From assembly GCF_000213055.1 (NCBI RefSeq), contig NZ_CM001165.1, positions 2,503,445-2,567,444 of the forward strand: 64,000 nt of DNA, written 5' to 3'. Numbering within the stretch: position 1 is the first letter of the stretch; each line of letters begins with the position of its first letter. A model generated the notes under the pieces. The model was given only the letters and a program-made list of their open reading frames with translations, made no database searches and was not told where the DNA came from. The translations under genes were made by a program, and so were the position numbers. Shown in pieces: positions 1 to 64,000 of this stretch. The stretch is from Streptomyces sp. Tu6071. Lineage in GTDB: Bacteria > Actinomycetota > Actinomycetes > Streptomycetales > Streptomycetaceae.

Positions 1-149
1 CAGCGCGGCCCGGTGTACGCGGCGTCGAGGCCGTACCAGGGGAAGGCCGCCCTGCGGTAGAGCGCGTCGTCACGCCGGGACGCCGGGCGCGACGGGCGCG
101 CGCCCTCCGTGCCCTGTGGCTGTCCGTCCACCTGACTCGTGGTCTCCAT
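1..149 (-). CDS. Unidentified protein, N-terminal fragment
   Basis: Reading leftwards from an ATG at 149, an open frame runs off the left edge (49 codons visible). It starts METTSQVDGQ, has a hydrophilic Arg/Ser/Pro-rich leader, then a conserved-looking segment FPWYGLDAAYTG near residues 36-47. A strong ribosome binding site (gaggagg) lies about 10 bases upstream. It lies downstream of tatB in the same direction, separated by about 240 bp with no gene. In other actinobacteria an mrp-like ATPase gene is found near tatB, but this N-terminus does not look like Mrp. I do not recognise the family; the rest of the protein is outside the window. Confidence 0.6.
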   Translation of the reverse strand, partial: METTSQVDGQPQGTEGARPSRPASRRDDALYRRAAFPWYGLDAAYTGPR

Positions 150-388
150 CGTCGTGGCCGCCTCCTCGCTGTTCCCGGGGCCAACGCCCCGACACGGCAG
201 GATAGCCACCCCCCACCGCGCACACGTCACACGGCGGAGCCGGAACCACGCGGGCGGCGGATGCGGGAGCGCGGGCGGCGGGGCCGGGGAGGGGCGGGAA
301 AGGCGGTACGGGCGCAGCGCGGCGGCTGTCCGGGGGCCGGGCGGGGCGTGGGACCCGAGAGGGCGTACCGCTCGGCCGGGCGCGGCGC

Positions 389-892
389 TCAGGTGGCGTC
401 GATGTCGTACGGGGGCGGGGTCGCGGCGGCGGGCTCGGGGCGCTTGGTGAGATCGGCCTTGGCGGGGCGCGTGCCGAGGTCGGCCGTGTTGTCGGGCTCG
501 GATTTCTTGCTCAGGTCCGTGAGGGAGCGCTGGTCCTTCGCGATCTCCTCGTCGTCCTCGACGTCCCTGCCGTGGACGGTGTCCGCCAGCTCGTTCATCT
601 CCTTGCGGAAGTCGAGGCTGGAGCGGATGTCGGAGAGGCCGTACTCGTCCTCGCCCTTCGCGAGCTGCTTGCGCACGAAGTTCTTCGGGTGCAGGTCCTC
701 GAACTCGAAGTCCTTGAACTCGGGGCCCAGCTCGCTGCGGATGTCGTTCTTGGCGCTGTCCGTGAACTCACGGATCTTGCGCAGGACCCGCATGCCGTCC
801 TGGATCATCTTCGGCAGCTTGTCGGGGCCGAAGACGAGCACGCCGAGCACGACAACGGTCAGTACCTCGAAAAACCCAACGTCATTGAACAC
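389..892 (-). CDS. tatB: Sec-independent (Tat) translocase subunit TatB
   Basis: Twin-arginine translocation component that, with TatC, recognises folded substrates at the cytoplasmic membrane. The 167-residue product has the expected layout: a short N-terminus (MFNDVGFFEV), one membrane helix at about residues 7-21 with a conserved acidic residue (E9), the FGPDKLP hinge at 21-27, an amphipathic helix, and a long charged tail. The GTG start at 892 was chosen because it gives the canonical TatB N-terminus and has gaggag 7 bases upstream; the frame stays open 26 codons further upstream but that extension is not TatB-like. It follows htrA in the sigE-rseA-htrA-tatB order that I recall for M. tuberculosis Rv1221-Rv1224. 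Confidence 0.93.
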   Translation of the reverse strand: MFNDVGFFEVLTVVVLGVLVFGPDKLPKMIQDGMRVLRKIREFTDSAKNDIRSELGPEFKDFEFEDLHPKNFVRKQLAKGEDEYGLSDIRSSLDFRKEMNELADTVHGRDVEDDEEIAKDQRSLTDLSKKSEPDNTADLGTRPAKADLTKRPEPAAATPPPYDIDAT

Positions 893-1099
893 CTGAGAAC
901 TCCTCGCGCCGTCCCCGGCGAGCGGCGCGTCCGCCGCACGTCCCCGGGCCTGCCCCACGGTACCCGGCACCTCCCGCCGACGGTACGGTGCCGCCCGTCC
1001 CGTTTACGGCTGTGGCCCCGGGGGCTCCGGGGGTTCGCCGAAGCTTGGCCGGGTCTTTGCCTCCGCTCCCTTGTCCCCTCCAGGGGTTCGGTCCGGGGT

Positions 1100-2353
1100 T
1101 CAGTCCGCCGCCTCCAGCGTCACCGTGGCGTGGTGCTCCTTGCCCTCGCGGACGTACGTGAGGCGCAGGCGGTCGCCGGGGCGGTGGGCGCGGATGCGGA
1201 CGATCAGGTCCTCGGTGGACGTGACGGGCCGGTCGTCGGCCGCGGTGACGAGGTCGCCGGGGGCGAGGCCCGCGCGGTCGGCGGGGCCGCCGGGGGTCAC
1301 GGCGTCCTTGTCGCCGCCGATGAGGGCGCCGTTCCTGTCCTCGCGGGAGTCGAGCGCGACCCCTATGACGGGGTGGGCGACGCGGCCGTGGGCGAGGAGT
1401 TCGCCCGCGACCCAGCGGGCCTGGTTGACGGGGATCGCGAAGCCGAGGCCCACGCTGCCCGCCTGCCCCTCGTCGCTACCGCCCGCGGAGCGTATGGCGC
1501 TGTTGACCCCGATGACGTGCCCGGTGGCGTCGAGGAGCGGGCCGCCGGAGTTGCCGGGGTTGAGCGGGGCGTCGGTCTGGAGCGCGTCGACGTAGGAGAT
1601 GTCGCCCTGTTCGCCCTCGCCCGCGGCGGTCACGGGGCGCTCCTTGGCGCTGATGATCCCGGCCGTGACGGTGTTGGGGAGGTCGAAGGGGGAGCCGAGG
1701 GCCACGACCGGGTCGCCGACCCGGACGCCCTCGGAGTCGCCGAGGGCGAGCGGGGTGAGGTTCTTCACGCCGCGCACGCGGACCACGGCGAGGTCGTAGC
1801 CCGCGTCCCTGCCGATGACCTCGGCGCGGAGGGTCTGGCCGCCGGAGAAGGTCACGCTGAGCGCGCCGCCTCCGGCGGCCGGGGCGACGACGTGGTTGTT
1901 GGTGAGGATGTGGCCCCGGCCGTCGAGGACGAAGCCGGTGCCCGTCCCGGCCTCGGCGGCGCCCGAGGCGCGCAGGGTCACGACGCCGGGCAGTGAGCGC
2001 GCCGCGAGGTCGGCGACGCTCCCGGCGGGGCGCTCGGGCCCCGGCGCGGGGGTGGGCAGGACCAGCGTGCGGGGGCCGCCGTCGCGTTCGTAGCGCGCTC
2101 CGAGGTAGCCGCCGAGGGTCCCCGTGACGAGCGCGGCGAGGGCGACGGCGACGATCACGCCGCGCCGCCGGGCCCGCACGCCGGGTTCGCCGGACGGTTC
2201 GGGGGCGGGCTCGTGCGCGGGCCCGGCGGGCCGGGGAGCGGGCTGCCGTGCGCCGGTCGGGGTCGCCGGGGTGCTCTCCCAGGGGTCGTACCCGGCCCAG
2301 GGCTCCGCCGGGCCGTCGTCCGCACCGGCGCGGCCACGCTCACCGAGATCCAT
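1100..2353 (-). CDS. htrA: Membrane-anchored HtrA/DegP-type serine protease with PDZ domain
   Basis: Envelope quality-control protease of the S1C family, 417 residues. It has a Pro/Ala-rich cytoplasmic N-terminus, one membrane helix at about 65-87, then a trypsin-like domain outside the membrane. The catalytic triad is visible: His154 in TNNHVV, Asp188 in AGYDLAV, Ser269 in PGNSGGP. A PDZ domain occupies about 325-410 (GGPADRAGLAPGDLV). The ATG at 2353 was preferred because gggagag lies 6 bases upstream; an in-frame ATG at 2365 is the alternative. Together with sigE and rseA upstream and tatB downstream it forms an envelope-stress module. It is separated from rseA by 195 bp, so it may have its own promoter. 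Confidence 0.92.
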   Translation of the reverse strand: MDLGERGRAGADDGPAEPWAGYDPWESTPATPTGARQPAPRPAGPAHEPAPEPSGEPGVRARRRGVIVAVALAALVTGTLGGYLGARYERDGGPRTLVLPTPAPGPERPAGSVADLAARSLPGVVTLRASGAAEAGTGTGFVLDGRGHILTNNHVVAPAAGGGALSVTFSGGQTLRAEVIGRDAGYDLAVVRVRGVKNLTPLALGDSEGVRVGDPVVALGSPFDLPNTVTAGIISAKERPVTAAGEGEQGDISYVDALQTDAPLNPGNSGGPLLDATGHVIGVNSAIRSAGGSDEGQAGSVGLGFAIPVNQARWVAGELLAHGRVAHPVIGVALDSREDRNGALIGGDKDAVTPGGPADRAGLAPGDLVTAADDRPVTSTEDLIVRIRAHRPGDRLRLTYVREGKEHHATVTLEAAD

Positions 2354-2548
2354 GCTCTCCCGCATCTCCACCCACCGGCCGTTCCCTCCACCGGGACCGG
2401 CGCACAGGGAAATTGAACCAGGTCGGAGAGGAGGAGCGGCCGGGCTCGGGAGGGGGCGGTACGGCGGGGCGGGCGGGGCGCCCTCCGCCGGGGGCGGGCG
2501 GCCCGTACCGCCGGGGGTCCGGGACAAGGCCCGGTCCGCGCGGGAGGG

Positions 2549-3472
2549 TCAGTCGTCGGCGGCCGGGCGCTGCGGGGACGGCCGCGGGAGCGGGTTCTTC
2601 TCCGCCGTCCTGGCCAGGAGGGGGCTCGGGAGGCCTCCGCCGGCCGGGGAGAGGGCGAAGGCGGAGTAGGGGGCGGCGACCGGGAGGGCCGGGGTGCCGG
2701 GGAGGAGGGGCGCCGAGAGGAGCAGGGGGCGGGCGTGGCCGCTACGGGTGCCGCTGCCGCCCGAGCGGTTGCCGAGGAGACCGGGGGCGCGGCGGCGCGT
2801 GGCCTCGGCGGGCTGGCCCGTCGTGCTCGGTGCGCGCTGCGGGGTGACGCTGCTGCCGCGCGCCTCGGGGACGCCCCCGGTGGGGGCGCCGGAGGAGACG
2901 CCGCCGAGGGCGAGCGCCGCGAGCGACACGGCGCCCGCCGCCGCGTAGGCGAAGCGGCGTCCGCGGGAGGACGTACGGGCGCTCTCGCTCTGCGGCGGGG
3001 AGTGCACGGGGAAGGGGGCGACGGGGCTCAGCACGGGGGCGAGCGCCGGGCGGGTCAGGGCGGCGACCGCGGCGCGTCCGGCCGGGGAGCCGGGCCGTCC
3101 GGCCGCTCCCGGGCTCCCCGCGGGGCGCGGGGGGATGCCGAATCCGGCTCCTCGGCCGCTCGCGAAGGGGGCGAGGCCGCCGGGTCCCTGCTCGGGTCCG
3201 AGGTCGTGTCCGTGGTGAGGGCCTCCGGGAAGCCCTTGAAGACGCTCCAGAAGGGCGGGCGGCAGCGCGGGGGCGGCGGCCTGGGCGAAGGCGGTCTTGA
3301 GTCGCCGCTGTTCGTCGGCGTCGGCCTTGCAGCGGGGGCAGGTGGCGAGGTGGGAGAGGACTCGCTCACGGGCGTCGTGATCCAGCTCACCGTCCACGAA
3401 GGCGGCGAGGCGGTCACCGAGGTGCTGCTCGGAGAGACAGCGCCGGGCGGCTGGGGGACGTGATCCGCTCAC
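2549..3472 (-). CDS. rseA: Anti-sigma factor, zinc-binding (ZAS) type, partner of SigE
   Basis: Likely binds and silences the ECF sigma factor encoded just upstream. The 307-residue product begins with a ZAS domain: the motif His41-x3-Cys45-x2-Cys48 in SHLATCPRC, inside a helical 60-residue N-terminal unit ([16 protein letters not shown]). A Gly/Pro/Ala-rich linker follows, then a hydrophobic stretch at about 174-194 ([16 protein letters not shown]), which suggests membrane anchoring with a low-complexity outer tail. The GTG start overlaps the sigE stop in a GTGA arrangement, implying translational coupling and matched stoichiometry. Mycobacterial RseA is shorter and lacks so long a tail, so release from the membrane by proteolysis is possible but only inferred. 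Confidence 0.88.
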
Positions 3473-4269
3473 GCGCTCGCGCTCCCCCCTCCCAGCGCGG
3501 GCACCGGGCTCCTCAGGAGCCCGCGCCGCTCGGCGCGGGCTTCGGGGGAACGGTGCTTGAGGGCCTTGCGGAGCTGGGAGCGGCCCCGGTGGATGCGGCT
3601 GCGCACGGTGCCGAGCTTGACGTCGAGGGTCGCGGCGATCTCCTCGTACGAGAGCCCCTCGATGTCGCACAGGACGACGGCGGCGCGGAACTCGGGCGCG
3701 AGGGTGTCGAGCGCCTGCTGCACGTCGGCGTCGAAATGGGTGTCGTGGAGGACCTGCTGCGGCGAGGGCTCGCGGCTCGGGAGCCGCTCGGCCGCGTCGT
3801 CGCCGAGGGCGTCGAAGCGGATGCGCTGCTTGCGGCGGACCATGTCGAGGAACAGGTTCGTCGTGATGCGGTGCAGCCAGCCCTCGAAGGTGCCGGGGGT
3901 GTACGTGGACAGCGAGCGGAAGACGCGGACGAAGACCTCCTGCGTGAGGTCCTCGGCGTCGTGCTGATTGCCCGTGAGGCGGTAGGCGAGGCGGTAGACG
4001 CGGGCGCTGTGGGTGCTGACGATCTCCTCCCACGTGGGGGGCGTCCACGCCTTCGATTCCGCGTCGGCGGCGAAGGACGCGGTGCGTACGGAATCGTCGG
4101 TGGGGCCGCCCTCACGGGCCGCGCGGGCCTGCGGAAGGGCTCGGTCAGCGGTGTCGGTCACGGATTTCGGCTTGGCGGGCGGTCCGTAACGCCAGGGCGG
4201 CGCCGGTTCACCAGCCGCAGCCGCACCTCCCCTGTCAGCTCTGGTGGTGTCCAGTGGAGCACCCACCAT
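3469..4269 (-). CDS. sigE: ECF sigma factor, SigE-like
   Basis: RNA polymerase sigma factor of the extracytoplasmic function group. Using the ATG at 4269 it is 266 residues: an 80-residue disordered N-terminal extension, sigma-2 at about 80-150 ([20 protein letters not shown], then [19 protein letters not shown]), and sigma-4 at about 195-250 ([30 protein letters not shown]). From memory these match M. tuberculosis SigE closely, including the extended N-terminus. The start is uncertain: ATG codons at 4275 and 4338 are in frame and none has a clear ribosome binding site. It is coupled to rseA by a 4-bp overlap and is divergent from the O-methyltransferase. It probably drives the downstream envelope protease and Tat genes. 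Confidence 0.92.
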
Positions 4270-4569
4270 AGCCATACGGACCGTTAGCTCCGGATAAGCG
4301 ATTTTGCCGGGATTGACCTCGGCATCGCCGCTGGTCATCCCGTACGCGCGCCGGGGAGTGCGCCCGTGGACGCGCGCCCTTTCCCGTACCGCTGTCGCGG
4401 CCATCCTCCACCTCCCGGACCGGCATCGGACCTGACTTCCCGTGCGGCCGGGCGGCGGGGGCACTGCCCGCGACCGGCGCACACCCACTTAACGTCCGGT
4501 CCCATCTGCGGGTTCCCTTGGCCAACGGATACAGTCACGGCCAGGCAACTACGGGGCAAGGAGAGGCTC

Positions 4570-5202
4570 ATTACCGGCAACCGGGAGACGGGCTGGGCGT
4601 TCGCCGACGCCTTCGTCGCCGAGGACGAGACGCTGTTGTGGGCCCGGGAGCGGGCCCGCGAGGCGGGCCTGCGTCCGGTGTCCCCCGCCACCGGCGCGGC
4701 GCTCGCGCTGCTCGCCGCCTCCGTGGACGCCAAGGCGGTGGCCGAGATCGGCACGGGTACGGGCGTCTCGGGGCTGTACCTGCTGCGCGGGATGCGCCCG
4801 GACGGGGTGCTCACGACGGTGGACCCGGAGCCGGAGCGGCAGCAGTTCGCGCGGCAGGCGTTCCGCGCGGCGGGCTTCGCGGGCAACCGGGCCCGGTTCA
4901 TCCCGGGCCGCGCCCTGGACGTCCTGCCCCGGCTCGCGGACAACGGGTACGACCTCGTCTTCTGCGACGGCGACCGGATGGAGTGCCTGGAGTGCCTGGA
5001 GGAGGCGTTGCGCCTGCTGCGCCCGGGAGGCGCGGTGTGCTTCGAGGGCATCTTCGCGGACGGCCGTACGTACGCGGCGGGTCCGCAGCCGGTCGAGGTG
5101 GTCCGCCTGCGCGAACTCGTCCGCGCGATACGCGAGCACCCCACCCTCGTCCCGTCCCTGCTCCCGGTGGGGGACGGCCTGCTCAGCGCGGTGGCGCGGT
5201 GA
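4570..5202 (+). CDS. SAM-dependent O-methyltransferase (family 3 / CCoAOMT-like)
   Basis: Small class I methyltransferase; substrate unknown. The SAM-binding motif I is EIGTGTGVSGLYLL at about residues 59-72, followed by the acidic motif II (TTVDPEPE) and the CDGD strand after NGYDLVF; the C-terminus PVGDGLLSAV is typical of the family. No ATG, GTG or TTG lies near the conserved N-terminus. The codon ATT at 4570 has an excellent ribosome binding site (aaggagagg, 4558-4566) at the right spacing and would give a 210-residue protein starting at the conserved TGNRETGWAF. The next in-frame ordinary start is a GTG at 4366, inside the sigE leader. The gene is divergent from sigE, as Rv1220c is in M. 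tuberculosis. Confidence 0.87.
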   Translation: MTGNRETGWAFADAFVAEDETLLWARERAREAGLRPVSPATGAALALLAASVDAKAVAEIGTGTGVSGLYLLRGMRPDGVLTTVDPEPERQQFARQAFRAAGFAGNRARFIPGRALDVLPRLADNGYDLVFCDGDRMECLECLEEALRLLRPGGAVCFEGIFADGRTYAAGPQPVEVVRLRELVRAIREHPTLVPSLLPVGDGLLSAVAR

Positions 5203-5217
5203 TCGGGGCCCGCGCAT

Positions 5218-5260
5218 GACCGTGCCCCCCAGTTCGCCGGGCGAGCTGGGGGGCACGGTC
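5218..5260. terminator. Bidirectional hairpin terminator
   Basis: A near-perfect inverted repeat of 19-21 bp with one G-T wobble pairs 5218-5236 with 5242-5260 around a tiny loop. It sits between the convergent O-methyltransferase gene (ends 5202) and the DUF3117 gene (ends 5324), so it can serve both strands. No U-tract follows, which is normal in streptomycetes. Confidence 0.85.
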
Positions 5261-5323
5261 AACAAGTGGTGACGTGCTCGGCGGTCACGGTGGGACGTGT
5301 GACAGGCCGTGCGGGAGATTTCG

Positions 5324-5491
5324 TCAGCCGACTACCTTCTTGAGGGCGTCGCCCAGGGCGTCCGCCTCGTCAGGGGTCAGCTCGACGACGAGTCGACCGC
5401 CGCCTTCGAGCGGAACGCGCATGACGATGCCCCGCCCCTCCTTGGTCACCTCGAGCGGGCCGTCGCCCGTTCGCGGCTTCATGGCCGCCAT
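5324..5491 (-). CDS. DUF3117 family small protein
   Basis: A 55-residue protein that is one of the most conserved small proteins of actinobacteria (I recall Rv1211 as the homologue). The sequence starts MAAMKPRTGDGPLEVTKEG and ends DALGDALKKVV with a terminal Gly; the middle is a predicted beta hairpin followed by one helix. There is no signal peptide or membrane helix, so it is cytosolic. The ATG at 5491 is preceded by aaggggaacgagc; an internal ATG at 5482 would remove only three residues. Function unknown. In mycobacteria it lies beside tagA and near glycogen genes; here an enoyl-CoA hydratase gene separates it from tagA. Confidence 0.93.
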   Translation of the reverse strand: MAAMKPRTGDGPLEVTKEGRGIVMRVPLEGGGRLVVELTPDEADALGDALKKVVG

Positions 5492-5879
5492 GCTCGTTCC
5501 CCTTCCTGAAACCAGCTCATCGCAGCCGGCGGCCCCGTCACAGGCGCTGCCTCACCGGCATCGAACACATTGCTTCCGCTGTCATTATCCCGCATGCGGG
5601 GGCTTGGTGACCAACATCGAGCGGACTCATCTGCGCAACGCGCTCGTTCAAAACCACTCATTCCGGCGATGTGACTGGAATACTGCCCCACTTCACCCCA
5701 CACCCGGGCCCTGGTTTTGTTGACGCAGATCACAGGGGCGGGAGGAATGCGGGGGCCTCGTGGGGCCCGTCGTGATCTCGGTCATGCCGGTATCGGGCGC
5801 TCGCGAGGATGATGGGACGGTTGCCCGTCCGCCCGGCAGCGGAGCCCGGCGGAGGGCTGGATCAGAGGGGATCTCCTTC
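5492..5879. other. Intergenic region, no gene supported
   Basis: This 388-bp stretch is clearly lower in GC than its neighbours, as expected for a divergent promoter region serving DUF3117 (leftward) and the enoyl-CoA hydratase (rightward). A minus-strand open frame across it lacks third-position GC bias and has no recognisable product, so I do not call it. I could not identify promoter boxes with confidence. Confidence 0.6.
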
Positions 5880-6680
5880 ATGGCCGACTCCGTCCTGTAC
5901 GACGTGACCGACGCGCTCGCCACGATCACGCTCAACCGCCCCGACGCCATGAACGCCCTCGACACGGCGACGAAGGAGGCGCTGCGGGACGCCCTCCAGA
6001 ACGCGGCGGCCGATCCCGGGGTGCGGGCCGTGCTGCTCACCGCGACGGGGCGGGCCTTCTGCGTCGGGCAGGACCTCAAGGAGCACGTGGCCAACCTCCA
6101 GCGGGACAGGGAGACGGGCGACGGCGGCACGATGAGCACGGTGCGCGAGCACTACAACCCGATCGTGCGGGCGATCACGGCGATGCCGAAGCCGGTCGTC
6201 GCGGGCGTGAACGGGGTCGCCGCCGGGGCCGGTTTCGGTTTCGCGCTGGCGGCGGACTACCGCGTCGTCGCGGACACGGCCACGTTCAACACGTCCTTCG
6301 CCGGGGTCGCGCTCACCGCCGACTCGGGGCTCTCCTTCACGCTCCAGCGCGCCGTGGGGCACAGCCGGGCGAGCGACTGGCTGCTGTTCCCGCGCAACAT
6401 CAGCGCGCGGGAGGCGTACGAGCTGGGCCTCGTGAACCGTCTCGTCCCGGCCGCCGAACTGGCGGACACGGCGCTGGAGGTCGCGCGGAAGCTCGCCCAG
6501 GGCCCGACCGTGGCGTACGCCTCGCTCAAGGGCTCGCTCGCGTACGCGGCCTCGCACACGCTCGACGAGGCGCTCGACAAGGAGGACGAACTCCAGACGG
6601 TCGCGGGTACGTCCGAGGACCACGTGATCGCGGTGGAGGCGTTCCTGAAGAAGGAGAAGCCGCGCTACCTGGGGCGCTGA
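5880..6680 (+). CDS. Enoyl-CoA hydratase/isomerase (crotonase) family protein
   Basis: Crotonase-fold enzyme acting on acyl-CoA thioesters, 266 residues, normal length. Oxyanion-hole segments are clear: TGRAFCVGQDLKEH (about 56-69) and NGVAAGAGFGFALAADYRV (about 110-128). The position that carries the hydratase glutamate in many members lies in AGVALTADSGLSF; here Asp/Ser replace the usual Glu-x-G, so the reaction may be isomerisation or PaaG-like chemistry rather than simple hydration. PaaG-type family members often end KRPPRFxGR, close to the KEKPRYLGR seen here. The ATG at 5880 follows ggggatctccttc. It stands alone, converging with tagA. Exact substrate unknown. Confidence 0.85.
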   Translation: MADSVLYDVTDALATITLNRPDAMNALDTATKEALRDALQNAAADPGVRAVLLTATGRAFCVGQDLKEHVANLQRDRETGDGGTMSTVREHYNPIVRAITAMPKPVVAGVNGVAAGAGFGFALAADYRVVADTATFNTSFAGVALTADSGLSFTLQRAVGHSRASDWLLFPRNISAREAYELGLVNRLVPAAELADTALEVARKLAQGPTVAYASLKGSLAYAASHTLDEALDKEDELQTVAGTSEDHVIAVEAFLKKEKPRYLGR

Positions 6681-6731
6681 GACGGGCGCGGGTGCGGGAG
6701 CGGCCGAGGCGCGCGGGATGGGGCGGGGATA

Positions 6732-6804
6732 CGCCGGACGGGCAGGGGTACTCCGGACGGACGGGGGTGCGTGGGCCGTCGGAGCGCGCCGGACGGGCAG
6801 GGGT
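6732..6804. repeat. Direct repeats between convergent genes
   Basis: The 18-mer cgccggacgggcaggggt occurs at 6732-6749 and 6787-6804, with a diverged third copy at about 6751-6768, giving a period near 28 bp. It lies in the 195-bp space between the 3' ends of the enoyl-CoA hydratase gene and tagA. Function unknown. Confidence 0.7.
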
Positions 6805-6875
6805 GCGCGTGCGGGGTGCCTCCCCGCGCGGCCGGTCGCCCCGGTCGCGTACGTACCGGGCCGGGGCCCGCGCGT

Positions 6876-7508
6876 TCAGCCCTCCCGCCCCTCCCCCGGC
6901 TCCCGTCCCGGCCGGTCCGCGCGGCCCCTGCCGCGCGCCGCGCAGGCCACGAGGTGGTCGTCGACGAGTCCGCACGCCTGCATGAGCGCGTACGCCGTCG
7001 TGGGGCCGACGAAGCGGACGCCCTCCTTCTTGAGGCCCTTCGCGAGCGCGGTGGACTCCTCGGTGACGGCGGGCACGTCGGCGGTCGTGCGCGGGGCGGG
7101 GCGGCTGCCGGGGGCGGGGGCGAAGGACCAGAGGTACGTGGTCAGTTCGCCGGGCGCCCAGCCGGCGAGGAGGCGGGCGTTGGCGAGGACGGCGTCGATC
7201 TTGCGGGCGTTGCGGATGATCCCGGCGTCGGCGAGGAGGCGGGCGCGCTCGGCGGGCCCGTAGGCGGCGACGGCGGTCAGCTTGAAGTCGTCGAACGCGG
7301 TGCGGAAGGCGGGCCTGCGGCGCAGGATCGTGAGCCAGGAGAGCCCGGACTGGAAGGCTTCGAGGCTCAGCCGCTCGAAGAGCGCGTCGTCGCCGAGGAC
7401 CGGCCTGCCCCACTCCTCGTCGTGGTAGCCGAGGTAGTCGGGGGCGCTCAGGCCCCAGGGGCAGCGGAGTCTGCCGTCGGGGCCCGGGAGCGCGCCGGTC
7501 GCGGTCAC
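6876..7508 (-). CDS. tagA: DNA-3-methyladenine glycosylase I
   Basis: Base-excision repair enzyme that removes 3-methyladenine from DNA. The 210-residue product shows the family landmarks: RCPWG near residue 15, YHDEEWGRP (about 27-35), LFERLSLEAFQSGLSWLTIL (about 43-62), FVGPTTAYALMQACGLVDDH near the C-terminus. The trailing segment after the last motif is short and Arg/Gly-rich. It starts at GTG 7508, which overlaps the stop of the upstream DivIVA-domain gene (GTGA), so the two are translationally coupled. The same pair (Rv1209-Rv1210) is found in M. tuberculosis, as I recall it. Also called tag or alkA-type in some annotations; it is the TagI family, not AlkA. Confidence 0.93.
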   Translation of the reverse strand: MTATGALPGPDGRLRCPWGLSAPDYLGYHDEEWGRPVLGDDALFERLSLEAFQSGLSWLTILRRRPAFRTAFDDFKLTAVAAYGPAERARLLADAGIIRNARKIDAVLANARLLAGWAPGELTTYLWSFAPAPGSRPAPRTTADVPAVTEESTALAKGLKKEGVRFVGPTTAYALMQACGLVDDHLVACAARGRGRADRPGREPGEGREG

Positions 7509-7837
7509 GGCCGCTCGCCCTCCTCGGCGATCCGCGCGGGGCGGCTCGCGAGCGCCGACTCCAGGTCGGCGATGCGGGCCTCGCGTTCGGCGAGTTCGGC
7601 GGCGAGGCGGGCGAGGGCCTCGTCGACGTCGCCCATGCGGTAGCCGCGCAGGGTCTGCGGGAAGCGGAGCGCCTCGATGTCGGCGCGGCGCACGGGCCGG
7701 TCGGCGGGGAGCGGGTCGGTGAGCCGCTCGGGCGGGGCCTCGGGCAGGGCGGCGCCCTCGCCGTGGCCGAGCACGGCGAGCGTGACGGCGCCGACCACCA
7801 CGACCAGCGCGATGACCAGGAACCAGAACATCAGCAT
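7505..7837 (-). CDS. Membrane-anchored DivIVA-domain protein
   Basis: A 110-residue protein with one N-terminal membrane helix (MFWFLVIALVVVVGAVTLAVL, residues 3-23), a short Pro-rich linker, then a DivIVA-like segment (ADIEALRFPQTLRGYRMGDVDEALARL, about 60-86) running into a coiled coil (AAELAEREARIADLESAL). DivIVA domains bind curved membranes and organise polar growth; the FPxxLRGYxxxxVD pattern is the family signature. The ATG at 7837 gives the helix directly and follows ggggaag. Conserved upstream of tagA in actinobacteria and coupled to it by a 4-bp overlap, though no functional link between repair enzyme and membrane protein is known to me. Confidence 0.85.
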   Translation of the reverse strand: MLMFWFLVIALVVVVGAVTLAVLGHGEGAALPEAPPERLTDPLPADRPVRRADIEALRFPQTLRGYRMGDVDEALARLAAELAEREARIADLESALASRPARIAEEGERP

Positions 7838-8022
7838 GCGTCTTCCCCAAGTCCCCGGGCGCGGTCCCCGCCCGGTGCTCTTCTCGTACGGCCCGCCCGA
7901 CGACCGGTGCCGCGTGGCCACGATCGTGCCACGTCCGGGCGCGGGCTAGGGTCGCAGGCGGCCCGGGAGCCGTGATCACGGGTGACTGCTTGGGGCCTTC
8001 GGCCCGGAAGGGAAGCGCTGGG

Positions 8023-8883
8023 ATGTTGCGTCTGGGCCGCAGGGAGTTCGGCGAGCACGAGCCGGTGATCATGGCGATCGTGAACCGGACCCCGGATTCC
8101 TTCTACGACCAGGGGGCGACCTTCGCCGACGAGCCCGCCCTCACGCGGGTCGAGCGGGCGGTCGCGGAGGGCGCGGCGATCATCGACGTCGGCGGGGTGA
8201 AGGCGGGGCCCGGCGAGGAGGTGAGCGCCGAGGAGGAGGTACGGCGCACGGCGGGCTTCGTCGCGGAGGTGCGGCGGCGCTTCCCCGAGGTCGTGATCAG
8301 CGTGGACACGTGGCGGCACGAGGTGGGCGAGGCGGTGTGCGCGGCGGGCGCGGACCTGATCAACGACGCGTGGGGCGGCGTGGACCCGAGGCTCGCGGAG
8401 GTCGCGGGGCGGTACGGGGCCGGGATCGTGTGCACGCACGCGGGCGGCGCCCGGCCCCGTACGAGGCCGCACCGCGTCGCGTACGAGGACGTCATGGCCG
8501 ACATCCTCCGGGTGACGACGGCCCTCGCGGAGCGCGCCGTCTCGCTCGGCGTCCCGCGCGAGTCGGTCCTCATCGACCCGGGCCACGACTTCGGCAAGAA
8601 CACCCGCCACTCCCTGGAGTCGACGCGCCGCCTCCCCGAGATGGCGGCGACGGGCTGGCCCGTCCTCGTCTCGCTCTCCAACAAGGACTTCGTGGGCGAG
8701 ACCCTGGACCGCCCGGTGAAGGAACGGCTCCTCGGCACGCTCGCGACGACAGCGGTCTCGGCGTGGCTCGGCGCGCGGGTCTACCGCGTCCACGAGGTCG
8801 CGGAGACCCGCCAGATCCTCGACATGGTCGCGTCGATCGCGGGGTGGCGCGAACCGGCGGTCGCGCGGCGGGGGCTGGCCTGA
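8023..8883 (+). CDS. folP2: FolP2-type dihydropteroate synthase paralogue
   Basis: TIM-barrel protein of the dihydropteroate synthase family, 286 residues. The pterin-side motif is intact (MAIVNRTPDSFYDQGATF, about 16-33), and ISVDTWR and LIDPGHDFGKN are present. However the second family motif, normally DVGGESTRPG, reads DVGGVKAGPG (about 57-66), losing the Ser-Thr-Arg loop that binds p-aminobenzoate in true FolP. This matches mycobacterial FolP2, including the RGLA C-terminus, as I recall it. FolP2 from mycobacteria was reported to lack synthase activity, so the folate role is doubtful. The ATG at 8023 was chosen over the upstream frame opening at 7972 because the family starts there. It is divergent from the DivIVA gene. 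Confidence 0.9.
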   Translation: MLRLGRREFGEHEPVIMAIVNRTPDSFYDQGATFADEPALTRVERAVAEGAAIIDVGGVKAGPGEEVSAEEEVRRTAGFVAEVRRRFPEVVISVDTWRHEVGEAVCAAGADLINDAWGGVDPRLAEVAGRYGAGIVCTHAGGARPRTRPHRVAYEDVMADILRVTTALAERAVSLGVPRESVLIDPGHDFGKNTRHSLESTRRLPEMAATGWPVLVSLSNKDFVGETLDRPVKERLLGTLATTAVSAWLGARVYRVHEVAETRQILDMVASIAGWREPAVARRGLA

Positions 8884-8974
8884 GGCGGTCCGCCTCCGGC
8901 CGGACACCGGCCCGGCGGCGCGGGGCTTCCGTGCGGCCCTCCGGACAGAGCCTGCCGGTCGATGGCGAACGAAA

Positions 8975-9003
8975 GCGGGCGGCCTCCTGAGGAGGCCGCC
9001 CGC
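8975..9003. terminator. Perfect 13-bp hairpin terminator
   Basis: Arms at 8975-8987 and 8991-9003 pair perfectly around a tga loop. It lies between folP2 (ends 8883) and the convergent small secreted protein gene (ends 9057), and can serve both strands. Confidence 0.88.
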
Positions 9004-9056
9004 ACCGACCGCTGTCCGGCCGGGCTCCCGTCGCCCGGCCGCAGACCGGCTCTACG

Positions 9057-9320
9057 TCAAATCCTGCCTTCGATGGTGTAGTTCCCGCTGCCACCGGGGC
9101 CGATGCACCTGACCTGGCTGTAACCGAGCTGCTGGGCCCACTCCGCGGCGTCGTCAAGACATGCCTGCATGCTCGCGTACTTGGCGCCCCCCATCACCAC
9201 CCAGTTGCCGTGGGTCCGGCCGGTGTCGGCGGAAGCGGTGCCCGCGTAGGTCATGGGTATGGTGACTGCCGCCGCGACGGCTACGAAGGCGGAGAGGACG
9301 CGAGACCGGGTCGACTTCAT
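9057..9320 (-). CDS. Small secreted protein of unknown function
   Basis: An 87-residue protein with a classic Sec signal peptide: MKSTRSRVLS basic start, a hydrophobic core (AFVAVAAAVTIPMTYAG), and a likely cleavage after ASA at about residue 31. The mature part, roughly 56 residues, contains two cysteines (QACLDDAAEW and QVRCIGPGG), which could form one disulfide, and ends in a Gly-rich strand. The ATG at 9320 has gaggagaacc just upstream. I do not recognise a named family; similar small two-cysteine exported proteins are common in Streptomyces. It is monocistronic, bounded by a strong terminator and a 235-bp gap. Confidence 0.8.
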   Translation of the reverse strand: MKSTRSRVLSAFVAVAAAVTIPMTYAGTASADTGRTHGNWVVMGGAKYASMQACLDDAAEWAQQLGYSQVRCIGPGGSGNYTIEGRI

Positions 9321-9555
9321 GGTTCTCCTCGTTGCTGGGTGGAAGAGCCGTTCGGCCTGATGCCGCCTCAGGAGCGCCCACGCGCTGTTCCTGAGCCGAC
9401 GTCAGACTTCACGAACGATCCAGTGCCCCGAAGACCCGGCCGAACACCCACGGAATCCGGACCGCTTTCCCGCGCACCTCCCCGGCGAGCCGCACCCCTC
9501 GGCACCGCGAAGGCGGAGCCGACGCGTCGATCCGAGGCGGTCGACAGCCCGGCAA

Positions 9556-9768
9556 CTACGCCGTAAGTCCACCCGACTTGACGCCCGCCACGAAACCCGC
9601 GAATGCCGAAGACGTGACCGCGAGGACCGGGCCGATCGCGCACTTCGAGTCCCGCACGGGGACCAGGCCGTGTGAGGCGACGAGATCGGCGGCCACCTCC
9701 ACGCACGCACCACCGTTGTTGGCGCTGTAGGAGGACTTGAACCAGTTGAGGCCAGCAAGGGTGGGCAT
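9556..9768 (-). CDS. DUF397 domain protein (second copy)
   Basis: A 70-residue protein of the DUF397 family: WFKSSYSANNGGACVEVA at residues 9-26, then VPVRDSKCAIGPVL and a C-terminal helix AFAGFVAGVKSG. DUF397 proteins are encoded next to XRE/DUF5753 regulators and, in the WhiJ/BldB systems known in S. coelicolor, act with them in developmental control. It is about 76% identical by eye to the adjacent DUF397 protein, so the two are tandem duplicates. It has its own good ribosome binding site (aaggagaacccag) and lies 163 bp downstream of the first copy, in the same direction. Confidence 0.9.
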   Translation of the reverse strand: MPTLAGLNWFKSSYSANNGGACVEVAADLVASHGLVPVRDSKCAIGPVLAVTSSAFAGFVAGVKSGGLTA

Positions 9769-9930
9769 CTGGGTTCTCCTTCTCGGCTGTTGAGCGGGCG
9801 TACTTCCACGCGCACACCCGTGGCTCGATGGTGCGCCCGCAAGGCGTCACGCGCAGCGGCGCGTTCAGACATGACGAAGCCCGCCGGTCCCCGGAAGGGG
9901 GCGGTGGGCTGTCGTACGTGCCGGGCTCGA

Positions 9931-10140
9931 TCAGGCGGAGAACTCACCGGACTTGACGCCCGCCACGAAACCGGCGAACGCCGAGGAAGCGACCGTGAGA
10001 ACCGGACCGGCCACGCACTTCGAGTCACGCACGGGGACGACACCGCGCGAGGCGACGAGATCGGCGGCCACCTCCACGCACGAGCCCCCGTTGTTGCCAC
10101 TGTAGGAGGACTTGAACCAGTGGAGAGGTTGGGTCGTCAC
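9931..10140 (-). CDS. DUF397 domain protein coupled to an XRE regulator
   Basis: A 69-residue DUF397 protein: WFKSSYSGNNGGSCVEVA, VPVRDSKCVAGPVL, AFAGFVAGVKSGEF. The GTG start at 10140 overlaps the stop of the upstream XRE regulator in a GTGA arrangement, so the two are made together and very likely act together, as in the WhiJ-type modules. The conserved paired positions (Cys in GGSCVEV and DSKCV) are the family hallmark; no enzymatic function is known. Confidence 0.92.
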   Translation of the reverse strand: MTTQPLHWFKSSYSGNNGGSCVEVAADLVASRGVVPVRDSKCVAGPVLTVASSAFAGFVAGVKSGEFSA

Positions 10141-10967
10141 GATGTTCCCTTTCGTACGCGTTCGATCACGGCCGCTGACTCTGCCTGGGGCAGCGATTCG
10201 ACCTGCAGGTGATGGTAGGCCGTGAGAAGAGGCTGTACGTAGCGCAATTCGCGCTCCAAATGCCCCCGCTGGGCGGATTCCGTGTATGCCACGTGCGCCC
10301 CGTTCCGCAACGTCAGAAGGTTGGCCGGGAAGTCAAGAGCCCGGTGCTCCCCCATCGAGAACGGCGCCACTTGCAGCACGGTGTTGGGAAGAGCCGCGAA
10401 GTCGAGAAGCCGCTGATACTGCTCAGCCATGCCCTCCGCACCACCAACACAACGACGCAGTGCACCCTCGTCGATGACCATGAAGATCTTCGGCGGCGCC
10501 TCTCGCTCAAGAGCGCCTTGCCGCGCAAGCTGACGCGACATCCGTTCCTGCGCCTGCTGCGAGGTGATGGCACCTCGCGCCATCACCGTCGCCTGAATGG
10601 CCTCGGCGTACTGACGGGTCTGCACGATCCCGGGCAGAGCACCCAGCTCGAAGACCCGGATCTCAACCGCCTGACCCTCCAGGACGAGGTAGTCGTCGAA
10701 GCCGTCCAATATCGCCGGGTTCCGCAGCGCGTCGCCCTGCTGGGTCAGGGCATCACCCGTGCCGAACACTCGGTCAGCACGTGCAGTGAACTTGGCAGTT
10801 GCATTTCGCGAACCAATTTCGACGCCTGAAATATGCGAGGGGGCATATCCCATCCGCGCACCCAACTCCGGCTGTGTCCAGCCTCGCTGTTCCCGCAAGC
10901 TACGCAAACGCGCACCGAAGGCCGCGCGCGGGCCTCCGTCGGGGTCGAGCGTTCTGCGGTTGACCAT
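10137..10967 (-). CDS. XRE-family transcriptional regulator with DUF5753 domain (WhiJ-like)
   Basis: A 276-residue DNA-binding regulator. An N-terminal helix-turn-helix of the XRE type spans about residues 15-70 (LRSLREQRGWTQPELGARMG, then SHISGVEIGSRNAT). The DUF5753 effector domain follows (YLVLEGQAVEIRVFELGALPG at about 92-112, MSRQLARQ, VIDEGALRR, and LPNTVLQVAPF). This architecture is abundant in Streptomyces and is exemplified by WhiJ. The gene is less GC-rich than its neighbours, a usual sign for this family, which is often variable between strains. It is coupled by 4 bp to a DUF397 gene and divergent from the Cys-rich pair at 11075-11958. Confidence 0.92.
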   Translation of the reverse strand: MVNRRTLDPDGGPRAAFGARLRSLREQRGWTQPELGARMGYAPSHISGVEIGSRNATAKFTARADRVFGTGDALTQQGDALRNPAILDGFDDYLVLEGQAVEIRVFELGALPGIVQTRQYAEAIQATVMARGAITSQQAQERMSRQLARQGALEREAPPKIFMVIDEGALRRCVGGAEGMAEQYQRLLDFAALPNTVLQVAPFSMGEHRALDFPANLLTLRNGAHVAYTESAQRGHLERELRYVQPLLTAYHHLQVESLPQAESAAVIERVRKGTS

Positions 10968-11074
10968 GAATCCCCCGGCCTATCTGCCAACAGGATGAAA
11001 CTTGATAGCTCGTTCAGGCTAGTTCAGCCTGGGGACTCCCGGTAGCCGCTTCGCTACAAAGAGGAGTGATCCGC

Positions 11075-11233
11075 ATGCCCGTTCCCTTCCCTCCCCCCGC
11101 CGACGACTGCCCCGTCTGCGAACGGCTCCGTGCCGTCGAGCGGGACGCCGAGGCCGCCGGGGACCTCTCCAAGGCGACCGACTGCCGCGTTCTGCGCGCG
11201 CGGCACCCGCACGGGAAGGGCGAGGGCGCGTGA
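11075..11233 (+). CDS. Short CxxC protein of unknown function
   Basis: A 52-residue open frame with clear coding bias, starting at an ATG preceded by gaggag and ending in an overlap (GTGA) with the next gene. The product has an acidic CPVC motif at about residues 12-15 (DDCPVCERLRAVERDAEA), a third Cys in TDCRVLRARH and a basic His-containing tail. The CxxC...C...H pattern suggests a small zinc-binding protein. I do not recognise a family. Together with the following gene it forms a two-gene unit divergent from the XRE/DUF397 module. Confidence 0.72.
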   Translation: MPVPFPPPADDCPVCERLRAVERDAEAAGDLSKATDCRVLRARHPHGKGEGA

Positions 11234-11958
11234 GCGGGCGGGTCGCGGGGAGGGTCGCCACCCTGGAAGTCGGCACCGTCTTCCTCGCCACCTCGCGTGG
11301 TGGGGACGCTTCCGGGGGGTGGTTGCTCGCGCGGGCGAGGCTGGAGGACGTGGCCGAGGCGGCGGGGTGGTTGCGCGGGGAGGCGTGTCGGCTCGCCGAT
11401 CGGCTCGATCCCGAGCCCGGGGCCCGGTGGGCCCGCGCGGGGGCCGTTCACCAGGCCACCGGGCCGGGACCTGACGCTCCGGCCGCCCTGCGGGCGTGGG
11501 CCGTGGACGCGGAACGGCAGTCGCTCGTACGGGAGTTGCTGCGCCTCCGGCAGCCCTTCGCCCTGCGCTTCCCCGATCCAGGGGGTGCCTGGTACGAGCT
11601 GGGCGCGGGCCCGGTTCCCGCGTACGCGTCGCGCGCGGACGGCGCGCAGGGGCCGCCCCGTTGCGAGGCGGCCGGGCACGTCACGCCGTACGTGGCCGAA
11701 ATGGCGCTCAACGCGGCCCGCACGCCCGGGGACCCGCCCCGTACGCTCGTGCGCTGCGCGCTCGCCCCCCATCTCACGTGCGAACACGAGGGAATCGTGC
11801 GGGAGCTGCGCGGACCGGGCGGGCACGTATGGGGCTCGTTCGGGATCGGGGTCCCCGTGTGGCGCCTGCGCGTCGCGGGGCCTTGTTCCCGGCAGGCGGG
11901 ACGCGAGCCCTGCGGTCTCTACGCGGACCACCCGGGCGCTTGCGTCCCCGCCGTCTGA
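11230..11958 (+). CDS. Uncharacterised protein with Cys/His-rich C-terminus
   Basis: A 242-residue protein of unknown function starting at a GTG coupled to the preceding small CxxC gene. The N-terminal third is an ordinary mixed alpha/beta region (VATLEVGTVFLATSRGG, WLLARARLEDVAEAAGWL). The C-terminal half is rich in Cys and His: RCEAAGHV, RCALAPHLTCEHEG, and a final GPCSRQAGREPCGLYADHPGAC. That spacing suggests one or two structural metal sites. No signal peptide or membrane helix is evident. Its position next to an XRE/DUF397 module suggests a strain-variable accessory locus. I cannot assign a function. Confidence 0.7.
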   Translation: MSGRVAGRVATLEVGTVFLATSRGGDASGGWLLARARLEDVAEAAGWLRGEACRLADRLDPEPGARWARAGAVHQATGPGPDAPAALRAWAVDAERQSLVRELLRLRQPFALRFPDPGGAWYELGAGPVPAYASRADGAQGPPRCEAAGHVTPYVAEMALNAARTPGDPPRTLVRCALAPHLTCEHEGIVRELRGPGGHVWGSFGIGVPVWRLRVAGPCSRQAGREPCGLYADHPGACVPAV

Positions 11959-11983
11959 ACCACCGGGGAAACGGGGGTCTGCC

Positions 11984-12733
11984 TCAGACCCCCGCCTCCT
12001 TCGTGACCAGCGCCACCGCTTCGTCCACGTCGTCCGTCAGGTGGAAGAGGTCGAGGTCGCCCGGGTTGGCCTTGCCCTCGGCGATGAGGGTGTCCCGGAG
12101 CCAGTCGACGAGGCCGCCCCAGTACGCCGTGCCGAAGAGGACGATCGGGAAGCGGGTGACCTTCTGGGTCTGGACGAGGGTCAGCGCCTCGAAGAGTTCG
12201 TCCAGCGTGCCGAAGCCGCCGGGGAGGACGACGAAGCCTCTCGCGTACTTGACGAACATCACCTTCCTCACGAAGAAGTAGCGGAAGTTCACCGCGATGT
12301 CGACGTACTTGTTGACCCCTTGCTCGAAGGGAAGCTCGATGCCCAGGCCGACCGACGTTCCCTGCGCCTCCCAGGCGCCCCGGTTCGCCGCCTCCATCGC
12401 ACCGGGGCCGCCCCCGGTGATCACCGCGTAACCGGCCTCCGTCAGGGCGCGGCCGAGCCGGACCCCGAGCGCGTACTCCGGTGAATCGGGGCTCGTCCGG
12501 GCGGAGCCGAAGACGCTGATGGCCGGGGGGAGTTCGGCGAGCGCGCCGAAACCGTCGACGAGCTCGGACTGCATCCGCATGACCCGCCAGGGGTCCGTGT
12601 GCACCCAGTCCGTGTCACCGCGCGAGTCGAGCAGCCGCTGGTCCGTCGTCCCGGGCTGCACCTGGTCGCGCCTGCGTACCACCGGTCCCAGACGCTGTTC
12701 CTCCACCGGGCCGTTCGATTCGAGACTGGCCAT
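11984..12733 (-). CDS. LOG family protein (cytokinin riboside 5'-monophosphate phosphoribohydrolase-like)
   Basis: Rossmann-like LOG protein, 249 residues (TIGR00730 type). The nucleotide-binding loop GGGPGAME is at 107-114, RK at 156-157, and the signature PGGFGTLDE at 171-179, so all catalytic elements are present. Family members hydrolyse nucleoside 5'-monophosphates such as N6-modified AMP to base plus ribose 5-phosphate. A 70-residue polar extension precedes the domain. Conserved between dapE and folP2 in actinobacteria (Rv1205, from memory). The ATG at 12733 is supported by the conserved N-terminal pattern. The cellular substrate in Streptomyces is unknown to me. Confidence 0.92.
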   Translation of the reverse strand: MASLESNGPVEEQRLGPVVRRRDQVQPGTTDQRLLDSRGDTDWVHTDPWRVMRMQSELVDGFGALAELPPAISVFGSARTSPDSPEYALGVRLGRALTEAGYAVITGGGPGAMEAANRGAWEAQGTSVGLGIELPFEQGVNKYVDIAVNFRYFFVRKVMFVKYARGFVVLPGGFGTLDELFEALTLVQTQKVTRFPIVLFGTAYWGGLVDWLRDTLIAEGKANPGDLDLFHLTDDVDEAVALVTKEAGV

Positions 12734-13049
12734 CGCGCTCCCCTCTCATTCGTGCGTCCGGACAGCGTAGGACCTCCGGCGTGGCCTGCGGCGCAAGCGG
12801 AGATGAGCAGGGAGTGGTGGCGGCGCGAAGGAGCGGAATCCGGCTGCCCGCACACCCCCCGCCCCGAGGCCCGCAGGGCCGAGCAGCGTCGGCAGAGGCG
12901 AAGGGAGCGCGACGGTGTCGAGGCGCCCGTCGCGCGCAGGTCGTGAGGAACGAGCGACCGAGCACGTCGGGTGACTCGACACCGGCATCGGCGCTCCCGG
13001 AGGCGAAGCCGACGCAAAAAAAGGGGCGAAGCCGACGCAAAAGGAGAGT
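12734..13049. repeat. Intergenic region with tandem 18-bp direct repeat
   Basis: This 316-bp gap between dapE (upstream on the minus strand) and LOG holds a perfect 18-bp direct repeat, ggcgaagccgacgcaaaa, at 13002-13019 and 13025-13042, just past the dapE stop. The A-rich ends read as T-runs on the minus strand (7 T at the first copy), so each copy resembles a terminator tail or a slipped duplication. No gene is supported in the rest; open frames across it have Arg/Pro/Ala-rich shadow composition. Confidence 0.75.
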
Positions 13050-14168
13050 TCAGCTCGTGAGCCAGGCGCGCAGGCGTTTCTCGGCCGCCAGGACGTGGCG
13101 GATCTCGACGTTCTCCTCGCGCTTGTGGGCGAGCAGGGGGTTGCCCGGGCCGTAGTTGACGGCCGGGATGCCGAGGGCGCTGAAGCGGGCCACGTCGGTC
13201 CAGCCGAACTTGGGGCGCGGCGTGCCGCCCACGGCTTCGAGGAACGCGGCGGCGGCCGGGTGGGTCAGGCCGGGGCGCGCGGCGGGGCTGTGGTCGTCCA
13301 CGACGAAGTCCGTGACGCCGCAGCCCGCGAAGACCTCCTCGACGTGCGCGAGCGCCTCGTCCCCGGAGAGGTCGGGGGCGTAGCGGTAGTTGACGGTGAC
13401 GACGCACGCGTCCGGGATGACGTTCCCCGCGACGCCGCCCTCGATCCGTACGGCGTTGAGCCCCTCGCGGTACTCCAGTCCGTCCACGAGCGGGCGGCGC
13501 GGCTCGTACGCGGCGAGGCGGTCCAGGATCGGCGCGGCGGCGTGGATCGCGTTGGAGCCCATCCAGGAGCGCGCCGAGTGGGCGCGTTCGCCGCGCGTGT
13601 GGAGGTGGACGCGCAGGGTGCCCTGGCAGCCGCCCTCGACCTCGCCGTCCGAGGGTTCGAGCAGGACGGCGAAGTCGCCCGTGAGCCAGTCGGGGTGGGC
13701 GCTCGCGAGGTGGCGGAGGCCGTTGCGGTCGGCGGCGACCTCCTCGTTGTCGTAGAAGACGAAGGTGAGGTCGCGGTTGGGGGCCGGGACCGTCGCGGCG
13801 AGGCGCAGCTGTACGGCGACGCCCGCCTTCATGTCGCTCGTGCCGCAGCCCCACAGGAGCCCGTCCGCGTCGAGCCGCGAGGGCACGTTGCCGGCGATCG
13901 GGACGGTGTCGATGTGCCCGGCGAGCACGACTCGCTCGGGGCGGCCGAGCCGGGTGCGGGCGACGATGTTGTTGCCGTGGCGGTCGACGGTGAGGTGCGG
14001 CAGCGGGCGCAGGGCCGCCTCGATCGCGTCGGCGAGCGGCCCCTCCTCGCCGCTGACGGACGGCACGTCGACGAGGGCGGCCGTGAGGGCCCCCGCGTCG
14101 AGCCCGAGGTCGAGCACGGGCGCCGCTGCGGCGGGCCCCGAGGGGCTGGGGGCGGTGGTGTCACGCAT
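13050..14168 (-). CDS. dapE: Succinyl-diaminopimelate desuccinylase (M20 peptidase family)
   Basis: Lysine/diaminopimelate pathway enzyme that removes succinate from N-succinyl-LL-2,6-diaminopimelate, giving the peptidoglycan precursor. The 372-residue product shows the M20 dinuclear metal site: His85 and Asp87 in GHIDTVP, Asp112 in TSDMKAG, Glu142-Glu143 in DNEEVAA, and a C-terminal His in [11 protein letters not shown] that takes the metal-ligand place. The dimerisation lid domain lies at about 185-300. dapC lies 3 kb away in the same direction, so two of the four succinylase-branch genes are in this window; dapD is not. The ATG at 14168 was taken as start; there is no upstream alternative close by. 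Confidence 0.92.
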
Positions 14169-14395
14169 GCGGCGAGCCTAACGCGGGCCCCCGCGCGGGT
14201 ACGGGGCCGCTCCGCCCCGCCCGCCGTGCCCCCGCTTCCCGGCGCCCCCTGCCCGTACGGGCCGCGCACAGGCGGCGCACAGGTCCCTGCGGTCCCCCGG
14301 GGACCGCCCCGCACGGACCCCGTCCCACAGCCCGCGCACAGTGTTCCGGCGTCTCCCGCGAGGGGGCTGGTCCGGCGCCGCGGAGCCGTTACCTT

Positions 14396-15445
14396 ATGGG
14401 CGTGCCCGAGCCTTCGCCCTCCCGTCCCTTGCGCCGTCGCAGGCTGCTCCGTTACGGGGCCGCGCTGACCGTCTCGTGCGCGCTCGCCGGTTACCTCGTG
14501 GTGCGCTTCGGGCCCGACGCGCAGCACGCGCGGCCCGGCTGCGAGGTCGTCTCGGCGGACGGCGGGAGGACCACGTACTCCTTCGGCGCCGACCAGGCGG
14601 TGAACGCGGCGACGATCGCGGCCGTGGGCACCTCGCGCGGGATGCCCGAACGGGCCGTGACGATCGCCCTCGCGACCGCGCTCCAGGAGTCGGGACTGCG
14701 CAACCTCGACCACGGCGACCGCGATTCGGTCGGCCTCTTCCAGCAGCGCCCCTCGCAGGGCTGGGGCACGGTCGCGCAGATCATGGACCCCGTCTACAGC
14801 GCGGGGAAGTTCTACCAGCGGCTCGACAAGGTCGACGGGTACGCGAGCCTGCCGCTCACGGTCGCCGCGCAGAAAGTGCAGCGCTCCGCCTTCCCCGACG
14901 CCTACGCGAAGCACGAGCCCGACGCGGCCCTCCTCGCCGCCGCGCTCACCGGGCGGGCCGCGGCCTCCCTCACGTGCGAGTCCACCGTGCCGGACGGCAC
15001 GGGCGATCCCTCGGCGGTACGCGCCGCGCTCATCAGGGACTTCGGCGCGGGCGTGCTCCCCGGCGCCCCCGAGGCGAGGCAGAAGGCGACGGCCGCCGCC
15101 ACGACCGCCTCGCCCTCCCCCGTCGAAGGCACGTTTTCCCGGGGCGGGGCGCCCGCGCGCACCCGCACCGTCGTCGTCCCGGTCGCCGGGGCCGGGACCG
15201 CGAAGGGCGCGAAGGGTGCGAAGGCCGCGAAGGACGGGCGGCGCGGCTGGGAACTCGCGCAGTGGGCCGTCGCGCACGCCTCGGTCCTGCACCTCTCCGA
15301 GGTCGCCTACGCGGGCCGCGAGTGGCGCGCCTCGGGCACGGGCCACACGTGGCGCGAGGTGGCTGCGGACAAGGGCGACGGCGGGGCGGGCGGCGCGAAG
15401 GGCGCGGGCGGCCCGGCGGACGTACGCATCGTCACGGCCCCCTGA
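14396..15445 (+). CDS. Membrane-anchored lysozyme-like/transglycosylase-like protein
   Basis: A 349-residue protein with a basic N-terminus, one membrane helix (about residues 19-40, GAALTVSCALAGYLVVRF) and an outer domain. The segment RAVTIALATALQESGLRNLDHGDRDSVGLFQQRPSQGWGT (about 84-125, given here only as landmarks: ALQESGL and GLFQQRPSQGWG) resembles the Glu-containing core found before NlpC/P60 and in peptidoglycan-cleaving proteins of actinobacteria; the Glu in QESG would be the candidate catalytic acid. The C-terminal third is Ala/Gly/Lys-rich with short KGAKGAK repeats. Homologues are often labelled heavy metal transporter in databases, for which I see no basis. Confidence 0.75.
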   Translation: MGVPEPSPSRPLRRRRLLRYGAALTVSCALAGYLVVRFGPDAQHARPGCEVVSADGGRTTYSFGADQAVNAATIAAVGTSRGMPERAVTIALATALQESGLRNLDHGDRDSVGLFQQRPSQGWGTVAQIMDPVYSAGKFYQRLDKVDGYASLPLTVAAQKVQRSAFPDAYAKHEPDAALLAAALTGRAAASLTCESTVPDGTGDPSAVRAALIRDFGAGVLPGAPEARQKATAAATTASPSPVEGTFSRGGAPARTRTVVVPVAGAGTAKGAKGAKAAKDGRRGWELAQWAVAHASVLHLSEVAYAGREWRASGTGHTWREVAADKGDGGAGGAKGAGGPADVRIVTAP

Positions 15446-15741
15446 GCGACCCCGCGCGCCCCGTGCGCCGCGCACGCCTCGCGGGCTCAGCCGTACGACA
15501 CCTCGCCCTCCCGGGGGACCGCGGGGCCCCGCCCGAAGAGGCACCCGGGGCGGAGAAGCGCAGGTCGGGGGCGGTGCGGAGGTCATCCGCCGCACGGTGC
15601 GGCGGGAGGCCGACAATACGACGCATTGCGAACTCTTTGCCCAGGCGTCCCGCAACCTTCGCCCGGCTCACGCGGTAGTCACGGCGTCCGGGGCCCCGGT
15701 GGGTCCCGTACGCATTCACTGATCCCCCGCGAAGGAGCACC

Positions 15742-16155
15742 ATGTCCAAGCCCCTCACCCGCCGCCTCGCCGGTGCCGCGCTGCTGCTCGCCGCCGGTGC
15801 CGCGCCCGTGATCGGCGCGGCCGGCGCCGCGAACGCAGCCGAGCTTCCCTCGACGCAGGGCCTCGGGGTCTCCTCGCTCGACGGCGACGCCGTCGGCTCG
15901 ACCGTCGACGGTGCCGCCAAGGGCGCCGCGCAGACGCTCGGCGAGACCGGAGGCAAGGCGGTCGGCAAGGCGGCGCCCGAGGCCGGGAAGCTCGTCGGCC
16001 ACGCCGGGCACACCGTCGCCCCCGTCACGGAGCGCGCGGGCAACGGCGACCTGCTCGGCGGCGCGGGCAAGACCGTCAGCGGCACCGGCAAGGGCGGCGG
16101 CCTCACCGGCGGCCTCGGCGGCCTCCTCCCCACGAAGGGTCTCCCGCTCGGCTGA
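15742..16155 (+). CDS. Small secreted Gly/Ala-rich protein
   Basis: A 137-residue exported protein. Signal peptide: MSKPLTRRLAG, a hydrophobic core to about residue 28, cleavage after ANA (about 32). The mature part is Gly/Ala/Thr/Lys-rich low complexity (GKAVGKAAPEAGKLVG, then GGGLTGGLGGLLPTKG), without cysteines. The ribosome binding site gaaggagcacc precedes the ATG. Similar proteins are widespread in Streptomyces and sometimes misnamed ATP-binding protein; no such motif is present. A strong terminator follows. Function unknown, presumably cell-surface. Confidence 0.8.
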   Translation: MSKPLTRRLAGAALLLAAGAAPVIGAAGAANAAELPSTQGLGVSSLDGDAVGSTVDGAAKGAAQTLGETGGKAVGKAAPEAGKLVGHAGHTVAPVTERAGNGDLLGGAGKTVSGTGKGGGLTGGLGGLLPTKGLPLG

Positions 16156-16173
16156 GCCGGAAACGACGCAGGA

Positions 16174-16215
16174 GGGCCGGGGCCCGGGGAGCGCGAACTC
16201 CCCGGGCCCCGGCCC
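16174..16215. terminator. Perfect 17-bp hairpin terminator
   Basis: Arms 16174-16190 and 16199-16215 pair perfectly around an 8-base loop (gcgcgaac). It is placed between the secreted-protein gene (ends 16155, plus) and dapC (ends 16277, minus), so it likely acts in both directions. Confidence 0.92.
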
Positions 16216-16276
16216 GTCCCGTGCGCGTACACGCCAGTGCGGGGACGCGCGCGCCCCGAGGCGGTCCGGTCCGGTC

Positions 16277-17386
16277 TCAGGCAGAGAGCCGCGCCACCGC
16301 CGAGGCGATCCGCTCGTCGCTCGCCGTCAGGCCGACGCGCACGAACCGCTCGCCCGCCTCCCCGTAGAAGTCGCCGGGGGCCACGAGGATGCCGAGCGAG
16401 GCGAGGTGCGCGACCGTCTCCCAGCAGGACTCGCCGCGCGTCGCCCACAGGTAGAGGCTCGCCTCGCTGTGCTCGATGCGGAAGCCGTGGTCGAGCAGGG
16501 CGGTGCGCAGCGCCGTGCGGCGGGCCGCGTAGCGCTCGCGCTGCTCCTCGACGTGCTTGTCGTCGCCGAGCGCCGCCGCCGTCGCGGCCTGGACGGGCGC
16601 GGCCGTCATCATGCCGCCGTGCTTGCGGACCTGGAGCAGCGGGCCGAGCACGCCCGGGTCGCCGACGACGAACGCGGCGCGGTACCCGGCGAGGTTGGAG
16701 CGCTTCGAGAGCGAGTGGACGGCGACGATGCCCTCGTGACTGCCGCCGCACACGTCGGGGTGCAGCACCGAGACCGGGTCGGCCTCCCAGCCGAGTTCGA
16801 GGTAGCACTCGTCGCTCAGGACGAGGACGCCGTGCTCGCGCGCCCACGCGACGATCCGGGTCAGCTCGTCCTTGCCGAGGACGCGGCCCGTCGGGTTGGA
16901 CGGCGAGTTGAGCCACAGGACGCGCAGGCCCTCGGGGTCGAGCGTCGTCGGGTCGTCGTAGACCACGTGCTCCGCGCGGGCGAGACGCGCGCCGACCTCG
17001 TAGGTGGGGTAGGCGAGGCGCGGGTAGGCGACGCGGTCGCCGGGGCCGATGCCGAGCTGGAGCGGGGCCCAGGCGACGAACTCCTTGGAGCCGACGACGG
17101 GCAGGACGTGGCGGTGGCTCAGGCCGCGCGCGCCGAGGCGCCGCTCCGCCCACTCCACGATCGCGTCGCGCAGCTCCGGCGTGCCCCACACCGTCGGGTA
17201 GCCGGGCGAGTCGGCGGCGGCGCTCAGGGCGTCCTGGACGAAGCCGGGCACGGGGTCGACGGGGGTGCCGACGGAGAGGTCGACGATCCCCTCCGGGTGC
17301 GCGGTCGCGGTCTTCTTGTACGGCTCCAGCTTGTCCCAGGGGAAGCCGGGGAGCAGCGCGTCGAGCGGCTGCGGGTGTGCGGGCAC
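16277..17386 (-). CDS. dapC: Succinyldiaminopimelate transaminase
   Basis: Class I/II PLP-dependent aminotransferase, 369 residues, acting in the succinylase branch of diaminopimelate/lysine synthesis. Visible landmarks: GYPTVWGTPELRDAI at about 62-76, SPSNPTG with Asn164, Asp192 and Tyr195 in SDECYLEL, the PLP lysine Lys228 in SLSKRSNLAGYR, and a C-terminal Arg in RFVRVGL that binds the substrate carboxylate. The GTG at 17386 was chosen since the family begins a few residues before LPGFPWDKL. It follows the ferredoxin gene in the same direction, as fdxC-dapC do in M. tuberculosis, probably as an operon although 177 bp separate them. Confidence 0.93.
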   Translation of the reverse strand: MPAHPQPLDALLPGFPWDKLEPYKKTATAHPEGIVDLSVGTPVDPVPGFVQDALSAAADSPGYPTVWGTPELRDAIVEWAERRLGARGLSHRHVLPVVGSKEFVAWAPLQLGIGPGDRVAYPRLAYPTYEVGARLARAEHVVYDDPTTLDPEGLRVLWLNSPSNPTGRVLGKDELTRIVAWAREHGVLVLSDECYLELGWEADPVSVLHPDVCGGSHEGIVAVHSLSKRSNLAGYRAAFVVGDPGVLGPLLQVRKHGGMMTAAPVQAATAAALGDDKHVEEQRERYAARRTALRTALLDHGFRIEHSEASLYLWATRGESCWETVAHLASLGILVAPGDFYGEAGERFVRVGLTASDERIASAVARLSA

Positions 17387-17563
17387 GGTGGCTCTTTTCG
17401 GGCGAGAGGGCGAGGGGACGGGGGGCGGTGGCGGGTCCGGTGCGGGTGGCGGTGCGTCACCCGTACCGGAAACGCGCAGGTCCCGCCGGTGCGGGTGCAC
17501 GGGCGGGACCGGAAGTGCGCGGGCGCACCGGGGAAGCGGGGACGGGCCCGAGGGGCCCGCGGC

Positions 17564-17884
17564 TCACCCGTTCTGCGGCGGAAGGGCGGCGACGAAGGGG
17601 TGGTCGCGCTCGATCAGGCCCAGCTTGCTGGCCCCGCCGGGCGAGCCCAGCTCGTCGAAGAACTCGACGTTCGCCTTGTAGTAGTCCTTCCACTCCTCGG
17701 GGGTGTCGTCCTCGTAGAAGATCGCCTCGACCGGGCAGACCGGCTCGCAGGCACCGCAGTCGACGCACTCATCCGGGTGGATGTAGAGGGAACGCTTCCC
17801 CTCGTAGATGCAGTCGACCGGGCACTCCTCGATGCAAGCCTTGTCCTTGACGTCGACACAAGGCTGCGCGATGACGTAGGTCAC
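17564..17884 (-). CDS. fdxA: Seven-iron ferredoxin (3Fe-4S/4Fe-4S)
   Basis: Electron carrier of 106 residues. The cysteine pattern is that of 7Fe ferredoxins: Cys9, Cys17, Cys21 with CPVDC, and Cys40-x2-Cys43-x2-Cys46-x3-Cys50-Pro (CVDCGACEPVCP). The 3Fe cluster would use Cys9, Cys17 and Cys50, the 4Fe cluster Cys21, Cys40, Cys43 and Cys46. The long C-terminal tail (EWKDYYKANVEFFDELGSPG) is typical of the mycobacterial and streptomycete type. GTG at 17884 follows gaggaggaac. Located directly upstream of dapC. Called fdxC in mycobacteria. Redox partner not visible here. Confidence 0.94.
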   Translation of the reverse strand: MTYVIAQPCVDVKDKACIEECPVDCIYEGKRSLYIHPDECVDCGACEPVCPVEAIFYEDDTPEEWKDYYKANVEFFDELGSPGGASKLGLIERDHPFVAALPPQNG

Positions 17885-18028
17885 GCTGTCGTTCCTCCTC
17901 GATAGGGCGCTGGCGGGCCCGTCCTGGGGGTCCCGCCGCCTGGCGCGCGCGGGAGCGGCGTCGTCGATGCCCGGCACCTAGTATCTCCGCTCGGGGTCAT
18001 GATCCGAACAGGAGGGGCGGTCCACACC

Positions 18029-19267
18029 ATGGAATTCGCGGCGGGAGCACGCCTTGAAGTCCGTATCAGTGCGTCTGACGTGGGCAAACGGGTCACCGTG
18101 CGGAGTGTCGCCGAAGAGGCCGCACCCGGTGCCGCTTTCACGGACACGGTGGGCATTCTCACATCCTGGGACGAGGGCGCGCTGCTCGTGACCCGGCGGG
18201 ACGGGACGCGGGTGCGGCTCGCGGAGGACGCGGTGGTCGCGGCGAAGGTCGTCCCGGCGGCCCCGGCGCGCAGGCGCGGTCCCGCCGCGGACTACGCGGA
18301 GCTGGCGGGGGTTCAGGAGCGGGGCTGGCGGGCGGTGGAGCGGGAGGCGCTCGGCGGCTGGCTGCTGCGGGCCTCGGTGGTGGACGGCGCCGGGTTCACG
18401 CGGCGCGCCAACTCCGTGCTGCCGCTCGGGGACCCGGGGATGCCGCTCGCGCGGGCCCTCGACCGGGTGCGGGAGTGGTACGCGGCGCGAGGACTGCCCG
18501 CGTACGCGCAGCTCGCGACCGGTGCGGGGGACACGCAGGAGGTGCTGGCCGCCGCGCTGGAGGAGCACGGGTGGCGGCGCGAGGTGTCGGCGCTCGTGAT
18601 GGTCGGCGCGCTCGCGCCGCTCGCCGAGCTGGGCCCCGAGCCGACCGGGCCCCTGGCGGTCGCCGCGCCGGTCGCGGAGGGCCCCGAGGCGGTCGATCCG
18701 GGGGTGCGGCTCGGCAGGACGCCGGACGAGGCGTGGCTGCGGCGTTACAACCGCGCGGCGGGCGCGGAGCCGGGCGGGGTGCCGCCGGGGGTGCTGGCCG
18801 TGCTCGCGAGCGGGCCCTCGCCCTGGTTCGCGCGGATCGACGGCGCGGGCGACGACGCGACGCCGGTTGGCGCGGCGGGCGTTGACGCGGTGGGCGTTGA
18901 CGCGGCGCGGGCCGTCACGGCGGGCGTTGACGCGGCGGACGGGGAGACGGCCTCCGGTCGTAGGGATTTCGTACATACGGACAAGGGGGCGTCCGGGCCC
19001 GCCGGGGTGCCGGATGCGATCGGGCGGTGCGTCGTGGACGGCCGCTGGGCCGGATTCGCGGCGGTCGAGGTGGCCCCCGAGCGGCGGCGGCGCGGGCTCG
19101 CGCAACGCGTCATGGGGGCGCTCGCGCGGACGGCGCTCGCGGAGGGCGCCTCGGCGGCGTGGCTCCAGGTCGAGCGGGACAACGAGGCGGCCGTCGCGCT
19201 CTACACGCGGCTCGGCTTCACGGTCCATCACCACTACCACCACTACCGGGCCCCGGAGGCGGCGTGA
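18029..19267 (+). CDS. GNAT-family N-acetyltransferase with low-complexity insert
   Basis: A 412-residue two-part protein. The first 80 residues form a small beta-rich domain (MEFAAGARLEVRISASDVGK, LLVTRRDGTRVRL) of the type that prefixes a family of actinobacterial acetyltransferases. The acetyltransferase proper carries the acetyl-CoA loop at about 355-370 (VAPERRRRGLAQRVMGAL) and ends with YTRLGFTVHHHYHHYR. Between about 280 and 330 is a linker with imperfect GVDA repeats encoded by repeated gacgcgg units, which neighbours of this type lack; it is probably replication slippage. Start ATG 18029 follows ggaggggcgg. It is coupled by GTGA to the next gene. Substrate unknown. Confidence 0.85.
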   Translation: MEFAAGARLEVRISASDVGKRVTVRSVAEEAAPGAAFTDTVGILTSWDEGALLVTRRDGTRVRLAEDAVVAAKVVPAAPARRRGPAADYAELAGVQERGWRAVEREALGGWLLRASVVDGAGFTRRANSVLPLGDPGMPLARALDRVREWYAARGLPAYAQLATGAGDTQEVLAAALEEHGWRREVSALVMVGALAPLAELGPEPTGPLAVAAPVAEGPEAVDPGVRLGRTPDEAWLRRYNRAAGAEPGGVPPGVLAVLASGPSPWFARIDGAGDDATPVGAAGVDAVGVDAARAVTAGVDAADGETASGRRDFVHTDKGASGPAGVPDAIGRCVVDGRWAGFAAVEVAPERRRRGLAQRVMGALARTALAEGASAAWLQVERDNEAAVALYTRLGFTVHHHYHHYRAPEAA

Positions 19268-20085
19268 ACCGGGCCGAGCGCAGGGCGCTGTTCGCCGCCG
19301 AGGCGCGCGAGGAACGGCCCTCGCTCTCGCGCCTGTGCCTGCTGCTCGCGGCCGAGGGCGACGAGAAGCTGACCCCGGCGGGCATCGACGCGGCGGAGGC
19401 CGCACTCGACCGGCTCGCGGGCACGCTGCCCTTCCGCCCCGGCGGCCCCGCGGACTGGGCGCGGGCGCTGCGCGAGGTGCTGGGCGCGCGCGAGGGCTTC
19501 CACGGGGAGCCCGGGGACTACGCGCGCCTGGAGTCCTCGCTCCTGCACGAGGTGCTGCGGCGCAGGAGGGGGCTGCCGATCCTGCTCTCGGTGGTGTGGA
19601 TCGAGGTGGCGCGGCGCGCGGGCGCGCCGGTGCACGGGGTCGCGCTGCCGGGCCACTTCGTGGTGGGCCTCGGCGAGCCGGGCGACGTCCTCGTGGACCC
19701 GTTCGGCGCGGGCAGTCTCCTGGACCGTACGGAGGCGGCCGACCTCGTGGAGCGCACGACGGGCGGCCCGCTGACCCCGGACCGCCTCTCCCCGGCGGGC
19801 CCGCTGGAGATCGTCCGGCGCGTCCTCGGCAACATCACCGCGTGGGCCACGTCCCGCCCCGAGCGCACGGACGTCGCCCTGTGGGCCGCCGAACTGGGCC
19901 TCCTGCTGCCCTCGCACCCGGCGGAGCTGCGCCGCGAGCGGGCGAGGCTCCTGGTGCGAAGGGGCGACTACCTGGAGGCGGCGGCGGAGTTCGAGCGGTA
20001 CGCGGAGGTCGTCGAGGCGGTCTCGGGGGAACTCGCCGAGTCCGTGCGGGCGGAGGCGAGGGGCGCGCGGGCGCGGCTCAATTGA
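19264..20085 (+). CDS. SirB1-like transglutaminase-fold protein
   Basis: A 273-residue member of the SirB1/transglutaminase-like family (tetratricopeptide-like C-terminus). Landmarks: LHEVLRRRRGLPILLSVVWIEVARRAG (about 96-122, signature words LRRRRGLPILLSVVW), then VHGVALPGHFVVGL with the conserved His, and VDPFGAG. The C-terminal helices (LRRERARLLVRRGDYLEAAAEFERY) are TPR-like. In this family the catalytic Cys of true transglutaminases is usually replaced, and I see none here, so it is probably non-enzymatic. The GTG start overlaps the acetyltransferase stop. Function unknown; the pairing with GNAT is common in Streptomyces. Confidence 0.85.
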   Translation: MNRAERRALFAAEAREERPSLSRLCLLLAAEGDEKLTPAGIDAAEAALDRLAGTLPFRPGGPADWARALREVLGAREGFHGEPGDYARLESSLLHEVLRRRRGLPILLSVVWIEVARRAGAPVHGVALPGHFVVGLGEPGDVLVDPFGAGSLLDRTEAADLVERTTGGPLTPDRLSPAGPLEIVRRVLGNITAWATSRPERTDVALWAAELGLLLPSHPAELRRERARLLVRRGDYLEAAAEFERYAEVVEAVSGELAESVRAEARGARARLN

Positions 20086-20107
20086 GGGTGACCGCCACGG
20101 GGACCCC

Positions 20108-20728
20108 TCACAGCCACCCCTTCTCCCGCGCGATGCGCACCGCGTCGGCGCGGTTGCGGGCCGCCAGCTTCTGGATCGCCGTCGAGAGGTAGTTGCGGAC
20201 GGTGCCCTGGGACAGGTGGAGGGCCGTGGCGAGTTCGGCGTTGCCCGCGCCTCCGGCGGCGGCGCGCAGGACCTCCGCCTCGCGGGTCGTGAGCGGGTTG
20301 GCGCCCTCGGCGAGCGCGGCGGCGGCGAGGGCCGGGTCGATGACGCGTTCCCCGGCGAGCACCTGGCGCACGGCGGCGGCGAGTTCGGCCGCCGGGGCGT
20401 CCTTCACGAGGAAGGCGCTCGCGCCCGCCTCCATCGCGCGCCGCAGGTACCCGGGCCTGCCGAAGGTCGTGAGGATGACGACGCGGACGCCGGGCAGCGC
20501 GTCGCGCAGCGCGGCGGCGGCGTCGAGCCCCGTCATCCCGGGCATCTCGATGTCGAGCAGCGCCACGTCCACGGCGTGGGCCCGCGCGGCGGCGAGCACC
20601 TCGTCCCCGCGCGCGACCTGCGCGACCACGGTCATGTCGCCCTCCAGGCCGAGCAGCGCCGCGAGCGCCTCGCGCACCATCGCTTGGTCCTCGGCGAGCA
20701 GGAGGCGTACGGGGGGCCGCGTCGTCAT
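20108..20728 (-). CDS. Two-component response regulator, NarL/LuxR family
   Basis: A 206-residue regulator. Receiver domain residues 7-120: acidic pair ED at 13-14, phosphoacceptor Asp59 in LLDIEMPG, Thr87 in LTTFGR, Lys109 in FLVKDAP. The LuxR-type helix-turn-helix lies at about 145-200 (LTTREAEVLRAAA, NAELATALHLSQGTVRNYLSTAIQKL). It is the last gene of a four-gene operon in which each start overlaps the previous stop, so the sensor kinase next to it is its partner, and the ABC transporter ahead is the likely regulated target. This resembles DesR/LiaR-type circuits that sense envelope stress or antibiotics. Confidence 0.94.
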   Translation of the reverse strand: MTTRPPVRLLLAEDQAMVREALAALLGLEGDMTVVAQVARGDEVLAAARAHAVDVALLDIEMPGMTGLDAAAALRDALPGVRVVILTTFGRPGYLRRAMEAGASAFLVKDAPAAELAAAVRQVLAGERVIDPALAAAALAEGANPLTTREAEVLRAAAGGAGNAELATALHLSQGTVRNYLSTAIQKLAARNRADAVRIAREKGWL

Positions 20729-21987
20729 GCGGGCAGCTTAGGCGGCTCCCCCACCGGCGCGTCGTCCAGCGGTACGCGCGCGCTCAGGACGAAGCCGCCG
20801 CGCCGCCCCGCGCGGGCCTGGCCCGTCGTCAGGGTGCCGCCGACCTCCGCGAGGCGTTCGCTCAGGCCCGTCAGCCCGTGACCGGCCGACGCGCCCGCCG
20901 CGCCCTCGCCGTCGTCCTCGACGCGCAGCTCCAGGTACGGGCCCTGGAGGCTCTGGCGGCGCGTGAGGCTCACGTCGCAGGCGCGGGCGCCGCTGTGCCG
21001 TACGACGTTGGTCACGGCCTCGCGCAGGACCCAGGCGAGCGCGGCGGCGGGCTCCGGGGGCAGCGCGGGCGCCTCCTCGGGGAGCCGCGCCTCGATGCCG
21101 GCCGTGGCGAGGGCGATGCGGGCGCCCGCGAGTTCGCCGTCGAGCGTCGGCTGCCGGTAGCCGCCCACGGCGGCGCGCACGTCGGTGAGCGCCTGGCGGC
21201 CGACCTGCTCGATCTCGGTGACCTGGCGCGCCGCCTCGGCGGGGTGCGCGGGCAGCATGCGGCCCGCCAGTTCGCTCTTGAGCGTGATGAGCGAGAGGGA
21301 GTGGCCGAGCAGGTCGTGCAGGTCGCGGGCGAGGCGCAGCCGCTCCTCGTTCGCCGCGAGCTGCGCCACGGTCGCGCGGGCGCGGCGCAGCTCGACGGTC
21401 GTGCGGACCAGTTCCCGTACGCCCGTCATCGCGAACCCGCCGAGCAGGACGGGGATCACCGTGTCCCACGCGGGGTCGTGGCCGCGCAGCGGCGGGAGGA
21501 CGAGGAGCAGCGCGGCCGAGGCGACGACCGCGTACCGCGAGTACGGCAGCGGCAGCGCGGCGGCGCACGAGACCGCGAAGTACACGAGCAGGACGTACCA
21601 GGACTCGCCGAGCCCGAGCGGCAGCGCGACGGCGAGGACGATCATCAGGCCGAGCAGCACGAGGGTGCGGACGGTCGCGTACGCGCGGGTGACGTCCCGT
21701 ACGACGAGCGTCAGGTAGCACGCCACGAACAGGAGCAGCCCCGCCCACCCGGCGGCGCGCGCGGGTGCCGTGTGCGCGCCGCCGAGCAGGTCGTCGAGCG
21801 GATCGATCAGGAAGACGAGCCAGACCCCGATCCACAGGACCTTGCCGCGCACCTCGCGCCGGTTGCCCGGCGGGTTGCCGATGAGCGCGGGACGGGCGAG
21901 CGAGGCGAGCGCGCGGAGGGTGCGGGAGCGGGGTTCGCTGCTCTTCATCGGTGCCGTCGCGCCTTCGGTCGTCATCGGTGCCGTCAC
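20725..21987 (-). CDS. Two-component sensor histidine kinase (HisKA_3 type)
   Basis: A 420-residue membrane sensor. Five or six membrane helices lie at about residues 50-190, with very short outside loops, indicating intramembrane sensing. The dimerisation/phosphotransfer motif is RLARDLHDLLGHSLS with His224. The ATPase domain has the N-box REAVTNVVRHSGA and the G-box DGEGAAGASAGHGLTGL. The start is the GTG at 21987, overlapping the permease stop (GTGA); an in-frame ATG at 21975 is possible. It forms a pair with the regulator downstream (ATGA overlap) and most likely senses a state handled by the ABC-2 transporter. Confidence 0.93.
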   Translation of the reverse strand: MTAPMTTEGATAPMKSSEPRSRTLRALASLARPALIGNPPGNRREVRGKVLWIGVWLVFLIDPLDDLLGGAHTAPARAAGWAGLLLFVACYLTLVVRDVTRAYATVRTLVLLGLMIVLAVALPLGLGESWYVLLVYFAVSCAAALPLPYSRYAVVASAALLLVLPPLRGHDPAWDTVIPVLLGGFAMTGVRELVRTTVELRRARATVAQLAANEERLRLARDLHDLLGHSLSLITLKSELAGRMLPAHPAEAARQVTEIEQVGRQALTDVRAAVGGYRQPTLDGELAGARIALATAGIEARLPEEAPALPPEPAAALAWVLREAVTNVVRHSGARACDVSLTRRQSLQGPYLELRVEDDGEGAAGASAGHGLTGLSERLAEVGGTLTTGQARAGRRGGFVLSARVPLDDAPVGEPPKLPA

Positions 21988-22808
21988 GCCTTCAGAGTGT
22001 CCCTGCGGTACAGCCGGGCCGCGACCGCCGTGAAGACGAGAAGGTAGCCGACGACGACGAGCACGTCCTTCGCGTGCGGCGCGCCGCCCGCCTCGACGGC
22101 CTGGCCGAGCGCCGCGTAGGCGTGCGTCGGGGTCCAGGAGGCGATGTCCTGGAGCCACTGCGGGAAGTTCGTGGTGGGCAGCCACAGTCCGCCGAGCATC
22201 GAGAGGCCGAAGTAGATGAGCATCGTGAGCGGGCGGACCGCGTCGCCCGTCGCGAGGTAGCCGATCGCGACGCCGAGGGCGGCGAAGACGAGGCTGCCGG
22301 CCCAGATGAGGCCGAGGAGCGCGAGCCACTGCCAGGCGTCGAGCCGCACGCCCTTGACGGTCGCGCCGACGACGAAGACGACGACGATCGAGGGCAGGCT
22401 CACGACGGCCGCCGAGCCGATCTTGCTGAGCACGTAGCCGTGGCCGGGCAGCGGCGTGAGCCGCAACTGCCGCACCCAGCCCTTCTCGCGCTCCCGCGCG
22501 ATGCGCTCGCTGTTGCCCACGAGCACGGCGGTGAGCGCGCCGAAGGACGCCATCGAGACCATGAAGTACGCGGAGAGCGTCAGGTCGCCGATCTTGGAGT
22601 CCCCGTCCTGACCGGCCGTGATGAGGAGGAAGAGCCCGGCCGGGTAGATCACCGAGAAGAAGAGGAACTTCCCGTTGCGCGTCGTCCTCGCGATCTCCAG
22701 GCGCAGGAGGGCCAGCGTGCGGGTGAGCGAGGAGCGCGGGACGGCGGCGGGCACGGGGCGGGCGGGGGCCGTCAGGGGGACGGTCGCGGCGGCGGGTTCG
22801 TTGCTCAT
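21984..22808 (-). CDS. ABC-2 type transporter permease
   Basis: A 274-residue integral membrane protein with six hydrophobic segments, the usual ABC-2 layout, including the long loop between helices 2 and 3 (RIAREREKGWVRQLRLTPLPGHG), which is the coupling-type motif of the family, and FGLSMLGGLWLPTTNFP near helix 5. It pairs with the ATPase encoded upstream and is followed by a sensor kinase and regulator. Export of an antibiotic or lipid-like molecule is the common role of this gene set, but the substrate cannot be read from the sequence. Confidence 0.92.
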   Translation of the reverse strand: MSNEPAAATVPLTAPARPVPAAVPRSSLTRTLALLRLEIARTTRNGKFLFFSVIYPAGLFLLITAGQDGDSKIGDLTLSAYFMVSMASFGALTAVLVGNSERIAREREKGWVRQLRLTPLPGHGYVLSKIGSAAVVSLPSIVVVFVVGATVKGVRLDAWQWLALLGLIWAGSLVFAALGVAIGYLATGDAVRPLTMLIYFGLSMLGGLWLPTTNFPQWLQDIASWTPTHAYAALGQAVEAGGAPHAKDVLVVVGYLLVFTAVAARLYRRDTLKA

Positions 22809-23746
22809 GCGGTCGTGGCCTCCTCGGCCGTCGTGAGGGCGATGAATGCCTGTTCGAGCCCGAGGCCCGTGACTTCGAGGTTGCGCGGGTAGAGGTCGCC
22901 GAGGCCGTACAGGGCGTGCACGGTCGCGTCGGCGTCGCGCGAGGCGAGGCGTACGGAGTGGCCCGAGACGTCGACCTCGGTGAGCCCGGGGAGCGGGCGC
23001 AGGCGCTCGGCGAGCCCGGTCGTCCCGGCGGGGTCGAGATCGAAGGAGATCCGGCGGGCGCCCGCGCGGGCCTTGACCTCGGCGGCCGTGCCGTCGGCGA
23101 GGAGGCGGCCCTTGTTGAGGACGAGGACGCGGTCGGCGATCGCGTCGGCCTCCTCCAGGTAGTGCGTCGCGAAGAGGACCGTACGGCCGGAGGCGGCCTG
23201 TTCGCGCATCGTCGCCCAGAAGGCGCGGCGCGCGGTGACGTCCATGCCGGTCGTCGGCTCGTCGAGCACGATGAGGTCGCAGTCCCCGACCGTCGCGAGC
23301 GCGAACCGCACGCGCTGCTCCTGGCCGCCGGAGAGCTTGTTGACCTTCTGCGCGGCGACCCCGGTGAGCCCGGCGACGGCGAGCGTGTCGTCGACGGGGT
23401 ACGGGCGCGGGTGGAGCCGCGCCGCGAACGTGACGAGTTCCCGTACCGTCACGTCCTCCATGAGCCCGCCGCTCTGGAGCATCGCCCCGACCCGCCCGGC
23501 GGCGATCGCGCGCTCGGGCGCCCCGCCGAAGAGCCGCACGGTGCCCGCGTCGGGGCGGCGCAGCCCGAGGAGGAGGTCGAGCGTGGACGACTTGCCCGCC
23601 CCGTTGGGCCCGAGCAGCGCCACCGTCTCCCCCGGCCGCAGCACGAGCGAGAGCCCGGCCACGGCCCGCACCTCGCCATAACTCTTCGTCACACCGTCGA
23701 AAGCGACAACGGCAGGCTCCCCCGCCACATCACGTGTATCCGTCAT
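22805..23746 (-). CDS. ABC transporter ATP-binding protein (DrrA-like)
   Basis: A 313-residue ATPase of the drug-exporter type. Walker A GPNGAGKSS at 46-54, Q-loop in AMLQSGGLMEDV, signature LSGGQEQRV, Walker B DLIVLDEPTTGMD, and switch His in FATHYLEEADA. The last 80 residues form the accessory domain common in DrrA-type proteins. Starts at the ATG 23746; an ATG four codons upstream (23758) is possible. The stop overlaps the permease start (ATGA). It heads the operon ATPase-permease-kinase-regulator, all coupled by 4-bp overlaps. Confidence 0.93.
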   Translation of the reverse strand: MTDTRDVAGEPAVVAFDGVTKSYGEVRAVAGLSLVLRPGETVALLGPNGAGKSSTLDLLLGLRRPDAGTVRLFGGAPERAIAAGRVGAMLQSGGLMEDVTVRELVTFAARLHPRPYPVDDTLAVAGLTGVAAQKVNKLSGGQEQRVRFALATVGDCDLIVLDEPTTGMDVTARRAFWATMREQAASGRTVLFATHYLEEADAIADRVLVLNKGRLLADGTAAEVKARAGARRISFDLDPAGTTGLAERLRPLPGLTEVDVSGHSVRLASRDADATVHALYGLGDLYPRNLEVTGLGLEQAFIALTTAEEATTA

Positions 23747-23840
23747 GCGAGAGAGCATGGCGCGGAAGACCCCGCCCGGGTCAGTGCCGCGTGTCGCAAC
23801 TCCGGGATGACAGATGTCATGGAGGCGGCGGGCGCCCGTA

Positions 23841-23919
23841 ATCCAGCCCCTCCGGCGTCTGAGGAGCGGGGGCACGGGAGCCCCAAAATCCAGCCCCTCC
23901 GGCGTTTGAGGAGCGGGGG
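23841..23919. repeat. Two copies of a Streptomyces-type intergenic palindromic repeat
   Basis: The unit atccagcccctccggcg followed by t[c/t]tgaggagcggggg occurs at 23841-23872 and 23888-23919, with a 47-bp period. The unit is partly self-complementary (cccctcc against ggagcgggg), so it forms a hairpin. A related but different element is at about 31546-31575. Such elements are, to my recollection, dispersed through many Streptomyces genomes between genes; here it lies upstream of the ABC ATPase gene and downstream of the 24011 gene. Confidence 0.75.
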
Positions 23920-24010
23920 CGCGGGGGCGGAGCCCCCGAAGGGGCCCACCCGGCACAAGGCCGAACCCACGGCGGGGGCGAGCCCGTCTCCGGCCCGCCC
24001 CCGCGAGGCG

Positions 24011-26320
24011 TCAGTTGGGATTCGTCTTGATCTCCACCGTCCGCTCCGCAGCCGTCTTCCCCCGCAGCGCCTCCCGCAGCGCCCCCACGACGTCCTGCGG
24101 CGTCACGGCCGTCTTCTCGCCCGTCCCCCGGGTGATGAGGACGCCGTCGAAGGTCGAGCCGTACAGGCTCTCCAGGGCCTTGAGGTCGTACGTGTCGACG
24201 AGCTTCCCGCCGACGGCCTTGACACCGAGGATCTGCGGCAGGGAGCGGTCCGGGCCGAACTGGATCGACGCGGTCCCCGCCTTGATCGTCACGAGTCCGG
24301 ACATGGCCGGTTCGGCGAAGTCCTTCATCATGCGGTCGACCTCGGCGTCGGAGATCTCCGGCTTGTGCTCGGTGAGCGGCAGCGAGACCGGCTTGGACGT
24401 CCCCGCCCCCACCTGCTCGCGGTACGCCCGCGTCACCACGGCCATCGACCTGGTGACGTCGAGCGTGCGGCCCGGCTTGCCGCGCACGGCCGTCGCCTTG
24501 CCCGGGGAGAACTTGATCGTCCCCTCCTGGAGGCTGCCCGACGTGCCCGCGACGCGGCTCAGCGAGTCGGCGAGCTTCTCCTTGTCGACGGGCATGACCG
24601 GCTCGACGACGCGCTCCTTGCCGATGAGCGAGCCGAAGACGGAGACCGGGTTGTAGTCGCTCGTCGCCGCGCCGCGCACGGTCGCCTGGCTGTCGAGCGA
24701 GAGCCCCGACTTGTCCGGCTTGAGGCTCGCCGCCTTGCCGTCGACGGTGAGCGGGAGCGCGGCGAGGGACCGCTTGGCGAGCGCCGAGTCGAGCTTGTTG
24801 ACGGCCGCGTCGCGCGTCCCGCCGCCGATGTCCACACCGAGCACGGTGGTGCCCTTGGGGACGTCGGAACGGTTCATCAGGAGGCCCGCGCCGTACCCCC
24901 CGGCGGCGATGACGACGACCACGCCGACGAGGAGGCCGAGCTTGCTGCGGCCCTTCTTCTTCGGCTTCGCGGACTTCGTGGCCTTCGGGGCCGGCTCCTC
25001 GGGCCCGGTGGGCGGCGTGACCGGCTCGGGGAAGCGCGCCGCGGCTCCGGGTACGGGGAAGGACGGCGACCCTGCGCCGGGGCCCAGCGGGTCCTGGCGC
25101 ATCGTCACGCGGTCGGCGCCCTGCCCGCTCTCCCACTGCGGCGGGACGACGGGCAGACCGCCTGTCAGCGTGTCGCCGGAGACCTGGCCGCCGGAGCCGC
25201 CGCCGTTCGCGGGGCCCTTGCCGGGGCCGTTGCCGGGACCGGCCGAGGGGCCGCGCGGGGCACGGGGCTGCTGCGGGGTGAGGATCGCGGTGTCGTCGAC
25301 GGAGGGCCACGGCGAGCGCGGCGCACCGGGCGCCGGGTGCTGCGCGGTGGTCTCGGCGTCGGAGGCACCGGCAGCGGGAACGGGACCGGCCTGGGGACCT
25401 CCGCCCCGCGGCCCACCGGCGCGCGGACCACCCTGCGGCCCACCGCCCTGCGGCCCGCCCGGTCGCGGTGTCGCCTGCGGCGGCGCGTCGGCGAACGCCT
25501 GCGTGACGTCGTAGGCCCCCGTGCTCCGGCCGCCCTGGGGGGGCTGCTGCCCACCGGGGTTCCGGCCGAGGGGCGTACCGGCGGCGGGCGTCGGCGTGCC
25601 GTACCCCCCGGCGGCGGGCGCGCCACCACCGGAAGCACCCGCGCCGCCCGGGGCGCCGCGCTCGGTGGGAGCACCGGTGGCACCCCCCGGCAGCCCCGCG
25701 CCCTCGGTGCCGCCGCCCTGCGTCGGCGCCACCGGGCTCGGCGTGTTGCCGCCCCGGGTCCCGTTCTTGCGCGGCGCGAACCAGTCGCTCGGCGGCTTGT
25801 CCTCGCGCGAAGCGCCCGCGCCCGGACCGGCCTGACCGCCCTGACCGGCCTGGCCGCCCTGCCCGGAAGGCCCCGCGGGGCCGGACTGCGCGGACTGCCC
25901 GGGAGGGGCCGGACGCTCGCCGGGACGCGGCCCCTGGCCGCCGTCCCGCTCACGCGGTGCCGAGGGCGCGGGCCGGGTGCGCTCGCGGCCCTGGGGAGCG
26001 CCCTGGGTGCCCTGCGGGCCCCCCGCGTCCTCGCCCCGCGCGGCGCGCTCCTCCTTCTCCCTCTCGCTCATCGGCGTGCGGAGCACGACGGGCGGGATGG
26101 GCCGCGACCCGGGAATGTTGATCTTGATCCGGGTCGTCATGGTCGTCTCGGTCCTGCGCTCCTCGGAGCGACCCGCGCCGGAGGCCGCGGCGTCCTGGGG
26201 GGCGGCTGTGCCGTCCTCGCCCTGCGCCGGGGTGCCGTACGGGGGCGTGCCCGAGGGGTAGGCGGCACCGCCGCCGCTCCCCCGGGGGCCGGAGGACGAA
26301 CTCTCAGTATCACGACTCAA
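24011..26320 (-). CDS. Peptidoglycan-binding-domain (PG_binding_4) membrane protein with long disordered cytoplasmic part
   Basis: A 769-residue protein. The first about 450 residues are Gly/Pro/Gln-rich and disordered, with one conserved island near residues 61-82 (MTTRIKINIPGSRPIPPVV). A membrane helix lies at about 455-478 (LGLLVGVVVVIAAGGYGAGLL), preceded by a Lys-rich stop (KPKKKGRSK). The outer 290 residues hold two copies of the domain that precedes VanW modules: GTTVLGVDIGGGTRDAAVNKL and, later, the FSPGKATAVRGKPGRTLDV segment; no VanW domain follows. The start is TTG 26320 with aggagagcc upstream; the ATG before TTRIKINI is an alternative. A role in cell wall assembly is inferred. 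A gap of 216 bp without a gene follows upstream. Confidence 0.8.
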   Translation of the reverse strand: MSRDTESSSSGPRGSGGGAAYPSGTPPYGTPAQGEDGTAAPQDAAASGAGRSEERRTETTMTTRIKINIPGSRPIPPVVLRTPMSEREKEERAARGEDAGGPQGTQGAPQGRERTRPAPSAPRERDGGQGPRPGERPAPPGQSAQSGPAGPSGQGGQAGQGGQAGPGAGASREDKPPSDWFAPRKNGTRGGNTPSPVAPTQGGGTEGAGLPGGATGAPTERGAPGGAGASGGGAPAAGGYGTPTPAAGTPLGRNPGGQQPPQGGRSTGAYDVTQAFADAPPQATPRPGGPQGGGPQGGPRAGGPRGGGPQAGPVPAAGASDAETTAQHPAPGAPRSPWPSVDDTAILTPQQPRAPRGPSAGPGNGPGKGPANGGGSGGQVSGDTLTGGLPVVPPQWESGQGADRVTMRQDPLGPGAGSPSFPVPGAAARFPEPVTPPTGPEEPAPKATKSAKPKKKGRSKLGLLVGVVVVIAAGGYGAGLLMNRSDVPKGTTVLGVDIGGGTRDAAVNKLDSALAKRSLAALPLTVDGKAASLKPDKSGLSLDSQATVRGAATSDYNPVSVFGSLIGKERVVEPVMPVDKEKLADSLSRVAGTSGSLQEGTIKFSPGKATAVRGKPGRTLDVTRSMAVVTRAYREQVGAGTSKPVSLPLTEHKPEISDAEVDRMMKDFAEPAMSGLVTIKAGTASIQFGPDRSLPQILGVKAVGGKLVDTYDLKALESLYGSTFDGVLITRGTGEKTAVTPQDVVGALREALRGKTAAERTVEIKTNPN

Positions 26321-26536
26321 GGCAGGCTCTCCTGGTTGGCTCCACCGCCCGTCACGACCTCCCGCGAGGGGGCTCCCCTGCCGAAGGTGGGGGGTGGCTC
26401 GGCGGCGCGCACCACCATACTGGCCGCCGGACGCCCTCCGTCCGGCCCGCTGGCCGAAGTCGGGGCTTCCGGGGCTTTCGCGTGAATGGTCACGTGCGCG
26501 GTCACGGCTGTGCCGGATGCGGGACCGGGTACCCCG

Positions 26537-26974
26537 TCAGGCGCTCGTACGCACCGCTCCCGGACCGGCCCAGCCGCCCGGCCGCCCGCCCGTGGCACAG
26601 ATCACAGCGACGGCCATCCCGCCGAGCAGGAAGCCGTACGAACCGAGCCCGGCCCCGAAGACGTAATCGCCCTCGGGGCGTGTCGTGGTGAGCAGGACGA
26701 CGGCGACGAGCCAGCCGACGGCGGGAATCAGGCCGCCCGCGAGGGTGCGGGCGAGGTGGGCGCCCCCGTAGCAGAGCCCGGCGAGCGCGGCGAGCGCGAG
26801 GGCGAGCCCGCCGGGCGGCAGCGCGGCCTGCACGAGCGCCCCGGCAAGCCCCGTCACGAGGCCGAGCAGGGCGCCGCCCGCGTATCCGGCGATGCGCGCG
26901 GGGCCGGGCGGCGCGGTGAGGAAGTTCCCCTCGGGGGCGGTGCGCTGGGCGGGGACTTTGGGCTTGTTGCTCAT
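26537..26974 (-). CDS. DUF6113 family small membrane protein
   Basis: A 145-residue protein with four hydrophobic segments (about residues 27-48, 52-72, 80-100, 105-130) and a short polar N-terminus [19 protein letters not shown]. The ATG overlaps the mshB stop (ATGA), so it is co-translated with mshB. A similar small membrane protein follows mshB in M. tuberculosis (Rv1171, as I recall). Function is unknown; the coupling suggests a role in, or close to, mycothiol metabolism, which is inference only. Confidence 0.85.
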
Positions 26975-27900
26975 GACTGCGGCTCCCTGGAGGAGGAAGG
27001 GGATGGCGGCACGAGCCCGGCGAGGAGCCCCGTCTCGTAGCCGTCCGGTCCGGGCGGCCCCGCCTCGCCCCGTACCAACTCGTAGTACTCGACGCCGAAG
27101 ACGGGCTGCGCGAGGTCGTTGGAGAGGGCGAAGAGGGGCTCGGCGACGGTGATCTGCGTGGCGTGGGCGCGCATCGCCGCGAGCTTCGCGGGGAGGTGCG
27201 CGCGGGCGTCGACGGCGGTCGTGACGCGGGCCGCCTCGACGACGCCGGGGACGTCGTCGACGGCGGCGAGCCGGGCGAAGGGGCTCCCGGGCAGGGCGCG
27301 GCGGGCCTCGGCGAAGGCGGCCTCGGCGACGGGGCGCGGGAGCCGGTTCCAGTACGTCTTGGCGATCGTGTGCGCGGGTCCGGCGGCGGGCAGGCGGCCC
27401 GGCTCGGCGGCGAGTTCGGCGGCGCGCATCGCGACGCGGTGGGCCTGGATGTGGTCGGGGTGGCCGTAGCCCCCGTCGGGGTCGTACGTGACGAGGACGT
27501 CGGGCCGTACCTCGCGGATGACGGCGACGAGGTGCCCGGCCGCCTCGTCGAGCGGCGCGGACCAGAAGGAGCCGGGGCGGTCGTTCTGCGGGGCGCCCAT
27601 CATCCCGGAGTCGCGGTAGCGTCCCGGGCCGCCGAGGAAGCGGTGGTCGCGGACGCCGAGGGCCGCCATGGCGGCGGTGAGTTCGCCGCTGCGGTACGTG
27701 CCGAGCCGGTCGGCGCGGTCCGCGGCGAGGGGGGCGAGGGCGGGCGGGATGATCTCGCCCTCCTCGCCGAGGGTGCAGGTCACGAGGGTGACCTCGGCGC
27801 CGCTCGCGACAGCGGCGGCCATCGTGGCACCGTTGTTGATCGACTCGTCGTCCGGGTGCGCGTGGACGAGGAGCAGTCGCGGGCGGGCGTTCTCGGTCAT
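26971..27900 (-). CDS. mshB: N-acetyl-1-D-myo-inosityl-2-amino-2-deoxy-alpha-D-glucopyranoside deacetylase
   Basis: Second step of mycothiol synthesis: removes acetate from GlcNAc-inositol. The 309-residue product is a zinc deacetylase of the LmbE/PIG-L family: HAHPDDE at 13-19 (His15, Asp18 ligands), TCTLGEEGE at about 41-49, [13 protein letters not shown], and [15 protein letters not shown] at about 141-155 with the third His ligand. Length and motifs match MshB rather than the related Mca amidase. The C-terminal tail is Ser/Pro-rich. The gene is at the head of a two-gene unit with the DUF6113 gene. The other msh genes are elsewhere. Confidence 0.94.
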
Positions 27901-27975
27901 GGGCCAAGCCTACGAGCCCCCGCGGGGACGGCGCCGCGCCACCCGCCGCGAGCGGGCGGCGGGCCCCCGTACCCG

Positions 27976-28018
27976 CCCCGTCGCACCCCGCGCGCCGGCC
28001 CCCGTACCGGCGACGGGG
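27976..28018 (-). terminator. Hairpin terminator downstream of small membrane protein gene
   Basis: A 9-bp perfect stem pairs 27976-27984 with 28010-28018, immediately after the minus-strand stop at 28021. The loop is 25 bases and GC-rich, so the structure is weaker than others in this window. Confidence 0.55.
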
Positions 28019-28020
28019 TC

Positions 28021-28215
28021 TCAGAACTTGATGTCGCCCAGCATCCCCGCCACGTTGTTCGTCAGTTCCCTGATCGTCGGTGCGATCGAGGAGCCGGCCA
28101 GGAAGAAGCCGAGCAGCACGCAGACGACCGCGTGCCCCGCTTTCAGCCCCGACTTCCTGACGAGCAGGACGACGATGATCAACATCAGGACCACCGCCGA
28201 AATCGAGAGCGCCAC
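28021..28215 (-). CDS. Small conserved two-helix membrane protein
   Basis: A 64-residue protein with a first helix at about 3-20 (LSISAVVLMLIIVVLLV), a basic turn RKSGLKAG, a second helix at about 28-44 (HAVVCVLLGFFLAGSS) and a C-terminal polar tail TIRELTNNVAGMLGDIKF. Coding bias is clear although the gene is short. The pattern with RKSG between helices is familiar from conserved small membrane proteins in Streptomyces that lie near mshB. Function unknown; a component of a phage-holin-like or membrane-stress system cannot be excluded. Confidence 0.78.
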   Translation of the reverse strand: MALSISAVVLMLIIVVLLVRKSGLKAGHAVVCVLLGFFLAGSSIAPTIRELTNNVAGMLGDIKF

Positions 28216-28438
28216 GGCGGCTCACCTCCCATGCTCGCGAACTGCGGAGAAGTCCCCCGGCGGTCGGCGCCGGGAGTGCGGACACCCGGGAACAGCGCTG
28301 TCCCCACGCACCCGCCGCGCACGGCGGACCTGCACCCACCTTGCGCTACGGATCATAACTATGAGTGGCTGCGCATGAGTCGTCGCACCGGAGCATGAGG
28401 GGCGCACCGTCCGCCAACCGGGCTTCTAGGCTGAGCCC

Positions 28439-30577
28439 ATGACAACGGAGTCCCTGAGTTTCCCCCGCCAGTACGCGCGCAGTCAGCGCTTCACCCTCGG
28501 AGCGCCGCGCTCCCTCACCGTCGCCCCCGACGGCTCGCGGATCGTTTTCCTTCGTTCCAGGTCAGGGACTGATCGCTCCCAGATGCTCTGGGTTCTTGAC
28601 GTGACCGAGGACGGCAAGAGCGCCGAGCGGCTGCTCGCCGATCCGGCCGCGTTGCTCGGCGCGGGCGGCGAGCGGCTCTCGGCGCGGGAGCGCGCCCGGC
28701 GTGAGCGGGCCAGGGAGAGCGCGGCGGGGATCGTCGGGTACGCGAGCGACGCGGAGGTCTCGACGGCGGTGTACGCCCTGTCAGGGCGCCTGTGGACGAC
28801 GGATCTGCGCTCCGGGGCGAGCCGTGCGCTCGCCGTGCCCGGACCCGTCATCGACCCGCGCCTCTCTCCCGACGGGTCGATGATCGCCTACGTGTCCGAG
28901 GGCGCCCTGCGGCTCGTGGACGCGGACGGGAACGGGGACAGGGCCCTCGCGGCGCCCGAGGAGGCCCAGGTCACCTACGGCCTCGCGGAGTTCGTCGCCG
29001 CCGAGGAGATGGACAGGACGCGCGGCTTCTGGTGGGCGCCGGACAGCGCGCGGCTCCTCGTCGCGCGCGTCGACGAGTCCCCCGTCCAGCGCTGGTGGAT
29101 CGCCGACCCGGCACACCCGGACCGCGAGCCGTCCGCGATCGCCTACCCGCGCGCCGGGACGGCCAACGCGGACGTGCGGCTCTTCCTCCACGACCTCGAA
29201 GGGGGCCGCACCGAGGTCGTGTGGGACCGCGTCCGCTACCCGTACCTCGCGCGCGTGCACTGGTCGGCCGCCGGGGCGCCGCTGCTGCTCGTGCAGTCCA
29301 GGGACCAGCGCGCGGTGCTCTACCTCGGCGTGGACGAGGAGAGCGGCGCGACGCGGATGGTGCACGCGGACGAGGACCCCGACTGGGTGGAGCTGCGCGG
29401 CGGTTCCCCGGCGTGGACCCCGGACGGGAAGCTCGTCCGGATCACGGACGAGGGCGGCGCGCGGGTCCTCGCGGTCGGCGACCGGCTCCTGACCGGCGGG
29501 ACGCTCCAGGTCCGCGCGGTGCTCGACGTGGGCGCCGACGACGTGCTGATCTCGGCGGCGGCGGGCGCGGAGGCGGCGGACCGCGAGACCGGCGAGATCC
29601 ACGTGCACCGCGTGAGCGCGCTCGGCGTCGAGCGGGTCAGCGCCGGCGCGGGAGTCCACTCGGCCGTGCGCGGCGGCCCGTTGACGGTCCTGTCGACCGC
29701 GACCCCGGACGCCTTCGGGACGACGTACCGGGTGCTGCGGGACGGCGAGGAGGTCGCCCGCCTCGCCTCGTACGCCGAGACCCCGGACCTCGTGCCGCGC
29801 CCGGTGTTCACGACGGGGGGCGCACGGGAGATTCCGTGCGCGGTACTGCTGCCGTCCTGGTACCGCGAGGAGGAGGGTCCGCTTCCCGTCCTCATGGACC
29901 CGTACGGGGGACCGCACGGCCAGCGCGTCGTGGCGGCCCGCAACCCGCACCTGACCTCGCAGTGGTTCGCCGAGCAGGGCTTCGCCGTCGTCGTCGCCGA
30001 CGGGCGCGGCACACCGGGTCCCTCGCCCGCGTGGGAGAAGGCCGTGAACCGCCGGCTGACGCTGAGCCTGGACGACCAGGTCGACGCGCTCCACGGCCTC
30101 GCCGACCGCTTCCCGCTCGACCTCTCGCGCGTGGCGATCCGCGGCTGGTCCTTCGGCGGCTACCTCGCCGCGATGGCCGTGCTGCGCCGCCCCGACGTCT
30201 TCCACGCGGGCGTCTCCGGCGCCCCCGTGACGGACCTGCGCCTCTACGACACGCACTACCAGGAGCGCTACCTCGGCGACCCCGCCGCCGAGCCGGAGGT
30301 GTACGCGCACAACTCCCTCGTCACCGACGAAGGGCTCTCCGAGGCGCGCGAGCCGCACCGCCCGCTCATGCTCATCCACGGCCTCGTGGACGACAACGTC
30401 GTCGTGGCGCACGGCCTGCGCCTGTCCTCGGCGCTCCTCGCCGCGGGCCGCCCGCACGAGTTCCTGCCGCTGAGCGGCGTGACGCACATGACGCCGCAGG
30501 AGGAGGTCGCGGAGAACCTGCTGCTCTTCCAGGTCGACTTCCTGCGCCGCTCGCTGGGGCTCAGCGCGCGCGACTGA
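28439..30577 (+). CDS. Prolyl oligopeptidase family S9 peptidase (dipeptidyl-peptidase IV-like)
   Basis: A 712-residue serine peptidase. The N-terminal half is a WD-like beta-propeller (PRSLTVAPDGSRIVF, DPRLSPDGSMIAYVS, WWAPDSARLLVARVDESPVQRWWIADP). The C-terminal alpha/beta-hydrolase domain has the nucleophile Ser571 in GWSFGGY, the acid Asp at about 649-650 in HGLVDDNV and the His at about 682 in SGVTHM. The Glu pair EE in FVAAEEMDRTRGFWW matches the DPP-IV substrate amino-terminus anchor. There is no signal peptide, so it is intracellular and probably processes dipeptide-blocked peptides, consistent with the peptide importers downstream. Start ATG 28439 lies in the standard position. Confidence 0.92.
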   Translation: MTTESLSFPRQYARSQRFTLGAPRSLTVAPDGSRIVFLRSRSGTDRSQMLWVLDVTEDGKSAERLLADPAALLGAGGERLSARERARRERARESAAGIVGYASDAEVSTAVYALSGRLWTTDLRSGASRALAVPGPVIDPRLSPDGSMIAYVSEGALRLVDADGNGDRALAAPEEAQVTYGLAEFVAAEEMDRTRGFWWAPDSARLLVARVDESPVQRWWIADPAHPDREPSAIAYPRAGTANADVRLFLHDLEGGRTEVVWDRVRYPYLARVHWSAAGAPLLLVQSRDQRAVLYLGVDEESGATRMVHADEDPDWVELRGGSPAWTPDGKLVRITDEGGARVLAVGDRLLTGGTLQVRAVLDVGADDVLISAAAGAEAADRETGEIHVHRVSALGVERVSAGAGVHSAVRGGPLTVLSTATPDAFGTTYRVLRDGEEVARLASYAETPDLVPRPVFTTGGAREIPCAVLLPSWYREEEGPLPVLMDPYGGPHGQRVVAARNPHLTSQWFAEQGFAVVVADGRGTPGPSPAWEKAVNRRLTLSLDDQVDALHGLADRFPLDLSRVAIRGWSFGGYLAAMAVLRRPDVFHAGVSGAPVTDLRLYDTHYQERYLGDPAAEPEVYAHNSLVTDEGLSEAREPHRPLMLIHGLVDDNVVVAHGLRLSSALLAAGRPHEFLPLSGVTHMTPQEEVAENLLLFQVDFLRRSLGLSARD

Positions 30578-31538
30578 CCGGTGCCGGGGCCGCCGCCCGC
30601 TCCTCGACGGCGGCCCCCGCGCGTACGGGCGTGCGCAGCAGCGCGAGCACGGCGAGCCCGGCGAGGACGTACGCGAGGGTGCTGGCGAGCGAGAGCTGAA
30701 GGCGCGGCGTGCCGCTCAGCGCCCCGTCGAAGCGCTCCTGGCGCAGGCCCACGGAGAGCCTGACGAGGCCCCAGGCGAGGAGCATCGCCCCGGCGGCGGT
30801 GCCGAGCGCGCGCCCGGCCCGCGCGCGGGCCGCGCAGGCGATGCCCGCGGCGAGGGCGAGCAGCACGAGCGCGGCGGCCCACCAGGGCTGCGGGGTCGCG
30901 AGGAGCGTGAGGGTCGTGCTGCGGTTGCCGAGCAGGGCGCCCCGGTAGGCGACGGCCCCGTAGTCGTCGACGCGCACGGCCTCCCAGACGGCGAGCAGCC
31001 CGGCGGACAGGAGCAGGACCGCGGCGGCGGTACGGGCCGGGGGCGGCCTGTCCGCGCGGGGGCGCCGCACGGCGAAGGCGCAGCCGAGCAGGAGCACCCC
31101 GAGCAACAGCCCCGCGAGATCGGTGGCGCGCGCGAGCCCGCGCAGCCCCTCCCCGCCCCACGGCCCGGTCCACGGCTGCGCGAGCAGCCACGAGGACGGC
31201 AGGCGCACGACGAGCGCGCAGGCACCGACGGCGGCGAGCGCCGGGGCGGCGGTACGGGGCGCCCTGACCCCCCGTACGGCCCCCCACACGCCGAGCAGGA
31301 GCAGTACCCCGTCCCCGAGCGAGGTCACCTGCACCGACCGCCCGCCCCAGGCGGAGGGCGAACCGGCCCACAGCCACCAGACCCGCCCGGGATGCCAGTG
31401 TGCGACGGAGAGATCCCGCACGGCCCACGCGAGACTGCCCGCCGCGAGCAACGCGCAGGCGAGGACCCCGGCCCACCGCGCACGACCACCCGAAACACGC
31501 CCCATGCGCCCAAAGGTGCCACACAGACGACGCGCCAT
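30561..31538 (-). CDS. Polytopic membrane protein of unknown function
   Basis: A 325-residue Ala/Leu/Arg-rich protein with about seven membrane helices (for example GVLACALLAAGSLAWAV, LLLLGVWGAV, LAGLLLGVLLLGCAF, AAVLLLSAGLLAVWE, AALVLLALAAGIACA) and short loops. No family recognised. The start at 31538 is supported by ggagggg nine bases upstream; an ATG at 31505 would shorten it by 11 residues. Its 3' end overlaps the convergent S9 peptidase gene by 17 bp. It is preceded by the peptide ABC operon terminator on the same strand. Confidence 0.65.
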   Translation of the reverse strand: MARRLCGTFGRMGRVSGGRARWAGVLACALLAAGSLAWAVRDLSVAHWHPGRVWWLWAGSPSAWGGRSVQVTSLGDGVLLLLGVWGAVRGVRAPRTAAPALAAVGACALVVRLPSSWLLAQPWTGPWGGEGLRGLARATDLAGLLLGVLLLGCAFAVRRPRADRPPPARTAAAVLLLSAGLLAVWEAVRVDDYGAVAYRGALLGNRSTTLTLLATPQPWWAAALVLLALAAGIACAARARAGRALGTAAGAMLLAWGLVRLSVGLRQERFDGALSGTPRLQLSLASTLAYVLAGLAVLALLRTPVRAGAAVEERAAAPAPVSRAR

Positions 31539-31616
31539 GGACAAAGCCCCTCCGGGGGAGATCGAGGAGCGGGGCCCGGGGGGAGCCCCGAGACGTGACC
31601 CGGCGGGGGGCGAACA

Positions 31617-31655
31617 AAAACCGGCCGGGGCGACAGTGTCACCCCGACCGGTTTC
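31617..31655 (-). terminator. Hairpin terminator at the end of the first peptide ABC operon
   Basis: An inverted repeat with arms around 31619-31633 and 31639-31653 (aaccgg and ccggtt at the ends, cgggg against cccc(g) inside, one mismatch). On the minus strand it follows the ATPase gene stop (31757) by about 100 bp and is followed by a T-run from the a-tract at 31616-31620. Confidence 0.75.
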
Positions 31656-31756
31656 AAACGGCACCCGCACGGCCGTACAAGAAGAACCCTCCCCCGTCCG
31701 TATATCGGAACCGCGTCCACGGAGTTGCCTCCGTGTTAAGCCCCTCCCGACCCCGC

Positions 31757-33851
<2,095 letters not shown>

Positions 33852-33861
33852 GGCGGGCTCC

Positions 33862-34875
33862 TCAGCGCAGCTTGGGGTCGAGGGCGTCGCGCACCGCGTC
33901 GCCGAGCATGATGAAGGCGAGCACGGTGATCGCCAGGGCCCCGGAGGGCCACAGGAGCATGTGCGGGGCGTTGCGCACGTTCCCCGAGGCGTCCGAGATG
34001 TCGATGCCCCAGGAGACCGTGGGGGGCCGCAGCCCGACGCCGAGGAAGGACAGGGTGGCTTCGAGCGCCACGTACGTGCCGAGTGCGATCGTCGCGACGA
34101 CGATGACGGGCGCGACGGCGTTCGGCGCGATGTGGCGCAGCAGCATCCGGGTGTTGGAGGCGCCGAGGGCGCGCGCGGCCTCCACGTAGTCGTTCTGCTT
34201 CGTCGTGATGACCGAGCCGCGGGCGATGCGGGCGATCTGCGGCCAGCCGAGGAGCACGATGAAGCCGACGACGGGCCAGACCGTGTTCGAGGTGACGACG
34301 GAGAGCAGGACGAGGCCGCCGAGGACGACGGGGATCGCGAAGAAGATGTCGGTGAGGCGGGACAGGATCGAGTCCCAGAAGCCGCCGAAGAACCCGGCGA
34401 GCCCGCCGAGGATCGAGCCGAGGATCGCGACGCCGAGGGTCGCGCAGACGCCGACGGTCACCGAGGCGCGGGCGCCGTGGACGGTGCGGGTGTAGACGTC
34501 GCAGCCCTGGTTGGTGAAGCCGAAGGGGTGCCCGGAGCGGGCGCCCTTCTGGGCGTCGGAGAGGTCGCACTTGAGCGGGTTGCCGGAGGCGATCAGGGAC
34601 GGCCAGATCGAGATCACGACCAGGAAGAGGATGATCAGCGCGGAGATGATGAAGACCGGGTTGCGGCGCAGGTCGCGCCAGGCGTCGGACCACAGGCTGC
34701 GGGGCTTCTCGCGCGGGTCGCCGCCCTCGGGCTCCTCGCCGACCAGGCTGCCGCCCTCACCGGTCGCGAGGGCCGTCGCGCCGCCCTGGCCGATGGCGCC
34801 GACGGCCTCGTCGGCGGGTGGGAGGTGGTTCTCCGGCTCCGGCTCGGACTCCGGAGTGGGCTCGGGCTCACGCAT
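33862..34875 (-). CDS. oppC: Oligopeptide ABC transporter permease (OppC-like), operon 1
   Basis: A 337-residue permease. A long acidic, Pro/Glu-rich cytoplasmic N-terminus (about 60 residues) precedes the first membrane helix (VFIISALIILFLVVISIW). About five more helices follow in the ABC permease fold, with the coupling EAA-like motif in EAARALGASNTRMLLRHIAPN. The C-terminus is LGDAVRDALDPKLR, typical of OppC. It overlaps OppB by 8 bp. Confidence 0.93.
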   Translation of the reverse strand: MREPEPTPESEPEPENHLPPADEAVGAIGQGGATALATGEGGSLVGEEPEGGDPREKPRSLWSDAWRDLRRNPVFIISALIILFLVVISIWPSLIASGNPLKCDLSDAQKGARSGHPFGFTNQGCDVYTRTVHGARASVTVGVCATLGVAILGSILGGLAGFFGGFWDSILSRLTDIFFAIPVVLGGLVLLSVVTSNTVWPVVGFIVLLGWPQIARIARGSVITTKQNDYVEAARALGASNTRMLLRHIAPNAVAPVIVVATIALGTYVALEATLSFLGVGLRPPTVSWGIDISDASGNVRNAPHMLLWPSGALAITVLAFIMLGDAVRDALDPKLR

Positions 34876-35791
34876 AGCGAATCCTCGGGTCGAGAACGGC
34901 GTAGAGAAGGTCGACGAGGAGGTTGGCGATCAGGAAGACGAGGACGAGTACGGTCACGAAGCCGACCACCGTCTGCGTGTTCTGCCGCAGGATGCCCTGG
35001 TAGAGCTGGTAGCCGACGCCGTGGATGTTGAAGATGCGTTCGGTGACGATCGCGCCGCCCATGAGGGCGCCGATGTCGGTGCCGATGAACGTGACGACGG
35101 GGATGAGCGAGTTGCGCAGCAGGTGCCGCAGGATGACGCGGTGGCGCGGCAGGCCCTTCGCGATGGCGGTGCGGACGTAGTCGGCGCGGCGGTTCTCGGC
35201 GATCGAGGTCCTCGTCAGCCGGGTGACGTAGGCGAGCGAGACCGAGGCGAGGACGAGTCCGGGCAGGATCAGTTCGTCGAAGGGGGCCTCGGCGGACACG
35301 GCCGGTTTGATCCAGCCCCACTTCACGCCGAGGAGCAGTTGCAGCAGCAGGCCGGTGACGAAGGTCGGCACCGAGATCACGACGAGGGTGAGGATGAGGA
35401 CGCCGGTGTCGTCGGGCTTGCCGCGGCGCAGGCCGGTGAGGACGCCGAGGCTGATGCCGATGACGATCTCGAAGATGATCGCGATGATCGTGAGCCGGAT
35501 CGTGACCGGGAAGGCGTCGCCCATCAGGTCGAGGACGGACTCGCCGTTGAAGGCGGTGCCGAAGTCCCCGGTGAAGAGGTTGCCCATGTAGGTGAGGTAT
35601 TGCTGCCACACCGGCTTGTCGAGGCCGAGGTCGTGACGGAGCTGGCTCGCGGTGGCCGGGTCGCACTGGCGGTCACCGCACAGGCCCGCGATGGGGTCGC
35701 CCATCACGTTCACCATCAGGAAGATCAGCAGCGTGGCGCCGATGAAGACCGGGATCATCTGGAGCAGACGCCGGATCACATAACGTCCCAT
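34868..35791 (-). CDS. oppB: Oligopeptide ABC transporter permease (OppB-like), operon 1
   Basis: A 307-residue permease starting MGRYVIRRLLQMIPVFIG at ATG 35791. Six membrane helices in the OppB fold. The EAA-like loop reads TAIAKGLPRHRVILRHLLRN. It ends LLYAVLDPRIRYA, typical of the family. It contains FNIHGVGYQLYQG in the outer loop, as in other bacterial OppB proteins. It follows the binding protein gene by 115 bp containing a hairpin (see 35859). Confidence 0.93.
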   Translation of the reverse strand: MGRYVIRRLLQMIPVFIGATLLIFLMVNVMGDPIAGLCGDRQCDPATASQLRHDLGLDKPVWQQYLTYMGNLFTGDFGTAFNGESVLDLMGDAFPVTIRLTIIAIIFEIVIGISLGVLTGLRRGKPDDTGVLILTLVVISVPTFVTGLLLQLLLGVKWGWIKPAVSAEAPFDELILPGLVLASVSLAYVTRLTRTSIAENRRADYVRTAIAKGLPRHRVILRHLLRNSLIPVVTFIGTDIGALMGGAIVTERIFNIHGVGYQLYQGILRQNTQTVVGFVTVLVLVFLIANLLVDLLYAVLDPRIRYA

Positions 35792-35858
35792 GGACAGCTC
35801 CGGGGTTGGGGGCGCGGGCCCTGGCGGGTGGGGCGGGAGGACGGGGAAACGCCGATGC

Positions 35859-35881
35859 CCGGCGCACGGGGAGTGCACCGG
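35859..35881 (-). promoter_or_regulatory. Intra-operon hairpin between binding protein and permease genes
   Basis: Arms ccggcgcac and gtgcaccgg pair with one mismatch at 35859-35867 and 35873-35881 around gggga. Placed 26 bp after the oppA stop, such structures usually reduce expression of the following transporter genes relative to the binding protein; here that is inferred. Confidence 0.55.
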
Positions 35882-35906
35882 GGCTCTCGGCCGGGGCGGT
35901 GCGCCG

Positions 35907-37547
35907 TCAGCTGACCTTGATCTCGTTGTAGACGGGGACGCTGAAGGGGTTCAGGGCCACGTTCGAGAGGCGGTCGGAGTAGCCGGCGTTGCCGTTCTGG
36001 TACCAGAGCGGGATCGCGGCCATGTCGTCGCGCACGACCTTCTCGGCGTCCTGGAAGGTCGTCACGGCCTTCTTGGTGTCCGTCTCGGCGTTTGCCTTGT
36101 TGACGAGGCTGTCGAACTTCTTCGAGCTGTACTTGCCGTCGTTGGACGAGGCGTCGGTGAAGTACAGCGGCTGGAGGAAGTTCTGGATGAGCGGGTAGTC
36201 CATCTGCCAGCCGGCGCGGAAGGGGCCGGGCATCTTGTGCTGGCCGATCTTGTTGCGGAAGTCCGCGAAGGTGCCGGTCGGGTCGCCGACGCACGCCTTG
36301 TCGTTGTCCAGGGCGTTGTTGATGTTGTTGCAGACCGCGTCGACCCACTCCTTGTGGGAGCCGGTGTCGGCGTTGTAGCCGATCTTGACCTGGCCGTTGG
36401 GGATGCCGCCCGCACCCTCGATGAGCTTCTTCGCCTCGTCCGGCTTGTAGTCGCACGCCTCGCCGCACAGCCCCGGCTTGTACCCGCCGTCCTCGCCGAG
36501 CACCGGCGAGGTCCAGTCGGTGGCGGGGGTGCGGGTCTTCTGGAAGATCGTCTCGGTGATCTGCTTGCGGTTGATCGCCATCGACAGGCCCTTGCGCAGG
36601 TCCGCGCTCTTGGGACCGTTCCACGCCTTGTCGTAGAAGGGGAAGGCGAGGGTCTGGATGATCCCGGCCGGCTGGTTGATGTACCGGTTGCCGAGGTCGT
36701 TCTTGACGTTCCGGAGCTGGTTGGCCGGGATGTCGTCGGCGAGGTCGAGGTTCCCGGCGGTCAGGTCGGTGTAGGCGGTGTTGACGTCGGTGTAGACCTT
36801 GAGGTCGACGCCGTTGTTCCGCGCCTTGTCGCTGCCGGGATAGCCGTCCCACTTGCGGAGCTGCATCTGCGAGCCGCGCTTGTAGGAGTTGATCGTGTAG
36901 GGGCCGTTGCCGACGGGCTTCTTGAGCCACTGCGCGTGGTTGTCGAAGAAGGACCGGGGCAGCGGGGCGAAGGCCGCGTAACCGAGGGTCTCGGGCCAGG
37001 TGGAGAACTTCTGGTTGAGCTTGACGGTGAAGGTGCGGTCCCCGGTGACCTTGAGCCCGGAGAGCGTCTGCGCGCTCGCCTGCCCGGACGAGGGGTGCAC
37101 CTTGTCGTAACCGTCGATCTGGCCGAAGAAGTAGGCGTTCTTCTGGTTGTTCTTCAGGTCCGCGCCGTAGTTCCAGGCGTCCACGAAGGACTTGGCGGTG
37201 ACCTTCTCGCCGTTCGAGAACTTCCAGCCGCTCTTGACGGTGATGTCGAAGGTCTGGGAGTCCTTGGTGTCGATCTTCTCGGCCAGCATGTCCTCGGCCT
37301 TGCCGGTCTTCGGGTTGTACCGCTTGAGACCCCGGAAGACCAGGTCGAGGACCTTGCCGCCCTGCACCTCGTTGGTGTTCGCCGGCTCCAGGGGGTTCTG
37401 CGGGTCGCCCCACGAGGCACGCACGATGCCACCGCCGCCACCGCCGCCACCACCGCCGCCGCTGTCGCCACCGCCGCCGCAGCCCGTCGCGGCCAGCGCG
37501 ACGACGACCGCCCCCGCGACCCATTTCGCGTGCGTGGCTCCTCGCAT
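35907..37547 (-). CDS. oppA: Oligopeptide ABC transporter substrate-binding lipoprotein (OppA-like), operon 1
   Basis: A 546-residue family 5 solute-binding protein. Lipoprotein signal peptide: MRGATHAKWVAG, hydrophobic core, lipobox ATG-Cys23. The mature N-terminus has an unusual Gly run: GGGG, Asp-Ser, then eleven Gly, before IVRASWGDPQNPLEPANTNE. Conserved family words follow, such as KSGWKFSNGEKVTAKSFVDAW, LRKGLSMAINRKQI and AAIPLWYQNGNAGYS. The ATG at 37547 follows gaggaggcaccg. It heads operon 1 (binding protein, OppB, OppC, OppD, OppF). It is clearly related to the binding protein at 42085-43722, including an almost identical leader. Confidence 0.94.
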   Translation of the reverse strand: MRGATHAKWVAGAVVVALAATGCGGGGDSGGGGGGGGGGGIVRASWGDPQNPLEPANTNEVQGGKVLDLVFRGLKRYNPKTGKAEDMLAEKIDTKDSQTFDITVKSGWKFSNGEKVTAKSFVDAWNYGADLKNNQKNAYFFGQIDGYDKVHPSSGQASAQTLSGLKVTGDRTFTVKLNQKFSTWPETLGYAAFAPLPRSFFDNHAQWLKKPVGNGPYTINSYKRGSQMQLRKWDGYPGSDKARNNGVDLKVYTDVNTAYTDLTAGNLDLADDIPANQLRNVKNDLGNRYINQPAGIIQTLAFPFYDKAWNGPKSADLRKGLSMAINRKQITETIFQKTRTPATDWTSPVLGEDGGYKPGLCGEACDYKPDEAKKLIEGAGGIPNGQVKIGYNADTGSHKEWVDAVCNNINNALDNDKACVGDPTGTFADFRNKIGQHKMPGPFRAGWQMDYPLIQNFLQPLYFTDASSNDGKYSSKKFDSLVNKANAETDTKKAVTTFQDAEKVVRDDMAAIPLWYQNGNAGYSDRLSNVALNPFSVPVYNEIKVS

Positions 37548-37784
37548 CGGTGCCTCCTCGTGAGCGTCATATCGCACTTAGTGCCTCATACCATCGCATA
37601 AGGTACAAGTGCGCACGGCGAGCTGAGCCGGGCGAGTCACCCGGAGAGGGCGGGGAGGCCGCGGGAGGCGCGCGGCCGGGACGGCGAGGGCACGGGCAGG
37701 CGGGGACGGCCCGGGGGCGGCCCGGGTCCCGCTGGGGTGCGGCCCGGGTACGGCCCGGGTCCGCTCGGCACGGCCCGGGTACGG

Positions 37785-37820
37785 CGGAGGCCCCGTCACC
37801 TCGCGGTGACGGGGCCTCCG
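37785..37820 (-). terminator. Perfect 16-bp hairpin terminator of the second peptide ABC operon
   Basis: Arms 37785-37800 and 37805-37820 pair perfectly around a tcgc loop. It lies 18 bp past the stop of the last gene (37838) of operon 2. Just beyond it is a cluster of repeated cggcccgggt units at about 37742-37780. Confidence 0.93.
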
Positions 37821-37837
37821 GGGCCGGACGGAACGCC

Positions 37838-38975
37838 TCAGGCGGCGTTCACGATGTCCTTCTCCTCGGCGAAGTGGCACGCCGACTCGTGCGCGGCCGG
37901 GATGTCCTTCGTACGGAAGACCTCCGGCACCGCGAGGAGGGGGGTCTCCTGCGCGCACTTGTCCTGCGCCTTCCAGCAGCGGGTGCGGAAGGAGCAGCCC
38001 GACGGCGGGTTCGCCGGCGAGGGCACGTCACCCGTGAGGATGATGCGCTCGCGGTGGTCGCGCGCCTCCGGGTCGGGGACCGGGACGGCGGAGAGCAACG
38101 CCTGCGTGTAGGGGTGCGTGGGGTGCTCGTAGATCTGCTCGTCGGTGCCGATCTCGGCCATCTTGCCGAGGTACATGACCCCGACCCGGTCCGAGATGTG
38201 GCGGACGATCGACAGGTCGTGCGCGATGAAGATGTAGGACAGGTTGAACTCGTCCTGCAGTCGCTCCATCAGGTTGATGACCTGCGCCTGCACCGAGACG
38301 TCGAGCGCGGAGACCGGCTCGTCGCAGATGATCACCTCGGGGTTGAGCGCGAGGCCGCGGGCGATGCCGATGCGCTGGCGCTGACCGCCCGAGAACTGGT
38401 GCGGGTAGCGGCTGATGTACTCCGGGTTGAGCCCGACGACGTCGAGGAGGTCCCGCACGCGCTTGCGGCGGTCCCCCTTCGGCGCGACCTCCGGGTGGAT
38501 GTCGAAGGGCTCGCCGATGATGTCGCCGACCGTCATGCGCGGGTTCAGCGAGGTGTACGGGTCCTGGAACACCATCTGGATGTTGCGGCGGACGGCCTTC
38601 AGGGCGCGCCCGGACAGCTTGGTGATGTCCTGGCCCTTGTAGAAGACCTCGCCCGCGGTCGCCGTCTCCAGCGTCATGAGCAGCTTCGCGACGGTGGACT
38701 TGCCACAGCCGGACTCGCCCACGATGCCGAGCGTCTCGCCCTGGTAGAGGTCGAAGGAGACCCCGTCCACGGCCTTGACCGCGCCGATCTGGCGCTTGAA
38801 GACGATGCCCTGCGTGAGCGGGAAGTGCTTCTTCAGGTTGCGCACCTGGAGGATCGGCTCCCCGCGCCCGACGTTCGCGTCGATCGCCGCGACGGCCTCG
38901 TCCTCGGTGGTGGCCTTCACCGTCTCCACGGCGGAGACGTTGGGGGCGGCGTCAGCCTTCTTCTGCTCCGGCTTC

Positions 38976-38983
<8 letters not shown>
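37838..38983 (-). CDS. Oligopeptide ABC transporter ATP-binding protein (OppF-like), operon 2
   Basis: A 381-residue ATPase that is the paralogue of the operon 1 OppF. Walker [10 protein letters not shown] at about 83-91, Q-loop [22 protein letters not shown], Walker [13 protein letters not shown], switch His IAHDLSIV, and the C-terminal cysteine words PPSGCSFRTRCWKAQDKC. The first 45 residues are an extra Ala/Val/Glu-rich segment not shared with operon 1. It overlaps the preceding ATPase gene by 8 bp. Terminated by a strong hairpin. Confidence 0.93.
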
Positions 38984-40037
<1,054 letters not shown>

Positions 40038-40048
40038 GAGCGTCTCCC

Positions 40049-41017
40049 TCAGCGGAGCTTCGGGTCGAGGGCGTTGCGGACGGCTTCGCCGAGCATGATG
40101 AAGGCGAAAACGGTGAGCGTCAGCATGATCGAGGGGTACAGCAGCACGTGCTGGGCCACCCGGATCTGGGCGAGGCCGTCGGAGATGTCGGCACCCCAGG
40201 AGACGGCCGGGGCGGAGAGCCCGAGGCCGAGGTAGGAGAGCGTGGCCTCCGCGCCGATGTACGTGCCGAGCGCGATGGTCGCGACGACGATCACCGGGGC
40301 CATGGCGTTCGGCAGGATGTGCCGGAGCATGATCCGCGAGGTGCTCGCGCCGAGGGCCTTCGCGGCCTGGACGTAGTCGGACTGCTTGACGGTGAGCACC
40401 GAGCCGCGCATGACGCGGGTGATCTGCGTCCAGCCGAGGATGCCGAGCGCGGCGGCGACGAGCCACCACTTGCGGTCGGTGAAGGCGTTCATGACCAGCA
40501 TGGCGCCGAGCAGGAACGGGATGCCGAAGAAGATGTCGGTGACCCGGGACAGGATCGCGTCGAGCCAGCCGCCGAAGTAACCGGCGACCATGCCGACGAA
40601 GCTGCCGAGCAGCGTCACGATGATCGTCGCGCCGAAGCCCACGAGGACCGAGTTGCGGGTGCCGTGGACGAGACGGGAGTACACCGAGCGGCCCTGCTGG
40701 TCGTAGCCCAGCCAGTCGGCCTGGAAGACGTGCCCGAGCTTCGGCTTGCTCAGGTAGTGGTTCTGGAGGTCCGTCGCCGTCGGGTCGGTGCCGGTGAAGA
40801 GGCCGGGGAACGCCGACATGACGATGAGCAGCAGGATGATCAGCGCCGAGATGATGAACATCGGCCGGCGGCGCAGGTCCACCCACGCGTCGCCCCACAG
40901 GCTGCGGTTCTTGTCCGCGGCGGCCTTCTCGACCACGGCGGTGTCGGCCGTGGGGACCGGCTCGCCGAGGGTGTGCTTCGCGGCTTCGTCGGCCGCTTCC
41001 TTGGTGATGTCAGGCAT
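40049..41017 (-). CDS. Oligopeptide ABC transporter permease (OppC-like), operon 2
   Basis: A 322-residue permease. An acidic 50-residue N-terminus (MPDITKEAADEAAKHTLGE) precedes the first helix (MFIISALIILLLIVMSAFP). The EAA-like motif is QAAKALGASTSRIMLRHILPN, and the protein ends LGEAVRNALDPKLR, nearly the same as operon 1 OppC. Overlaps the upstream permease gene by 8 bp. Confidence 0.93.
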   Translation of the reverse strand: MPDITKEAADEAAKHTLGEPVPTADTAVVEKAAADKNRSLWGDAWVDLRRRPMFIISALIILLLIVMSAFPGLFTGTDPTATDLQNHYLSKPKLGHVFQADWLGYDQQGRSVYSRLVHGTRNSVLVGFGATIIVTLLGSFVGMVAGYFGGWLDAILSRVTDIFFGIPFLLGAMLVMNAFTDRKWWLVAAALGILGWTQITRVMRGSVLTVKQSDYVQAAKALGASTSRIMLRHILPNAMAPVIVVATIALGTYIGAEATLSYLGLGLSAPAVSWGADISDGLAQIRVAQHVLLYPSIMLTLTVFAFIMLGEAVRNALDPKLR

Positions 41018-41939
41018 AGCGAATCCTCGGGTCCAGGACCGCGTAGAGCAGGTCGACGAGCAGGCTGCACAGCAGGTAGACGAGGACGAGGATCGTCACG
41101 AGTCCGACCAGCGTGGTGCCCTCACGGCGCACGAGGGATTCGTAGATCGTCCCGCCGACGCCCTTGATGTTGAAGGCGCCCTCGGTCACGATCGCGCCGC
41201 CCATCAGGGCGCCGAGGTCGGTGCCGAGGAAGGTGACGACGGGGATCAGCGAGTTGCGCATGAGGTGCACACCGATGACACGACGGCGGGGCAGGCCCTT
41301 GGCGACGGCGGTGCGCATGTAGTCGGCGCGGCGGTTCTCGACGAGCGTGCCCCGGGTCAGGCGGGCGACATAGGCCAGTGAGGCTGTCGCCAGCACCGCC
41401 GCGGGCGCGAGCATCTGCCCCAAGTTGTTGCTGTCGTTGACATTGGGTGGCAGATCCGCCGGGAACAGGATCGCGGCCTTGATGAGGAACGCGAGCACGA
41501 AGACCGGGATGGCGATGAAGAGCAGCGTCAGGACCAGGATCGCCTGGTCCAGGAACTTGCCCGCGAACATGCCGGAGATGACGCCGAGGGCGATGCCGAA
41601 GACGATCTCCAGGACGAGTGCGAAGACAGCGAGCCTGATGGTCACCGGGAAGGCGTCACCGAGGATGTCGGTCACCGGACGTCCGCTCGCGATCTGCGTG
41701 CCGAAGTCGAAGTGGGCAACCATGTTCCACATGTAGTTGCCGTACTGCACGAATATGTTGCGGTCGAGACCGTATTCGTGCCGGAGCGAGGCGAGCTGCG
41801 CTCCAGAGGGGGTTTTGTCCCCGAAGAGACCTCTTACGGGGTCGCCAGGTAGGGCGTAGACCGCGATAAAGATCAGCAGAGTGGTCCCGATGAACACCGG
41901 GATCATCTGGAGCAGGCGTCGTATGACGTAGCGCCCCAT
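41010..41939 (-). CDS. Oligopeptide ABC transporter permease (OppB-like), operon 2
   Basis: A 309-residue permease starting MGRYVIRRLLQMIPVFIG, identical in its first 18 residues to the operon 1 OppB, showing common descent. Six membrane helices; the EAA-like loop is TAVAKGLPRRRVIGVHLMRN; ends LLYAVLDPRIRYA as in operon 1. The middle loops differ from operon 1, as expected for different substrate channels. ATG 41939 follows a 145-bp gap with a stable hairpin. Confidence 0.93.
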   Translation of the reverse strand: MGRYVIRRLLQMIPVFIGTTLLIFIAVYALPGDPVRGLFGDKTPSGAQLASLRHEYGLDRNIFVQYGNYMWNMVAHFDFGTQIASGRPVTDILGDAFPVTIRLAVFALVLEIVFGIALGVISGMFAGKFLDQAILVLTLLFIAIPVFVLAFLIKAAILFPADLPPNVNDSNNLGQMLAPAAVLATASLAYVARLTRGTLVENRRADYMRTAVAKGLPRRRVIGVHLMRNSLIPVVTFLGTDLGALMGGAIVTEGAFNIKGVGGTIYESLVRREGTTLVGLVTILVLVYLLCSLLVDLLYAVLDPRIRYA

Positions 41940-42028
41940 CGTGCCTCCATGTAGTCACAGCTGACAGCCAACGGGCCCTCCCCCGACGTCCGGTGCGTCC
42001 GTCGGAAAAGGGCCCCCAGCTGCGGCTA

Positions 42029-42065
42029 TGCGCCCGGCCGGCGGTGTTCACACCGGCCGGGCGCA
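42029..42065 (-). promoter_or_regulatory. Intra-operon hairpin after the binding protein gene, operon 2
   Basis: A 13-bp perfect stem pairs 42029-42041 with 42053-42065, 20 bp past the binding-protein stop. As a partial terminator it would keep the binding protein in excess over the membrane components; that role is inferred. The equivalent position in operon 1 has a weaker hairpin. Confidence 0.78.
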
Positions 42066-42084
42066 ACGAGCCTGGATTCTTTTG

Positions 42085-43722
42085 TTACTTCTTGACCTGG
42101 ATCTGCGTCAGGATCGGGTCACCGGTCTGCGAGTAGTCCACGTTCTGGACCTTCGGCGAGTAGCCGGCGTTGACCTTGTAGTACCAGAGCGGGATGCCGG
42201 GCATGAACTCGACGAGCTTCTTCTCGACCTCCTGGTACTCCTTGACGGAGTCCTCAAGGGTCTTGGCGGCGTCGGCCTTCGCGATCAGCGCGTCGACCTC
42301 CTTGTTGGAGAAGCCGCTCTGGTTGCCGTCCGACTTCGTGCCGTAGAGGTCACGGATGAAGTTGGCGTTCATCGGGTAGTCCAGCACCCAGCCACTGCGG
42401 TAGAAGGACTTGACCTGCTTGGCGTCACGGGCGTTCAGGTCGGCCTGGAAGTCGGCCTTCGAGTCGCCCACGCACTTGATGCCGGTCGCCTTGGTGATGG
42501 AACCGCAGACGGCCTCCACCCACTCCTTGTGGCCACCGTCGGCGTTGTACTGGATCGAGATCTTGTTGCCCGGGACGCCGCCGCCGTCCTTGATGAGCTG
42601 CTTCGCCTTGGCCGGGTCGTACTTGGTGACGTCACCGGCGACGTTCGGCTGGTAGCCGTTGACGCCCTTGGCGACGAAGCCGGTCGCGGGCTCGCGGGTG
42701 CCCTGGAGCACGGTCTTGGTGATCGTGTCGCGGTCGATCGCCATGGACAGACCCTGGATGACCTTCGGGTCGACGTCCTTGAACTGCTTGCCGTAGAAGG
42801 CGGGGACGATCGTCTGGATCGCGGAGTACGCCTTGTCCACCGCGCGGTCGCCGAGGTCCGTCTTGTAGACCGGGAGGTCCTTCGGGCCGATCTGGCGCAG
42901 CACGTCGACGTTGCCGGACTTGAGGTCCTCGTAGGCGGTGTCCAGGCTGGAGTAGTTCTTGAAGATCACCCCGCCGTTCTGCGCCTTGTCCGGGCCCTGG
43001 TAGCCGTCGAACTTGGTGACCTTGATCTGCTTCTTGTGGTCCCAGCTCGCGAACTTGTAGGGGCCGTTGCCGATCGGCTTCTCACCGGCGGCCTTCGGGT
43101 CCTTGTAGAAGGACTCGGGGAGCGGCGAGAAGACCTCGTAGCCGAGCTTGTACTCGAAGTACGGCAGGGACTTGCTCAGCTCGATCGTGAAGGTGTTGTC
43201 GTCGACGACCTTCAGGCCGGACATCTCCTCGGCCTTGGGCTTGCCCTTGGCCGGGGCGACGTCGTCGTAACCCTTGATGTCGGAGAACCAGGCGCTGTTG
43301 GTCTGCTTGTTCGCCGGCTGGGCGGCCCAGTTCCACGCCTTGACGTAGGACTCGGCGGTGACGGTGGTGCCGTCGTGGAACTTCCAGCCCGGCTTCAGCT
43401 TGACCGTGTAGGTCTTGCTGTCCTTGGTCTCCACCGACTGGGCGTTGACCATCTTGATCTGGCCCTTGGCGTCGTAGTCGACGAGCTGCGAGAACAGCGA
43501 CTTGACGACGATGCTGCCGTTGGACTCCATCGTGTTCGCCGGCTGGAGCGGGTTCTGCGGCTCGCCGACCTCGACGGAGAAGATCCCCTTGGCGTTCACC
43601 GCGCCCGCGGCCGGCTTCTTGCTGCTGTCGTTGCTGTCGCCGTCGTCGCTGCCGCAGGCGGTAGCCGCCAGAGCGATGATCGCCGCGCCCGCAACCCACT
43701 TGGCGCTTGTCGCACCACGCAT
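42085..43722 (-). CDS. Oligopeptide ABC transporter substrate-binding lipoprotein (OppA-like), operon 2
   Basis: A 545-residue family 5 solute-binding protein. Leader MRGATSAKWVAGA, lipobox ATA-Cys23, Asp/Ser-rich linker, then FSVEVGEPQNPLQPANTMES. Family words include KPGWKFHDGTTVTAESYVKAW, IQGLSMAIDRDTIT and FMPGIPLWYYKVNAGYS. ATG 43722 follows gaggaggaacccc. Paralogue of operon 1 OppA, with the leader differing at very few positions, but the linker after the lipid Cys is quite different (acidic rather than poly-Gly). By position next to typA this whole 12-kb block resembles the S. coelicolor SCO5112-SCO5121 (bldK) neighbourhood, but gene order differs from bldK proper, so I do not use that name. 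Confidence 0.93.
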   Translation of the reverse strand: MRGATSAKWVAGAAIIALAATACGSDDGDSNDSSKKPAAGAVNAKGIFSVEVGEPQNPLQPANTMESNGSIVVKSLFSQLVDYDAKGQIKMVNAQSVETKDSKTYTVKLKPGWKFHDGTTVTAESYVKAWNWAAQPANKQTNSAWFSDIKGYDDVAPAKGKPKAEEMSGLKVVDDNTFTIELSKSLPYFEYKLGYEVFSPLPESFYKDPKAAGEKPIGNGPYKFASWDHKKQIKVTKFDGYQGPDKAQNGGVIFKNYSSLDTAYEDLKSGNVDVLRQIGPKDLPVYKTDLGDRAVDKAYSAIQTIVPAFYGKQFKDVDPKVIQGLSMAIDRDTITKTVLQGTREPATGFVAKGVNGYQPNVAGDVTKYDPAKAKQLIKDGGGVPGNKISIQYNADGGHKEWVEAVCGSITKATGIKCVGDSKADFQADLNARDAKQVKSFYRSGWVLDYPMNANFIRDLYGTKSDGNQSGFSNKEVDALIAKADAAKTLEDSVKEYQEVEKKLVEFMPGIPLWYYKVNAGYSPKVQNVDYSQTGDPILTQIQVKK

Positions 43723-44451
43723 GGGGTTCCTCCTCATGAGTCCACTTGTCCACTGCAAAGAGAGGGGCGCACGACACATGCCGACGACGGTGCCTTCATG
43801 GAGTGCTGCGCCTCAGTGTGCTCGTGAGTCGGCGCGACAGCGCGTGACCCATTGACCCGAGCTCTACGCCGAACACTATTCGTCATTTGAACGACGACTG
43901 ACCACACCCTTTTGGTCTCGGTTCGGTCACACCTGTTCCAGTCGACTCTTAAAATCCGGACAAATAGAGGCGAAGCAGATGGGTGCGAAACGGACTCGTT
44001 ACACACCTATCGGTCAGGGTGTTCCGCTATTCGGACACTTTCCGAAGGAAAAGGGGTTGCGGAGAGTAGGCCCTTGAGTCGTCCCGCGTGGTGATGACCC
44101 TGCGTGGTCGACGCGCGTCAACTCCGGCCAACGGAGCGGGACTCCGGGGGTGTTGAAGCGTTGCCGCGCACCAGAGTGCCACGCGGGCGCGGCGGAGGGG
44201 AGGGCGCCTTCGGAAAATGGGCCCGACCGCCCCGTACCGCCCCCGCGCGGGGCCGGGCCGCGCCCGGCGCCGGGGCCTGCTCGCGCCCCCGCGGAAGCGA
44301 AGTCCCGCCTCGCGGGCGGCCGTTGGGACACCCGGCGCCCGACACGCCCTCAACAGGCAGCCAGGGGTGGGCTCTTCACAGGAATCCCCGTCCCGGCACG
44401 CCGAGGGCCCGGCCCCCCCGCGGGAGTGCCGGGCCCCGGTGTGGCGCGGGG
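43723..44451. other. Long intergenic region, no gene supported
   Basis: This 729-bp region separates typA from operon 2. The part from about 43860 to 44060 is clearly AT-richer than the surrounding genome, as expected of a promoter and long untranslated leader for the binding protein. The rest is GC-rich without a coding signature; open frames on both strands have Arg/Pro-rich shadow composition. I see no recognisable RNA gene. Confidence 0.6.
44392..44433 (-). terminator. Putative hairpin terminator of typA
   Basis: Arms cccggcac (44392-44399) and gtgccggg (44426-44433) pair perfectly, with an internal GC-rich loop that can extend the pairing. Located just past the typA stop at 44452. Confidence 0.6.
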
Positions 44452-46326
44452 TCAGTTGTGCTTGGCGCGGGAGGCCGAGCGGGCGCGCTCGCGGCCGTCG
44501 AGGACGACCTTGCGGATGCGGACCGTCTCCGGGGTGACCTCGACGCACTCGTCGTTGCGGCAGAACTCCAGGGACTGCTCCAGCGAGAGCTTGCGCGCGG
44601 GCACCACGTTCTCCGTGGTGTCGGCGGAAGCGGCACGCATGTTGGTGAGCTTCTTCTCCTTGGTGATGTTCACGTCCATGTCGTCGGCGCGCGAGTTCTC
44701 GCCGACGATCATGCCCTCGTATACCTCCGTCGTGGGCTCGGTGAAGATGACACCGCGCTCCTGGAGGTTGACCATCGCGAAGGGGGTCACGACGCCCGCG
44801 CGGTCCGCGACCAGCGAGCCGTTGTGGCGGGTGCGCAGCTCGCCGAACCAGGGCTCGTGGCCCTCGAAGAGGGAGTGCGCGATGCCGGTGCCGCGGGTCT
44901 GCGTGAGGAACTCGGTACGGAACCCGATGAGGCCGCGCGAGGGCACGATCCACTCCATGCGGACCCAGCCGGAGCCGTGGTTCGTCATGGTCTCCATGCG
45001 GCCCTTGCGGGTCGCCATGAGCTGGGTGATCGCGCCGAGGTGCTCCTCGGGGGAGTCGATCGTCATGCGCTCGATCGGCTCGTGGATCTTGCCGTTGATC
45101 TCCTTGGTGACGACCTCGGGCTTGCCGACCGTCAGCTCGAAGCCCTCGCGGCGCATCTGCTCGACCAGGATGGCGAGCGCCAGCTCACCGCGGCCCTGCA
45201 CCTCCCAGGCGTCGGGACGCTCGGTGTCGAGCACCCGGAGCGAGACGTTGCCGATCAGCTCGCGGTCGAGGCGGTCCTTGACCTGGCGGGCGGTGACCTT
45301 GTGGCCCTTGCCGCCCTTGCCGACGAGTGGCGAGGTGTTGGTCCCGATGGTCATGGAGATGGCCGGCTCGTCCACCGTGATGAGCGGCAGCGCGATGGGG
45401 TTCTCGGTGTCGGCGAGGGTCTCGCCGATCATGATGTCGGGGATGCCCGCGATCGCGCAGATGTCACCGGGGCCCGCCTTCTCGGCCGGCTTGCGGGTGA
45501 GCGCCTCGGTCATGAGCAGCTCGGTGATGCGCACGTTCTGGATCGAGCCGTCGCGCTTGATCCACGCGACGGTCTGGCCCTTGCGCAGCTCGCCCTGCTC
45601 GACGCGGCACAGCGCGATGCGGCCGAGGAAGTTGTCGGCGTCGAGGTTGGTGACGTGCGCCTGGAGCGGGGCCTCGGCGTCGTACTCGGGGGCCGGGACG
45701 GTGTCCAGGATGGTCGTGAAGAACGGCTCCAGGTTGGTGGAGTCGCCGGGAACGGTGCCGTCCTCGGGCTTGGTGAGCGAGGCCACGCCGTCGCGCGCGC
45801 AGGCGTAGACGATCGGGAACTCGATCTGCTCCTCGTCCGCGTCGAGGTCGAGGAAGAGGTCGTACGTCTCGTCGATGACCTCGGAGATCCGCGAGTCGGG
45901 GCGGTCCGTCTTGTTGATGCAGAGGATGACCGGCAGCCGCGCGTCGAGCGCCTTGCGGAGCACGAAGCGGGTCTGCGGGAGGGGGCCCTCGGAGGCGTCG
46001 ACCAGGAGCACCACCGCGTCCACCATCGACAGGCCGCGCTCGACCTCACCGCCGAAGTCGGCGTGGCCGGGGGTGTCGATGATGTTGATCGTGATGGGCT
46101 CCCCCCCGTCCTTGGGGTGGTACTTCACGGCCGTGTTCTTGGCCAGGATCGTGATGCCCTTCTCACGTTCCAGGTCGTTGGAGTCCATCATGCGGTCGTC
46201 CAGGTGCTCCGCCGCGTGCGCGGCGAAGGCCCCGGCCTGCTTCAGCATGGCGTCGACCAGCGTCGTCTTCCCGTGGTCGACGTGGGCGACGATGGCGACG
46301 TTACGGATGTCATGGCGCGTGGGCAC
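44452..46326 (-). CDS. typA: Ribosome-associated GTPase TypA/BipA
   Basis: A 624-residue translational GTPase. G1 AHVDHGKTTL at about 15-24, switch II DTPGHADFGGEV, G4 NKTDRPDSR; then the beta-barrel, EF-G-like domains and the BipA-specific C-terminal domain (NMRAASADTTENVVPARKLSLEQSLEF). It binds the 70S ribosome under stress and helps large-subunit assembly. GTG 46326 was chosen because the family begins with R-H-D-I-R-N-V-A-I-V-A-H; aggagaatc is about 10 bases upstream. It lies immediately downstream of the LpqW-like gene in the same direction; typA and lpqW are neighbours in M. tuberculosis too. Confidence 0.95.
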   Translation of the reverse strand: MPTRHDIRNVAIVAHVDHGKTTLVDAMLKQAGAFAAHAAEHLDDRMMDSNDLEREKGITILAKNTAVKYHPKDGGEPITINIIDTPGHADFGGEVERGLSMVDAVVLLVDASEGPLPQTRFVLRKALDARLPVILCINKTDRPDSRISEVIDETYDLFLDLDADEEQIEFPIVYACARDGVASLTKPEDGTVPGDSTNLEPFFTTILDTVPAPEYDAEAPLQAHVTNLDADNFLGRIALCRVEQGELRKGQTVAWIKRDGSIQNVRITELLMTEALTRKPAEKAGPGDICAIAGIPDIMIGETLADTENPIALPLITVDEPAISMTIGTNTSPLVGKGGKGHKVTARQVKDRLDRELIGNVSLRVLDTERPDAWEVQGRGELALAILVEQMRREGFELTVGKPEVVTKEINGKIHEPIERMTIDSPEEHLGAITQLMATRKGRMETMTNHGSGWVRMEWIVPSRGLIGFRTEFLTQTRGTGIAHSLFEGHEPWFGELRTRHNGSLVADRAGVVTPFAMVNLQERGVIFTEPTTEVYEGMIVGENSRADDMDVNITKEKKLTNMRAASADTTENVVPARKLSLEQSLEFCRNDECVEVTPETVRIRKVVLDGRERARSASRAKHN

Positions 46327-46420
46327 TTGCGGCGATTCTCCCGAGTCGTGGATGGCTGCGCGTCCGGTGTCGTACGCGCGCCCTGCCGGGCGGAACATGC
46401 CACGGCCTCACCCCATCGTA

Positions 46421-46455
46421 CGGGGCCCGTACCGGGTGGCGCGGTACGGGCCCCG
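46421..46455 (-). terminator. Perfect 14-bp hairpin terminator
   Basis: Arms 46421-46434 and 46442-46455 pair perfectly around ggtggcg. Located 26 bp past the stop of the LpqW-like gene (46482) and about 95 bp before typA, suggesting that typA has its own promoter. Confidence 0.9.
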
Positions 46456-46481
46456 TGGGCGGGCTCAGGAGGAGACGGGGG

Positions 46482-48905
46482 TCACTCCCCGACGGGGGCC
46501 GTCGTGTTCCCCGCCGGCTTCCCGACCGGCGCCTTCGTCCCCTTCGCGCCCTTCGCGCCCTTCGCGGCGAAGCCGATGTTCTCCCAGTCCGGGGTGGCGA
46601 AGCCGAAGGCCCCGGCGTTCAGGAGGTCGGAGCGCGCGGCGACGAGTTCGGGGCGCTGGTAGAGCGGGATGGAACCGGCGGCGGCCCAGATGCGGGCGTC
46701 CGCCTTCTTGACGAGCTGCCCGGCCTCCTTGGCGTCGAGGGTCCCGGCGGCCTGGTCGAGGAGCTGGTCGATGCGGTCGGTGCCGACGCGCGTGTAGTTC
46801 TGGTCGACGTTGAGCGAGCCGTCCGCCGCCGGGACGGGCTTGCCGTAGACGGGGCGCGCGTCGGTGGCGGGGAAGGCGGTGCCCGGCCAGGACCACAGCG
46901 CCATGTCGTAGTCGCCGGTCGCGATGTGGTCCTTGAAGTAGGAGGCGTCGGAGACCTTCTGCACCTGGGTGCGGATGCCGATCTTCTCGACCATGCCCGC
47001 GATCTTCTCGCCGACCTCGCGCAGTTGCGCGGAACCGGCGCCCGCGGGGACGACGAAGCGGAGCGTGAGGGGCTTGCCGTCCTTGCCGAGCACGGCGGGG
47101 ACCCCGGCGGGACCGGCCTTGGGCGCGGCCTGGTCCTTCTCCTCCGCCCGCGGCGGCGCGGGGGTGCCCTTGGGGGCGTAGGCCCCGGCGGCGCCCGCGG
47201 CCTTCGCGGGCCGGGCCGCCATCGCGTACGCCTGGTGGAGGAGGACGGACTGCGGGGGCACGGGCGCGGGGGCGAGCGGGGCGGCGGCGTCCTTCGCCTT
47301 CTTCCCGGCCCCGGCCTTCTTCTCCGCCCCGGCCTTCTTCCCGGCCGTCCGCGCCTTCCCGGCGTCGGCGCCGCTCTTCTCGCTGCGGGCCTCGTCCTCG
47401 GGGGCCTTGGCGTCGGTACGGGGTGCCTTGCCGTCCGTACGTGCTCCGGTGCCCGCCTTGCCGTCCGTACGTGCTCCGGTGCCCGCCTTGCCGTCCGCGT
47501 CCGCGCCCGCCTTGCCCTGCGCGGCCTCGTCCTTCTTCGCCGCTTCGCCGGAGACCGGGGCCGGCTTGTAGCCCGCGTCGGAGAGGAGGGCCTGCGCCTC
47601 GACGGCGTCCTGCTTGCCGAGGGCGCCGCTGCTATCGGCGTAGGCGTCCTGGCCCGCGAGGGCGAGGTGGCTGCCGACCGGGTCGGCGGGCAGGCCGAGG
47701 GGCTTGAGCACGAGCTGGGCGAGGGACTTGCGGTCGAGGGCGCGGGCCACGGCGCGGCGTACGCGCTCGTCGGAGAGGGGGCCGGACTCGCCGTTGAGCG
47801 CGAGCTGCGTGTAGGCGGGTTCGAGGCTCTTGCGCAGGCGGTAGCGGCCGAGGCTGCGCTGCTGGGCCTCCTCGACGGCGCGGGCCTCGGCGAGGTCGGC
47901 GCGGTTCTGCCGGTCGAGGCGGTTGACCTGCTCGGGGGAGCCCTTCGCGAAGGCGCGGGAGTAGACGTCGGCGGCGACGGCGCCCGCGGCGTTCGGTCCG
48001 CTCTGCGGCGCGAGCGGGCCGCCGTCGCCCTTGCCGGCGCGGGCGACGCGCGCGGCCTCGTCCTGTTCGACGGGGGCGAGGTCGACGCGGCCGTCGAGCA
48101 TGGCCTTGACCCGCTTCCCGGCGGGGACCGCGCGCAGGACGAGGCCGTCGAGCTTGGCGCGGTCGCCCCACCAGCGGGTGTCGCGCTCCAGCGTGAGGTC
48201 GCCGCTCTTGCGGTCCTCCTTGCCGACGCGGAAGGGGCCCGCGCTCACGGCGAGCCCGGTGCGGGCGGCGTCGTTGAAGGTCTCGGCGCTGCCCATGACC
48301 TCCTTGGGGTACAGCGGCGAGAAGAGGGCGCGCCAGTCCGCGTACGGCTTGGCGAAGGTGACCCGTACCTCCTGGGCGTTCGCGCCGCGCTCGACCTTCG
48401 CGATGCGGTCGTAGCCGGCGTTGCGCGCCGTCCAGTACTTGCTGTCGGAACCGCGCAGGGCCTGCCACTGGGCGGCGAAGTCGTCGGCGCCGATGTCGCG
48501 GCCGTTGTTCCAGGCGGCCTTGGGGTCGAGGTGGTAGACGACGACCTGCCGGGGCTCGGTGGTCTCGACCTTCGCGTCGCGCAGGTACGCGGCGGAGCGG
48601 GCGGGGCGGCCCTGCCGGTCGAGGTGGAACATCGAGGGCAGCGTGGCCGAGGCGACGCGCGCGGTCGTGGTGTCGGCGTCCGCCTGGAAGGTGTTGAGGG
48701 TGCTGGGGAGCCGGTCGACGGCCCAGTGCAGGGTGCCGCCCTCGGCGACGCGGTCCCGTGCGGCCTGGTGGACGTCGGGCGCGACGACGCGCCCCGCGTG
48801 CGTGCCGCCGCCGTCGCCGGAGCAGGAGGCGAGGGCGGGCACGGCGAGCACGCCTGCCACAAGGAACACGGCGGAACGCAGTCTCGGGCCGCTGTACGAC
48901 GACAT
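46482..48905 (-). CDS. LpqW-like family 5 solute-binding lipoprotein
   Basis: An 807-residue lipoprotein. Signal peptide with lipobox LAS-Cys28; mature domain starts GTLHWAVDRLPSTLNTFQADAD. It is a periplasmic-binding-protein fold of the peptide-binding family 5, but with no permease or ATPase gene beside it. The neighbouring typA and the whole context match lpqW (Rv1166), whose product is a regulator of mannoglycolipid synthesis rather than a transporter component in mycobacteria. From about residue 448 to 592 it is interrupted by a Lys/Ala/Gly-rich insertion with 10-residue repeats (GKAGTGARTD), then the fold resumes (LTLRFVVPAGAGSAQLREVGEKI). Start ATG 48905 follows ggaggtacc. Confidence 0.85.
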   Translation of the reverse strand: MSSYSGPRLRSAVFLVAGVLAVPALASCSGDGGGTHAGRVVAPDVHQAARDRVAEGGTLHWAVDRLPSTLNTFQADADTTTARVASATLPSMFHLDRQGRPARSAAYLRDAKVETTEPRQVVVYHLDPKAAWNNGRDIGADDFAAQWQALRGSDSKYWTARNAGYDRIAKVERGANAQEVRVTFAKPYADWRALFSPLYPKEVMGSAETFNDAARTGLAVSAGPFRVGKEDRKSGDLTLERDTRWWGDRAKLDGLVLRAVPAGKRVKAMLDGRVDLAPVEQDEAARVARAGKGDGGPLAPQSGPNAAGAVAADVYSRAFAKGSPEQVNRLDRQNRADLAEARAVEEAQQRSLGRYRLRKSLEPAYTQLALNGESGPLSDERVRRAVARALDRKSLAQLVLKPLGLPADPVGSHLALAGQDAYADSSGALGKQDAVEAQALLSDAGYKPAPVSGEAAKKDEAAQGKAGADADGKAGTGARTDGKAGTGARTDGKAPRTDAKAPEDEARSEKSGADAGKARTAGKKAGAEKKAGAGKKAKDAAAPLAPAPVPPQSVLLHQAYAMAARPAKAAGAAGAYAPKGTPAPPRAEEKDQAAPKAGPAGVPAVLGKDGKPLTLRFVVPAGAGSAQLREVGEKIAGMVEKIGIRTQVQKVSDASYFKDHIATGDYDMALWSWPGTAFPATDARPVYGKPVPAADGSLNVDQNYTRVGTDRIDQLLDQAAGTLDAKEAGQLVKKADARIWAAAGSIPLYQRPELVAARSDLLNAGAFGFATPDWENIGFAAKGAKGAKGTKAPVGKPAGNTTAPVGE
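47426..47485. repeat. Two perfect 30-bp tandem repeats inside the LpqW-like gene
   Basis: Two identical, adjacent 30-bp units at 47426-47455 and 47456-47485, with a partial third copy following, keep the reading frame and encode two 10-residue repeats. Length variation by slippage between strains is expected. Confidence 0.9.
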
Positions 48906-49077
48906 CGTGCTGGTACCTCCGTGGCGTGACGCCTTGTCCGACTGTCTGCTTACTGTCCGATCACATCTATTGCCCTTCACGCGGGGTGCGCTGAGCAGCG
49001 CACCCGGTTGGCCCACGGAAGTCCCCCGGGGGAAGCAGTGGGGGGAGAGGCGGGCGCGGGGCGGGTACGTGTCCCCC

Positions 49078-49692
49078 ATGACCCGCATCGTCGCCGATAT
49101 CTCCGTGTCCCTCGACGGCTTCGTCACCGGCCCCGGTCCGGGGCCCCGCAACGGCCTCGGCGACGGCGGCGAGGCGCTGCACACCTGGGCGTTCTCGGAC
49201 GATCCCGAGGACCGGCGGGTGCTCGGCGAGGGGATGGCGCGCTCCGGGGCCGTCCTGCTGGGGCGGCGGCTCTTCGACATCGTCGACGGACCCGAGGGGT
49301 GGGACGACGAGGTGGGGTACGGGGCCGGGCAGGTCGGTCGGCCCGCTTTCCTCGTCGTGACGGGCGCGGAGCCCCGGTCCGTGCGGCTCGGGGCGCTCGA
49401 CTGGACCTTCGTCACGACTGGCCTGCCCGACGCCGTCGCCGCCGCGCGCGCCCGCGCGGAGGCGGCCTCCGCCGCCGCGGGGCGGGAACTGGACGTCGTC
49501 CTGATGGGCGGTGCCGCGCTGATCCGCTCCGCCTTCGCGGCGGGGCTCGTGGACGTCCTCTCGCTGCACCTCTCCCCCGTGCTGCTCGGCGCGGGCACGC
49601 CGCTCTTCACCGGCGGCACGGCGCGCTCGCTCGTGCAGCGGGACGTGCGCGTGACGTCCACGGCGACACACCTCACGTACGACGTGCTGTGA
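49078..49692 (+). CDS. RibD C-terminal / dihydrofolate reductase-like protein
   Basis: A 204-residue protein of the RibD C-terminal (DHFR-like) fold: MTRIVADISVSLDGFVTGPGPG at the start, LGRRLFDIVDGPEGWDD, and DVVLMGGAALIRSAFAAGLVDVLSLHLSPVLLGAGTPLF near the end. The family reduces small heterocycles with NADPH; substrate unknown. ATG 49078 fits the conserved start, with gtgtccccc in front but a weak ribosome binding site. It is divergent from the LpqW-like gene and converges with the isochorismatase gene. Confidence 0.87.
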   Translation: MTRIVADISVSLDGFVTGPGPGPRNGLGDGGEALHTWAFSDDPEDRRVLGEGMARSGAVLLGRRLFDIVDGPEGWDDEVGYGAGQVGRPAFLVVTGAEPRSVRLGALDWTFVTTGLPDAVAAARARAEAASAAAGRELDVVLMGGAALIRSAFAAGLVDVLSLHLSPVLLGAGTPLFTGGTARSLVQRDVRVTSTATHLTYDVL

Positions 49693-49760
49693 GCGGGTGG
49701 GGTGTGGATACGCCCGGGGCGGCCACCGTTTCCGGCGACCGCCCCCGGGGGGACTCGTAG

Positions 49761-49790
49761 TGCTCGGCCTCGTGGTGCTCGGCCTCGTGG
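49761..49790. repeat. 15-bp tandem repeat between convergent genes
   Basis: The 15-mer tgctcggcctcgtgg is present twice in tandem (49761-49775, 49776-49790) plus a partial third copy running into the isochorismatase stop region. Function unknown. Confidence 0.8.
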
Positions 49791-49793
49791 TGC

Positions 49794-50348
49794 TCAGCCG
49801 AGGAGCTTGGTGATCTCCTCGGCCGTGCCCGTCTCGCCGAGGCGCGGGAAGACGCGCTCGACGCTGTTGGCGTGCGCCTCGGCGCTCATGTCGGACACGG
49901 CGTCCGTCACGACGGTGACGTGGTAGCCGTACTCCTGCGCGAAGCGCGCCGTGGACTCGACGCCGATGCTCGTCGCGATGCCGGTGAGCACGACCTGCGT
50001 GATGCCCCGGCGGCGGAGCTGCGAGTCGAGGTCGGTGCCGTAGAAGGCGCCCCACGTCCGCTTCGTGACGCGGATGTCGGAGTCCTGCGCGTCCAGCTCC
50101 GCGACGAGGTCCGCCCAGTCGGCCGGGGGCTGCCCGCCGCGCGCCGGGGCCTCGTTGCGGCCGGGGGCGCCGCCCGTCACGTTGACGAGCACGACGGGCA
50201 GGCCCTTGGCGCGGAAGGCGGCGGCCAGTGCGGCGGAACGCGCGATGACGTCCTGCGCCGGGACGGGCGCGACGGGCATCCCGGCGATGCCCTTCTGGAG
50301 GTCGACGACGATCAGCGCGGTGCGGGGGTCGAGGGTCGTGGCGGTCAT
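49794..50348 (-). CDS. Isochorismatase family hydrolase lacking the catalytic cysteine
   Basis: A 184-residue protein of the isochorismatase/cysteine-hydrolase fold. Asp16 (VVDLQKG) and Lys96 (VTKRTWGAF) of the catalytic triad are present, but the position of the nucleophilic Cys in the usual TGVATNxCVES motif is Gly129 (TGIATSIGVES). True isochorismatases such as EntB and PhzD also lack the Cys and work by another mechanism, whereas nicotinamidases and carbamoyl hydrolases need it. So either it hydrolyses vinyl ethers like isochorismate or it is not enzymatic. The MarR gene lies upstream in the same direction and may control it. Confidence 0.85.
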   Translation of the reverse strand: MTATTLDPRTALIVVDLQKGIAGMPVAPVPAQDVIARSAALAAAFRAKGLPVVLVNVTGGAPGRNEAPARGGQPPADWADLVAELDAQDSDIRVTKRTWGAFYGTDLDSQLRRRGITQVVLTGIATSIGVESTARFAQEYGYHVTVVTDAVSDMSAEAHANSVERVFPRLGETGTAEEITKLLG

Positions 50349-50442
50349 GGGTGGTGCTCCTTCGTATCGGGGGGTGAGGTGTCCGCTCAGGCGCGGGGGC
50401 GCGGGGAGCGGTCCAGGAGGGCGGCGCCCTTCGTGGCGTCCC

Positions 50443-50495
50443 TGGCGGCGGTGGCGTCCGTGACGGCGGTGGCGTCCGTGGCGGCGGTGCGGCCG
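50443..50495. repeat. 18-bp tandem repeat (about 2.8 copies) between isochorismatase and MarR genes
   Basis: Units tggcggcggtggcgtccg at 50443-50460 and tgacggcggtggcgtccg at 50461-50478, then a partial copy. It lies in the 148-bp space downstream of the MarR stop. No coding role is apparent. It could bind a protein but is equally likely slippage. Confidence 0.75.
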
Positions 50496-50496
50496 G

Positions 50497-50970
50497 TCAC
50501 CCTTCGACCACCTTGCCGAGGAGGGTCACGGCCTCGGCGACGAGGGCGCGTTCCTCCGGGGACAGCTGGGTGTCGAGGGCGTGGGTGAGCCACGTGCGTT
50601 TGGCGGCGCGGACCTCGGCGAGGACGGTCCGGCCGCGCTCGGCGACCGAGACGACGGACTGGCGGCCGTCCCCGGGGTCCGGCGCGCGGGCGACGAGGCC
50701 CTGCTCGTGCAGGTAGCCGAGCGTGGCGCGCATCGACTGGGGGCGTACGTGCTCGGCGCGGGCGAGCGCCGCCGTGGTCATCGGGCCCTCGCGGTCGAGA
50801 CGGGAGAGCGCGGAGCGCTGGGTGGGGCTGAGCAGGCTGCGGGCGGACTGCGTCCGCAGGCGCCGCATGAGCAGCCCGGCCACCGAGGTCAGCTCGTCGG
50901 CGAGTCGCGCGCTGTCCGGGTGCGGTGCGCCGGGGGCGGGCCGCTCGGGCGGTGCGGTGGGCTCGGTCAT
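50497..50970 (-). CDS. MarR-family transcriptional regulator
   Basis: A 157-residue winged-helix regulator. Residues 45-110 hold the DNA-binding core (LSPTQRSALSRLDREGPMTTAALARAEHVRPQSMRATLGYLHEQGLVAR, marked by its first and last words), the wing is PDPGDGRQSVVSVAERGR. It most likely represses the isochorismatase gene or itself in response to a small aromatic molecule; no operator palindrome was readily visible. ATG 50970 was selected; a GTG at 50979 is possible. Confidence 0.9.
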   Translation of the reverse strand: MTEPTAPPERPAPGAPHPDSARLADELTSVAGLLMRRLRTQSARSLLSPTQRSALSRLDREGPMTTAALARAEHVRPQSMRATLGYLHEQGLVARAPDPGDGRQSVVSVAERGRTVLAEVRAAKRTWLTHALDTQLSPEERALVAEAVTLLGKVVEG

Positions 50971-51109
50971 GACGGCCACCGTACGAGTTCGGCAGGGAAA
51001 CTTGCAAACTTACTTGTCGATCGCGAGGCAGGGAAAGGGTACGTGCGAGGGGGGTGAGCGCTCACTCACCTCTGGATACCCTTGCTCTCGCCCGTCACGA
51101 AACCTAGGA

Positions 51110-51123
51110 TGAATGCGCTTTCA
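51110..51123. promoter_or_regulatory. LacI-type operator upstream of the LacI gene
   Basis: The 14-mer TGAATGCGCTTTCA matches the general LacI/GalR consensus TGNAANCGNTTNCA with one mismatch (T at position 5). It lies 33 bp before the chosen GTG start (51157), where autoregulation would act. An almost identical 14-mer (12 of 14 bases, the two differences symmetric) lies at 61127-61140 upstream of the sugar ABC operon. Confidence 0.7.
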
Positions 51124-51156
51124 TTCGGTGTGGACAGAACAGGCGATGGTGCTGCT

Positions 51157-52263
51157 GTGAGCGACACTCCCACGGTCTACGACGTGGCGGAGCAGTCGGG
51201 CGTGTCCATCGCCACCGTCTCCCGCGTCTACCGCAGTCCGGATTCCGTACGTCCCGCGACGCGCGAGAAGGTGCTCGCGGCGGCCCGCGCCCTCGGCTAC
51301 GTGCCGAGCGGCAGCGCGCGCGGACTCGCGAGCCGCACCACCGGCATCATCGGCCTGTGCTTCCCCGACTACGCCGACCCGGACGCGGACTCCGGAGCAG
51401 GTGAGGGCGACGAGGAGGCGGGCACCCTCTACTCGGACCAGATCATCAGGGGCATGGAGCGCGCGGCCCGCCGCCACGGGTACGCGCTGCTCATCGCCGC
51501 CTCGCTGGCGGGCGGACCGGAGAGCCTGGTGGCGAAGGTCGCGGGGCGCGTGGACGGGTTCGCCGTGCTCGCGCGGACGGTGCCGACCGAGGACCTGGAG
51601 GTCATCTCGCGGCGCGTGCCCGTCGTGATGCTCGCGGGCCCGCGCGAGATAGACCACATGGACCACATCGAGGTCGCGAACCGCGACGGCGAGTACCAGC
51701 TCACGCGCCACCTCCTCGCGGACCACGGCCTGCGCCGCCTCGCCTTCATCGGCAGCGCCGACGAGTCGCCCGACGTGGGCGCCCGCTTCGAGGGCTACCG
51801 CGACGCGCTGCGCGAGGCGCGCCTGCCCGTACCCGAGGCACCGGACCTGCGCGCCCCGCTGATGACCCGCGCCGAGGGCTCCCGCGCGACACGCGCCCTC
51901 CTCGACCGCCCGGGACCGCGCCCCGAGGCGCTCGTCTTCGCGAACGACCAGATGGCGGTCGGCGCCCTGCACACGCTGGAGGAGGCGGGGGTACGGGTCC
52001 CGGAGGACGTCGCCGTGACCGGCTTCGACGGCATCCCGCTGAGCCGTGTCGTGCGCCCCCCGCTCACCACGGTCCGCCAGCCGATGCGCCGCATGGGCGA
52101 GGAGGCGGCCGAACTCCTCATCCAGCGCGTCACGGAGCCCCAGCGCACCCCGCCGGTCTCCCGGGTCCTGCCCGTCGAGGTGACCCGCCGGGGAAGCTGC
52201 GGCTGCGGCGAGCCTTCCGGGGGCGGCGCTTCCGGAGCGGCGCTTCCGGGCGCTGAAGGCTGA
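51157..52263 (+). CDS. LacI-family transcriptional regulator
   Basis: A 368-residue repressor. N-terminal HTH TVYDVAEQSGVSIATVSRVYRSP at about 5-27 and the hinge RALGYVPSGSARGLAS; then the periplasmic-binding-protein fold (TTGIIGLCFPDY, DQIIRGMERAARRHGYALLIAAS, RPEALVFANDQMAVGALHTL, VAVTGFDGIPLSRVVRPPLTT). An acidic insertion near DADSGAGEGDEEAG is family-variable, and the tail is Gly/Cys-rich (GSCGCGEPSGG). GTG 51157 was chosen as start: the operator-like 14-mer at 51110 then falls upstream. The alternative ATG at 51109 would put the operator inside the gene. Probably sugar-responsive. Confidence 0.92.
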   Translation: MSDTPTVYDVAEQSGVSIATVSRVYRSPDSVRPATREKVLAAARALGYVPSGSARGLASRTTGIIGLCFPDYADPDADSGAGEGDEEAGTLYSDQIIRGMERAARRHGYALLIAASLAGGPESLVAKVAGRVDGFAVLARTVPTEDLEVISRRVPVVMLAGPREIDHMDHIEVANRDGEYQLTRHLLADHGLRRLAFIGSADESPDVGARFEGYRDALREARLPVPEAPDLRAPLMTRAEGSRATRALLDRPGPRPEALVFANDQMAVGALHTLEEAGVRVPEDVAVTGFDGIPLSRVVRPPLTTVRQPMRRMGEEAAELLIQRVTEPQRTPPVSRVLPVEVTRRGSCGCGEPSGGGASGAALPGAEG

Positions 52264-52376
52264 GGCGGCGGTACGGGGGCGACCGCCTTCGGCCGTACCC
52301 CCGCGCACACCTTGCCCGCACCTTCACGCGCGCCTTCGGCCGCTCCCCCGCGCACGCCCTGGACCGTCCGGCGGCC

Positions 52377-53357
52377 TCAGGCAAGCGGCGCGCTCGTCAG
52401 CGCGGCCGAGACCGTCCACAGGCGCTCGGCGAGCGCCGGGTCGAGCGCCCACTCCTTGACGCCGTGCGGGTGCTCGGCGAGGGCCGCGTCGTCCGGCACG
52501 GTGTACGCCTCCTGGCAGTCGTCGAGGTAGCGGCCCCCCGCCTGGGCGAGGGCGGGGAGGACGGCGGCGACCATCGTCGTCGCCGCGCCCTGGCCCACCG
52601 TCTTGTACGTGAAGACCCCCGCGGCCTCCGCCGCGTCGAGCGAGCGCCGCTGCCGCTGCGTGAAGTGCCGTTGCAGCCCGGTGGCGACGCCTCCCGGGTT
52701 GACGGTGTTGGCGACGATCCCGTCCCGCGCCCAGCGGCGCGTCGCCGCCACGGCGAAGAGCGAGTTGGCCGTCTTCGACCGCGCGTAGGCGAGCTGCGGG
52801 TCGTAGGGGCCGCGCGTGTGGTGGAGGTCGTCGAAATCGACCCCGGCCCGCATGTGGGCCGTCGAGCTGACCGCGACGACGCGGGCACCGCCGCGCTCGG
52901 CCGCTCCCCGGGCCAGCGCACCGTGCAGGCCCGTGGCCAGCGCGAAGTGCCCGAGGTGGTTGGTCGCGAACTGCCACTCCCAGCCCTCGCGGGTGCGGGA
53001 GAGGCCGCCCGTGACCACGCCCGCGTTGTTGATGAGGAGGTGGAGCGGTCCGCGCCACGCCGCGAGGAAGCGCGCGACCGAGGCCCGGTCGGCGAGGTCG
53101 AGCGGCGCGACGTCGGGGCGGGTTCGCCCGGTGGAGCGGGCGATCTCCCCGGCGACGGCGCTCCCCGCGTCCGCGTCGCGCACCGCGAGTGTGACGCGCG
53201 CCCCGGCGGCGGTGAGGGCACGGGCCGTCTCGGCCCCGATGCCGGAGGAAGCGCCGGTGACGAGCGCGCGGACGCCGCCGAGGTCGTGCCCGCGCAGCAC
53301 GTCGTCCGCCGTGCTGGCGGCGGTGAAGGAGGTCACGAGCCGTGGGTGCTGAGCCAT
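52377..53357 (-). CDS. Short-chain dehydrogenase/reductase (retinol dehydrogenase-like)
   Basis: A 326-residue SDR. NAD(P)-binding GASSGIG at about 36-42, LLINNAGVV at about 108-116, catalytic Ser in AVSSTAHM and the active-site Y-x3-K in AYARSKTANSL (Tyr about 193, Lys about 197), NPGGVATGL. Similar to bacterial SDRs of the retinol dehydrogenase/WW-domain oxidoreductase group. Divergent from a TetR regulator with 64 bp between start codons, so the TetR protein probably controls it. Substrate unknown. Confidence 0.9.
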   Translation of the reverse strand: MAQHPRLVTSFTAASTADDVLRGHDLGGVRALVTGASSGIGAETARALTAAGARVTLAVRDADAGSAVAGEIARSTGRTRPDVAPLDLADRASVARFLAAWRGPLHLLINNAGVVTGGLSRTREGWEWQFATNHLGHFALATGLHGALARGAAERGGARVVAVSSTAHMRAGVDFDDLHHTRGPYDPQLAYARSKTANSLFAVAATRRWARDGIVANTVNPGGVATGLQRHFTQRQRRSLDAAEAAGVFTYKTVGQGAATTMVAAVLPALAQAGGRYLDDCQEAYTVPDDAALAEHPHGVKEWALDPALAERLWTVSAALTSAPLA

Positions 53358-53421
53358 GCCCCCGAACTTTACACATGAGACTTGGTTTGTATAGCGCGTC
53401 TTGCTCTCGTAGGCTTCTCGC

Positions 53422-54045
53422 ATGAGCCGCGAGACCGAACCCCGTAGCGAGGCGGGCCCCCGGGAGAAGCCGGGCCCCCGGGACGAGCCAGGTGCCAGGG
53501 CCGATCCCGGTCCCGGTCGGCGGGGTGCCGTGCTGGACGCCGCGATGACCACGTTCGCGCGGTTCGGGTACCGGAAGACGTCGATGGCGGAGGTGGCCCG
53601 CGCGGCGGACATCTCGCGGCCGGGCCTCTACTTCCTCTTCTCCTCGAAGGAACTCCTGTTCCGCGCGGCGGTCGAACAGCTCCTGGAGCGCGATCTCGCG
53701 GCGGTGGAACGGGTCCTCTCCGATACCCGGCGCCCCCTCGCCGAGCGCCTCGCCACCGCCTTCGACCAGTGGGCGGGCCGCTACACGGAGCCGCCGGCAC
53801 GTGACATCCCGCAGGTCGTCGAGGCACATCCGGGCCTGCTCGGGGAGTGCGCGGAGCGGGCGCCGCGCCGCTTCGAGGAACTGGTCACGGCGGCACTGGC
53901 CGAGGGGCCGGACGCGGACGGACAGGACCCGGTGGGCATCGCGCGCACCCTGATCAGCACGTCGGTCGGCCTCAAGCACCAAGCCCCGTCGCACGCGTTC
54001 TACACCGAACGCCTCGCCCTCGCGATCCGGCTCCTGGTCCGCTGA
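53422..54045 (+). CDS. TetR-family transcriptional regulator
   Basis: A 207-residue repressor. A 30-residue polar leader is followed by the HTH at about 35-80 (AVLDAAMTTFARFGYRKTSMAEVARAADISRPGLYFLFSSKELLF is the span; key words are YRKTSMAEVAR and PGLYFLF). The C-terminal ligand domain is variable, here with FDQWAGRY and ISTSVGLKH. Divergently transcribed from the SDR gene; the 64-bp space between them (containing an AT-rich stretch ttacacatgag...tttgtata) would hold both promoters. The usual arrangement is that the TetR protein represses the SDR and itself. Confidence 0.9.
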   Translation: MSRETEPRSEAGPREKPGPRDEPGARADPGPGRRGAVLDAAMTTFARFGYRKTSMAEVARAADISRPGLYFLFSSKELLFRAAVEQLLERDLAAVERVLSDTRRPLAERLATAFDQWAGRYTEPPARDIPQVVEAHPGLLGECAERAPRRFEELVTAALAEGPDADGQDPVGIARTLISTSVGLKHQAPSHAFYTERLALAIRLLVR

Positions 54046-54128
54046 CCACGGACGGGCACGCCCCGGCCGACCGCTTCGGCACGGCGGCCCCGGCCGACCG
54101 CCTTGGCGCGCCTCTCCGCTCCGCCTCC

Positions 54129-54932
54129 TCACCCCTCCGTGGCGCGGCGCTCCCGCGCAAACCGCCCCGGGGTCGTGCCCAGGAAGCGGCGGAAGTGGCG
54201 GCTCAGGTGGGGCTGGTCGTAGAAGCCGGACTCCGTGGCGGCACGGGCCGCCGGGACGCCTTCCAGGAGGAGGCGGCGGGCACGGTCCAGGCGGCGGGCG
54301 GTCACGTACTGGTGCGGTGCGATGCCGAAGGCGCGCGTGAAGGCGCGGACGAGGTGGGTCTCGTCGGCGTGCAGGAGGCGGGCCGCCTCGGCGAGGCCCA
54401 GGGACGCGGGGAGGCGGGCGTCGAGCAGATCGCGCAGGTCGCGCGGCAACGACCGTGCGGGAGTGGGCTGTTCGGGCGTCGCGCGCAGGTGGCGGCGCAG
54501 CCGGTCCACGACCAGGGCCAGCCTGCTCTCCGCCTCCAACTCCTCGCCCGGGTGGGCCAGTACGGAGTGCAGGCGCCCCACGCGGTCGCGGAGGAGGGGA
54601 TCGGCGAGGTCAGGGGTGTCGGCGGCCGGGCCGGTCAAGTCCGTGCCCAGGCGGGTGAGATCGAGGTACAGGACGCGTTTGCGGAAGCCGCCGGGGCTCG
54701 CCGCCGAGCCGTTGTGCGGGACGTACGGGGGCAGCAGCGAGACGGTGTCCCGCGGGGTGCCGTGCGGGTGCCTGCCCAGGTCGTAGCGGACCGCGCCGTC
54801 GTCCACGATGAGCAGCGTCCACGCCTCGTGGACGTGCATCGGGTACGCGTGGTCCGTGAAGCGCGCGTGCAGCACCTCCGTCACCCCGGCGACGGCGGGC
54901 CGCCACGCCGAGATCTCGTGCCGGGTCGCCAT
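54129..54932 (-). CDS. AraC-family transcriptional regulator with cupin domain
   Basis: A 267-residue regulator: an N-terminal AraC_binding cupin (HVHEAWTLLIVDDGAVRYDLG about 33-53, with His in MHVHE), then two HTHs at about 165-260 (ASLGLAEAARLLHADETHLVRAFTRAFGIAPHQYVTARRLDRARRLL, FYDQPHLSRHFRRFLGTTPG). Divergent from a DUF2000 gene with about 60 bp between starts. In many genomes AraC regulators of this shape sit beside DUF2000 genes, which suggests that it controls it. Effector unknown. Confidence 0.91.
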   Translation of the reverse strand: MATRHEISAWRPAVAGVTEVLHARFTDHAYPMHVHEAWTLLIVDDGAVRYDLGRHPHGTPRDTVSLLPPYVPHNGSAASPGGFRKRVLYLDLTRLGTDLTGPAADTPDLADPLLRDRVGRLHSVLAHPGEELEAESRLALVVDRLRRHLRATPEQPTPARSLPRDLRDLLDARLPASLGLAEAARLLHADETHLVRAFTRAFGIAPHQYVTARRLDRARRLLLEGVPAARAATESGFYDQPHLSRHFRRFLGTTPGRFARERRATEG

Positions 54933-54994
54933 ACCCCGAACGTACGCCAGGAACGTACAAGAAAGCGCCCGGCCCCCACCGCGAGGCTGGCCCC

Positions 54995-55426
54995 ATGACC
55001 AGCACCGACGCCCCCGTCCGCTTCGACACCAAGATCGCCGTCCTGCTCCGCGACGACCTCGCCCCCTGGCAGCGGCTCAACGTGACCGCGTTCCTCGTCA
55101 GCGGCCTCGGCACCGAGGTCCCCGAGGTGATCGGCGAGCCGTACGCGGACGCCGACAGCACCCCGTACCTGCCGATGTTCCGGCAGCCCGTCCTCGTCCT
55201 CGAAGGCTCCGCCGCGCTGCTCACGACGGCCCACTCCCGCGCCCTCGCGCGCGCCCTGCCCCGCGCCGTCTTCACCGCCGACCTCTTCGCGACGGGCCAC
55301 GACGCGGCCAACCGCGCCGCCGTCCGCGCGGTCCCCGGCGCGGCCCTCGACCTCGTGGGGCTCGCGGTGTACGGCCCGAGGAACGCGGTGGACAAGACCT
55401 TGAAGGGGGCGCGGATGCACCCGTAA
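54995..55426 (+). CDS. DUF2000 family protein
   Basis: A 143-residue protein of the DUF2000 family: KIAVLLRDDLAPWQRLNVTAFLVSGL near the start, EVIGEPYADADSTPYLPMFRQPVLVLEG in the middle, and LVGLAVYGPRNAVDKTLKG at the end. The fold is a ferredoxin-like alpha/beta of peptidyl-tRNA-hydrolase-II-like type; no activity is established. Start ATG 54995, with ccgcgaggctggcccc before it. Divergent from the AraC gene, which probably regulates it. Confidence 0.88.
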   Translation: MTSTDAPVRFDTKIAVLLRDDLAPWQRLNVTAFLVSGLGTEVPEVIGEPYADADSTPYLPMFRQPVLVLEGSAALLTTAHSRALARALPRAVFTADLFATGHDAANRAAVRAVPGAALDLVGLAVYGPRNAVDKTLKGARMHP

Positions 55427-55727
55427 AGCGGTTGAATCGCGGCCTCGCGCGTGTCAGAGTGAACCGCTTTCGCGTGCGGGGGCGAGCAGTTCGCCCCCGC
55501 GCACCGCATCGCGGCGAGCAGCGCCCGGTGTCTCCGCAGTCGATGTCCCGAGGGAATGAAGTCCATGAGCACGGCGTCCGTCAGCGACCGCCGCGCGCAC
55601 TGAGGAAGGCTCCGCGCCTTCCGGCGGTGGTCCCACGTTCCGGCCTCCCACGGCCGTGCCTTGTCCTGCCCGCACGCGATTCCCGCGTGTCCGGGCGACC
55701 GTGCGACTCCCTCAAGGATTTCCCCAG
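55427..55727. other. Intergenic region, nothing recognised
   Basis: A 301-bp gap between the DUF2000 and GNAT genes, with mixed composition. Open frames across it are antisense or shadow frames. No terminator hairpin or promoter identified with confidence. Confidence 0.5.
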
Positions 55728-56546
55728 ATGACTTTCGTGGACCCCTCCACGTCCCCCGACGTCCCCTCCCCCGGGCTGCTCGTGCAGTCCGCGACCGCCG
55801 AGCAACTGCGGCGCAGGCCACGGGTGGTGGAGACGCCGGGCTTCGTCGCCGGATTCCAGGCCGACGACCCGAACCCGTATCTCAACTACGCGACCCCGCT
55901 GCCCGGCGCCGAGCCCTCCACCGCCGACGTCGCCGCCCTCGTGGAAGCCTTCCGTACAAGGGAGTTGATGCCCCGGCTCGAATTCGTCCCGGCGGCGGCG
56001 CCGGCCGTCGCGCCCGCGCTCCTCGCCGCCGGTTTCACCGTGGAGGCCGAGCACGACTTCCTGGTGTGCACACCGGAGACGTACACCCCGGCCGAGAACC
56101 GCCTCGTCACCCAATCCCCCGCCGATGACGAGGAGTTCGCCGCTCTCGATGCCGCGCTGAGCGCGTCCTTCGGCGGCCCGGGGACCGCGAGTCCCGAGGG
56201 GGTCGCGCGGTTGCGGCGGACGAGCGAGGGCGGGGGCGCGGTGCGGTACGTACGGGCCGCTGACGGGAGTTGCGCGGGCGGGGCGAGTTGCACGGCGCCC
56301 GCGCTCGGCACCGCCGAGCTGAGCGGGGTCGGCACGCGCCCCACGCACCGCCGCCGGGGCGTCGCCGCCGCCGTCGTCTCCGCGCTCACGGCCGACATGT
56401 TCGCGCGCGGCGCCGCCTCCGTCTGGCTGGAGTTCTCGGGAGACGACTCCCGCCGCGTCTACGAACGCCTGGGCTACCGCCCCCTGGGCACCCGCCTCTA
56501 CCTCCGCCTCGCTCCGGAGGACGGACCGGCGGGCGACAGGGGCTGA
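55728..56546 (+). CDS. GNAT-family N-acetyltransferase
   Basis: A 272-residue acetyltransferase with two GNAT-like halves. The first, degenerate half carries PRLEFVPAAAPAVAPALLAAGFTVEAEHDFLVC, and the second has the acetyl-CoA loop TRPTHRRRGVAAAVVSALTADMF at about 205-227 and VYERLGYRPLGTRLYL at the end. Start ATG 55728 follows aaggatttccccag. It is monocistronic. Substrate unknown. The upstream frame remains open but lacks family features. Confidence 0.88.
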   Translation: MTFVDPSTSPDVPSPGLLVQSATAEQLRRRPRVVETPGFVAGFQADDPNPYLNYATPLPGAEPSTADVAALVEAFRTRELMPRLEFVPAAAPAVAPALLAAGFTVEAEHDFLVCTPETYTPAENRLVTQSPADDEEFAALDAALSASFGGPGTASPEGVARLRRTSEGGGAVRYVRAADGSCAGGASCTAPALGTAELSGVGTRPTHRRRGVAAAVVSALTADMFARGAASVWLEFSGDDSRRVYERLGYRPLGTRLYLRLAPEDGPAGDRG

Positions 56547-57125
56547 GGACCGGGGACGGAGGTGACGCCCACGGACCACGGCGACGCTCCTCGCCGCGCA
56601 CCGGGCTCCTCGCAGCGCGTGTGGGCCGGAACGCCTCGCGCGCGGCGGGGGCCCGGGGGGTCCGCCTGTCCGGGGCGGGAATCCGTGGGGGTCACCGCCG
56701 TCCGGGGGGCGCACGGGGGCGGGTGCGACGCGGGCGCCGTGCCGCGCGCCGGAAAGCCGCGCGGGCGTGGCACGCCATCCGGCGCGACACCTCGCGCCGC
56801 CCCCTCGTGGCTGATCCGGCGACAAGGACGGCGACCATATCGGCGCCGCGCACCGTGATGCTCCGACGCCGGGCCGGGGGGACTGGGCGCACCCCTGGCC
56901 CCGGTGCGCATACGGCGCCACGTCTCCCCCGGGGGCACAGGGCCTGCGGCGGTGGGGCGCGGAGCACTCCGGCACGAGGACACCTCGTGTCGGCGGACGG
57001 GCGGTCCCCGTGGCCTCGCGCGGGGCCCGGTCACGGATGTGCTCGGCCGCCGAGGGGCGTGTGCGGGATGCCCGGATGTCGTGGTCGGCCACGGCGTTCG
57101 GGCGCCGGCCCTGTCGCAGCCGGTC
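56547..57125. other. Long gene-poor region, nothing recognised
   Basis: A 579-bp stretch with high GC on both strands but without consistent third-position bias in any frame. Several open frames cover it, all Arg/Gly/Pro-rich shadows with no homology I recognise. It may hold a decayed gene, but I found no surviving motif. Confidence 0.5.
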
Positions 57126-57851
57126 TCAGTCGCCGTCGTGTGCGAGTGCTCCGGGGCCGGTTGCGGGTGCGGGCAGTGCGGCAGCTCCGCCGGTCACGCA
57201 GACGGACGAGGACGCCGTCTCCAGGGCCCGGCGGTGGAGCGCGTCCAGCCCGCGGGGGCCCGAGGGGGCCGAGACGGCCCCGGTGGCGAGGAGCAGCTCG
57301 GCCTCGCATCCTCCGGGGAGGCTCCGCAGAAGCCGTGTCGCGCTGAGCTCCTGGAGGAGCCGTGTGGTCAGGCGGTCGAGCCGCGCGCGGAGCGCGGAGA
57401 GGTCCGGACGCGTCGCAGGAGTCCGCTCGGGGTGCGCCGTCCAGTACCGGAAGAGCCCTCGCTGCACCACCTTGCTCGCGGCGATCTGATCCCGGAAGAA
57501 GGCCACGGTCGCGTCCGGTTCCAGGCCGTGGGCCCCGGCCTTCTCCCGCACGTCGTCCAGCAGGTCTTCTTCCCGGACGCGGTCCTCGATCGGCGCGCCG
57601 GTGCCGAACTTCGACGCCGCCACCCGGTCCCCGGCCGAGAGCCGTTCCACGAGAAGCCCGGCCAGGGGACCGAGCGGAAGCGCGGCGGCTGTCGCGGCAC
57701 TCCCGGCCGGGACCACCACCGGATCACTGCCCGCAGCATGCGCCTGGGGCGCTCCGAGCGTGAGGGCCACGGCCAGGGCCGAGCCGGAGAACAGATGATG
57801 ACGGATTGCCGTACCGCGCTTCAGTGCTTCCCCCTGGTCGTGCCCCTGCAC
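57126..57851 (-). CDS. Secreted chorismate mutase (AroQ gamma type)
   Basis: Converts chorismate to prephenate; this is the exported all-helical type found in M. tuberculosis (*MtCM). Signal peptide LFSGSALAVALTLGAPQAHA, cleavage likely after AHA. Core signature: LVERLSAGDRVAASKFGTG, IEDRVREEDLLDDVREKA, FFRDQIAASKVVQRGLFRYW. Arg, Lys and Glu positions of the family active site are kept. The C-terminal cysteines (GGCEAELL and SSVCVTGG) allow one disulfide. The start is uncertain: the GTG at 57851 (241 residues) is used here; a CTG at 57827 (233 residues) gives a better-placed LKRGTAIRHH leader and follows ggggga. Why an exported enzyme would act on chorismate is not known. Confidence 0.85.
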   Translation of the reverse strand: MQGHDQGEALKRGTAIRHHLFSGSALAVALTLGAPQAHAAGSDPVVVPAGSAATAAALPLGPLAGLLVERLSAGDRVAASKFGTGAPIEDRVREEDLLDDVREKAGAHGLEPDATVAFFRDQIAASKVVQRGLFRYWTAHPERTPATRPDLSALRARLDRLTTRLLQELSATRLLRSLPGGCEAELLLATGAVSAPSGPRGLDALHRRALETASSSVCVTGGAAALPAPATGPGALAHDGD

Positions 57852-58631
57852 TCTTCCCCGGCCGGTGTGCGACCGCTCCCGGACGACCGGTGGCCCGTGC
57901 GGAACGCACCCCGCCGCCTGGCGGGAGGTCGCCGACCACCGCCGCGAAGCCGGGCACCACATACTCACCCCCCGCGCCGCTCCTGACGGCCGCGCGCCCT
58001 CTTTTCCCGGGCTGGGGACGCCCAGAAACACCCGCGAGGGTGACACGGACGAATCCGCGAGGGTGACACGGACGAATCCGGGCGGACGACCCGCCGCGGG
58101 CGGGCCGCGGCGGGAGCCCGGCCTGAGCATCCGCGACCCGCTCCGTCCTCCGGCGGTCGCCACCCCCCGCGACCACGCCGGATCAAGCACCTGTCCCCGG
58201 CAAGCGCACCCGGGTCGTCCACGGCACCCTCGTCGTGCTTCGGTCCGCCTTCGCCGCAATCCGCTGCCACGCGGCCTTCGCGACAAGATCCGGGGGTGCC
58301 GACGGTGTTCCCGACGGTCGGCCCACGGCGGTCCTCGACGTCGGGCGCCGGTCCCCCGACGCGAGGCCCGCGATCCGGCGGCCCGCGAGGCCCGTGGACG
58401 CGACCTGCCCTCGCGTGCCGCGCGGGACCGGACGCCTCGCTTCCGCCCGTATGCGTCATGCGGAACCTGTCCGCGGGCGCTGCGACAGCCTCGCTCGGAG
58501 GTATCGCAGGTACCCGTCCGCCGCCCGCGTCGCCCCTCGTGCCGACGTCTGCCGCGTCAGCCCGCCGACTCCGAGGCATTCGCAGTCGCACAGGGGGTAC
58601 TCTCCTGCCACCCGAGACGAGGAGCGCGCCG
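57852..58631. other. Long gene-poor region upstream of chorismate mutase and ATPase genes
   Basis: A 780-bp divergent interval with no supported gene. It contains a 23-bp tandem repeat at 58032-58077 and otherwise GC-rich sequence with no coding bias in a consistent frame. Divergent promoters for the chorismate mutase (leftward) and the ATP-binding protein (rightward) must lie here. I could not see clear promoter boxes. Confidence 0.5.
58032..58077. repeat. Perfect 23-bp tandem repeat upstream of chorismate mutase gene
   Basis: The 23-bp unit beginning ccgcgagggtgacacggacg is present at 58032-58054 and again at 58055-58077 without mismatch. It lies about 180-225 bp upstream of the chorismate mutase start. 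It could be an operator pair or a chance duplication. Confidence 0.85.
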
Positions 58632-58997
58632 GTGCTTTCCCTGGACTCCACCGAACTCACCGCCGCCGACGCGCGATTCCTGGCGCAGACCTACGCGGCC
58701 ACCCACTGCCCGCGCCTGGACCGCTCCGCCGTCGCCCTGGTCGTGGCCGAACTGCTCTCGAACGCCGAACGCCACACGGCCGGGACCTGGCGGCTGGCGA
58801 TCAGGCACAGCACGCGCCTGCTGAGCATCGCCGTCCACGACCTCGGCCGGCTGTCCCCGATGCCAGGTTCGTCAGCACTCGACGGCACAGGGCACTTCGG
58901 CCTGCACATCATCCGCCGCCTCAGCCATCACTTCGCCGTCCACACCGATGCCACCGGCAAGACCGTCACCGCGCAATGGAACCTCGCACTCCTCTGA
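58632..58997 (+). CDS. RsbW-like ATP-binding protein (HATPase_c_2)
   Basis: A 121-residue GHKL-type kinase/ATPase of the anti-sigma-like family, abundant in Streptomyces. N-box VAELLSNAERHT at about 37-48 with the metal-binding Asn, IAVHDLGRLSP at about 65-75, and the G-box GHFGLHIIRRLS at about 88-99. GTG 58632 follows gaggagcgcgcc. No partner anti-anti-sigma or sigma gene is nearby. Downstream, the reading frame continues right after the TGA with an unrelated coding stretch (see the next entry). Confidence 0.85.
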   Translation: MLSLDSTELTAADARFLAQTYAATHCPRLDRSAVALVVAELLSNAERHTAGTWRLAIRHSTRLLSIAVHDLGRLSPMPGSSALDGTGHFGLHIIRRLSHHFAVHTDATGKTVTAQWNLALL

Positions 58998-59234
58998 GTC
59001 ACCACGGGCGTCCGCCTCGGCGCGGGCAAGAAGATCCGCTTCGGCGTGTGGGACCCGCTCAACAAGAGCGGCGGCTCGGGCGTACGCATCACGGGCCTTG
59101 TCATCACCCCGCCGGACGAGACGGAATCCGTGACGCCGAAGTGGCCCGGTGGGGCCTCGCTCCCGGTCACGGACGACGACGGTCGCCGGGCCGAGGTGGG
59201 GTGGAGGGGCAGCGCGGCGCAGGGCGAGGGGTGA
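58998..59234 (+). pseudogene. Orphan 3' coding remnant in frame with the preceding ATPase gene
   Basis: After the ATPase stop TGA (58995-58997), the same frame continues for 78 codons without a stop: VTTGVRLGAGKKIRFGVWDPLNKSGGSGV (words: RLGAGKKIRFGVWDPLN, RITGLVITPP, TPKWPGGASLPV), ending in AQGEG and TGA. Third-position GC is near total, as in genuine genes. No start codon with ribosome binding site gives a plausible protein except a GTG at 59046. It looks like the C-terminus of a beta-rich secreted or lipoprotein whose 5' part was lost in a recombination at the ATPase gene end. Stop readthrough is a remote alternative. Confidence 0.65.
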
Positions 59235-59614
59235 ACCGGCACACCGGCGGCGCCCGGTGATCCGGAGCGCCGCCACCCGGGTCGGCAGGACGAGGTGAGC
59301 CGTTCACGAGGGCGTTGACCGCTTCGTCGGCTCTCTGCTCTCGCCGGGTTCGGTGAGCCCCGGCCGACAGCCGCGCGGCCGACGACGGCATGGCGAACGC
59401 GGACGCGGTTCCGCGCGGCCTCCGGGACTGCCGGGGGATGCGTGAAGCGAGGCGCGCCGGCCGGTGCCGTGCACAGGTGACGGTGACGTGCCGGATGATG
59501 CCCGCGCTGATCTCCACCGTCATCCGTGCGTCCACGGTGTGCGGGGGCCCTTCGGGGGCCGTGGGCGGTGCCGGTGTCGCCGCACGAGCCGCGCACCCTT
59601 TCCGAACCGCCCCG
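59235..59614. other. Intergenic region, nothing recognised
   Basis: A 380-bp stretch between the remnant and the CE7 esterase gene. Minus-strand open frames show a few protein-like words (for example REQRADEAVNALVNG) but no start, no ribosome binding site and no recognisable family, so they may be further debris from the same recombination. Nothing else seen. Confidence 0.45.
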
Positions 59615-60640
59615 CTAGCCCGGCATGTTGGCCGCGAAGAAGTCCGTGCGGGCCTGTGCCAGTGCCGTGCGGTCGGTCGGTTCCTCCGCGTAGGGGTGGT
59701 GGCCGGCCCGGAGCAGGAAGGGGTCACCCGCCGCCGGGAGGGCGTTGTGCACGGCGAACTGGCCCGGGGGCGGCACGGCGGGGTCGTAGAGCGCGGCGGC
59801 GACGAGGACCGGGACGCGGATCAGCGCCGCCGCGGTCGCCGCGTCGAAGTACGTGAGCACGTCGGTGACTTCGGGGTGCGCGGCGTGGTACTTCCGTACC
59901 GACTCGCCGCTCCCCACGCTCGGCAGCGTGAGCCGCAGCGGGTGGTTGCCGAAGGTCGGCACGGTGAGCTGGGCCGCGACGAAGCGCTCGTCCCACGGCA
60001 GCGCGAGCGCGCCGAGGCCGCCGCCGAGGCTCTCGCCGAGGTAGCCGAGGCGGGGTCCGGCGAGTGCGGGTAACAGCTCGACGAGCGCGCTCGCGGCGCA
60101 CCACAGGTCGGCGACGCACTCGCCGAGCACGGACGTCTCACGGCTCCCGATGCCGTGCAGCACATGGGCGTCCGCGTCGGCCGGGATGCCGTCGACGAGC
60201 CCGCGCGCGGGCAGCCCGCGCACGCACGGCAGGATCGCGGCGGACTGCCCGAGCGGCAGCGGCAGATCCGGCCCGGGGCGATCCCGGCCCCCGTACCCGT
60301 GCCCGATCACGAAGCCGTGCCGCACGGGCCCCTCGGTCGGCATCGCGAACCAGCCGCCGAGCCGCACCCCGCCGAGCGAGGTGTACGTGACGGAGCGGAT
60401 CACGAGCCCGTCGCGCTCGTCCTCGACGGGCCCCGGCTCGGGCTCCGTCGCGACCGCGCGCGCCCGCTCCCGCAGCCGCCCCCAGAACGCGCCGAAGTCG
60501 TCCGGCGCCGGGGGCGCGGGCACGGCGAGCAGGGCGGGCAGCTCGTAGCCGTACGTGGGATCGAAGCCGTACGGGCTCTCGCCCGGACCCCGCGAGGCCC
60601 CGCCCGGCCCCTGCGGCGGCGTGTCGTCTGCGTGCACCAT
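59615..60640 (-). CDS. Acetyl-xylan esterase-like hydrolase (carbohydrate esterase family 7)
   Basis: A 341-residue alpha/beta-hydrolase without signal peptide, therefore cytosolic. Nucleophile Ser in GYLGESLGGGLG (about residue 191), acid Asp in ALYDPAVPPPG and His in GHHPYAEE near the C-terminus, with the CE7 words PSVGSGESVRKYHA and YFDAATAAALIRVPVLV. CE7 enzymes remove acetyl groups from xylo-oligosaccharides and cephalosporin C. Start ATG 60640. It is divergent from the sugar ABC transporter operon, which suggests use on acetylated oligosaccharides after import (inference). Confidence 0.87.
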   Translation of the reverse strand: MVHADDTPPQGPGGASRGPGESPYGFDPTYGYELPALLAVPAPPAPDDFGAFWGRLRERARAVATEPEPGPVEDERDGLVIRSVTYTSLGGVRLGGWFAMPTEGPVRHGFVIGHGYGGRDRPGPDLPLPLGQSAAILPCVRGLPARGLVDGIPADADAHVLHGIGSRETSVLGECVADLWCAASALVELLPALAGPRLGYLGESLGGGLGALALPWDERFVAAQLTVPTFGNHPLRLTLPSVGSGESVRKYHAAHPEVTDVLTYFDAATAAALIRVPVLVAAALYDPAVPPPGQFAVHNALPAAGDPFLLRAGHHPYAEEPTDRTALAQARTDFFAANMPG

Positions 60641-61201
60641 GATTCCCGACCCTACGGCCTCCCACCAGGCCCAACGACTCGGTGGCCGCCCCACGGGTCA
60701 CGCGCCCGCCCGCCTCGGGCGCCTCGGGCTGGGAGCGCGCCTCCTGCCGATATCCGCCCCGCCGGAGGCGCGCCTCAGGCCGGAGCGCAGCTCCCGCCGC
60801 CATCCGCCCCGCCGGAACGCGCCTCCCGCCGCCCCGCGCCTCCCGCCCGAGCGCTCGTACCCCCTTGCCGACGCGCCCCTCCCGCCGAGGTAAGCCCCCC
60901 GGACCCGCCCCGCCCCCGCGCCCGAGGACCCCCGGGTCCCCCTCGCCCTCCCCATCCCCCGCCCCCAATCCAGCCGATGCGGGACAATTCATATGTTGTG
61001 AACGCAAGCCACGCCACCACCCCCCACCTCTGTTCGCCCCGCCCGCCCCACATCCCCTCCCCAGAACATCCACGAAGTGTGACGTAGACCCCCCTTGCGC
61101 CCGCCCCGCCTCTCACGCCACAGTGATGTATGCGCTTACAGACAGCGCATACATTCCCGCCGCTCGCACCGGTGAGGAACCCGCTCAAGGAGGAGCACGT
61201 C
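60641..61201. other. Divergent promoter region of the esterase and sugar ABC operon
   Basis: A 561-bp interval with no gene. The part up to about 60940 is a C/G-rich stretch with repeated cgccggagcgcgcctc-like words and no coding bias. The operator for the transporter operon lies near its right end. Promoter boxes for either gene could not be read with confidence. Confidence 0.6.
61126..61154. promoter_or_regulatory. Perfect 10-bp inverted repeat operator upstream of the sugar ABC operon
   Basis: Arms 61126-61135 (atgtatgcgc) and 61145-61154 (gcgcatacat) are perfect complements separated by 9 bases. The left part also contains a LacI-type 14-mer TGTATGCGCTTACA (61127-61140), matching the LacI consensus except position 5, and sharing 12 of 14 bases with the site at 51110-51123. 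It is 48 bp before the binding-protein start codon. Confidence 0.8.
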
Positions 61202-62476
61202 ATGAACCGCCCCGCGAGACTCCGCACCCGGAAGACCGTGCGGAACACCACGGTCGCCGCTGCCTCGATCGCCGCCATGGTCGTCATCGCCGCCTGCGGC
61301 GGCTCCGGCGGCGGGGGCGTCTCCGCCGACAAGAAGCAGACCCTCACGGTCTGGGGCATGGGCGCCGAGGGCGAGAAGCTCGCCGACATCGCCAAGACCT
61401 ACGAGAAGTCGCACCCGAACATCACCGTCAAGGTGACTCCGGTCGGCTGGGACGTCGCGCACCAGAAGCTCGTCTCCGCCGCCGCCGCGAGCAAGCTCCC
61501 CGACATCGCGCAGATGGGCGGGAGCTACATGGGCGAGTTCTCCGAGCTGGGCGTCCTGGAGCCGGTCGACACGAAGACCTTCCACGAGAAGGACTTCTTC
61601 CCGGCCTCCTGGAAGCAGGGCGTCGTGGACGACACGGCGTACGGCGTGCCGTGGTACGTCGACACGCGCGTCGTCTACTACCGCACGGACCTCGCCAAGA
61701 AGGCCGGGATCACCGAGGCGCCCAAGACGTGGAAGGACATGAAGGCCCTCGCCACCGCGTACCAGAAGCAGGCCGGTACGCGGTGGGGCCTCTCGATCCA
61801 GCCCTCCGGCACCGACACGGTGCAGAGCTTCTACCCCTTCCTGTACTCGGCGGGCGGCCAGATCGTCAGCGACGACGGCAAGAAGGCCGTCGTCAACAGC
61901 CCCGAGGCGGTCCGCGCGCTCACGGAGTACGGCACGTACTTCAGCAAGGGCCTCGCGAAGAAGAGCGTCACGCCCGGCTACGACGTGCTCAAGGACTTCG
62001 ACAGCGGCTCCGTGCCGATGTTCTTCTCCGGCCCCTGGCAGATCAGCTCGATCAACCAGACGCACCCGAACCTCAAGGGCAAGTGGGGCATCACGACGGT
62101 GCCGCGCGACGAGTCCGCGACCTCGATGGCCGGCGGCTCCTCGCTCGTCATCTCCAAGGACAGCGACCACAAGGCCGCCGCCACGGACTTCGTGAAGTAC
62201 CTGACGAGCGCCAAGGGCCAGACCGAGTTCTACAAGGCGAGCGGCGACCTCCCGGCCCGCACCTCCGCCTGGGACAGCGGCGAGCTCGCGACCGACAAGA
62301 ACCTCCAGACCTTCCGCACGCAGGTCGAGAACTCGAAGACCTCGCCCGCGCTCGCGAAGTGGTCGGAGATCTCCTCGAAGGTCGACGACGCGATCGAGCA
62401 GGTCACCCAGGGCAAGGCGAGCGCCAAGTCGGCCCTGGACAAGGCCCAGTCCGAGATCGAAAGCCTCCTGGGGTAA
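61202..62476 (+). CDS. Sugar ABC transporter substrate-binding lipoprotein
   Basis: A 424-residue family 1 extracellular solute-binding protein. Lipoprotein signal peptide (RKTVRNTTVAAASIAAMVV), lipobox IAA-Cys32, short Gly-rich linker. The mature protein starts LTVWGMGAEGEKLADIAKTYE; family words include TQLAQMGGSYMGEF-like QMGGSYMGEFSELG, WYVDTRVVYYRTDLAKKAG, KTWKDMKALA, and FFSGPWQISSI. The start ATG 61202 has aaggaggagcacgtc upstream. It is followed by two permeases, the first 7 bp downstream. The ATPase is not in the operon as seen, so it likely uses a shared MsiK-type ATPase, as in other Streptomyces sugar importers. Confidence 0.93.
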   Translation: MNRPARLRTRKTVRNTTVAAASIAAMVVIAACGGSGGGGVSADKKQTLTVWGMGAEGEKLADIAKTYEKSHPNITVKVTPVGWDVAHQKLVSAAAASKLPDIAQMGGSYMGEFSELGVLEPVDTKTFHEKDFFPASWKQGVVDDTAYGVPWYVDTRVVYYRTDLAKKAGITEAPKTWKDMKALATAYQKQAGTRWGLSIQPSGTDTVQSFYPFLYSAGGQIVSDDGKKAVVNSPEAVRALTEYGTYFSKGLAKKSVTPGYDVLKDFDSGSVPMFFSGPWQISSINQTHPNLKGKWGITTVPRDESATSMAGGSSLVISKDSDHKAAATDFVKYLTSAKGQTEFYKASGDLPARTSAWDSGELATDKNLQTFRTQVENSKTSPALAKWSEISSKVDDAIEQVTQGKASAKSALDKAQSEIESLLG

Positions 62477-62482
62477 GCGGTC

Positions 62483-63466
62483 ATGAGCAGCACGGCAGAC
62501 ACGGCCGCCCCGGCGGCCACGCAGGGCCCGCCCGCCCCCGCCTCGCGCGGGGGCCGGGGGGCCGGGCCCGCCCGCCGGGGCGGTTCGGTGCGCACGCACC
62601 ACCTGGCGGGCTGGCTCTTCTCCACCCCGTTCCTCGTCCTCTTCGCCGTCTTCATGGCGCTGCCGATCGTCGCGACGCTCCTCATGAGCTTCACCGACTT
62701 CGGCCTCGCCAACGTGACGCACCCCTTCGACGCGAAGTTCATCGGCCTCGACAACTACGTCAACCTCTTCCAGGACGACAAGTTCCTGAAGTCCCTGTTC
62801 AACACGGGGTACTTCGTGGTCGTCGGAGTGCCCGTCACGATCACCGCCGGGCTGCTCGTCGCGGTCCTGCTCAACAACGGCATCGACCGCGCGCGGACCT
62901 TCTTCCGGGTCGGTTTCTACGCGCCCGTCGTGACCACGATCGTCGCGGTGGCCGTCGTGTGGCGCTTCGTGCTCGATCCGAGCGACGGGCTCGTGGCCGG
63001 GCTCTTCGACGCGGTCGGGCTCACCTCGCCCGACTTCCTCGGCAACGAGCACCTCGCGATGCCGTCCATGATCGCGATGGCGGTGTGGCGCAACGTCGGC
63101 AACGTCATGGTGCTGCTCATCGCGGGCCTCCAGGCGATCCCGCAGGAAGTGCGCGAGGCCGCGAAGCTCGACGGCGCGGGCGCCTTCCAGGAGCTGCGCA
63201 GGATCACGGTCCCGCTCCTGCGCCCGACGCTGCTCTACTCGACCGTCATCACCACGATCGGCTTCCTCAACGTCTTCGAGGAACCCTTCGTGATGACGCA
63301 GGGCGGCCCCAACAACAGCACCCTCACCGTGTCGCTGGACATGTACAAGGAAGGCTTCAACTTCTTCCACATGGGCTACGCGAGCGCGATGGCGTACGTC
63401 CTCTTCATTGTGATCATGGCCATCACGGTGCTCCAGCTCCGACTGCTGAAGGACAACACGAAGTGA
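62483..63466 (+). CDS. Sugar ABC transporter permease (MalF-like)
   Basis: A 327-residue permease. A Pro/Gly/Arg-rich cytoplasmic N-terminus (about 45 residues) precedes the first helix (WLFSTPFLVLFAVFMALPIVATLLM). Six helices; the EAA-like coupling motif is EAAKLDGAGAFQELRRITVPLLRPT. Start ATG 62483 follows agcggtc. The stop overlaps the next permease start in a GTGA arrangement. Confidence 0.93.
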   Translation: MSSTADTAAPAATQGPPAPASRGGRGAGPARRGGSVRTHHLAGWLFSTPFLVLFAVFMALPIVATLLMSFTDFGLANVTHPFDAKFIGLDNYVNLFQDDKFLKSLFNTGYFVVVGVPVTITAGLLVAVLLNNGIDRARTFFRVGFYAPVVTTIVAVAVVWRFVLDPSDGLVAGLFDAVGLTSPDFLGNEHLAMPSMIAMAVWRNVGNVMVLLIAGLQAIPQEVREAAKLDGAGAFQELRRITVPLLRPTLLYSTVITTIGFLNVFEEPFVMTQGGPNNSTLTVSLDMYKEGFNFFHMGYASAMAYVLFIVIMAITVLQLRLLKDNTK

Positions 63467-64000
63467 GCGCCACGACACCGGCCCCGCGCCGTACCCCCAG
63501 CGACCCCGGAACGCACGCGACGAAGGCCCCGGGCCACGATCCCGGCCACGACGCGGGCCAGGACCCGGGACGCCCGCGCGTGCCGCGGACCCCGCTGAGC
63601 GAGCGGCTGCGCAAGCCCCTCACGTACGTCGCCCTCTCGATCGGCCTGCTGATCATGGCCGCGCCGTTCCTGTGGATGGCGCTCTCGGCCTTCAAGACCG
63701 ACGAGGAGCTGGGCGGTTCCAAGACCGTCTGGATTCCCTCGGAGTGGACGCTCGACCAGTTCCGCGCGCTGCTCGACAAGCTCGACCTGCCGCTGTACTT
63801 CATGAACTCCGTGGTTGTCGCGGTGCTCGTGACCGTCTGCAACCTGGTCTTCTGCTCGATGCTCGGCTACGCGCTCGCGAAGCTCGACTTCTTCGGCCGC
63901 AACAAGGTCTTCGCACTCGTGCTCGCCGCGCTCATGGTGCCGGGCAACCTGATGCTGCTGCCGATGTACGTGCTGATGAACAAGCTGGACCTGCTCGACA
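63463..64000 (+). CDS. Sugar ABC transporter permease (MalG-like), cut by window edge
   Basis: A partial permease starting at GTG 63463, in a 4-bp overlap with the preceding permease stop, and running off the right edge (179 codons visible). A Pro/His/Asp-rich leader with GHDPGHDAGQDPG repeats precedes the first helix (YVALSIGLLIMAAPFLWMALSAFKT), then LDLPLYFMNSVVVAVLVTVCN and the helix-3 region FALVLAALMVPGNLMLLPMYVLMN, which is typical of MalG-type permeases. The rest of the operon is outside the window. Confidence 0.9.
   Translation, partial: MSATTPAPRRTPSDPGTHATKAPGHDPGHDAGQDPGRPRVPRTPLSERLRKPLTYVALSIGLLIMAAPFLWMALSAFKTDEELGGSKTVWIPSEWTLDQFRALLDKLDLPLYFMNSVVVAVLVTVCNLVFCSMLGYALAKLDFFGRNKVFALVLAALMVPGNLMLLPMYVLMNKLDLLD

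Follow-up and report, generated by a model that had tools for sequence, protein, structure and literature searches.

Predicted local LacI-type regulon in Streptomyces sp. Tu6071, covering its own regulator gene and a sugar-uptake operon, with a β-1,2-linked gluco-oligosaccharide as the probable inducer

β-1,2-Glucans are natural bacterial polymers. A β-1,2-glucan cluster of Streptomyces griseus (SGR_2422-2427) and a sophoro-oligosaccharide cluster of Listeria innocua (Lin1839-1841) are described by Kumakura et al. (2025, PMC12369401). In the available text of that paper SGR_2426 is a β-glucosidase specific for β-1,2-glucooligosaccharides, and the Listeria cluster includes a GH94 phosphorylase, Lin1839. 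The terms LacI, regulator, repressor, transcription and SGR_2421 are absent from that text; 'regulat' occurs in it three times, about osmoregulated glucans and in one reference title. No account of β-1,2-glucan sensing in soil actinomycetes, or of its regulator, came up in the papers found; an in-silico RegPrecise entry is possible. LacI-family local sugar regulons are described by Ravcheev et al. (2014, PMC4052901).

The window, the 64,000-nucleotide stretch of DNA analysed, resembles these systems in part. The likeness to the described portion of the S. griseus cluster lies in the ABC genes, GH1, GH193 and the acetyl esterase; the window's lineage differs in carrying GH39 for GH1, and GH193 was not found in the window's own genome (search without a positive control). 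The S. griseus locus of the present set (L162) has the same cluster, a GH1 identical over 405 residues to SGR_2426, the LacI gene and both operators. The sugar-binding protein (SBP) of the window is homologous to Lin1841, and the operator-preceded GH3 of a relative (G034) is homologous to Lin1840. The best solved match of the SBP is 3uor (ligand unstated), slightly above Lin1841. With the LacI-family regulons, as far as given in the accessible sections of PMC4052901, the locus shares an even palindrome with central CG, autoregulation and control of a carbohydrate operon, and its double operator resembles the overlapping sites spaced by about 13 bp there; its site differs in having T at position 5 on one side only, as an asymmetric dyad. 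Features are as follows.

51082-51110, plus strand: predicted LacI-gene promoter, TTGCTC (51082-51087), 17 bp, TAGGAT (51105-51110).
51110-51123, plus strand: predicted LacI-gene operator TGAATGCGCTTTCA, single, LacI-type; from the sequence, window and genome pattern scans, and relatives.
51157-52263, plus strand: LacI-family regulator gene, PF00356 and PF13377; start GTG 51157 or GTG 51130.
52264-59614, no strand assigned: intervening genes, among them SDR, TetR, AraC, DUF2000, GNAT and ATPase-like, by domain families; they separate LacI from the operon.
59615-60640, minus strand: CE7/AXE1-like acetyl esterase, PF05448, divergent from the ABC operon.
61095-61124, plus strand: predicted ABC-operon promoter, TTGCGC (61095-61100), 18 bp, CACAGT (61119-61124); conserved in relatives.
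61127-61140, plus strand: predicted main ABC-operon operator TGTATGCGCTTACA; from the sequence, pattern scans and relatives.
61140-61153, minus strand: predicted second, weaker, overlapping ABC-operon operator TGTATGCGCTGTCT, 13 bp from the main operator, two mismatches to the pattern.
61202-62476, plus strand: SBP of an ABC transporter, PF01547; match to Lin1841, E 4.2e-64.
62483-63466, plus strand: ABC permease, MalF-like, PF00528.
63463-64000, plus strand: second ABC permease, MalG-like, extending past the window end.
L036:4980-6908, outside the window: GH39 gene, downstream of the MalG-like permease gene.

Both 14-mers reported in the first-pass annotation are present at 51110-51123 and 61127-61140. 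As described there, the differences between them are symmetric and position 5 is T in each; they differ only at positions 3 and 12 (A/T and T/A), on either side of the central CG. Each is an even palindrome with CG at 7-8 and six of seven symmetric pairs (the 61127 site by inspection). The T at position 5 stands on one side of each site only, so that what is conserved is an asymmetric dyad. An explanation of this T by overlap with the start point was discarded, because the spacing of the T to the -10 box differs between the two promoters. Each operator is downstream of a plausible -35/-10 pair, over the expected start point. The assignment at 51082-51110 is by match to the promoter consensus; most of the relatives compared have a TTGCyC...CTAGG-like arrangement ahead of LacI, and column conservation agrees. 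ATG 51109, as a LacI start, would precede the expected transcription start.

The 61127-61140 site is contained in a perfect 11-bp inverted repeat at 61126-61154, ATGTATGCGCT-TACAGAC-AGCGCATACAT, which had been missed earlier. Of 109 operator occurrences, some genomes being counted more than once, 106 keep the first nine bases of the second operator, arranged as here.

Allowing up to three mismatches, TGWATGCGCTTWCA has seven matches in the window against 2.37 expected (sd 1.57; seven reached in 4 of 100 shuffles); only the 51110 and 61127 sites are exact. In the whole genome (7,506,727 bases, two contigs), TGNATGCGCTTNCA occurs exactly in two places, both the sites of the window; the scan for unrelated hits of equal score thus returned only the sites before the LacI gene and the ABC operon. 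With at most one mismatch the genome has 13 rows, which include the two exact sites and count one place twice, once per strand; the reversed control pattern gives 38, and an excess of further sites was therefore not found. A wider regulon in this genome, tried as a candidate, was rejected on the same comparison. Most of the ten one-mismatch places (crude gene finder) lie inside predicted genes or without a clear gene. One intergenic one-mismatch place (L003), which precedes a predicted secreted α-1,3-glucanase by about 130 bases, was not counted; the dyad is broken at its final pair.

The LacI protein has both an N-terminal LacI-type helix-turn-helix (HTH; PF00356, 57.0 bits, cut-off 27) and a periplasmic-binding-like sensor domain (PF13377, 131.4 bits, cut-off 26.5). 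Hinge-helix residues A54, R55, G56, L57 and A58 are invariant in eight aligned orthologues; the hinge-helix Leu is presumably the minor-groove Leu of LacI (LacI Leu56). The genome contains 23 LacI HTH matches, one of them below the cut-off. From 1.79 to 3.46 Mb on the chromosome contig the gene of the window is the sole LacI match, with none other within 0.7 Mb, and it is the only one of these 23 matches with a TG...CG...CA dyad of six of seven pairs at -400 to +60 of the HTH start. Searched against plasmids, the LacI protein had matches below 60% identity only. Control by another LacI paralogue is disfavoured, gene position and phyletic pattern favouring the LacI of the window. The VSIATVSRV helix is shared by another LacI-family match of the genome (L033, 1.57 Mb), and cross-binding by that protein therefore stays conceivable.

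Comparison of related genomes, suggested along with the original proposal, came out in its favour. Of 150 genomes of the genus, 32 carry the LacI gene and the same 32 carry the transporter gene; the operators are kept in nearly all of these. LacI was counted at 62% identity or more, which dropped G014 (48%) from 33 LacI genomes. TGTATGCGCTTACA is found in 31 of the 32 genomes with both genes and TGAATGCGCTTWCA in 29, each in 0 of the 118 others. G034 has a one-base variant of the site before SBP, G047 and G105 have TGAATGCGCTTCCA at the LacI gene, and the LacI-gene site is absent from G145. TGAATGCGCTTCCA is also carried by G063, one of the 118 genomes that lack the two genes.

A set of 80 loci, sharing 14 genomes with the set of 150, agrees; these counts are not independent, because neighbouring clusters are inherited together. 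TGAATGCGCTT[TA]CA is upstream of LacI in 79/80 loci. SBP is in reach in 69, with the operator upstream of it in 68 and flipped in the 69th. Nine of the remaining 11 have SBP elsewhere, the operator just before it in 9/9; the other two (G153 and G158), which count against the proposal, keep LacI and its own site, and neither transporter (E <= 1e-80) nor transporter site was found. The sites survive four arrangements: LacI before the operon and close; far; behind (L141, L157, L160); divergent (L168). They are kept at LacI-transporter distances of about 11 kb (G160), 16 kb (G128), 27 kb (G021) and 1.8 Mb (G070). The separation of 10 kb noted earlier is true of this genome and unusual: the gap is below 5 kb in 66 of 69 loci with both genes, and the median is 1,478 bases. 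By blastn, the segments from about 52.2 to 55.5 kb and from 56.5 to 59.6 kb are unmatched at the corresponding position of G010; the gap is due to blocks present here and absent from the closest genome compared.

In loci thinned to less than 80% identity outside the site, mean identity of the 14-mer is 1.0 (25 transporter regions) and 0.987 (68 LacI regions), against 0.617 and 0.461, respectively, elsewhere. This comparison took loci having the site, omitting 1/69 SBP loci and 2/80 LacI loci (no site or less than 70 bases of flank); its Fisher p of 2.6e-31 ignores relatedness and was not used.

An autoregulated local regulon is recognised by an operator at the promoter of the regulator gene itself and another at one pathway operon, both conserved in relatives, and this is the pattern observed. 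Control of the LacI gene and the ABC operon by the LacI protein, as first proposed, is well supported by the comparison (two exact genomic sites, site and gene co-conservation), with binding predicted. The protein is very probably a local repressor of itself and of the sugar-uptake operon, its inducer being most likely a β-1,2-linked gluco-oligosaccharide. We infer binding, repression and inducer identity as follows. The operon that LacI would control codes for SBP, two permeases and one glycoside hydrolase. Without inducer, LacI on the single operator at 51110-51123 would limit its own synthesis, and LacI on the overlapping pair at 61127-61153 would block RNA polymerase at the operon start point. 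The inducer, sophorose or longer, would be imported by the transporter.

A β-1,2-glucan/sophoro-oligosaccharide regulator is most likely, as judged from gene content, because SGR_2426 is in the S. griseus operon and operators stand before GH3 and GH35 genes. These are the extra operators before the GH3 gene of G034 and before a GH35 gene of G160, whose best solved match is a β-1,2-glucosyltransferase. In relatives, GH1 is present in 56/66 and GH193 in 49/66 loci with MalG; 13 loci with GH1 and without GH193, and three with neither, may partly reflect the 10-kb flank or contig ends. A β-1,2-specific β-glucosidase together with a β-1,2-glucanase was found in the operon of relatives and not in that of the window's genome. 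The window's lineage has GH39 in the GH1 slot, and the own-genome GH1 homologue, at 7.15 Mb, has no exact site. With GH193 also not found, the substrate could therefore have shifted in this lineage.

Such a shift, to a β-xyloside cleaved via GH39 with the esterase deacetylating, for example, would leave LacI in control of itself and the operon and is considered unlikely. It is in keeping with the structural comparison of GH39, whose ten top solved matches are all named β-xylosidases, with the AXE1-like esterase divergent from the operon and with the absence of GH1 and GH193 genes from the operon in this lineage; yet GH39 occupies the GH1 slot beside GH193 in six of seven GH39 loci of the 80-locus set and in four of the five GH39 loci among the 150-genome relatives (G010 in both sets). 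The SBP also matches Lin1841 and shares 62-70% identity with the SBPs of 26 of 31 relatives, mostly with GH1-type clusters (G010 96%, four others 48-54%). A different regulator acting at the 61126-61154 repeat, with incidental likeness to the LacI-gene site, is improbable. The 11-bp arms do exceed the 7-bp LacI half-site, and a further conserved block lies upstream of the transporter site, but the 14-mer is kept in L168, where the halves are in changed order, and in L128, which lacks the second half. Across 150 genomes the 14-mer goes with the LacI gene; it or a close form is common to LacI-gene, GH3 and GH35 promoters, and 110 operons are preceded by overlapping LacI-family sites with a spacing of about 13 bp in the part of PMC4052901 available (section 9). 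That the two sites are functionless remnants of chance similarity and shared ancestry is hardly credible. The genes are neighbours in most loci, all loci are related by descent, and conservation around the transporter site extends past the 14-mer (0.943 for the best 14-base window not overlapping it, which includes the second half-site); the identities in thinned loci given above nevertheless set the 14-mer apart from its surroundings.

The reading preferred here, local repression with a β-1,2-linked inducer, has a tentative extension. LacI may be an undescribed Streptomyces regulator of β-1,2-glucan use that acts on the transporter, GH1/GH39 and GH193, with GH3 and GH35 added in some species, while the GH1-slot GH39s may be a new β-1,2-glucan-acting GH39 branch replacing the sophorose-specific GH1. 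The gene order points to this branch, whose new activity would be open to test. The operator can serve as a tag for finding β-1,2-glucan genes and points already to GH3 and GH35 outside the operon.

Control of the CE7 esterase by LacI, raised as a possibility in the first-pass annotation, is not supported, because in G070 the esterase adjoins LacI, with transporter and operator 1.8 Mb off, and because no esterase lies between the two genes in 16 of 65 loci with LacI then SBP (present in 49/65). No operator was found near the esterase in G070. The esterase is a frequent neighbour, its membership in the regulon not being supported.

Recognition-helix residue 23 is Arg in 110/111 loci, and the operators there read TG...CA. 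In G014 it is Met, with TC...GA-type sites and unchanged gene order; in an Arthrobacter homologue it is Phe, with T[CT]...[GT]A-type sites. The helix change accompanies the operator change in these two distant homologues. The regulator-operator set, with residue 23 and base 2 changing together, is a natural series for LacI-family specificity.

The LacI-family regulator and the sugar ABC operon of the window probably constitute a local, autoregulated regulon, well supported by comparison of sequences and ordinary in kind. Its new aspects are the probable substrate, the doubled transporter site, the further members outside the operon and the GH39 in place of GH1. The features, on a 7.36-Mb contig of the 7.5-Mb genome (window at positions 2,503,445–2,567,444), are as follows.

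51110–51123, predicted operator before the LacI gene
51157–52263, + strand, LacI-family regulator gene
59615–60640, − strand, CE7/AXE1-like acetyl esterase gene, divergent from the operon
61127–61140, predicted operator before the transporter genes
61140–61153, other strand, second predicted site
61202–62476, + strand, gene of the sugar-binding protein (SBP) of the sugar ABC operon

The best named matches of the LacI protein are from Streptomyces sp. NRRL F-5630, SPB074 and SID11385 (95–97% identity). Both 14-mers of the first-pass annotation, at 51110 and 61127, are present in the sequence as described, and the genome holds exactly two exact matches to TGNATGCGCTTNCA, these same sites. The LacI-gene site starts on the final T of TTGCTC-17 bp-TAGGAT, the transporter site 2 bases past TTGCGC-18 bp-CACAGT. 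Transcription usually starts about 7 bases past the -10 box, so both predicted operators would overlap the start, the classical position of a repressor. The transporter 14-mer stands as annotated, as part of a larger element: together with 61140–61153 it forms a double site (1-base overlap, 13 bp apart) within a perfect 11-bp inverted repeat. Ravcheev et al. (PMC4052901) describe overlapping sites of the LacI family, spaced by about 13 bp, upstream of 110 operons. The second half-site has the same arrangement in 106 of the 109 occurrences read; it is on the opposite side in locus L168, a 1-base variant in L133 and absent from L128. At about 61065–61090, immediately before the -35 element of the ABC promoter, lies a block like GTTRC..GAGTGTGACC, a possible activator site; it is kept upstream of SBP in most relatives shown (e.g., L099–L126), and also in two that lack the esterase (G053, G072).

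Genus sample of 150 genomes, that of the window included. Orthologues of LacI (at least 62% identity) and SBP (E ≤ 1e-100) occur in an identical set of 32 genomes; a 33rd, G014, has a LacI homologue of 48%. TGTATGCGCTTACA is found in 31 of the 32 and 0 of the 118 others, with a variant with final G in G034. TGAATGCGCTTWCA is found in 29 of the 32 and 0 of the 118; instead, G047 and G105 have TGAATGCGCTTCCA, present also in G063, one of the 118, and G145 has none. TGCATGCGCTTCCA and TGGATGCGCTTCCA turn up repeatedly in the genus (e.g., G095, G139, G024, G071, G098, G099, G020, G064), mostly in genomes without this LacI gene.

Named loci, 80 kept of 217 relatives found. The LacI site is present in 79; in the 80th, L200, the contig ends 79 bases upstream of the LacI match. 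Of the 69 loci with SBP within reach, 68 have the transporter site; L168, the 69th, has a divergent arrangement with the site flipped. Among the 11 remaining genomes, nine have SBP elsewhere, all nine with the site directly upstream, and searches of two (G153, G158) found neither SBP nor transporter site. Linkage alone is insufficient for this co-conservation, because the LacI and transporter genes are about 11 kb (G160), 16 kb (G128), 27 kb (G021) and 1.8 Mb (G070) apart in four genomes. The first-pass proposal that LacI controls itself and the transporter is thus well supported by co-conservation of genes and predicted sites. In L154 (Streptomyces spiroverticillatus) and L192 (Streptantibioticus silvisoli) the LacI orthologue has its own operator; genome search found neither an SBP orthologue nor a second site there. 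In 49 of 65 loci the esterase, suggested as a further target, separates LacI from SBP; in G070, where it is apart from the transporter, no operator was found with it. Its control by LacI is not borne out; it is a common companion that we would not include in the proposed regulon.

Of 111 loci, 110 have Arg at residue 23, which aligns with the base-contacting Arg22 of LacI. The remaining one, G014, carries Met there, with TCTAAGCGCTTAG-type sites upstream of the same LacI and SBP genes. An Arthrobacter homologue (44.9%) has Phe, with TTTATGCGCATAGA upstream of LacI and TCAATGCGCTTAGA and TCTATGCGCTTATA upstream of SBP. The T at position 5 of the window's sites recurs in Arthrobacter, not in G014. 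The change of base 2 with residue 23 is as expected if the LacI protein reads the predicted site, in few cases (n = 2). No dyad was found upstream of the second LacI copy of G053 (43%, Arg).

The operon ends beyond the window with a second permease gene, then a GH39 gene. GH1 fills the slot behind the permeases in most relatives, and a PF10091-type protein often comes next, named GH193 here by position, because it stands where Kumakura et al. (PMC12369401) place SGR_2427. The words LacI, regulator and repressor are absent from the text of that paper. The S. griseus GH1 (L162) is identical over 405 residues to SGR_2426 (PDB 8kap), which the paper describes as a β-glucosidase specific for β-1,2-glucooligosaccharides. 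Where the second permease runs in the + direction (66 named loci), the genes present are GH1 and GH193 (43), GH1 only (13), GH39 and GH193 (6), GH39 only (1) or neither (3); GH1 and GH39 occur together in none of them, nor in the additional relatives' loci examined. Predicted operators, in the double-site arrangement, also lie upstream of a GH3 gene in G034 (match to Lin1840, the Listeria innocua GH3, E 2.8e-156, other GH3 enzymes higher) and a GH35 gene in G160 (best solved match 7vkw, a β-1,2-glucosyltransferase, E 1e-51). A GH35 enzyme with β-1,2-glucosyltransferase activity is described in PMC8861115. These two further operator-bearing genes would fit the role of the operon.

In the window's genome GH39 occupies the GH1 slot, and GH193 was not found in a search without positive control. 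A GH1 homologue (62%) lies far from the cluster at 7.15 Mb (G000:C1:7151250-7152470, L212 about 7251–8471); the genome scan found no exact site of the LacI/transporter kind there. By blastn against G010, the window is unmatched at about 52.2–55.5 and 56.5–59.6 kb, between LacI and operon. Most of the 10-kb distance is due to these two blocks, which reflect either gain in the window's genome or loss in G010. They lie within 52264–59614, total about 6.4 kb and carry SDR, TetR, AraC, DUF2000 and ATPase-like genes. A 1-mismatch site (L003:1501-1514, G000:C1:552241-552254) lies about 130 bases upstream of a predicted secreted α-1,3-glucanase gene.
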